Below are positions 1-23,756 of a stretch of 23,756 bases of DNA, in pieces. A program made the translations under genes and the position numbers. The notes under the pieces were generated by a model that saw only the letters and a list, made by a program, of their open reading frames with translations, did no database searches and was not told where the DNA came from. How positions within the stretch are numbered: the stretch's first letter is position 1; each line of letters begins with the position of its first letter. The stretch comes from a virus: positions 1 to 23,756 of IMG/VR virus record IMGVR_UViG_3300032331_002486; one strand, given 5' to 3'.

Positions 1-1027
1 ACCTTATATTTGATATTAAATCTCCAGAATAGATTAAATTCTTATAAATAGCTGAAAAAGATCCTTCTACAGTAATAGGAGTATTTATTTGTCTAACTAC
101 TGGGTAAACATAACCTAATGTTTTTACAAGTTCTCTGTCTAATGGAATATTAAAATTAAAACCTTGAATCGCGGAGTCTTGTATGATTATATTTGACTTA
201 GTTTTAGAAACTGAATTTGCATCATATACATCTACCGTTATTTCTCCGGGTAATAATACTGAAATTGAGTTACCTATTTCTTCGTATGCCGTGTTGTAAT
301 TAGGAATAGAAAAACGAACTCCTGTATTCAGTAATCCACTTTTGGGTTCAACGAATGGGGACACTGCATTTGTTCCAGAAGAATAATAAAGTACATTATG
401 TGCCGTACAATTAACTGAAGCTGTTGGAATTTCGTTAACTTTGGCGTTTACTCCATAAGAAGTTATATAGCAATTACCAAAAGCTAATACAGGGAATCCA
501 GAAATGTTAGAATTTATAACATCTGTAGGATTTGGATTTATAGACAAGAAAATATTTCTTTGGTCTCTGTATTTAAATGGATATTTAAATGTATTGTTTG
601 TTGGTATCGTTAAATCAGTATTGTAAGCGAATCCTTGATCTCCGAAAGTGAATCCTGATAATATATTTCCACTAGGATAGACTTGCCCACCATCAAATTG
701 ATCTAAATTTGGAGGTCCAAGCTCTACATAAAATCCAAGTCTTGCTTCGTTTCTTAAATCCTTAATGTTATAATTAAAGCTGAGATTTATCTCTGGTGGC
801 TTTAAATTATAATCATAAATTGTAGAAGCGTTTCCGATTTCAGTAAACCTTGCTGGCTGAGTAGATATTTGATAACTAAACTGATTTACTCTTTTAAGAG
901 GTTGAATTAAATTATAAACTCCTGTTGGCAAAAGAGAACCATTAGCATCACAAAAATGATAACCGCTTGCTGGAGCGGGTCCAACAAGCAACAACTGGTT
1001 ATTATAGATTACTCTATTTGTAGGCAT
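1..1027 (-). CDS. Putative tail-type structural protein (partial, C-terminus outside window)
   Basis: The frame is open from an ATG at 1027 to the window edge, giving at least 342 residues without a stop. It starts MPTNRVIYNNQLLLVGPAPA. The composition is typical of beta-rich virion proteins: many Asn, Tyr, Ser, Pro and Gly, few charged residues and no enzyme motif. A stretch reading CYITSYGVNAKVNEIPTASV resembles wording seen in tail-tube-like proteins. The start codon overlaps the portal stop (TAATG), so translation is probably coupled and the gene is the last visible member of the packaging and structural operon. I infer a virion, probably tail, protein; the exact component cannot be named from this fragment. 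Confidence 0.75.
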   Translation of the reverse strand, partial: MPTNRVIYNNQLLLVGPAPASGYHFCDANGSLLPTGVYNLIQPLKRVNQFSYQISTQPARFTEIGNASTIYDYNLKPPEINLSFNYNIKDLRNEARLGFYVELGPPNLDQFDGGQVYPSGNILSGFTFGDQGFAYNTDLTIPTNNTFKYPFKYRDQRNIFLSINPNPTDVINSNISGFPVLAFGNCYITSYGVNAKVNEIPTASVNCTAHNVLYYSSGTNAVSPFVEPKSGLLNTGVRFSIPNYNTAYEEIGNSISVLLPGEITVDVYDANSVSKTKSNIIIQDSAIQGFNFNIPLDRELVKTLGYVYPVVRQINTPITVEGSFSAIYKNLIYSGDLISNIR

Positions 1028-2913
1028 TAGATTTTACTATGGTAAAGCAAACTAGCCATATAAGAATCTACTTGATGTTCACAAGCAATTTCGTGAATTT
1101 CTTCGATTCTCTTTGGATTTTTATCTACAGGAGACTCAACGTATTCGGATATCTTAGAATACCAGTTACTCTTTTCTTCATTGGCAACTATAATTTTTGT
1201 AATATCAAGAGCTACATCTTTTTGTTTATCGTTTAGCTTTTTAAGCTTATGCTTTTTCTTTAAAAGATTCTCTACTTCAGTACCTAATTTATTTGTAGCT
1301 TCTACTATGTCTTTTAGTTTGGTTACGCTATAATTTGCTTTAGAAGAAGTACCAACTGGTTTAACATTTTTAGTTGTTTGCTTAATTCCAGTAGTTCCTG
1401 ACGGTCTTCCAGCATCCATCTTAGGACCGCCAATTAGAGGTTGATAAAATCCTTTATCTTTTAGATCAACAAAATTAGTTTGAGACTGAATTGACTCATC
1501 TGGATTTGGTAGCACACCTGTTTCGATAGCTTTAAGACCTTCTTCTGGAGTAAGAACTCCAAGTTCAATAAGACGAGTGTAAATTCTGTTAAGATTTTGA
1601 TCTGTTTTAAGATCCATATCTTCGAAGAATGGAGTAGGGAATATTTTAAACCCAATTTCTTTAGAGATTCTCTTAACTTCAGGGAGTAAAAAGTCAGTTA
1701 TAAAAGCTTGACGAGCTTGCATTAATTTCTGCCCCAAAAGAGAAACCTTTGTGGTAGTATTTGCAAACTTCTCGTTTCCAATTAGGATATTATTTAATCC
1801 GACATTGATATCTTTATCAATTACCTCATACTTCTTTGGATCAAGGATGTCAGCAACTTGAGGAATAATAAATTCAGCTTTTGTTGTGTAATCTGCAATA
1901 AGAACTCTTCCAATCGATTGATTAGTAAAGAGGTTTTGCATCGTTTTCAAGTTCTCTTGGTTTACTCCACCTTTATCAGGTTCAGTTCCCATTGTGACAA
2001 GAAGAACGACTTGCTGAATAGTTCTAGTAAGAGCCATATCCATGCGGCGCATTTCGATTTTGGCACTTATGTCTTCAAGAACTGGAAATCCCATTGGCAC
2101 AGCAAAGGGTTCATAGTCTTGTTTCTTGTAAAACACAGCATAAAACTTCTTAGTATCTAAATGTAATAGAACTGCTGTAGCTTTTCCTTTTAAAACTTGC
2201 TCTTTAACGAGAGGATCAAGAGAGTTTAATATTTCTTGGTCTTCTTCTGTTCTTGGATGTCTAATTTGCTCAAGCTCGTAATCAGTTAATACTTTATAAT
2301 ACTGCCCTCTATTAAAAGAAAGGTTGCCATTAACTTGAACATCTGCTGGATTGATAATTATATATCTAGCGGGTAAAGAAACCTTCGCAGCTAAAGCTTG
2401 TGAACCAAAAACTTGGCTAATTTTAGACACATCTTCTTGTTTAATATCAGTGTCGTATCTATAAATGAAAACATTTCCAGAACGGTAATACTCTCTGAAG
2501 AACTTGTCTTGAAGAGCAGTAATATTTATCTTATTGAATAAGGCTTGGAAGAAATCTCTTGAACTTTTATTGCCACCTTTAAGATGTAAATGCCCACAAG
2601 AGAGTTCCGACATCAAATCAATAGTATTTCTGAACAAACCAAAGTTGTAATAAGCTTTTTGGCATAGAATTACAGTGTCTCTTACGTCAACATTAGACTT
2701 ATTGTAATTATAACCAGTGGCATAGTTAAATGGCACCATGCCTTCATCAATATTGCGAAAACGATCTGTTCTCTCAATAGTTGATGCGGCATTTCTACGG
2801 CTTCTCGTCTCAGTGACTTTGCTTGCTACACCGCCATGAGCAGGAGTAGAGCCTTCCACCATCATTGGAGCGAAAGAAGATTCCTCAAATTTTTCTTTTT
2901 TAACCTTTGCCAT
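1027..2913 (-). CDS. Portal protein
   Basis: The product is 628 aa, a usual size for portals of large myo- or siphophages. Portals form the dodecameric ring at the capsid vertex through which DNA is packaged and to which the tail attaches. The N-terminal 60 residues are charged and low in complexity. A portal-like core follows: YNFGLFRNTIDLMSELSCGH around residue 90, a YRSGNVFIYRYD strand around 143, then helical segments (residues 280-420) with IDKDINVGLNNILIG. The C-terminus is a Lys-rich tail ending in a helical, His-containing segment. It sits directly downstream of the large terminase (24-bp gap), the classic order in tailed phages, and that context strengthens the call. The start ATG follows AT-rich sequence with no convincing Shine-Dalgarno site. 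Confidence 0.85.
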   Translation of the reverse strand: MAKVKKEKFEESSFAPMMVEGSTPAHGGVASKVTETRSRRNAASTIERTDRFRNIDEGMVPFNYATGYNYNKSNVDVRDTVILCQKAYYNFGLFRNTIDLMSELSCGHLHLKGGNKSSRDFFQALFNKINITALQDKFFREYYRSGNVFIYRYDTDIKQEDVSKISQVFGSQALAAKVSLPARYIIINPADVQVNGNLSFNRGQYYKVLTDYELEQIRHPRTEEDQEILNSLDPLVKEQVLKGKATAVLLHLDTKKFYAVFYKKQDYEPFAVPMGFPVLEDISAKIEMRRMDMALTRTIQQVVLLVTMGTEPDKGGVNQENLKTMQNLFTNQSIGRVLIADYTTKAEFIIPQVADILDPKKYEVIDKDINVGLNNILIGNEKFANTTTKVSLLGQKLMQARQAFITDFLLPEVKRISKEIGFKIFPTPFFEDMDLKTDQNLNRIYTRLIELGVLTPEEGLKAIETGVLPNPDESIQSQTNFVDLKDKGFYQPLIGGPKMDAGRPSGTTGIKQTTKNVKPVGTSSKANYSVTKLKDIVEATNKLGTEVENLLKKKHKLKKLNDKQKDVALDITKIIVANEEKSNWYSKISEYVESPVDKNPKRIEEIHEIACEHQVDSYMASLLYHSKI

Positions 2914-2937
2914 AAGCCTAATAATTAATTACACATT

Positions 2938-4779
2938 TTAAATTAAAATTGGTGTAAATCCCGCAGCTACTATTTTATTTTCAGTAGTCATGATATCATT
3001 ATAGCATTTGGAACCCCATTTACCTAACATTAAAGCAGTGTAATTATCTTTTCTTGCTCTATTAGGGGAATTAGAACGCTTTAAGTGTTGAGGAAGATCG
3101 AAATTAACAGACCCACGGCTACTAGTAGTAAACTCAACTAATGAGCATTGCTTTTTGGTATTATAAACAAGCAGATCTTGGTGTTCAATTAAGTCTAATT
3201 TATTCCAGTCCTTGTTTTCTTCTACGAAGATTATATCTTCTGGTATTCTTTTATTTATTTCTTCATTAAAGAAGCTCTCATTAGCTACCGTCTTTGAAGC
3301 AAACCAGATTTTCTTATAGTCAATTGCTGCTTGCAGATTTTCATTGCCTCTTCTAATGAAGGTAGTAGTGAATACTTGAGTTACTGCTATTTGTTTATTC
3401 TCAAGGTTATATTGACTCTTGGCTTTTTGAACCATTCTTGAATATTCAATACCTTCAAGGTCAGAATCAAAGTCAATAAACTTAATCTTCTCAGACTCTG
3501 AGTTTACAAATTGAGATTCATTATAAGTATTGAAGAAAATATCAGCACCAGCATTATCGCATATGATATAAACAATATTAAAGCTAGTCATTAAATAATG
3601 GAAGTACTTAATATGAGTATTTAAGCTGCCAAGACCAGCATAAGCATGAACGAGAACGTCATTTTTGTTTTCTCGGTCTATCTCTAAGATTGCCATTGCG
3701 AAATAGTCAGCATTTGGACTGTCGCTCATGTTGGGGTCCATTGCTAATACATATTGCTTACCACTGTCTCCCTTAATTTGAGAATGAGGTCTCTCTTCGA
3801 ACTTAAGAGTACATTCTTCCATTTTCTTCATGCTGAAATAAGAATCACTACCATCAGTAAATTGAGCGCAATACTCTCTCAAGAAAGAAGCGTGAGAAGA
3901 TCCGCCGTTTTGTGCCTCTTCTGTAATTGAAGAATCTATCATCTCTGGAGGAAGAGACTCATAGCTTAATTGAGAAACGAAATAAGTAGCACTTGTTGGT
4001 TCCTTTGAATAAATATTATCGCACCACTCTTTGTAAGTCTTATAGAGATTCTCAAAAGTATAAGAAGCCGAAGACAAGGCGATCATTTTAGAAGTATTCT
4101 TGAACTCCATGCGGTCAGCTTCAGTCATTGCGCCTTGTGCAATTAATTCATTCTCTTGTTCGCGAATACTAATACGCTCTTTGATATCTTGAGGCACAAT
4201 CAAGAATGGCATTAATACATTTTTGATAATGTCTTCTGGTAATAATAAGAACTCGTCTAGCACAAGAACATTAGCACGGAAACCACGAATCTTTTCGCCG
4301 CTTAGAGGAATAGCTTTTATTGAGCCTTCATTAATTGACCAATCGTATTCATCATTGCGCTTCGACTTTGCGCCGAATGCTTGCATCAAAAGGTCTGCGC
4401 CTTTAGATTCGGTAATCTTTTCTATTGAATTGAAGATGCTTCTTGCTGTTCTGAAAGTTGGGCCAGCAATTAAGATTTTACTCTTAGGCTCAAAGATACA
4501 CTGTAAGAAACAAAACACCGCAGCAGAGAAAGATTTAGAAGCTCCACGACCCCACACGTTCATGCAGAAGTTTCGATTCAGCATTCCTTTGATTACGATC
4601 TCTTGATAAGGCCATAATTTTATACCTGAAATTAGCTCTGTAGTTATCCCTATATTTGAGCGCAAAAACTTAGCTAAAGTTATCTTGGCTTCTTTATCTT
4701 CAAGAGTATCTTTTAGTCTAGAATATTCATCATTTAGATTTGGAATTATTCTATTGTATTTTTCTGGGGTATACCACAT
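2938..4779 (-). CDS. Terminase large subunit (ATPase and nuclease)
   Basis: This 613-aa protein is the DNA-packaging motor. The ATPase part shows a Walker A-like loop WGRGASKS (residues 76-83), a Walker B strand with catalytic acid VLVLDE (171-176) and a coupling motif SSAS (236-239). The C-terminal RNase H-like nuclease shows its first acid in LAMDPN (Asp348) and a second in IICDNAGAD (Asp408). The WGRGxxKS variant is familiar from T4-like terminases. Length and motif spacing are normal, with no sign of an intron or intein. It starts 1 bp after the stop of the ERCC4-type nuclease gene (TAATATG), so translation is probably coupled. Confidence in function is very high; the phage subgroup cannot be assigned from motifs alone. 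Confidence 0.96.
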   Translation of the reverse strand: MWYTPEKYNRIIPNLNDEYSRLKDTLEDKEAKITLAKFLRSNIGITTELISGIKLWPYQEIVIKGMLNRNFCMNVWGRGASKSFSAAVFCFLQCIFEPKSKILIAGPTFRTARSIFNSIEKITESKGADLLMQAFGAKSKRNDEYDWSINEGSIKAIPLSGEKIRGFRANVLVLDEFLLLPEDIIKNVLMPFLIVPQDIKERISIREQENELIAQGAMTEADRMEFKNTSKMIALSSASYTFENLYKTYKEWCDNIYSKEPTSATYFVSQLSYESLPPEMIDSSITEEAQNGGSSHASFLREYCAQFTDGSDSYFSMKKMEECTLKFEERPHSQIKGDSGKQYVLAMDPNMSDSPNADYFAMAILEIDRENKNDVLVHAYAGLGSLNTHIKYFHYLMTSFNIVYIICDNAGADIFFNTYNESQFVNSESEKIKFIDFDSDLEGIEYSRMVQKAKSQYNLENKQIAVTQVFTTTFIRRGNENLQAAIDYKKIWFASKTVANESFFNEEINKRIPEDIIFVEENKDWNKLDLIEHQDLLVYNTKKQCSLVEFTTSSRGSVNFDLPQHLKRSNSPNRARKDNYTALMLGKWGSKCYNDIMTTENKIVAAGFTPILI

Positions 4780-4780
4780 A

Positions 4781-5719
4781 TTATAGCATTTTTAGATCAT
4801 AGCAAAGCTGGAGATCGTATTTAAAGAAGTTCTCATCAGTAGAGAACATCTTTTCTATGATTCGAACAGACTCTTTGCGCCCTTTTGCAAATAAGAATTG
4901 CACATGGGGATATTTCTGAATTAACTCTCTGACATTATGGAATATAAACTCAGGGTTTACCTTTGTAGCTTTCTTGTATACATGAGGAAGATAATTAAAA
5001 GACAGAGCATTACTTAAACTCTCTTCTACAATGATAACCATGTTAGCTTTAGCTTCACTGGCTTTCTCAATCTCTCGACAAAACCTTTCGTAACCGGCGC
5101 TTAGTGTTCCAATAAAATCAGAAATAGACTTTCTTTCAAAATAAAGTTTGCCATCATAGCTTGGATGACTAAATCCATAATCTCCAAACTTAAGAGTACG
5201 AACTTCAGATGCCATATTAAATATAAACGGCTTCTGCTCTCGGGTATCAATGTAAATGATTGACCCTTTGGTTTGTAATGGTGCTAAATTATCTAAACTC
5301 TCTGGGTATATGTATTTATTTTTAAATCCAAGATCTCCAGCAAACTTATAATAGTCACCAAAAATTTCTTGTAAGTAAATAACACTTGGACTTAGCACAC
5401 TACGAAGCTCAACTTGAGATGGAGTATATTCTAGACCTTTCTTTTCTTTTCTCTTAATGAGAAAGTCTTTGCAGTACTCTTTCTGTTTCTCTAGTGACTG
5501 AGCTTTGAGCCAGTTTTTTAGATTATTTTTATTGTTGAAGTCAGTATTAAAGTACTGCTCTTTATTCTTGTAAATAATTATGGACTTATCGAAAGCATCA
5601 TAGCGAGGATGATGCTGTTGATAGTATTCTATTACTCTTAGTTTGTGAGCTTTGAGATGGCGATTAAAGTCTGCATCTAACTCATAAGCTTTTTGACATA
5701 TTTTACATGTTTCAGCCAT
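4781..5719 (-). CDS. ERCC4/XPF-type nuclease with N-terminal C2H2 zinc finger
   Basis: The 312-aa protein begins with a zinc finger (Cys5, Cys8, His21, His25; CKICQKAYELDADFNRHLKAH trimmed to its ligands). After a helical linker, residues 153-230 carry the XPF/MUS81-type nuclease signature: IYIDTREQ with Asp158, GD at 179-180, and ERK at 195-197 followed by Asp201. This is the GD...ERKxxxD metal-binding pattern of that family. Such nucleases cut branched or structured DNA. Directly upstream of the large terminase it could resolve branched replicative DNA before packaging, the role T4 gives to endonuclease VII; that is inference. The start overlaps the previous gene by 8 bp and has a GAGGTG sequence 5-10 bases upstream, one of few plausible Shine-Dalgarno sites here. 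Confidence 0.88.
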   Translation of the reverse strand: MAETCKICQKAYELDADFNRHLKAHKLRVIEYYQQHHPRYDAFDKSIIIYKNKEQYFNTDFNNKNNLKNWLKAQSLEKQKEYCKDFLIKRKEKKGLEYTPSQVELRSVLSPSVIYLQEIFGDYYKFAGDLGFKNKYIYPESLDNLAPLQTKGSIIYIDTREQKPFIFNMASEVRTLKFGDYGFSHPSYDGKLYFERKSISDFIGTLSAGYERFCREIEKASEAKANMVIIVEESLSNALSFNYLPHVYKKATKVNPEFIFHNVRELIQKYPHVQFLFAKGRKESVRIIEKMFSTDENFFKYDLQLCYDLKML

Positions 5720-6830
5720 TTAACACCTCATCCTCTGAAATTCCTAAGATACGACACTTGATTTCATCCATTGTAGAGAGGCGATCTATTTCATTCTTTA
5801 CCATCGCCTTTCTTCTTTCAGCAAGTTTTAATAATTGCATACGAGACTCTTCTTCTTTCCACATTTGAACTAGATTAAGGATGCTGGCGTTCTCTTTTAT
5901 TTGCTTGCTAAGACGATCACTTCGCTTTACCTTAAGGTCATTAAGAAGTTTTTGTTGGCGAATGGTCGATTGGTTGTATTCGTCTCTTGCTCCGCTGATT
6001 GCTTCAATAAGAGCCATTGGCAATTTGCCGCCGCCATCAATTTCTACATCAATTTGATTTTGAAGAGTTTGAATTGTCTCTTGAATATTAGCAGAGATTA
6101 CTACTTCAGTAGCTAGAACAATATATTGATCTACTTCTTCTTGAGTAAGGTCTGGTTTATCAAATGTATAACGGACAAAAGAGCTTTCAAATAACTCACG
6201 ATCAATATTAGAAGAATAACTATTTATTTGATGCAAAAAACGATAAGTATGCATGTATCCAATGATAGCATTAATAGAAGCCTTCTGGCGTGAAGTGACT
6301 TTATCTTTATCAATGCCTTCATGAACATACTTGTTGATGCGAAAAAGCATTCGCTCAAAAGTTTTTGGCGGCATGTATTGAGAATCTGCAAGACTCTCTG
6401 TGTCTCTTTGTGATACTGGACCTGCTTGAATTACTTTCTGGTCAAGAGTTTTAATGAAATCAATTACAGTACGAGTCTCTTGACTGAGACTAGTAAGGTT
6501 TTGATTATTGAAAATACTTTTAGTAATCTCAAGTGCGCCCATTGAACCTGCATTGTTAGCAGCAAACTCTTTTTGATCTGAAGATAATTCAATCTTATCT
6601 TTTGCCAAGTATTCGTATGAAGCTCTTGCTTTAATTTGCCTTGTGGACAAGAACTCTTTAACTTTCTTACCGTGCCAACTTCTACCGTCTGCGCCTTCAA
6701 CGTTAGGAAAAGCAAGCCTGACAAGTTCAAGCAAAGAAGGAGGATTAGTAGGGCGATTGTTCCACTCATTTAAAATTGCCAGCCTCTGTTGGTCATTAAG
6801 TTCTTGAGGTTGATTTTCATTTTCAGCCAT
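5712..6830 (-). CDS. Unrecognised 372-aa protein of the packaging operon, putative DNA-binding
   Basis: No family is recognised with certainty. The protein is almost entirely helical and charged. Two N-terminal segments (about residues 20-65 and 80-125) look like short helix-turn-helix units, including the run SMGALEITKSIFNN. The C-terminal third is a predicted long helix rich in Lys, Glu and Arg. It overlaps both neighbours by 8 bp, so it is translationally embedded between the sigma factor and the ERCC4-type nuclease and two genes from the large terminase. A small-terminase or DNA-bridging role would fit position and helical character. At 372 aa, however, it is larger than typical small terminases, so I leave the function open. 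Confidence 0.8.
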   Translation of the reverse strand: MAENENQPQELNDQQRLAILNEWNNRPTNPPSLLELVRLAFPNVEGADGRSWHGKKVKEFLSTRQIKARASYEYLAKDKIELSSDQKEFAANNAGSMGALEITKSIFNNQNLTSLSQETRTVIDFIKTLDQKVIQAGPVSQRDTESLADSQYMPPKTFERMLFRINKYVHEGIDKDKVTSRQKASINAIIGYMHTYRFLHQINSYSSNIDRELFESSFVRYTFDKPDLTQEEVDQYIVLATEVVISANIQETIQTLQNQIDVEIDGGGKLPMALIEAISGARDEYNQSTIRQQKLLNDLKVKRSDRLSKQIKENASILNLVQMWKEEESRMQLLKLAERRKAMVKNEIDRLSTMDEIKCRILGISEDEVLNG

Positions 6831-7515
6831 AAATTTCTACTTCTCCATTCACAATGCACTTCTTAGCTTTTACAAGTATAGAACGCTTTAAGTTCTTTAT
6901 CTGCTTGTATCCGGGGGAACGATTCTTTTCAGTAGTCTTGAATCCTAGAACTTTTGCGACTTCTTCTTCTCTCTGATTTCTCAAGCAAAGCATCTCATAA
7001 ACTACCCACTCTGCTGGCTTTAATACTTTTCTCAATGCTGATGATAAACTCTGAGTGCTTCTTACAAGGTCGAAGCCTTCGTTAGTCATGTCGTGAACTT
7101 CTTTAATATGATTTTCAAGAGGAAGGGTTACTTTTGTATTGAAAGCATCTTTCTTATTGTTTTCCCAATGAGCATACAAGGGGCACTTCTTACACTGCTC
7201 TCCATATATTGAACAAGAATCGTCCCACTCTGCCGCCGCACACTTCAAACAAGGTCTAGCATAATTACCATAGTTGTTTCTTATAATGTTTTTTATTTGA
7301 TTGGATATGATAATGTTTAACCAAGGGGCAAGGGGCTTTTTCTGATCATATAGGCTCCATTTTTTATAAATATGAATCCTCAATATCTGTTCAACGTCCT
7401 CGAAATCAATCCAAGACAATGCAGCAAGGTTCCACTTGTTTTTGCGTTTGCGAATTTCTTCGTCTACGATAGCAATGTTCTTTTCAAAGGTTTCTTTTTG
7501 GACTTTTTGAGCCAT
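6823..7515 (-). CDS. Phage RNA polymerase sigma factor with Cys-rich insertion
   Basis: The product is 230 aa. Residues 37-80 match sigma-70 region 2 in character: DFEDVEQILRIHIYKKWSLY followed by APWLNIIISNQIKNIIRNN, a helix pair that would bind core RNA polymerase and the -10 strand. Residues 160-215 look like a region 4 helix-turn-helix (LKPAEWVVYEML...EEEVAKVLGF...IKNLKRSIL). Between them lies an unusual Cys cluster (Cys89, Cys92, Cys101, Cys108, Cys111) that could bind zinc. I infer a phage sigma factor for middle or late transcription, in the spirit of T4 gp55, encoded in the same operon as packaging genes. The gene starts 1 bp beyond the zinc-ribbon gene stop and overlaps the next gene by 8 bp. 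Confidence 0.82.
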   Translation of the reverse strand: MAQKVQKETFEKNIAIVDEEIRKRKNKWNLAALSWIDFEDVEQILRIHIYKKWSLYDQKKPLAPWLNIIISNQIKNIIRNNYGNYARPCLKCAAAEWDDSCSIYGEQCKKCPLYAHWENNKKDAFNTKVTLPLENHIKEVHDMTNEGFDLVRSTQSLSSALRKVLKPAEWVVYEMLCLRNQREEEVAKVLGFKTTEKNRSPGYKQIKNLKRSILVKAKKCIVNGEVEIYG

Positions 7516-7516
7516 T

Positions 7517-7915
7517 TTATTTTTGCCTTAATGTACCGGCTTCTTTTTTAAACATTTTAAGAGTTTCTTTTACAGATAGACCTTCTGCTCCTCTTGATCC
7601 AAAACCTACCATGTTATCAGGCAATGTTGCGGCAATCTTTCCAAGAGATTCTTTTCTTGGGCCTTCTGCTTGATACTCAACTTGTAAACCGTTTTCTAAA
7701 TCAGGAATTGATGCATCGCTTTCTTCGTCATCATTTTCATCATCCTGTCCGTCATACTCTTCTTGAGCGCGAACTTTATTTTCTCTTGTCTTTTTATCTT
7801 GTGGCTTTTCTACGATAACACCATAGAATGCTGTGCCGCAAGCAGAGCAAAATTTTGGTTTTGCTTGAACGTATAAATTAGGACTTCCACATTGAGAGCA
7901 GTAAATTTTTTGCAT
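7517..7915 (-). CDS. Small zinc-ribbon protein, first gene of the leftward operon
   Basis: The product is 132 aa. The N-terminus holds a two-knuckle zinc ribbon, CSQCG at residues 6-10 and CSACG at 23-27. A very acidic linker follows (residues 52-68, mostly Asp and Glu), then a basic C-terminus ending in a predicted helix (KETLKMFKKEAGTLRQK). The layout suggests an adaptor or DNA/RNA-polymerase-interacting protein, but the function is unknown. It is first in the operon and lies 1 bp from the sigma factor gene, so the two are surely co-expressed and may act together. A consensus-like promoter ends 13 bp before its ATG. Confidence 0.8.
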   Translation of the reverse strand: MQKIYCSQCGSPNLYVQAKPKFCSACGTAFYGVIVEKPQDKKTRENKVRAQEEYDGQDDENDDEESDASIPDLENGLQVEYQAEGPRKESLGKIAATLPDNMVGFGSRGAEGLSVKETLKMFKKEAGTLRQK

Positions 7916-7928
7916 AATTCATTAATTT

Positions 7929-7957
7929 ATTATAGTTTAATAACGGTAAAAAAGCAA
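7929..7957 (-). promoter_or_regulatory. Sigma-70-like promoter of the leftward packaging operon
   Basis: Read on the minus strand it shows TTGCTT (7952-7957), a 17-bp spacer and a perfect TATAAT (7929-7934). The -10 box ends 13 bases before the ATG of the zinc-ribbon gene. It is the strongest consensus promoter in the left half and the only obvious one serving the operon from 7915 down to the window edge. Confidence 0.75.
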
Positions 7958-7973
7958 GTGTAATTGTAATAGA

Positions 7974-8249
7974 ATGAAGTATTCATTTAAGAATTACGAA
8001 AAAGTTGAATACACCATTAATTGGATCAAACCCCCTAAAGGGTGCTATGGTATATGTGATTCCCCAGAGATGGAGAATCCAAAGATTAAAATTGACCCCG
8101 GATTAACCAAACAAAAGACAGTCAACATTCTAATACATGAAGTATTACACGCATTCTTCTGGCAAGAATCTGAATCAAAAGTAACTAAATGCGCTAATAC
8201 TTTATCAAGACTCATCCACCAAAGGATGAAACAAAAGTTTAATGAATGA
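7974..8249 (+). CDS. Small zincin-like metallopeptidase
   Basis: The product is 91 aa. It contains NILIHEVLHAFFW, with the zinc-binding HExxH motif at residues 55-59 in a hydrophobic helix. Only one domain is present, preceded by a short beta-type segment (YGICDSPEMENPKIKIDPGL). Proteins of this size and motif occur widely in phages as putative SprT- or ImmA-like metallopeptidases of unknown substrate. It is divergent from the leftward operon, sharing the 7916-7973 intergenic region, and its 3' end overlaps the PhoH-like gene tail to tail by 11 bp. No Shine-Dalgarno site is visible; TAATTG lies 7 bases before the ATG and may be a -10 box. Confidence 0.8.
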   Translation: MKYSFKNYEKVEYTINWIKPPKGCYGICDSPEMENPKIKIDPGLTKQKTVNILIHEVLHAFFWQESESKVTKCANTLSRLIHQRMKQKFNE

Positions 8250-8961
8250 TTGACTTGTATTTAGTAATCTTATCAACAATGAATCGGGTAATACCACTTC
8301 TCATAATATCTTCTTGCCCAAGTTTAAAGTATTGAATGCCATTGTCTCGGCTATCTTGGTCTTGAAAGATATCGCAGAACTCTTTGAACCCAGACTTCTT
8401 GCCTAAGTCATTTTGCATAATAGTATCACCACAAATAAATAGCTTACTAAATTTACCCATTCGGGTTGCCGCCGTTACAAGAGAATCAAACATCATATTC
8501 TGACCCTCATCCAAAATAACGGAATTAACGTTAAAGGTATAACCGCGAAGCAGAGAAACAGGATAAGTTTTGATCCTTTCTTGTTTATTTAGTAATTCGA
8601 TGCTGGACTTATTTAGTAATTCTTCTAGCTTATCAAATAGAGGTACGTTATAGAAGAAAGTCTTTTCGTCTAAGTCGCCAGTTAAGAAGCCAGTTTGACC
8701 ATCTGTGCTTTGAATTAGGGATCGGATATATACAATATCAGAAATCTTTTTAGCCTTTAGTAATTCTAGCGAGCAATAAACACTCAGTAGAGTCTTGGCT
8801 GTGCCGGGAAGCCCATCTAGAATGATTATATTAGTAGACTTATCTAAAGCCGCTTGTATAATTTGTTCTTGTTTTGGAGTCCATTTTAATTTACGAATTT
8901 CAAAGTCATCTTTTACTTTGTCTTTTTGGGACACATGTGGGGAATTATCTTTTTTTGACAT
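8239..8961 (-). CDS. phoH: PhoH-like P-loop ATPase
   Basis: The 240-aa protein has the PhoH-family ATPase core: Walker A GLPGTAKT (residues 50-57), a following RSLIQSTDGQTGFLTGDLDEK segment typical of the family, and Walker B with catalytic acid VILDEGQN (148-155). A sensor-like segment LFICGDTIMQNDLG follows. PhoH-like proteins are among the commonest auxiliary genes of environmental phages; they are cytoplasmic nucleotide-binding proteins, related to helicase ATPases, with an uncertain role. The length is normal for the short phage form. The start is an ATG in AT-rich sequence, divergent from the gene at 9003. Confidence 0.93.
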   Translation of the reverse strand: MSKKDNSPHVSQKDKVKDDFEIRKLKWTPKQEQIIQAALDKSTNIIILDGLPGTAKTLLSVYCSLELLKAKKISDIVYIRSLIQSTDGQTGFLTGDLDEKTFFYNVPLFDKLEELLNKSSIELLNKQERIKTYPVSLLRGYTFNVNSVILDEGQNMMFDSLVTAATRMGKFSKLFICGDTIMQNDLGKKSGFKEFCDIFQDQDSRDNGIQYFKLGQEDIMRSGITRFIVDKITKYKSIIH

Positions 8962-9002
8962 TTTAATTAGCCTTACTATTTTAATTACATGTATTATATA
9001 TA

Positions 9003-9344
9003 ATGAGGAACAAATTTCAAGTTACAGTTGTGAGCCCCAAGACTTGTAGAAAGAAGATTTGTTGCGAGGGGTGCGAACTGTCATATAGTAAAGAGGATTA
9101 TTTATTATTCTTCACTGTTCGTAAACTTGTTTATTTTAATATGATTGCTGAAGATGGGAAGCAAATGAAGATTTGCGACTCTTGTTTAGTGTCTCTCGCT
9201 TCGATGACTTGCGCGAAATATGATTTACCATATATTACTATTATAATTAAAGGTGAGGAAAATACAAAACAAATAAATATCGAGTATACTGAAGACAAGT
9301 TATTCGAAGAGGAGTTAATGAAAGTATTTAAGAAGATTAAGTAG
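9003..9344 (+). CDS. Cys-rich protein of unknown function
   Basis: The product is 113 aa and no family is recognised. Cysteines at 15, 20, 21 and 24, and a CDSC pair at 58-61, suggest one or two metal sites. The C-terminal 40 residues are charged and probably helical (TEDKLFEEELMKVFKKIK). It is divergent from the PhoH-like gene, and its last 30 bp overlap the HNH endonuclease gene on the other strand. The ATG follows TATTATATATA directly, so a very short leader is likely. The reading frame ends cleanly, and the Cys pattern is too ordered for a chance frame. Confidence 0.65.
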   Translation: MRNKFQVTVVSPKTCRKKICCEGCELSYSKEDYLLFFTVRKLVYFNMIAEDGKQMKICDSCLVSLASMTCAKYDLPYITIIIKGEENTKQINIEYTEDKLFEEELMKVFKKIK

Positions 9345-9830
9345 CTTATTGTATTTTTCGCCATTTCTCTCTTCTCGCGGTGAGTTAATTATTATATATT
9401 CCAGCATGTTAATCGCGGAATTGAAATCATTTCTATTTTTTAGGGAGTTACCTTCATAGGAAACTATCTTGACATTGCCTTTTATGTATCCTTTATTTGG
9501 GTCTATTCTATCTAATGATGCTGATCTCCTGTGGTCGATGCCTGATTTGTATAGGATTTCGTGGCCTAAAATGGGGCAGGTATTATTTTTAATGTTTATT
9601 AAATCCCCCAGCGTAAGGTTGAATTCCAGATTTTTCTTTTTTGAACGCTTTTTTGCTTTGCTTAAGATGACTTTTTTGAGATAGACTATCTCACCGCCAT
9701 CTGTATTTCCCATCTTTTCTTTAATTTTATTGTATTCTTGGGAGTAGCAACAGGTGTTACATTTGCCTTTTACTCTGTTGAAATCTGTATCTTCTTTGTC
9801 AGCCCCGCAGACAGAACATTTGATTAACAT
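9315..9830 (-). CDS. HNH endonuclease (probably a free-standing homing-type enzyme)
   Basis: The product is 171 aa. The N-terminus has a zinc-finger-like array (CSVC at 5-8, CNTCC at 24-28). The C-terminal half carries the HNH core typical of phage endonucleases: CPILGHEI, then IDHRRSASLDRIDPNKGYIKGN with the motif Asp/His and Asn residues, then VKIVS. Such enzymes nick or cut DNA and often spread as selfish genes between phage genes. It is convergent with the Cys-rich gene, overlapping it by 30 bp, and lies at the boundary between the conserved left operon and the mosaic region. No intron structure is apparent around it, so it appears free-standing. Confidence 0.85.
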   Translation of the reverse strand: MLIKCSVCGADKEDTDFNRVKGKCNTCCYSQEYNKIKEKMGNTDGGEIVYLKKVILSKAKKRSKKKNLEFNLTLGDLINIKNNTCPILGHEILYKSGIDHRRSASLDRIDPNKGYIKGNVKIVSYEGNSLKNRNDFNSAINMLEYIIINSPREERNGEKYNKLLNLLKYFH

Positions 9831-10020
9831 TAGATATATCTACACAAGCTATATCTAAAAAAGGTATTTTTCACAGGGGGGTCCGGGGATTTTTTGACCC
9901 TGCAAAGTTCCTAGGTTCTCCGTTTTGTCTTATTTTTTGAGAAATAGGGGGGTCTTATATGGAGATATATATATTATTACATAGAGATAGTAAGTATTTA
10001 TTAAATTAGGATAGAAGGGG

Positions 10021-10120
10021 GATATATTAATAAGAGAACAAATAGGATAAAAAGGGCAGAATGATAGAGTGATATATTAATAAAAGAAGGTTTTATTGAT
10101 TAAGGGCAGAATGATTTTCA
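10021..10120. repeat. 50-bp tandem direct repeat, two copies
   Basis: Units 10021-10070 and 10071-10120 both begin GATATATTAATAA and both carry AGGGCAGAATGAT 32 bp after the unit start. The middle of the unit has diverged. The exact 50-bp register of both conserved blocks shows one duplicated unit. Confidence 0.75.
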
Positions 10121-10208
10121 TCCCCCCTCCCCCCACTTTCAGAAAAGAGGTCGGGCATTTTTTCAAAATTAGGGGGGTCTGTCAATGAAATTTTTTGGCA
10201 TTCTTGGC

Positions 10209-10234
10209 AAAAAAAATACCCCTCTTTCGAGGGG
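10209..10234 (-). terminator. Rho-independent terminator for the gene at 10259
   Basis: On the minus strand the stem CCCCTC/GAGGGG with a GAAA loop is followed by TATTTTTTTT. It lies 25 bp after the stop codon. Confidence 0.85.
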
Positions 10235-10258
10235 CTTTTGTGTTGACTTTCCTTTGAA

Positions 10259-10699
10259 CTAGTCGGCCAAATTGGCGACGTTTTCCAACGCGAAACAAAG
10301 GAACTGAGGTTCCCCCTTGTCGGGGGTATAGTCGTGAATGGTGGCGAGTTCCTTGGGGGTCGCTTCGCGTCCGTCCACAAGGTAGCGCGTGACCCGCTTG
10401 GCGGACGTAGGAACGGCGGCCAGATACAAGGCCCCGCTTTCCTTGTGCATGACCAGCCCGTCCTTGACCCAAGTGAACCACGGGGCCTTTCCCGCAGGGG
10501 CTTCCCCTGTCCGCTCCGGGAGTACGTTGGAGTACGTCTCGGGGCCAGCGACCGTCACGGTGATGCGGTGATCACGGGTCACACGGCCAAGGAGGGGATT
10601 GAGGGGAACGCCAGCGCGGCCCCCCTTGTTCATCTTGTGCTCTCCAGTCAAGAGGATGGTGGCGAGGCGACCGGCGCGGATAGTAGTGGTATCGATCAT
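10259..10699 (-). CDS. Conserved phage protein of unknown function, GC-rich paralogue
   Basis: The product is 146 aa and clearly a paralogue of the 145-aa protein at 11977-12414. Both start MI(D/N)T.TI(R/K)AG and share MNKGGR, NP.LGRVTR.HR, PWF and KDGLV.HK, with about half of all positions identical. I start it at the ATG at 10699, because homology begins there and an upstream in-frame GTG would add 41 residues unlike the paralogue. The coding sequence is strongly GC-rich, whereas the paralogue is AT-rich. Short beta-type segments suggest a small single-domain protein; no catalytic motif is seen. The gene ends in its own terminator and is preceded by a leader shared with the gene at 11254. 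Confidence 0.82.
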   Translation of the reverse strand: MIDTTTIRAGRLATILLTGEHKMNKGGRAGVPLNPLLGRVTRDHRITVTVAGPETYSNVLPERTGEAPAGKAPWFTWVKDGLVMHKESGALYLAAVPTSAKRVTRYLVDGREATPKELATIHDYTPDKGEPQFLCFALENVANLAD

Positions 10700-10768
10700 G
10701 TTTTTGTTTTTTAGTGTCATCGTCATTGATGACGAGAAGACAATCGCACGGGCGCATTTGATTGTCAC
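10700..10768 (-). promoter_or_regulatory. Conserved leader and probable promoter, copy 1
   Basis: This 5' region matches the one at 11255-11325. It contains GTGACA (10763-10768), a degenerate -10 (GATTGT) 17 bp later, and a perfect 23-bp block (10712-10734) holding the hairpin TCGTCAT-CA-ATGACGA. An A-rich run then leads to the ATG. There is no Shine-Dalgarno site. The hairpin lies where an operator or a translational control site would act. Confidence 0.55.
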
Positions 10769-10842
10769 GGAAAAAATGAAAGAAAAACAAAAAAATTTTC
10801 GAGCGTGGCGCACACTCCCCAAGGCGCGTCAAGCGAAAAATC

Positions 10843-10885
10843 CACAAAAAATTGTCAAGGAAAAAATGCACAAAAAATTGTCAAG
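10843..10885 (-). repeat. Tandem TTGACA-containing repeats upstream of 10699
   Basis: A 17-bp block (plus strand CACAAAAAATTGTCAAG) occurs at 10843-10859 and again at 10869-10885, a 26-bp period. A third, degenerate TTGACG lies at about 10827. On the minus strand each gives a TTGACA box, so these look like stacked -35 elements or operator sites. Confidence 0.6.
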
Positions 10886-10892
10886 CTCAAAA

Positions 10893-10929
10893 GAGTTGCA
10901 AGAATCGGGGACTCCGTTTTCTGCAACTC
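10893..10929. repeat. 37-bp dyad element, copy 1
   Basis: Arms GAGTTGC and GCAACTC are separated by exactly 23 bp, with a G-rich then C-rich centre (GGGGACTCC). It lies between the genes at 10997-11254 and 10259-10699, both leftward, and upstream of the promoter region of the latter. Confidence 0.9.
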
Positions 10930-10944
10930 TCCTTTTCAAACAAG

Positions 10945-10983
10945 TTGGCACGGTCCCTGCTTCCCTAGCAAGAGCCGTGCCAA
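10945..10983. repeat. Second dyad family (TTGGCA...TGCCAA), 39 bp, copy A
   Basis: The outer stem is TTGGCACGG (10945-10953) with CCGTGCCAA (10975-10983). An inner stem TGCT/AGCA encloses TTCCCT. It is directly 3' of the leftward gene at 10997 and may also end its transcript, though no strong T-run follows. Confidence 0.75.
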
Positions 10984-10996
10984 GTCTAGCCTTGGG

Positions 10997-11254
10997 TCAC
11001 TCTGCGAAAAGATCGGCTTTGGCGCGGGAGTGGACAAGCATGGCATGAGTCTTGCTCACCTCCGTGGGAATGAAGGCGAGGCGGTAGGTCATGAGATTGA
11101 GAGCATCCTTGATGTCTTGCAATTGGCGCTTGCGGTTGGCGATCAAGGAAGGCTTGTCTTCAAGGAAAACGATGTCAGTCTCCAAGGCGACCAGTCCGCC
11201 AATCAAGGCGGCGCGGACTTCGGTGGCTTGCTCGGCGGTGATGATGTTTTGCAT
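10997..11254 (-). CDS. Small helical protein of unknown function
   Basis: The product is 85 aa, starting MQNIITAEQATEV. I use the ATG at 11254 because the shared 23-bp leader ends just upstream; a longer frame would translate that leader. The sequence is nearly all helix-forming, with a central segment NRKRQLQDIKDALNLM resembling in style the C-terminal half of the 79-aa protein at 13426 (LNRLTSAKQKLQ). Both may belong to one family of small phage helical proteins, but the match is weak. The coding sequence is GC-rich. The gene forms its own unit, flanked by dyad elements on both sides. Confidence 0.7.
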   Translation of the reverse strand: MQNIITAEQATEVRAALIGGLVALETDIVFLEDKPSLIANRKRQLQDIKDALNLMTYRLAFIPTEVSKTHAMLVHSRAKADLFAE

Positions 11255-11325
11255 GATGTTTTGTTTTATAGTGTCATCGTCATTGATGACGGGAACACTT
11301 TCGCACTTTCGAATCTCATTGTCAC
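11255..11325 (-). promoter_or_regulatory. Conserved leader and probable promoter, copy 2
   Basis: Same design as 10700-10768: GTGACA at 11320-11325, a weak -10 (GAAAGT) after 17 bp, the 23-bp block at 11269-11291 with the CGTCAT-CA-ATGACG hairpin, then TATAAAACAAAAC before the ATG. The hairpin block is perfectly conserved while flanking bases differ, which points to selection. Confidence 0.55.
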
Positions 11326-11390
11326 CAACTTTCTCAAAGAATCTTTGAGTACCTAATTGAAAGACCAGCACGTTTCATGCCAAGTCTAGG

Positions 11391-11428
11391 TTGGCACACT
11401 CTTTGCTCCCCAGCATAGACTATGCCAA
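11391..11428. repeat. Second dyad family, 38 bp, copy C
   Basis: TTGGCA (11391-11396) and TGCCAA (11423-11428) flank an inner TGCT/AGCA pair around CCCC. A right half-site ending in TGCCAAGTCTAGG abuts it on the left. Confidence 0.75.
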
Positions 11429-11441
11429 GTCTCCTCTCCGA

Positions 11442-11478
11442 GAGTTGCTAGAGTTGGGGTCCCCTTTTCCTGCAACTC
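11442..11478. repeat. 37-bp dyad element, copy 2
   Basis: Perfect 7-bp arms GAGTTGC/GCAACTC with a 23-bp core containing GGGGTCCCC. It lies between two copies of the TTGGCA dyad. Confidence 0.9.
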
Positions 11479-11490
11479 TCCGTTTCTAGG

Positions 11491-11528
11491 TTGGCATGGC
11501 TTATGCTCCCCAGCACGAATCGTGCCAA
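11491..11528. repeat. Second dyad family, 38 bp, copy D
   Basis: TTGGCA (11491-11496) and TGCCAA (11523-11528) enclose TGCTCCCCAGCA. It starts exactly 100 bp after copy C. A further left half (TTGGCACGGAACTTGCTTCC) follows at 11533. Confidence 0.75.
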
Positions 11529-11600
11529 GTCGGTTGGCACGGAACTTGCTTCCTCTTATACTACTATAAGCAAATTAGTGTTAAATCCTTATATATATAC

Positions 11601-11629
11601 AAAAAATCCCCTGTACTAGTACAGAGGAT
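11601..11629 (-). terminator. Rho-independent terminator for the gene at 11711
   Basis: On the minus strand ATCCTCTGTAC pairs with GTACAGGGGAT around a CTAG centre, followed by TTTTTT. Confidence 0.8.
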
Positions 11630-11710
11630 CTGGTATTATTTGTTATTTGCGGATTTAATGTTTAATATTAGCAACGCAACCAAATATAAATATCAGGATA
11701 AATAGTATAA

Positions 11711-11908
11711 TCATAGCTCGTCCCTATTGTATTTGTATTGCAATTTGGATAGGGCTTCTGTTATATGTTGCTTCTTTTCATTCCAGATAGAATGATCTGT
11801 TTTAATATTCTGACATGATTGTATTAGTTTATCGCATTCTTGTATAGCTTGTTCTAGTACTATCTGCAAATGAACCATTTCAATATGAGTAAGAGAAGTG
11901 TCAGGCAT
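11711..11908 (-). CDS. Small helical protein of unknown function
   Basis: The product is 65 aa: MPDTSLTHIEMVHLQIVLEQ, then EQAIQECDKLIQSCQNIK and a charged helical C-terminus. No family is recognised. The regular heptad-like spacing of Leu, Ile and Val suggests a coiled coil or small helical bundle. The start follows TATATAAACACT without a Shine-Dalgarno site, the same A-rich start context as its leftward neighbours. It lies 68 bp downstream of the 145-aa paralogue gene and probably shares its transcript. The 3' UTR carries the CAAATAA motif and ends in a good terminator. Confidence 0.65.
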   Translation of the reverse strand: MPDTSLTHIEMVHLQIVLEQAIQECDKLIQSCQNIKTDHSIWNEKKQHITEALSKLQYKYNRDEL

Positions 11909-11976
11909 AGTGTTTATATATAAGGGTTTTAGTATTAAATGCGCGTTTATAGTATTCGCGCCCCACTGTTTATCAA

Positions 11977-12414
11977 TTACTCGGCAATGTTAACAACATT
12001 CTCAATAGCAATAGTGAGAAACTCGGCTGGCTCACTAGCTGGCTTGTACTTATACAAGGTTTCTAGTTCTTCTTCTGTCATAGGGCGACCGTCTAATAAA
12101 TATTCAATCTTACCAACATTGCTAGTAGGAATACCAGCGATATACAATTGGTTGGTCTGTTTATGAACAACGAGACCGTCTTTAATAAAACGAAACCAAG
12201 GCTCTTTACCCGCTATCTCATTACCCTTACGAGTTTGGATATTAGTATAAGTTTCCTCACCGGCAATTGTAATAGTAAAACGGTGATTCCTAGTGACACG
12301 CCCAAGAAAGGGATTTATAGCAATACCCTTGCGCCCACCTTTATTCATAGATAGCTCGCCCTGTAGTAGTATAGTGGCGATCTGACCGGCTTTGATAGTT
12401 GCAGTGTTAATCAT
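11977..12414 (-). CDS. Conserved phage protein of unknown function, AT-rich paralogue
   Basis: The product is 145 aa and paralogous to 10259-10699 along its full length; the shared start MINTATIKAG fixes the ATG at 12414. Conserved blocks include MNKGGRKG, NPFLGRVTRNHR, AGEETYTN, KDGLVVHKQTNQLYIAGIP and a C-terminal IAIENVVNIAE. The alternating hydrophobic pattern suggests a beta-rich fold. The two copies differ sharply in base composition, suggesting separate acquisition from different genomes rather than recent local duplication. Expression should come from the promoter at 12444-12471, and the gene at 11711 may be co-transcribed. Confidence 0.82.
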   Translation of the reverse strand: MINTATIKAGQIATILLQGELSMNKGGRKGIAINPFLGRVTRNHRFTITIAGEETYTNIQTRKGNEIAGKEPWFRFIKDGLVVHKQTNQLYIAGIPTSNVGKIEYLLDGRPMTEEELETLYKYKPASEPAEFLTIAIENVVNIAE

Positions 12415-12443
12415 ATTGTTTATAAATAAGTGACGTTGTTGTT

Positions 12444-12471
12444 TATATAAGAACCAAACTGACTATGACAA
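12444..12471 (-). promoter_or_regulatory. Probable promoter of the gene at 12414
   Basis: Minus strand TTGTCA (12466-12471), 16-bp spacer, TATATA (12444-12449), then a 29-base A-rich leader ending TATAAACAAT before the ATG. Confidence 0.6.
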
Positions 12472-12559
12472 TTTAACATACTGCTATATATATACAATAA
12501 CTAAATCTACTTTAATTTTCTACGTTAACGGAGGCTTGGCACGGCATCTGCTTTCCCGA

Positions 12560-12596
12560 GAGTTGCAAGTTTTGGGGTCTCCGAAATCCGCAACTC
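12560..12596. repeat. 37-bp dyad element, copy 3
   Basis: Perfect arms with core GGGGTCTCC. It directly abuts a left half-site of the second dyad family (CTTGGCACGGCATCTGCTTT) at 12535. Confidence 0.9.
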
Positions 12597-12729
12597 TTTT
12601 TTGCTTGACAGGTTTTGAATTTTTTAGTAAACCGCGAAACTTTTTTATATACATATATAAGAGAAGTCACTATTTGTTATTTGATCATTTATTATTTAAT
12701 ATTTGCTGATTTAATATTTAATGTTTGGC

Positions 12730-12762
12730 AAAAAAAATCCCCGCTGTATTGCTACAACGGGG
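12730..12762 (-). terminator. Rho-independent terminator of the 13214-12782 unit
   Basis: On the minus strand CCCCGTTGTA pairs with TACAGCGGGG around GCAA, followed by ATTTTTTTT. The plus strand also has a short T-run, so it could act in both directions. Confidence 0.85.
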
Positions 12763-12781
12763 TTTTGTATTTATTACTATT

Positions 12782-12985
12782 TCACCAATCTGAATCTTGA
12801 CCAGTGGGGTCTTCGTCCCACTCGCGTTGCCACTCAGAATGACAGGGCTGGCAAACCGCGCTCCGTGCCTTTGGGGGCATCAAAACGCTGCAACGGGCGC
12901 AATGGAAGCGCTCTGCGCCGTTTTCGTCGATGACAGGGCATCCGCCAGCTTCGTGCCCACAACACGGATAATCTTCACAAGCCAT
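12782..12985 (-). CDS. Small Cys-rich probable zinc-binding protein
   Basis: The product is 67 aa with nine Cys and three His arranged as knuckles: CCGHE near residue 8, C16, then HCARC (28-32) and CQPCH (45-49). This could bind two zinc ions. The C-terminus is acidic and Trp-rich (EWQREWDEDPTGQ). It is GC-rich compared with the flanking sequence. It follows the gene at 13005 by 19 bp, so both are probably on one transcript ending at the terminator at 12730. The start context TTTAATAACAAT is A-rich without a Shine-Dalgarno site. The function is unknown. Confidence 0.72.
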   Translation of the reverse strand: MACEDYPCCGHEAGGCPVIDENGAERFHCARCSVLMPPKARSAVCQPCHSEWQREWDEDPTGQDSDW

Positions 12986-13004
12986 ATTGTTATTAAATAG
13001 TGAT

Positions 13005-13214
13005 TTAGTTTATAGAACCATCGGGTTCAATTTCACGATACTCAGTAGAGAAACGAGTAACTCGCTTGACCATCACGATGGTCCCAAGATGCTCCGTGCC
13101 TTGCGCCGGTTGATTGTTGGCATCCGGTTCAAACGGGAGCCAAGTTGAGAAACGGAACCCTTTCTTGCCAAGGGCGGTTTCGGCTTTGCTTTGGGCGGCA
13201 GTGGTTTGATACAT
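13005..13214 (-). CDS. Small protein of unknown function
   Basis: The product is 69 aa: MYQTTAAQSKAETALGKKGF followed by a beta-type segment TIVMVKRVTRFSTEYREIEP. A small alternating alpha/beta or beta-hairpin fold seems likely; no family is recognised. It is the first gene of a two-gene leftward unit with the Cys-rich protein at 12782. The A-rich start context (AAATAAAAAATCACT) matches the neighbours. A GTGACA box (13292-13297) with TAATCA 17 bp later lies 54 bp upstream of the ATG. Confidence 0.68.
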   Translation of the reverse strand: MYQTTAAQSKAETALGKKGFRFSTWLPFEPDANNQPAQGTEHLGTIVMVKRVTRFSTEYREIEPDGSIN

Positions 13215-13268
13215 AGTGATTTTTTATTTCGTTGTTAACTACGCGCACAAGATGACTCATTTTCTTTC

Positions 13269-13297
13269 TGATTACAAGGGAAAACATGATTTGTCAC
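13269..13297 (-). promoter_or_regulatory. Probable promoter of the 13214-12782 unit
   Basis: Minus strand GTGACA (13292-13297), 17-bp spacer, TAATCA (13269-13274). The GTGACA box recurs upstream of 10699 and 11254. Confidence 0.5.
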
Positions 13298-13339
13298 ACA
13301 AAAGTAACAAAGGCACTTGGCACAGTCTCTGCTCTCAGA

Positions 13340-13376
13340 GAGTTGCAAGAGTTGGGCACCCAGAAATCCGCAACTC
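13340..13376. repeat. 37-bp dyad element, copy 4
   Basis: Perfect arms, core GGGCACCCAG. A left half of the second dyad family (CTTGGCACAGTCTCTGCTC, from 13317) abuts it, the same arrangement as copy 3. The terminator of the gene at 13426 follows immediately. Confidence 0.9.
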
Positions 13377-13377
13377 T

Positions 13378-13406
13378 AAAAACCCTATTGTATTACTACA
13401 ACAGGG
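13378..13406 (-). terminator. Rho-independent terminator for the gene at 13426
   Basis: On the minus strand CCCTGTTGTA pairs with TACAATAGGG around GTAA, then TTTTT. Confidence 0.8.
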
Positions 13407-13425
13407 CTATTCTATTACTACTATT

Positions 13426-13665
13426 TCACCATTTTTCAATAACAAAAGGTCTTAAGAGCGCTCCCCTTTGAAGCTTTTGTTTAGCACTAGTCAAACGATT
13501 TAGACGCGCAGTCCAAAACTCTGAGCTTTCAGCAGTGGTACACTCTTCAATGCGTTTAATAATAAAGTCCAGATTACTATTAATAGCACAAAATAAATCA
13601 AAGCTTTCGTCCCAATCAAGGTACTCGACTTGGGTTTCTGTTTCGTTTTCGATAGTTTCAATCAT
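13426..13665 (-). CDS. Small acidic helical protein of unknown function
   Basis: The product is 79 aa. The N-terminus is acidic (MIETIENETETQVEYLDWDE). The C-terminal half is a helix-rich segment FIIKRIEECTTAESSEFWTA followed by RLNRLTSAKQKLQR. The latter half resembles small helical proteins common in phages and, faintly, the protein at 10997. No catalytic motif is visible. It has its own promoter (13699-13726), an A-rich leader ending AAAAACAAT at the ATG, and a dedicated terminator: a complete single-gene unit flanked by 37-bp dyads (copies 4 and 5). Confidence 0.7.
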   Translation of the reverse strand: MIETIENETETQVEYLDWDESFDLFCAINSNLDFIIKRIEECTTAESSEFWTARLNRLTSAKQKLQRGALLRPFVIEKW

Positions 13666-13698
13666 ATTGTTTTTAAATGAGTATTAACTTACGATAAG

Positions 13699-13726
13699 AC
13701 CTTAACACAGCCACACAGGATGTCAA
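13699..13726 (-). promoter_or_regulatory. Promoter of the gene at 13665
   Basis: Minus strand perfect TTGACA (13721-13726), 16-bp spacer, TAAGGT (13699-13704), then a 33-base leader rich in A and lacking a Shine-Dalgarno site. Confidence 0.75.
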
Positions 13727-13760
13727 AATTTATTTTTGATCAATTTACATACCTAATCGA

Positions 13761-13797
13761 GAGTTGCGCCAATCGGGGTCCCCGAATTCTGCAACTG
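13761..13797. repeat. 37-bp dyad element, copy 5
   Basis: Arms GAGTTGC/GCAACTG (outermost base mismatched), core CGGGGTCCCCG. It lies between the terminator of the gene at 13866 and the promoter of the gene at 13665. Confidence 0.9.
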
Positions 13798-13806
13798 TTT
13801 TTGTAT

Positions 13807-13838
13807 AAAAACCCCCGCTATAGTAGTATAACGGGGGT
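13807..13838 (-). terminator. Rho-independent terminator for the gene at 13866
   Basis: On the minus strand ACCCCCGTTATA pairs with TATAGCGGGGGT, loop CTAC, followed by TTTT. Confidence 0.85.
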
Positions 13839-13865
13839 CTTATCTGTTATTTATTTAAATAGTAT

Positions 13866-14084
13866 TTAAAAGATTTCGTTGCAAACTGAATTGTTTTGTT
13901 CTGTTCTAATATTAGCAATAGTGTGAAAGATATCCAAAGCTTCTTCCCAAGTATTTAAATCAGAAACAAAATGAATCCAATCTTCTTTACTATAACATTC
14001 AACATAGACTTGATAACCATATCCTTTATTATAATTATCTTCCGCCAGTTGCTTCAGTTGCTCAATCCATTTTGATTTATCCAT
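13866..14084 (-). CDS. Small protein of unknown function, probably leaderless
   Basis: The product is 72 aa: MDKSKWIEQLKQLAEDNYNK, then a Tyr-rich segment YGYQVYVECYSKEDWIHFV and WEEALDIFHTIANI. No family is recognised. The start at 14084 is chosen because a promoter (TTGACT, 16-bp spacer, TATCTT) ends 8 bases before this ATG. The longer open frame would begin upstream of the expected transcription start, and its extra residues (MQLSNLLTFSFFLLSWHP) come from promoter sequence. The unit is complete with dyad copy 6 upstream and a terminator downstream. It is AT-rich, unlike its divergent neighbour at 14302. Confidence 0.72.
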   Translation of the reverse strand: MDKSKWIEQLKQLAEDNYNKGYGYQVYVECYSKEDWIHFVSDLNTWEEALDIFHTIANIRTEQNNSVCNEIF

Positions 14085-14092
14085 AGGGTGCC

Positions 14093-14120
14093 AAGATAGC
14101 AAAAAGAATGAAAAAGTCAA
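14093..14120 (-). promoter_or_regulatory. Leaderless-type promoter of the gene at 14084
   Basis: Minus strand TTGACT (14115-14120), 16-bp spacer, TATCTT (14093-14098), 8 bases to the ATG. The -35 box lies 9 bp from dyad copy 6. Confidence 0.75.
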
Positions 14121-14129
14121 TAGATTTGA

Positions 14130-14166
14130 GAGTTGCAAGAATTGGGCTCCCCGAATCCTGCAACTC
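14130..14166. repeat. 37-bp dyad element, copy 6
   Basis: Perfect arms. In this copy the core also pairs well, so it approaches a continuous palindrome. It sits between divergent genes, 14084 leftward and 14302 rightward. Confidence 0.92.
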
Positions 14167-14198
14167 TTTTAGCTTGACTTCTTTTCTCTTGACTTGTG

Positions 14199-14216
14199 GG
14201 GCGAAGCGCCCTTTTG
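14199..14216 (+). terminator. Orphan terminator-like hairpin
   Basis: GGGCG-AAG-CGCCC followed by TTTT on the plus strand, with no plus-strand gene before it. Two TTGACT/TTGACTT boxes just upstream (14174, 14189) leave room for a very short transcript, or it may be the relic of a lost gene. Confidence 0.45.
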
Positions 14217-14266
14217 TTCTATTTAGGGGATATCGGACAATATTTGCGATTATTTGAAATAATTTT

Positions 14267-14294
14267 TTGACAATCTCCACGAATCTGATACCGT
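14267..14294 (+). promoter_or_regulatory. Leaderless-type promoter of the gene at 14302
   Basis: TTGACA (14267-14272), 16-bp spacer, TACCGT (14289-14294), then 7 bases to the ATG, which puts the predicted transcription start at the A of ATG. Confidence 0.78.
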
Positions 14295-14301
14295 AAGGAC
14301 G

Positions 14302-14598
14302 ATGAAACTAGAAACCAGCGCGAGCATCCAACGCAAGTTCACCTTTGAGATCCAACTTGAGGATCGGTACGACGTTTCCGAGATCGAAGTCCTTGTGGGC
14401 TTTGAGTGGGATTACGAGTGCAACCCTGACGAGATCCGAGGCACGGACTTCCTCGTCATCTCCGAAGTCATTTGGGATTGCGAAGGCTTCACTTGGGCAG
14501 AGGAGAAGGAGATCCAAGCCGCGATCTTCTCCCGCTACGAAGAGTGGACCCGTGAGACCGAAGAAGCCGAAAGAGAGGGTCGCTTGAACGTGGATTGA
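14302..14598 (+). CDS. Acidic protein of unknown function, leaderless mRNA
   Basis: The product is 98 aa and very acidic with many Glu and Trp. A beta-type N-terminal half (RKFTFEIQLEDRYDVSEIEV) is followed by DFLVISEVIWDCEGFTWAEE and a long charged helix with EEWTRETEEAEREGRLNVD. No family is recognised. The sequence is GC-rich and codon use differs from the AT-rich gene beside it. The unit is complete: promoter, start codon at the expected transcription start, gene, terminator (14618) and dyad copies 6 and 7 at the ends. High negative charge is a feature of DNA-mimic and anti-host proteins, but nothing here proves that role. Confidence 0.72.
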   Translation: MKLETSASIQRKFTFEIQLEDRYDVSEIEVLVGFEWDYECNPDEIRGTDFLVISEVIWDCEGFTWAEEKEIQAAIFSRYEEWTRETEEAEREGRLNVD

Positions 14599-14617
14599 AA
14601 AGTCAAGAAGAAAATCA

Positions 14618-14642
14618 CCCCGCTTCGGCGGGGCTTTTTTTT
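14618..14642 (+). terminator. Rho-independent terminator for the gene at 14302
   Basis: CCCCGC-TTCG-GCGGGG followed by CTTTTTTTT. The dyad copy 7 begins 3 bp further on. Confidence 0.92.
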
Positions 14643-14644
14643 GA

Positions 14645-14681
14645 GAGTTGCAACTTTCAGCCAGCCCGAATCCCGCAACTC
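14645..14681. repeat. 37-bp dyad element, copy 7
   Basis: Perfect arms, but the core (CAGCCAGCCCG) has lost most inner pairing while the 23-bp spacing is kept. This argues that the arms and spacing, not the inner stem, are selected. Confidence 0.88.
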
Positions 14682-14699
14682 TTTTTCTGAGAAAAAGTA

Positions 14700-14728
14700 T
14701 TTACAAGATTGGAGTTCCGTGTGAGACT
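14700..14728 (+). promoter_or_regulatory. Weak promoter of the gene at 14739
   Basis: TTTACA (14700-14705), 17-bp spacer, GAGACT (14723-14728), then 10 bases to the ATG. It matches the layout of neighbouring leaderless promoters, but the -10 box is poor. Confidence 0.45.
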
Positions 14729-14738
14729 CTTCCTCGTA

Positions 14739-15014
14739 ATGAAAACACAACACGACAGCATCGACACCGCCAGCGACCTCCGCGACCTCATCGCGCAGAC
14801 CCCCGAAGAGCTTGAGCCTTCTCGTCAAGACTCTGAGCCTTTGGTTGTGGTTGACGCGCAGTCCTTCCGCGAAATGCGCGTGGCTCTGAAAATGTACTTG
14901 TTCGAAATAAAGTACTTGACACACTACCGCCCAGAGTACCGGGAGAAGGTCGCCAAAGAGGCTCAAGACCTCTTGGACAGAACGGAATACGATAAAGTCA
15001 AGAGAATTTACTGA
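14739..15014 (+). CDS. Helical protein of unknown function
   Basis: The product is 91 aa beginning MKTQHDSIDTASDLRDLIAQ and ending in charged helices (YREKVAKEAQDLLDRTEYDK). The longer frame from 14709 adds ten residues encoded by promoter sequence, so I take the ATG at 14739, preceded by CTCGTA as in other genes of the series. No family is recognised. Like the genes on either side it is GC-rich and forms its own unit, with dyad copy 7 and a promoter before it and a TACG-loop terminator and dyad copy 8 after it. Confidence 0.7.
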   Translation: MKTQHDSIDTASDLRDLIAQTPEELEPSRQDSEPLVVVDAQSFREMRVALKMYLFEIKYLTHYRPEYREKVAKEAQDLLDRTEYDKVKRIY

Positions 15015-15022
15015 AAAATTCA

Positions 15023-15042
15023 CCCCGCTACGGCGGGGCTTT
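15023..15042 (+). terminator. Rho-independent terminator for the gene at 14739
   Basis: CCCCGC-TACG-GCGGGG followed by CTTT. Dyad copy 8 starts 2 bp after it. Confidence 0.85.
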
Positions 15043-15043
15043 A

Positions 15044-15080
15044 CAGTTGCGCGTTTCGGGCACCCCGAAGCTCGCAACTC
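15044..15080. repeat. 37-bp dyad element, copy 8
   Basis: Arms CAGTTGC/GCAACTC (outermost pair lost), core CGGGCACCCCG, then a long T-rich run leading to the next -35 box. Confidence 0.9.
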
Positions 15081-15098
15081 TTTTTTTTCTTTTTTCTT

Positions 15099-15127
15099 TT
15101 GACGAGTGGGCTGGTGTGCGCTAGGGT
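15099..15127 (+). promoter_or_regulatory. Leaderless-type promoter of the gene at 15134
   Basis: TTGACG (15099-15104), 17-bp spacer, TAGGGT (15122-15127), only 6 bases to the ATG. Confidence 0.75.
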
Positions 15128-15133
15128 TTGGGC

Positions 15134-15334
15134 ATGAAGAAAACGATTGAGTTCTTTCAAAAGGAAGTCTACGGCAACTCTTTGGAGTACATTGCCGACA
15201 AATCAGACGCAAAAATCATTTCCCAGTTGACAGGAAAGAAAACCATCACTAGTGTGGAGCGCGAGTTGATTCGCGACCTGTCTGGTGGGTTGGTCAACTT
15301 TAAACAAATTTTGCCCCCTTCGAATTTGAAGTGA
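15134..15334 (+). CDS. Small basic protein of unknown function, leaderless mRNA
   Basis: The product is 66 aa: MKKTIEFFQKEVYGNSLEYI, then ADKSDAKIISQLTGKKTITS and a helical C-terminus ending KQILPPSNLK. The start is fixed by the promoter, whose -10 box ends 6 bases upstream; an in-frame TTG two codons earlier would lie outside the transcript. Small proteins with a FF.KEVYG.-like start and TG.KTIT are common in large phages with no known role, so I call it a conserved phage protein with moderate trust. It is followed not by a standard TTCG hairpin but by an unusual duplicated hairpin region. Confidence 0.72.
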   Translation: MKKTIEFFQKEVYGNSLEYIADKSDAKIISQLTGKKTITSVERELIRDLSGGLVNFKQILPPSNLK

Positions 15335-15355
15335 GGGCGGGTTAAGGCAAGCGGC

Positions 15356-15464
15356 ATGGTACGCAGGGAGATCCTGCGGCGGGTGTTGATAGTTGGGCCT
15401 TTAGAAACACTGCTTTTTCGGTTAGATTCGTGTCAAATGGTACGCAGGGAGATCCTGCGGCGGG
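15356..15464. repeat. 28-bp perfect direct repeat, two copies 81 bp apart
   Basis: Copies at 15356-15383 and 15437-15464 start ATGGTACGCAGGGAGATCCT and are identical over 28 bp. The flanking bases differ. Confidence 0.9.
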
Positions 15465-15471
15465 GTTTTTT
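15443..15471 (+). terminator. Probable terminator of the gene at 15134
   Basis: CGCAGG-GAGAT-CCTGCG, then GCGGGG and TTTTTT. The first repeat copy at 15362 has the stem but no T-run. Confidence 0.6.
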
Positions 15472-15538
15472 GCAAAGAGTTTGTTGTGATTCTCTTTGAA
15501 GGTTTTAGCCCCCATGAAACAGACACGAATCTTTCCGA

Positions 15539-15575
15539 GAGTTGCACAAATCCGCCACCCCAAATCCTGCAACTC
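15539..15575. repeat. 37-bp dyad element, copy 9
   Basis: Perfect arms and exact spacing; the core (CCGCCACCCC) is degenerate. The -35 box of the lysozyme-like gene begins 7 bp after it. Confidence 0.88.
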
Positions 15576-15582
15576 TTTTCCT

Positions 15583-15610
15583 TTGACGGTTTTCCTAAAT
15601 CTGATAATGT
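15583..15610 (+). promoter_or_regulatory. Leaderless-type promoter of the gene at 15619
   Basis: TTGACG (15583-15588), 16-bp spacer, TAATGT (15605-15610), then TTCCCCGT and the ATG. Confidence 0.78.
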
Positions 15611-15618
15611 TTCCCCGT

Positions 15619-16011
15619 ATGAAAAACAAATCACTTGTGTTTACCCTTATTTGCTCATTCTCTTTGACAACCTACGGGAAAGTCACTGAAGAACTATTTT
15701 TCAAAGCCCTTGGCAAAGTCGAGGCTTCTGGTAATCCAAACGCCGTCAACAAAAGAGAACAGGCTTTGGGTATTTATCAAATTCGATTTGCTTATTTCAA
15801 AGATTCGGGCGTAAAAGCAAGCCATAAAGATGTATTTGACCCCAAGGTGGCAAAAATGGTTTGCAAAGCTTATTTCGCCCGATACGAGAAAAAGGCTCTT
15901 GACAATGGAGACTGGGAAGTGTTAGCTAGGCTGCACAACGCCGGTCCCAACTGGCGCAAGAATAAATCATCTACTGATAAATACTGGAATAACATTAAAA
16001 AGAACCTGTAA
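15619..16011 (+). CDS. Exported lysozyme/transglycosylase-like protein
   Basis: The product is 130 aa. It begins with a signal peptide (MKNKSLVFTLICSFSLTTYG: Lys-rich start, hydrophobic core, cleavage probably after Gly20). The mature part resembles a minimal SLT-type lytic transglycosylase: KVEASGNPNAVN supplies the catalytic Glu (about residue 35) and SG.P.AVN turn, ALGIYQI is the GxxQ substrate segment, and ARLHNAGPNW matches the (Y/H)NAG motif. The protein should cut peptidoglycan from the periplasmic side. The start is fixed by the promoter; the longer frame from 15496 reads through the dyad. It heads a four-gene rightward operon with a tiny membrane protein next, suggesting lysis or lysis control. 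Confidence 0.8.
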   Translation: MKNKSLVFTLICSFSLTTYGKVTEELFFKALGKVEASGNPNAVNKREQALGIYQIRFAYFKDSGVKASHKDVFDPKVAKMVCKAYFARYEKKALDNGDWEVLARLHNAGPNWRKNKSSTDKYWNNIKKNL

Positions 16012-16015
16012 TAAT

Positions 16016-16117
16016 ATGAGCAACAAGACTTTTGATAGAATTATAAATGCTGTAATTGTATCACTCACCATTGCTACTGTTGTTAGTGTTACTGTGGTTT
16101 ACAACATCATCTTTTAA
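16016..16117 (+). CDS. Tiny single-span membrane protein (33 aa)
   Basis: The frame reads MSNKTFDRIINAVIVSLTIA followed by TVVSVTVVYNIIF. A short polar N-terminus precedes about 24 hydrophobic residues, enough for one membrane span. It starts 4 bp after the stop of the lysozyme-like gene and ends 4 bp before the next ATG, a tight fit that supports real translation. Next to an exported cell-wall enzyme it could be a pinholin-like or lysis-accessory protein, but no family can be recognised at this length. Confidence 0.6.
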   Translation: MSNKTFDRIINAVIVSLTIATVVSVTVVYNIIF

Positions 16118-16121
16118 TAAA

Positions 16122-16403
16122 ATGGAACTCACTTTTCTTTCTGACCCCGGCCACGGTTGGCTTCGTGTTCCTCATAAATTACTTGAAGACTGGAATATTG
16201 ATATCTTAATATCAGAGTATAGTTATAGAACAAGAGATTTTGCTTACTTAGAAGAAGACTGTGATGCTTCTATCTTCATTGATGAAGCCAAGAAAAGGAA
16301 TTACAAATACTCTATCAATTACAAATTGATTAAAGACTTCGATTACTATCTCAAAAGCGTTGGCAATCACTATAGATTCAACAATAACCTAAGAACAGCA
16401 TGA
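16122..16403 (+). CDS. Conserved phage protein with N-terminal DPGHGWLRVP motif
   Basis: The product is 93 aa: MELTFLSDPGHGWLRVPHKL, then ISEYSYRTRDFAYLEEDCDA and SIFIDEAKKRNYKYSINYKL. Small proteins with an N-terminal DPGHGWL.V and YLEEDCDA block recur in many unrelated phages and plasmids, with no role established to my knowledge. I start it at ATG 16122, four bases after the stop of the tiny membrane protein gene; the upstream extension (LLLLLVLLWFTTSS) is an out-of-frame reading of that gene. The stop overlaps the next start (ATGA). It is AT-rich, in contrast with the neighbouring units. Confidence 0.8.
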   Translation: MELTFLSDPGHGWLRVPHKLLEDWNIDILISEYSYRTRDFAYLEEDCDASIFIDEAKKRNYKYSINYKLIKDFDYYLKSVGNHYRFNNNLRTA

Positions 16404-16588
16404 ATGGAGAACTAAAGATAACAATACAAGAAGTTGTAGACCTTCGTGTGGCATTAAATAATGCAGAACGCCGTATCAAAGAGTTAATGGCATTAAAGCA
16501 TGAAGACTGGCATAAATTGTATCATTTAGATATTGATTCAATAGAAAAAGGAAAAGAAGCTCTCACTAATATAATACAAAGAGATTAA
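16400..16588 (+). CDS. Small coiled-coil protein of unknown function
   Basis: The product is 62 aa: MNGELKITIQEVVDLRVALN then NAERRIKELMALKHEDWHKL and a helical end. Hydrophobic residues recur with heptad-like spacing, consistent with a coiled coil. The start overlaps the previous stop by 4 bp, indicating translational coupling. It is the last gene of the operon 15619-16588, which ends at the terminator at 16595. No function can be assigned. Confidence 0.7.
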   Translation: MNGELKITIQEVVDLRVALNNAERRIKELMALKHEDWHKLYHLDIDSIEKGKEALTNIIQRD

Positions 16589-16594
16589 ATCACA

Positions 16595-16615
16595 CCCGCT
16601 TCGGCGGGTTTCTCT
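16595..16615 (+). terminator. Rho-independent terminator of the 15619-16588 operon
   Basis: CCCGC-TTCG-GCGGG followed by TTTCTCTTT, directly abutting dyad copy 10. Confidence 0.88.
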
Positions 16616-16619
16616 TTGA

Positions 16620-16656
16620 GACTTGCAGACTCTGGGCACCCCGAATGCTGCAACTC
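16620..16656. repeat. 37-bp dyad element, copy 10
   Basis: Arms GACTTGC/GCAACTC: one arm has T-to-C... position 3 changed to C without compensation, so pairing is broken there. The core is GGGCACCCCG and the spacing is exact. Confidence 0.88.
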
Positions 16657-16663
16657 TTTTTCT

Positions 16664-16692
16664 TTGATTGTCGCGCCGTTTCTGATTACCTT
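16664..16692 (+). promoter_or_regulatory. Leaderless-type promoter of the gene at 16700
   Basis: TTGATT (16664-16669), 17-bp spacer, TACCTT (16687-16692), then GTCCCCG and the ATG. The -35 box lies 7 bp after dyad copy 10. Confidence 0.78.
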
Positions 16693-16699
16693 GTCCCCG

Positions 16700-17005
16700 A
16701 TGAAACTACTGACGAAACAACTCGCCGAAAAACTCAACAAGGCCGGTTCTGACGGCATGGTCCCCATTTGTAAGCTTTTCACCCCGTGGGGTGCCGCTAC
16801 TTGGTTGATCACTGGGATCGAAGGTGGCATCCTTTACGGGTTCGCTGACTTGGGCATGGGTTGCGTTGAATGGGGCGGGATCGCTTCCGTGGAAGAATTG
16901 GAAGCAATCAAGGGGCCGCTTGGAATGACTATTGAGCGCGACTTGTACTGGCAACCCAAAGAAGGCATGAACTACTTTGAGCTTGAAACCCTCGCGGCCA
17001 TTTAA
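16700..17005 (+). CDS. DUF2958-family protein
   Basis: The product is 101 aa. MKLLTKQLAEKLNKAG at the start, CKLFTPWGAATWLITGIEGG in the middle, then FADLGMGCVEWGGIASVEEL and IERDLYW near the end follow the order of the DUF2958 family, which is common on plasmids and phages and has no established function. The promoter fixes the start; the longer frame from 16616 is dyad and promoter sequence. It is GC-rich and followed after 12 bp by an AT-rich small gene, so the two-gene unit itself mixes compositions. Confidence 0.85.
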   Translation: MKLLTKQLAEKLNKAGSDGMVPICKLFTPWGAATWLITGIEGGILYGFADLGMGCVEWGGIASVEELEAIKGPLGMTIERDLYWQPKEGMNYFELETLAAI

Positions 17006-17017
17006 TAATAAATAAAC

Positions 17018-17212
17018 ATGAAAGACCTCACACTTCAACAGATACAAGCTAACTTAAAAGAATGGATGGGTGATAGTATAAAGCCCGATACCAGAAGCGG
17101 AAAACTTGCAGAGCGTACTTACATAAAGGCTCTTTTAGATACAGGCGCAAAAGTTCCACCGATTTGCATTATACTACTACAGAGTGGACGTAGTATTGTA
17201 AACTTTAAATAA
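17018..17212 (+). CDS. Small protein of unknown function
   Basis: The product is 64 aa: MKDLTLQQIQANLKEWMGDS, a central basic stretch KPDTRSGKLAERTYIKALLD and a hydrophobic end VPPICIILLQSGRSIVNFK. No family is recognised. It follows the DUF2958 gene by 12 bp (TAATAATAAATAAAC, A-rich, no Shine-Dalgarno site) and ends just before a TTCG terminator, so it is the second gene of that unit. Confidence 0.68.
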   Translation: MKDLTLQQIQANLKEWMGDSIKPDTRSGKLAERTYIKALLDTGAKVPPICIILLQSGRSIVNFK

Positions 17213-17220
17213 ATAACACG

Positions 17221-17240
17221 CCCCACTTCGGTGGGGTCTT
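17221..17240 (+). terminator. Rho-independent terminator of the 16700-17212 unit
   Basis: CCCCAC-TTCG-GTGGGG followed by TCTT, one base before dyad copy 11. Confidence 0.82.
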
Positions 17241-17241
17241 A

Positions 17242-17278
17242 GAGTTGCAGACTTTGGGCACCCCGAATGACGCAACTC
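17242..17278. repeat. 37-bp dyad element, copy 11
   Basis: Perfect arms, core GGGCACCCCGAAT, then nine T and the -35 box of the gene at 17324. Confidence 0.92.
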
Positions 17279-17285
17279 TTTTTTT

Positions 17286-17315
17286 TTGACTCTTTTTCCC
17301 ACTCAGTGCTACTGT
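17286..17315 (+). promoter_or_regulatory. Leaderless-type promoter of the gene at 17324
   Basis: TTGACT (17286-17291), 18-bp spacer, TACTGT (17310-17315), then GTCCGCGT and the ATG. Confidence 0.75.
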
Positions 17316-17323
17316 GTCCGCGT

Positions 17324-18196
17324 ATGAATAACACAGTTAAAAACGCTATCCGCCACCTCGTTTGCAAAGCCTATGATGCTTTCGCACAAAACAAAACAGA
17401 CATTGCCGTCACTTCTCTTCCCGGCTCTTCGTGGGAGTTTGAGAAATATGTGATAAATCACAAAGCTTATGGTGATACCTTTAAGAATAAATACTCTCTC
17501 GAAATGTCACTCTTTGAATGTGACTCACAACAATATCAAAGCAACCTGCGCCCCGTTTCTACTCTCTTTCCTCATAATAAGACTAGTGCTTATATACTTA
17601 ACTGCTCTGGTGTTACATACAAAAACGAATACATAAACGCCAATAGTGTTAAATCTCTCAAATCAAAAAACATTTTCGCATGGTTTGACTTCTGTGGTAA
17701 TCCTACAGAACACAATCTTGATTTGATTAAAACCGCCAAAGACAGAACAGTTACTTTCATTTTCACTTTTAACACTCACTGGCGGTGTGATAGTAACATT
17801 AGCCCGATTGTTATCAATACGGCTAACGAATACAACAAAGGATTTGCTATCCAATGTTATCTGTTGACTCTGGCAATAGAGCTTGGTTTGTCACTAGTCT
17901 GGTCGTTTGAATATGTGTCAAACCATAATCCTATGATGACTATCTGTGTCAGTAATGACATGAATGTTATAACAATTCGCTCTTTGCAGGTTAAAGACTT
18001 TATCACTCACGAAAAGAAAGACAATAAGGTCACTACTAATAAGACTAAATTGGTTCTCAATAAACGCGAATTGAGTGCTGTCTATGCGGATTTGAAAGAG
18101 CGTGTTAGTGATAGTGAAATCTGTAACAAACACAATATTAGTACAGGCACACTTGCCGCTTGTAAGGCTTGGATGACTATGTGGAAAGCTTGGTAA
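17324..18196 (+). CDS. Unrecognised 290-aa protein, possible nucleotide-fold domain and C-terminal HTH
   Basis: No family is recognised. The middle alternates strands and helices: SAYILNCSGVTYKN, then IFAWFDFCGNPTEHNLDLIK and VTFIFTFNTHWR. The strand-turn WFDFCGNP is reminiscent of the catalytic loop of Rossmann-type methyltransferases, but a SAM-binding GxGxG loop is not evident, so this is only a suggestion. The last 60 residues (LNKRELSAVYADLKERVSDS then EICNKHNISTGTLAACKAWM) look like a helix-turn-helix that could bind DNA. The start is fixed by the promoter at 17286-17315. The gene is a single unit ending at a strong terminator and dyad copy 12. Confidence 0.75.
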   Translation: MNNTVKNAIRHLVCKAYDAFAQNKTDIAVTSLPGSSWEFEKYVINHKAYGDTFKNKYSLEMSLFECDSQQYQSNLRPVSTLFPHNKTSAYILNCSGVTYKNEYINANSVKSLKSKNIFAWFDFCGNPTEHNLDLIKTAKDRTVTFIFTFNTHWRCDSNISPIVINTANEYNKGFAIQCYLLTLAIELGLSLVWSFEYVSNHNPMMTICVSNDMNVITIRSLQVKDFITHEKKDNKVTTNKTKLVLNKRELSAVYADLKERVSDSEICNKHNISTGTLAACKAWMTMWKAW

Positions 18197-18209
18197 TACA
18201 ATAACGACT

Positions 18210-18230
18210 GGGGGGCTTCGGCCCCCCTTT
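18210..18230 (+). terminator. Rho-independent terminator for the gene at 17324
   Basis: GGGGGGC-TTCG-GCCCCCC followed by TTT, one base before dyad copy 12. Confidence 0.88.
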
Positions 18231-18231
18231 A

Positions 18232-18268
18232 GAGTTGCGAGAGTTGGGCACCCGGAATCCTGCAACTC
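18232..18268. repeat. 37-bp dyad element, copy 12
   Basis: Perfect arms, core GGGCACCCGG. It lies between two convergent units, separating their terminators, so it is not tied to a promoter here. Confidence 0.92.
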
Positions 18269-18285
18269 TCTGGTTGTTTATAAAC

Positions 18286-18315
18286 AAGAACCCCCTAGTG
18301 TTAAACACTAGAGGG
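18286..18315 (-). terminator. Terminator of the leftward GP88 unit
   Basis: On the minus strand CTAGTGT pairs with ACACTAG (loop TTA in the middle), extended by CCC/GGG, then GGTTCTTG. The T-run is weak; the hairpin is strong and could work from both sides. Confidence 0.7.
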
Positions 18316-18341
18316 TGCTTTATTTGATATTTGCGGTGGTA

Positions 18342-18521
18342 TTATTTAATGTTTTTGTATCTGACAAATCTGGCGCGAATAGTATTAAGACCTTTTCTAA
18401 TTTGCGCTAGTTGCAATTTGAGTTTTGCTCGTTTGTTATTCAATAGCCTAATATTCTTTTTCATTTCTTTTAGGCTAGTGATTCGCTTTTCTAGTTTTGC
18501 TATTTGCTTATCTTGTGTCAC
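18342..18521 (-). CDS. Small Lys/Arg-rich coiled-coil protein (59 aa, GTG start)
   Basis: The frame starts with GTG at 18521 and reads MTQDKQIAKLEKRITSLKEM followed by KKNIRLLNNKRAKLKLQLAQ and a basic end. It is strongly basic with a clear heptad pattern, so a coiled coil that may bind nucleic acid is likely. AGAAGGA lies 7 bases before the GTG, the best Shine-Dalgarno site in the accessory region, which supports real translation. It overlaps the tiny membrane ORF upstream in another frame and shares the transcript of the GP88-like gene. Confidence 0.62.
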   Translation of the reverse strand: MTQDKQIAKLEKRITSLKEMKKNIRLLNNKRAKLKLQLAQIRKGLNTIRARFVRYKNIK

Positions 18522-18579
18522 TTTTATTTCCTTCTATTATTATTGTTAATAGTAATACTACTAATAGTAGTATAAGCAT
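18508..18579 (-). CDS. Tiny hydrophobic peptide (23 aa)
   Basis: The frame is MLILLLVVLLLTIIIEGNKS then DTR. It begins one base after the GP88 stop (TAAGATG) and overlaps the following GTG gene by 14 bp, so it sits as a coupling ORF between them. Fifteen consecutive hydrophobic residues suggest a membrane peptide. Low complexity (TAG/TAC-type triplets) leaves open that it is only the leader carrying the Shine-Dalgarno site of the next gene. Confidence 0.4.
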   Translation of the reverse strand: MLILLLVVLLLTIIIEGNKSDTR

Positions 18580-18580
18580 C

Positions 18581-19213
18581 TTAGTGTAGTTTGTAACTAA
18601 CGTTTGTTACTGATTTATCCCAACAGGCGCGGCAAGATAAACATTTATTGTCTTGATTTGACGCAGGGCAGGTAAACGAATTATCTTTAGACACACCAGA
18701 AGTAGTTAATCCTAATGTCTTTGCAATGCCACTCGGCGCATTGCCATTTATCATTAGAGAAGAAAGCCGAATAGTTAAATTAGAAGGAATAGCACCAAAC
18801 AATTTAACATAACTGCTAACAATAGAATACTCCCGAGTAGGAAGCCAGAACTTAATATGGGGAAGATTGTTTGCAATTTGTACTATCTTTGCCAAGTGAT
18901 TTACAGATTGAATATCACCACTATCATGCCAACGAAAGAATCCGCTTGTTTCTTTAGCACTAATGACAACAGTCATTGCTTCAACCCATTCGGGTTTATC
19001 AATAGAATCGAATCGTTTTTGTAAAGCGTTTCTGACATTGGGCATGTTATAGAAGCCCTTTAGCGCATAGCACTTAGAACAAACACTATTCTTCACAGAT
19101 ACTAGTTTACTGCCTGTCTTGCAATACTTTGCAGGAATAGAATAAGAACGGCAGGGCATTTTGCTGGGCGCGGAAAGGCCACCAACGAAGGCAAGAGCGT
19201 AGTCAAGATTCAT
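18581..19213 (-). CDS. GP88-family phage protein
   Basis: The product is 210 aa and carries the hallmarks of the phage gene-product-88-like family: KMPCRSYSIPAKYCKTGSKL, then SVCSKCYALKGFYNMPNV, a WVEAMTVVISAKE helix, FFRWHDSGDIQSVNHL, and IKFWLPTREYSIV. A C-terminal Cys cluster (CPASNQDNKCLSCRACW) follows. The conserved Cys residues suggest a metal or Fe-S site; the molecular role of the family is unknown. The start is fixed by the promoter at 19221-19249, whose -10 box ends 7 bases before the ATG, so the mRNA should be leaderless. Two small ORFs follow on the same transcript. Confidence 0.9.
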   Translation of the reverse strand: MNLDYALAFVGGLSAPSKMPCRSYSIPAKYCKTGSKLVSVKNSVCSKCYALKGFYNMPNVRNALQKRFDSIDKPEWVEAMTVVISAKETSGFFRWHDSGDIQSVNHLAKIVQIANNLPHIKFWLPTREYSIVSSYVKLFGAIPSNLTIRLSSLMINGNAPSGIAKTLGLTTSGVSKDNSFTCPASNQDNKCLSCRACWDKSVTNVSYKLH

Positions 19214-19220
19214 CGTGGAA

Positions 19221-19249
19221 AGGGTAGGCTAAGGCGTGAATCATTGCAA
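19221..19249 (-). promoter_or_regulatory. Leaderless-type promoter of the GP88-like gene
   Basis: Minus strand TTGCAA (19244-19249), 17-bp spacer, TACCCT (19221-19226), then TTCCACG and the ATG. Confidence 0.72.
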
Positions 19250-19273
19250 GCGTTTTTGTGCGAATTCTTTCGA

Positions 19274-19310
19274 GAGTTGCGCGTTTCGGGGTCCCCGTTT
19301 CTTGCAACTG
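19274..19310. repeat. 37-bp dyad element, copy 13
   Basis: Arms GAGTTGC/GCAACTG, core CGGGGTCCCCG fully paired. It lies between the terminator of the gene at 19405 and the promoter of the GP88-like gene. Confidence 0.92.
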
Positions 19311-19334
19311 TCTATGATTACTTAATTGTATAAC

Positions 19335-19362
19335 AAAAGAGCCCTAATTACTAAATCAGGGC
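19335..19362 (-). terminator. Rho-independent terminator for the gene at 19405
   Basis: On the minus strand GCCCTGATTTAGTAATTAGGGC folds as GCCCT/AGGGC extended by AT pairs, followed by TCTTTTG. Confidence 0.75.
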
Positions 19363-19404
19363 TTATTTGGCTTATTTGCGGTTAATCTTTTTAATATTTA
19401 GAGC

Positions 19405-19668
19405 TTAATGAAAGAAAATTCTTGATTCGTCTTTAAATGTAGCCTTGTCTCCAGCTTCATTCCATTCGATTCCATATGTCATTCCTTCTTCGACATGGTG
19501 CTTGTGTAGATAGTTGAAGCCTCTATATTGCCTTGCTTCCATCAATAGGTCAGTCACAAAGAACTGAAGAGTTCTACGTTGAATTGTGGCCTCATTCTTG
19601 CTATTGGTAAAGAAATCATTGGCTTTGAGTTTGATGCTTTCGAGACTGACAGTTTTGCGTTTATTCAT
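19405..19668 (-). CDS. Conserved small phage protein
   Basis: The product is 87 aa: MNKRKTVSLESIKLKANDFF, then RTLQFFVTDLLMEARQYRGF and NYLHKHHVEEGMTYGIEWNE. The block LL.E...YRGFNYL resembles a small protein shared by many phages (often LE..L..TGNY.GF.YL); its role is unknown. The ATG at 19668 is fixed by a promoter ending 8 bases upstream and by the CCCCGT before the start, the same signature as 15619. The longer frame to 19935 runs through the dyad, a terminator and the antisense of DUF932, so I reject it. Confidence 0.82.
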   Translation of the reverse strand: MNKRKTVSLESIKLKANDFFTNSKNEATIQRRTLQFFVTDLLMEARQYRGFNYLHKHHVEEGMTYGIEWNEAGDKATFKDESRIFFH

Positions 19669-19676
19669 ACGGGGAA

Positions 19677-19704
19677 ATAGTAATTCATCCCCATAGGAAA
19701 TCAA
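19677..19704 (-). promoter_or_regulatory. Leaderless-type promoter of the gene at 19668
   Basis: Minus strand TTGATT (19699-19704), 16-bp spacer, TACTAT (19677-19682), then TTCCCCGT and the ATG. Confidence 0.78.
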
Positions 19705-19712
19705 AGGAAAAA

Positions 19713-19749
19713 GAGTTGCAAGAAGTAGGCACCCCGGCTGGCGCAACTG
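19713..19749. repeat. 37-bp dyad element, copy 14
   Basis: Arms GAGTTGC/GCAACTG, core AGGCACCCCG, exact spacing. It sits between the DUF932 terminator and the promoter of the gene at 19668. Confidence 0.9.
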
Positions 19750-19760
19750 TCTGGAGACGC

Positions 19761-19785
19761 AAAAAGGGCATCCCGTAGGATGCCC
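19761..19785 (-). terminator. Rho-independent terminator for the DUF932 gene
   Basis: On the minus strand GGGCATCC-TACG-GGATGCCC followed by TTTTT. Confidence 0.9.
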
Positions 19786-19813
19786 CGTGCTGCTTCTATT
19801 TGGCGATCTGGCC

Positions 19814-20686
19814 TTAGTTTTTGGCGACGGCGGTGACCAGCTTCTTGAAGTCCGCCTCGACGAGGCTGGCCTTGTTGAGCGCAACCAACGTGCCCCGGTT
19901 GATGCGTTGCGCGAGTTCATAGCTGGTGGGTTCAACCTGATGGCTAGTGAATTGCGTCACGGCGTTGTACAGGCTCCAGAGGTTGCGGCCCTTGTCCTCG
20001 CGGTGAGAAGGATCGTTCCAGATGAGCTTGACCTTGTCCACATTGCGGTCAGCAATGACCTTGGCCTTGGTCAGGTTGTCGAGGATGGAATACCCTTGAT
20101 CGTGTTTGATGGAACGTTCAGCCAAGCGGCTGAAGACGCTGGTGCTGTCCTTGAAGCCCTCGACAGCACCACTGACAACGTCCACAAGGCGCGAAACGTC
20201 CAGCTTGTCCGAATGCTTCTGAGTGAGGCAGAACTCATTGGAAAGGCTCTTGAGACCGTTGGTGCAGACAAGGCGGAGCATGCCCATCTCGAAAGAGACG
20301 CGACAGGAGCGGTCGAACGAGTTGTTGAGAACCAAGCGCAAACCAAGCTCGTCACCCACCTTGGGCAGCTTGACCAACTGGTTCTTGAAGTCGTACTGAA
20401 CATAGACGCGAGCCCCGTCACGTTCGACGTAAGCCTTACGGGTAAACTCGCCAAGCTTGTTGTCCGCGAATGCGGTCTCGACGGTTTCGATCAGTGAGGA
20501 GTTCTGAACCAGCGTGTAGCGTTCAGTGCAAACGCCCAACACGGCCTTGGTATCGGTGCGGCGGTTAGCCATCCAGCCTGAATGCTCGCCTTCAGGAGTG
20601 AGGAGCGAGACCGTCTCGACAGAATAGTCGAGCTTGTCGGTCGCGGGGGTGAAGGTGGCGGCGGGGGTAACGTTGATTTCGTTCAT
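19814..20686 (-). CDS. DUF932-family protein
   Basis: The product is 290 aa from the ATG at 20686. It resembles the DUF932 family of phage and plasmid proteins: an N-terminal WMANRRTDTKAVLGVCTERY TLVQN segment, VYVQYDFKNQLVKLPKVGDE, NNSFDRSCRVSFEMGMLRLVC, CTNGLK and a C-terminal LWSLYNAVTQFTSHQ segment. The family has no established biochemical role. An ATG at 20722 would add MSRQLTLNINTS, but a promoter -10 box (TAAGGT) ends at that ATG, so the transcript would begin inside the extension; I prefer 20686. The gene is markedly GC-rich and forms a single unit with its own terminator. Confidence 0.85.
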   Translation of the reverse strand: MNEINVTPAATFTPATDKLDYSVETVSLLTPEGEHSGWMANRRTDTKAVLGVCTERYTLVQNSSLIETVETAFADNKLGEFTRKAYVERDGARVYVQYDFKNQLVKLPKVGDELGLRLVLNNSFDRSCRVSFEMGMLRLVCTNGLKSLSNEFCLTQKHSDKLDVSRLVDVVSGAVEGFKDSTSVFSRLAERSIKHDQGYSILDNLTKAKVIADRNVDKVKLIWNDPSHREDKGRNLWSLYNAVTQFTSHQVEPTSYELAQRINRGTLVALNKASLVEADFKKLVTAVAKN

Positions 20687-20722
20687 TGAAGTGTTGATGT
20701 TAAGTGTTAACTGACGGGACAT

Positions 20723-20751
20723 ACCTTAGACGGCAATCAAATCGGCGGCAA
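20723..20751 (-). promoter_or_regulatory. Probable promoter of the DUF932 gene
   Basis: Minus strand TTGCCG (20746-20751), 17-bp spacer, TAAGGT (20723-20728), then 36 bases to ATG 20686. The same TAAGGT box and a leader of about 33 bases occur before the gene at 13665. Confidence 0.6.
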
Positions 20752-20789
20752 GTCCTTTTCGCGTTTTTCTTCAGAATCTTTTCGCCTGA

Positions 20790-20826
20790 GAGTTGCCAGT
20801 GGCGGGGTGCCCTTTTTCTGCAACTC
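20790..20826. repeat. 37-bp dyad element, copy 15 (rightmost)
   Basis: Perfect arms. The core reads GGGCACCCCG on the minus strand, so this copy is inverted relative to most others. No further copy was seen to its right. Confidence 0.9.
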
Positions 20827-20965
20827 TTAATAATAAATAATTCTTGACAAATCTATTCTCTTCTTATCTATCTCTCCCCCTATTAAAACACACCAATCTC
20901 TTATTTCGCTTATTTGCTGGTATTATTTCTAATATTTACAATTAAAATTAACAATGTTAGGGCAA
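20827..20965. other. AT-rich gene-free tract
   Basis: No gene is seen. CAAATAAG-type motifs (minus strand, about 20898-20925) and AATATT tracts match the 3'-UTR motif found near other leftward terminators. The tract marks the switch from repeat-rich accessory region to tRNA region. Confidence 0.5.
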
Positions 20966-20993
20966 TAAAAAAGCCCCCTTTATTTAGGAGGCT
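20966..20993 (-). terminator. Rho-independent terminator after tRNA-Gln
   Basis: On the minus strand AGCCTCC pairs with GGGGGCT (one G-T pair), 8-base loop, then TTTTTTATT. Confidence 0.82.
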
Positions 20994-21006
20994 GGTCTTT
21001 ATTATT

Positions 21007-21080
21007 TGGTTGGGGATGATGGAATCGAACCATCACAAAGAGCTTCAAAGACTCCTGCACTACCATTATGCAAATCCCCA
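21007..21080 (-). tRNA. tRNA-Gln (anticodon TTG)
   Basis: On the minus strand the acceptor TGGGGAT pairs with ATCCCCA. The anticodon loop is CTTTGAA with TTG at 34-36. The T-arm is GATGG-TTCGATT-CCATC, and CCA is encoded. The anticodon stem has two G-U pairs but is complete. Confidence 0.93.
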
Positions 21081-21084
21081 ATTA

Positions 21085-21116
21085 CAAAAAAACCCACTAG
21101 TTATTTAACTAATGGG
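21085..21116 (-). terminator. Rho-independent terminator for the gene at 21135
   Basis: On the minus strand CCCATTAGTT pairs with AACTAGTGGG around AAAT, then TTTTTTT. Confidence 0.88.
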
Positions 21117-21134
21117 CTGTTATTATTTGGCTTA

Positions 21135-21350
21135 TTACGCCTTAACGTACTTAACCTTACCAGACTTAACAGAAAGAATCTTACTTACTGGAACACGACG
21201 ATCAGCATCAGCATTCACATCATAAAAAGAAACAGTCTTATTAGATGCAGATAGGATCTGAGCGCAGAACGTGGTGTTCTCCTTCTTAGAACCAACGACT
21301 AGAGTAGTGAAACGACCGGCAGTATTATTTAGTGTATCAGTTAATGACAT
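21135..21350 (-). CDS. Small basic protein of unknown function
   Basis: The product is 71 aa: MSLTDTLNNTAGRFTTLVVG, then KKENTTFCAQILSASNKTVS and a beta-type, Lys-rich end VPVSKILSVKSGKVKYVKA. The pattern of short strands suggests a small beta barrel, possibly nucleic-acid binding, but no family is recognised. It starts 10 bp after the stop of the 46-aa membrane protein gene and ends at a strong terminator before tRNA-Gln. TAGTAT ends 7 bases before the ATG and may be an internal -10 box. Confidence 0.7.
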   Translation of the reverse strand: MSLTDTLNNTAGRFTTLVVGSKKENTTFCAQILSASNKTVSFYDVNADADRRVPVSKILSVKSGKVKYVKA

Positions 21351-21360
21351 ACACTATATA

Positions 21361-21501
21361 CTAGCTACCGGAGAGCTTTTTATACAGAAAAAATAAAGAA
21401 ATTCCAATCAATGCAAACCCTGCGGGAGTTTTAATCAATAGCATCCCAAAGAATAATAAAGTGAGTATAAAGATTATTGATTGATCCTCTTCGATGTGCA
21501 T
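21361..21501 (-). CDS. Small two-span membrane protein (46 aa)
   Basis: The frame reads MHIEEDQSIIFILTLLFFGM then LLIKTPAGFALIGISLFFLY and KKLSGS. An acidic N-terminus is followed by two hydrophobic segments (about residues 9-23 and 27-40) separated by KTPAG, then a basic tail, consistent with a hairpin membrane protein. It is immediately upstream of the gene at 21135 on the same strand. No homologous family is recognised. Confidence 0.62.
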   Translation of the reverse strand: MHIEEDQSIIFILTLLFFGMLLIKTPAGFALIGISLFFLYKKLSGS

Positions 21502-21656
21502 GTTGATTTTATTAAAAAGAAAAAATAAGTAGAAGGCCCCGATTTTATGAGTTACGGCGCAGGTATCAGTATGAATAACACAACAAGACCTATTCTAGCA
21601 GACAATCTAGAGTATACTCATTACCCTTATTTTACTTCTACTTATTTAAAAATTAA

Positions 21657-21953
21657 TTATTCGACTGCGTTGACGACGGAGAGCTTATATAGAGAAATAC
21701 TCAGTTGATGTGCCCATGCGAATACAATGTGTCCATCTTCAACGTGTGCATTATTTAGCATATCATTGGTGATTTCGTGCTTGCAGTATTCGCCATCAAC
21801 TTCGTAGCTAATTACAATCTTATCTTCCTCTGTGAGGATAGTCTCAGTGAGCGCGGTGAAACTAAATGGCCCCTGATTGATTTCGATTACATCCGCAGAA
21901 ACGATCTGATTTGAGATCTTTTGTCCGCGAGTTGTTAGTGTAGTGATTATCAT
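21657..21953 (-). CDS. Small protein of unknown function, tandem paralogue 2
   Basis: The product is 98 aa: MIITTLTTRGQKISNQIVSA, then EINQGPFSF, an acidic beta-type middle, and MLNNAHVEDGHIVFAWA then ISLYKLSVVNAVE. It is a diverged tandem copy of the gene at 21973. Both share an opening with T..GQKI.NQI.SAD, an IEH/IEI turn with G, the segment ITN(D/E).LN.A and a final I.LY. strand. The fold is probably beta-rich. The ATG lies 19 bp after the stop of its paralogue, so both are on one transcript. Function unknown. Confidence 0.7.
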   Translation of the reverse strand: MIITTLTTRGQKISNQIVSADVIEINQGPFSFTALTETILTEEDKIVISYEVDGEYCKHEITNDMLNNAHVEDGHIVFAWAHQLSISLYKLSVVNAVE

Positions 21954-21972
21954 ATACTTTTTATATTTTAAA

Positions 21973-22275
21973 TTAAAGCGCGGCGAACTTAGAAAATCTA
22001 TATAAGGTAATAGTTATATCACCATACTCATTATCTTGGTGATCTTTGTCGTCAATGATTATGACATTATCTTTGATGTAAGCCTTGTTGAGAGTTTCAT
22101 TTGAGATTTCAGAAAAATCATCATCATCAAGTGAAAATTGAATCCCTTTGCTAGATATTAAGATATCATCAACAGAGACTCGTTGAATATTTATTCCGTG
22201 TTCTATCCCTACTGCATCCGCAGACATGATTTGATTGAGTATGCCTTGCGCTGTTTTCGTCAATTGTACTTTCAT
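21973..22275 (-). CDS. Small protein of unknown function, tandem paralogue 1
   Basis: The product is 100 aa: MKVQLTKTAQGILNQIMSAD, then AVGIEHGINIQRVSVDDILI, an acidic SLDDDDFSEISNETLNKAYI stretch and ITLYRFSKFAAL. It is similar along its length to the following gene at 21657 but clearly diverged, suggesting an old duplication with retained function. No motif points to an activity. The start follows AAATAT without a Shine-Dalgarno site, 4 bp after the stop of a possible 28-codon ORF. Confidence 0.7.
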   Translation of the reverse strand: MKVQLTKTAQGILNQIMSADAVGIEHGINIQRVSVDDILISSKGIQFSLDDDDFSEISNETLNKAYIKDNVIIIDDKDHQDNEYGDITITLYRFSKFAAL

Positions 22276-22279
22276 ATAT

Positions 22280-22366
22280 TTAGTTGCCGCCGAGGATCTG
22301 GGCTACTTCCCAGACCGCAAGACCATACTTGACGAATTGCTGCGTGTCAAGCCCCTCATATTTCAT
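22280..22366 (-). CDS. Possible 28-aa small protein
   Basis: The frame reads MKYEGLDTQQFVKYGLAVWE then VAQILGGN and stops 4 bp before the ATG of the gene at 21973. It is richer in GC and more protein-like in composition than the surrounding sequence, with an amphipathic helix. Its position just upstream and in tandem supports translation, possibly coupled. At this length chance cannot be excluded. Confidence 0.4.
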   Translation of the reverse strand: MKYEGLDTQQFVKYGLAVWEVAQILGGN

Positions 22367-22442
22367 ATAAGAGAGAGAAAAAGAATCATCTGTTTTTTTT
22401 ATGAGAATCATGTTATGAGCAGGATATTTAATCATTTAGAAA

Positions 22443-22519
22443 TGGCGTCCTCGACAGGGTTCGAACCTGTGACCATCCGCTTAGAAGGCGGATGCTCTAT
22501 CCAACTGAGCTACGAGGAC
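22443..22519 (-). tRNA. tRNA-Arg (anticodon TCT)
   Basis: Acceptor GTCCTCG/CGAGGAC, D-arm GCTCAGTTGGATAGAGC, anticodon stem ATCCGC/GCGGAT with loop CTTCTAA, T-arm ACAGG-TTCGAAC-CTGT, and encoded CCA. It reads AGA and AGG. Confidence 0.96.
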
Positions 22520-22687
22520 GTTAAATTAATACCCATTTTTTTCTCAGTGTAAAGTGACTAGAAACATTATCACTTGGGCGCACTGTATGTTTTCCGCAGA
22601 TCAGGTCGCTCAGTTGTCTAATGTACCGGATTATTTCCAGTACCCTAAACTACGTCTTAGTGACGACTGCCCTCATTGCTGCAAAAG

Positions 22688-22775
22688 TGGTGGGCGAGGC
22701 GGGATTCGAACCCGCAGCGTTTCTTATGTAGCAGATTTTAAGTCTGCTGTGTTTCTCCAATTTCACCACTCGCCC
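22688..22775 (-). tRNA. tRNA-Leu (anticodon TAA)
   Basis: Acceptor GGGCGAG/CTCGCCC, anticodon loop CTTAAAA between GCAGA and TCTGC, and a long class II variable arm. The T-arm is GCGGG-TTCGAAT-CCCGC, and CCA is encoded. It reads UUA and UUG. Confidence 0.96.
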
Positions 22776-22793
22776 AAAAAGAACACGCACAAT

Positions 22794-23246
22794 CTATACT
22801 GCATCTACTATCTTGTCAACTACCTTCTTTTTATTTCTCCAGAAATCTGTAGTCGCATGACAATTACAGCATAAAAGTTGTAAATTATTTAATTCATTAT
22901 TAGTTCTATCACCATCTACATGATGCATCTCTAAAGGAATCAAATTATTTAACCACATTGAATTTTTACAAATCTCACACTTGTGGGATCTTAATTTAAT
23001 CAAATGAGGTTTTAATTTAACTGCTTTCGTATAGTCTTTCCAATCTTTTAATTGCTTTCCTCTGTTCCAGCTTTGACCTTCCCAATGTGAAGTGTCGATT
23101 TTTAATCTTTGAATTAATCTTTTTACATTGGCGTAATTGCCTCCTGCTGGCTTTAGTCCTAAAGCTTTTAAAAGACCTGCTATACTATTAACAGTTTTTG
23201 AAATACTTATAACATCTTCATCAGTATAATCTCTATATTTTCTCAC
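22794..23246 (-). CDS. HNH endonuclease inserted in the tRNA cluster
   Basis: The product is 150 aa with a GTG start; an in-frame TAA closes the upstream frame and no ATG fits. The N-terminal half (YTDEDVISISKTVNSIAGLL then KALGLKPAGGNYANVKRLIQ) is a helix-turn-helix that would read DNA. The C-terminal half is a zinc-stabilised HNH domain: CEICKNS, then LEMHHVDGDRTNNELNNLQL and LCCNCHATTDFW, with two CxxC pairs and the catalytic HH...N pattern. It lies between tRNA-Leu and tRNA-Ile, typical of free-standing homing endonucleases. It is AT-rich like the cluster. Confidence 0.9.
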   Translation of the reverse strand: MRKYRDYTDEDVISISKTVNSIAGLLKALGLKPAGGNYANVKRLIQRLKIDTSHWEGQSWNRGKQLKDWKDYTKAVKLKPHLIKLRSHKCEICKNSMWLNNLIPLEMHHVDGDRTNNELNNLQLLCCNCHATTDFWRNKKKVVDKIVDAV

Positions 23247-23324
23247 ATATAGAATTACACTAAAAGGAAGAGGTTATGAAATCTTTCTTGTGCGTCTTAA
23301 TATTTAAAAGAACAAAACTAAAAT

Positions 23325-23401
23325 TGGTGGGCCATGCCGGACTTGAACCGACAACCAAGGAATTATGAGTTCCCTGCTCTAACCAATTGAGCTAATGGCC
23401 C
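23325..23401 (-). tRNA. tRNA with CAT anticodon, probably tRNA-Ile2
   Basis: Acceptor GGGCCAT/ATGGCCC, anticodon stem GGGAA/TTCCT with loop CTCATAA, and encoded CCA. The T-arm region TTGGTTGTCGGTTCAAGTCC follows the wording of bacterial tRNA-Ile2 (lysidine-modified, reading AUA) more than elongator tRNA-Met. Initiator tRNA is unlikely because the three G-C pairs of its anticodon stem are absent. Confidence 0.9.
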
Positions 23402-23540
23402 GTAATATCGTTTTATGTAGTTACGATACAGGCATGGAAATTTTACCAGAATCAATGCATCACTAGTGATCCCGCTACAATACCTATTAATATAATTGCA
23501 AAAACAGTTTGCAACTAATTAAAATGATAAAGAACAAAAT

Positions 23541-23615
23541 TGGTGCGTCCGGTGGAATTCGAATCCACAACCACCGGCTTAAAAGGCCGATGCTCTACCG
23601 TTGAGCTACGAACGC
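23541..23615 (-). tRNA. tRNA-Lys (anticodon TTT)
   Basis: Acceptor GCGTTCG/CGGACGC (one G-U pair), anticodon loop CTTTTAA between TCGGC and GCCGG, T-arm GTGGA-TTCGAAT-TCCAC, and encoded CCA. Confidence 0.95.
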
Positions 23616-23680
23616 ATCTAAAGAACAGGGACAATTTACACTGCCCTACACTTTCGTCAACCCTTTTTCGAAAGTTTTTT

Positions 23681-23755
23681 TGGCTCTAGGGGAGGGACTC
23701 GAACCCCCAACCAACGCATTAACAGTGCGCTGCGCTACCATTGCGCCACCCTAGA
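23681..23755 (-). tRNA. tRNA-Asn (anticodon GTT)
   Basis: Acceptor TCTAGGG/CCCTAGA, D-arm with GCGC stem, anticodon loop CTGTTAA between GCGCA and TGCGT, T-arm GGGGG-TTCGAGT-CCCTC, discriminator G and encoded CCA. It ends one base before the window edge. Confidence 0.94.
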
Positions 23756-23756
23756 A

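Follow-up and report, generated by a model that had tools for sequence, protein, structure and literature searches.

In a viral DNA record, we found a cluster of short inverted elements, each half of which is, judged by its bases, a perfect sigma-54 (RpoN) -24/-12 element, TTGGCAYR-N5-TGCW. Such mirrored arrays are common to many unrelated phage groups and are essentially absent from bacterial chromosomes. They may amount to a previously undescribed kind of viral cis element that would capture the host sigma-54 holoenzyme (E-sigma54, i.e., sigma-54 with core polymerase) at the early/late gene junction, whether as a bidirectional hub, as a decoy or as an origin primed by transcription; we give this an even chance. 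In many bacteria, genes of stress, nitrogen, motility and repair are under sigma-54 control. Arrays of sigma-54 sites are not a generally known feature of phages, and no report of such arrays was found in the literature searched, the coverage of which was incomplete.

The window, by which we mean the whole stretch analysed, covers 23,756 bp and corresponds to one virus record in IMG/VR. Its genes were called by a home-made, imperfect caller based on amino-acid composition, and the strands of some of them were mis-called (10805-11356, 19787-20497). The nearest cultured phages gave very distant matches only, and the site locus had no match among 50,697 phage records. The window contains 11 half-sites, all TGGCA(C/T)(A/G)-N5-TGC(A/T), with 16 bases and a fixed spacing; they make up three full dyads, which are face-to-face pairs, and five single sites (Table 1). 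In 200 dinucleotide shuffles of the window, the mean was 0.085 sites and the maximum 3, and the palindrome appeared in none of them.

Table 1 Features of the window, with the 11 sigma-54-like half-sites
Feature	Position	Strand	Remarks
Terminase, ERCC4 nuclease, sigma-70 region 2-like protein, PhoH	left part		
Small genes, many	from 10.2 kb on		
Six tRNAs	right part		
Gene a	10259..10702	-	no Pfam or PHROG match
Half-site TTGGCACGGTCCCTGCT	10945..10961	+	left half of full dyad 1
Half-site TTGGCACGGCTCTTGCT	10967..10983	-	right half of full dyad 1; top matrix score in window
Site ATGGCATGAGTCTTGCT	11040..11056	+	within gene b, antisense; identical 16-mer in relative G004
Half-site TTGGCATGAAACGTGCT	11367..11383	-	full palindrome in some relatives
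Half-site TTGGCACACTCTTTGCT	11391..11407	+	left half of full dyad 2
Half-site TTGGCATAGTCTATGCT	11412..11428	-	right half of full dyad 2
37-bp dyad (first family)	11440..11480	.	array centre, between two palindromes; outer arms differ in relatives
Half-site TTGGCATGGCTTATGCT	11491..11507	+	left half of full dyad 3
Half-site TTGGCACGATTCGTGCT	11512..11528	-	right half of full dyad 3
Half-site TTGGCACGGAACTTGCT	11534..11550	+	single
Gene c	11977..12414	-	paralogue of gene a
Half-site TTGGCACGGCATCTGCT	12536..12552	+	single; faces 37-bp dyad about 6 bp off, away from gene c
Half-site TTGGCACAGTCTCTGCT	13317..13333	+	single; faces 37-bp dyad about 5 bp off, away from gene e

The first-pass annotation had described these elements as a TTGGCA...TGCCAA dyad family. 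The family is real and its full copies (10945-10983, 11391-11428 and 11491-11528) are exact, the last two starting exactly 100 bp apart as claimed; the half copies at 12536-12552 and 13317-13333 do abut 37-bp dyads, at a distance of 5-6 bp, with the same geometry in relatives (5, 5, 5, 5, 5 and 6 bp). The dyad is not the unit, however: each half is a separate element, and the halves at 11367-11383, 11534-11550 and 11040-11056 had been overlooked. The inner C-run, which had been noted in the full copies, is a local feature outside the motif, as the centres in relatives are AT, GGGG, GGT and others, with lengths of 2-6 bp.

To score the sites independently, we used a matrix made from the 42 intergenic sense motifs of an E. 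coli sigma-54 ChIP-seq study (PMC4591121). The top 11 positions in the window were exactly the 11 sites. Their scores ranged from 14.6 to 19.0; the E. coli sites that went into the matrix had a median of 16.3, and the next position in the window scored 13.6. The bases, the spacing and the degenerate positions are the same as those of the -24/-12 element, and TGGCAYR-N5-TGCW with its 16-bp spacing describes all 11 sites. In viral palindromes collected with the spacer unconstrained, the bases following TGGCA were C/T (252/264) and then A/G (250/264), as in sigma-54 sites. The base before TGC was T in 72% of viral sites (one weight per group) and in 69% of E. coli sites, whereas the last base differed, with T predominating in viral sites (86%) and A in E. 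coli sites (57%). What distinguishes the viral sites from the known promoter element is their arrangement, as they occur in inverted pairs and dense arrays and are unoriented to genes.

An alignment of 10 related arrays showed that the motif itself is conserved over its surroundings: identity to the window was 94% for the motif bases but 60% for the N5 spacers and 63% for the flanks, as expected for selection on GG/GC and the consensus bases with a free spacer. The spacers of the two arms are complementary at only 0-4 of 7 bases. Because they are neither complementary nor conserved, the palindrome does not form a hairpin, which rules out a hairpin, a terminator or an RNA element, and the true unit is the 16-17 bp half-site. 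Further copies are widespread in relatives, so that a local duplication, the outcome named in advance as fatal to the dyad family, is ruled out as well.

The half-sites are arranged in a characteristic way. Among neighbours within 25 bp, 205 pairs were face-to-face and 174 back-to-back, whereas only 38 were direct (379 inverted versus 38 direct). Gaps of 2-6 and 8 bp were preferred in face-to-face pairs and gaps of 5-10 and 16-20 bp in back-to-back pairs. There are about 2-14 sites per locus, and the arrays reach 14 sites with regular gaps, e.g., '< 10 > 5 < 10 > 5 < 10 >'. The array in the window reads '< 9 > 4 < 64 > 4 < 7 >', where a 37-bp dyad fills the 64-bp gap. Only 14 of 193 palindromes lie inside genes, although 81% of the sequence is coding.

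The palindrome pattern was present in at least 119 stretches of IMG/VR and a scrambled palindrome of the same form in none, while face-to-face pairs with gaps of 9-22 gave 21 matches and back-to-back pairs 84, enrichment being given here in counts only. In contrast, 84,980 prokaryote genomes contained only 5 stretches with the palindrome, mostly chance-like, and none of the 5 had the degenerate sigma-54 bases on both arms. Relatives picked by terminase similarity and not by the motif contained 146 sites, compared with 7 for the reversed motif. About 180 viral loci with clustered sites fell into 42 groups, defined such that loci of different groups share fewer than two proteins, a count that depends on protein similarity within the fetched loci. 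A terminase lies near the sites in 19 of the 42 groups; this association is not usable, since the presence of such genes is itself a criterion by which short viral contigs are chosen.

What would bind these sites? No rpoN domain was detected in 50 palindrome-bearing records, many of which are fragments, and an activator-domain match over the cut-off was found in only one of them, so a virus-encoded sigma-54 or activator was rejected. No DNA-binding gene family is common to the site neighbourhoods across the 42 groups. A uniform motif in 42 protein-unrelated groups, together with the lack of a common DNA-binding gene and of rpoN in the 50 records, points to a conserved host factor. One candidate that we rejected as a universal partner is the family of gene a (~147 aa). 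In 42 contigs its members lie next to the sites, at a median distance of ~120 bp; outside the window's group it occurs in a single contig, the otherwise unrelated L071. The leaders of genes a and b (10702-10768 and 11259-11325) are an 84% duplicate, with a small dyad, CGTCATTGATGACG, directly before the start codons. Elsewhere in the window, the motif GGTACGCAGGGAGATCCTGCGGCGG, with an inverted repeat inside, occurs in two copies (15356-15380 and 15438-15462). Cysteine-rich look-alike proteins are encoded in several groups, often near sites (window 18581-19213, which matches phrog_1392; L074 7531-8208; L080 507-1157), and close to the arrays of several unrelated groups there are genes for small, extremely acidic proteins (L018 2198-2380, L035 13169-13405, L020 6388-6579, L081 2400-2567).

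The 37-bp dyads beside the sites behave differently. In the window (10891-20828) and its relatives, their arms switch as a set between AGAGTTGC and ATAGTTTT, never both in one contig, while the inner GGG..CCC is kept. This looks like a virus-specific regulator changing its specificity. The sigma-54-like sites next to them are unchanged among the same close relatives. A constant motif in unrelated viruses beside fast-changing dyads suggests that the motif is read by a conserved host factor and the dyads by a regulator specific to the virus, and the proposal that the two are distinct families with different binding factors was therefore supported. Mycobacteriophage stoperators are an operator family with repeated intergenic sites through the phage genome; they are a better analogue of the 37-bp dyads, whereas the sigma-54-like sites are concentrated in a single locus and match the motif of a host sigma factor. 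Another large phage group (L035, L018, L052) has its own dyad, ~GTAAGTCCTTA..TAAGGACTTAC, beside sigma-54-like sites and upstream of strong sigma-70-type promoters.

The sites might instead bind some other dimeric protein, viral or host, such as a replication initiator, a segregation factor or a global regulator, and resemble sigma-54 elements by convergence. Strong inverted pairing with preferred spacings would be natural for a dimer, the density is typical of initiator arrays, the arrays of the clearest large records lie at GC-skew minima and, in one group, DnaA boxes lie beside the arrays. We nevertheless consider this unlikely, because the full sigma-54 motif is matched including its free positions, the motif stays constant in 42 groups while the dyad arms vary between close relatives, and neither a common neighbouring DNA-binding gene nor DnaA boxes near the sites of the window's group were found.

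The placement of the loci bears on the same question. In large records the sites lie mainly in one locus of a few kb (e.g., 7/7 within 3.6 kb of a 153-kb record), and in the clearest of these records the locus is the late/early strand switch, with structural genes on one strand and small genes on the other. It coincides with the cumulative GC-skew minimum in G020 and G010 and is consistent with it in G032 and G002, and the correspondence is weak in G047 and G049. Since the skew changes where the gene strand does, an origin is not separable from a transcription hub. Iteron-type origins are compact groups of bipartite sites, each of roughly 20 bp, in one place near the GC-skew minimum, mostly in the form of direct repeats to which a replicon-encoded initiator binds. 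The tight clustering at one locus is alike, but the viral neighbours are inverted and their motif is common to unrelated viruses; an iteron origin was rejected on the excess of inverted over direct neighbours. In L007, L011, L040, L060, L097 and L119, all of group 2, three TTATCCACA (DnaA) boxes are found less than 500 bp from a palindrome. DnaA boxes are enriched only in group 2, with a few in group 10, and a DnaA-box origin was rejected as a general explanation.

Another reading takes the sites as ordinary sigma-54 promoters for the small genes beside them, which would form the regulatory class of genes with A-rich leaders that the first-pass annotation had in mind. The perfect consensus and the intergenic placement agree with it, and at least one site (L035, 10893) lies a short way upstream of a start codon and points towards it. 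Single sites as a whole, however, point with the gene in 76 cases and against it in 68, whereas intergenic sigma-54 sites of E. coli are sense in 42 and antisense in 8 cases (PMC4591121; Fisher p about 9e-5). Isolated single sites in the window's group are mostly directed away from the gene, including the window's two isolated halves. As a set, the sites thus lack the direction towards downstream genes that sigma-54-dependent promoters have, and single ones may still be promoters. The leaders predicted from them are long (medians of about 190-270 nt), and in the group 1 examples read, strong sigma-70-type promoters lie between sites and genes. Palindromes are found in divergent gaps more often than expected overall (73 versus about 41), a preference that becomes weak after group weighting (31% versus 20%). 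A link to A-rich leaders is not supported either: in the window, gene d (about 12780-12985), gene f (13426-13665) and the gene at 11711-11908 have such leaders and no site of their own, and in other virus groups the sites lie upstream of strong sigma-70-type promoters. We therefore regard ordinary promoters as a highly improbable explanation.

We think there is about an even chance that the half-sites bind host E-sigma54 and that the locus is a virus-borne docking array. What the motif is, the conservation of its bases over their surroundings, the inverted pairing, the virus specificity and the clustering in one locus come from the computations; the occupancy, the transcription and the dependence on a host activator we infer as follows. 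The two sites of an inverted pair would have a shared or overlapping footprint, so that E-sigma54 could dock in either orientation but docking in one would exclude the other. For a face-to-face pair with a gap of g bp, the RNA starts are predicted to be 21-g bp apart and to run outward, which gives 13-19 bp for gaps of 2-8. Back-to-back pairs would fire outward, too; as both kinds of pair point outward, inverted pairing fits outward two-way transcription. The array would then be an orientation-neutral, bidirectional hub from which late and early gene modules diverge. With an active host activator (an enhancer-binding protein), outward transcripts would be made; with none, the array would hold E-sigma54 in closed complexes.

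A partial precedent is offered by bidirectional sigma-70 promoters, whose divergent starts are usually 18 bp and also 10 and 23 bp apart (PMC12825309). They arise from the symmetry of the -10 element and have been described in bacteria and archaea (see also Warman 2021, cited therein). Like the viral pairs, they are symmetric sites at which polymerase takes two mutually exclusive orientations, and the 13-19 bp of the viral pairs, a prediction from geometry only, falls within their 10-23 bp range, the usual sigma-70 spacing being 18. In the viral pairs, by contrast, it is the entire -24/-12 element that is mirrored, and such an arrangement is specific to viruses. Several points count against docking, among them the single sites' disregard of gene direction, the long predicted leaders, the promoters between sites and genes and the weak preference for divergent gaps after group weighting. 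Dense arrays have a site every 20-25 bp, so an array cannot hold polymerase on all its sites at once, and no enhancer-binding site was identified; the 37-bp dyads, which we looked at as possible activator-binding sites, adjoin the sites but also lie upstream of other genes without sigma-54 sites.

Alternatively, the array may work as a sponge: high-affinity, orientation-free sites, multiplied by amplification of the phage genome, would titrate the host's sigma-54 or E-sigma54, and either sigma-54-dependent host responses would be muted or core polymerase would be freed. Engineered decoy arrays for transcription factors use repeated high-affinity sites (PMC7826281), as the viral arrays might to titrate a host factor, but those decoys are engineered; a natural sigma-54 decoy in a phage was not found in the literature searched, of which the coverage was incomplete. 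The near-perfect consensus, the lack of orientation to genes, the dense overlapping arrays, the noncoding placement and, in the 50 records, the absence of virus-encoded sigma-54 and near absence of activators would all suit a decoy. It leaves unexplained the roughly tenfold excess of inverted over direct neighbours and the fixed place of the locus at the early/late junction, and the number of sites per locus is small. A decoy is thus a tentative and rather doubtful explanation, and a bidirectional hub is more likely than a pure decoy.

The presence of dense arrays in unrelated phages and of almost none in bacterial genomes suggests that phages engage or trap a transcription factor of the host in an unreported way. 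Should E-sigma54 bind to the arrays, they would be a widespread device for host takeover or for replication origins. Through the mirrored site, unrelated uncultured phages share a simple DNA signature, which may help to predict sigma-54 in their hosts.
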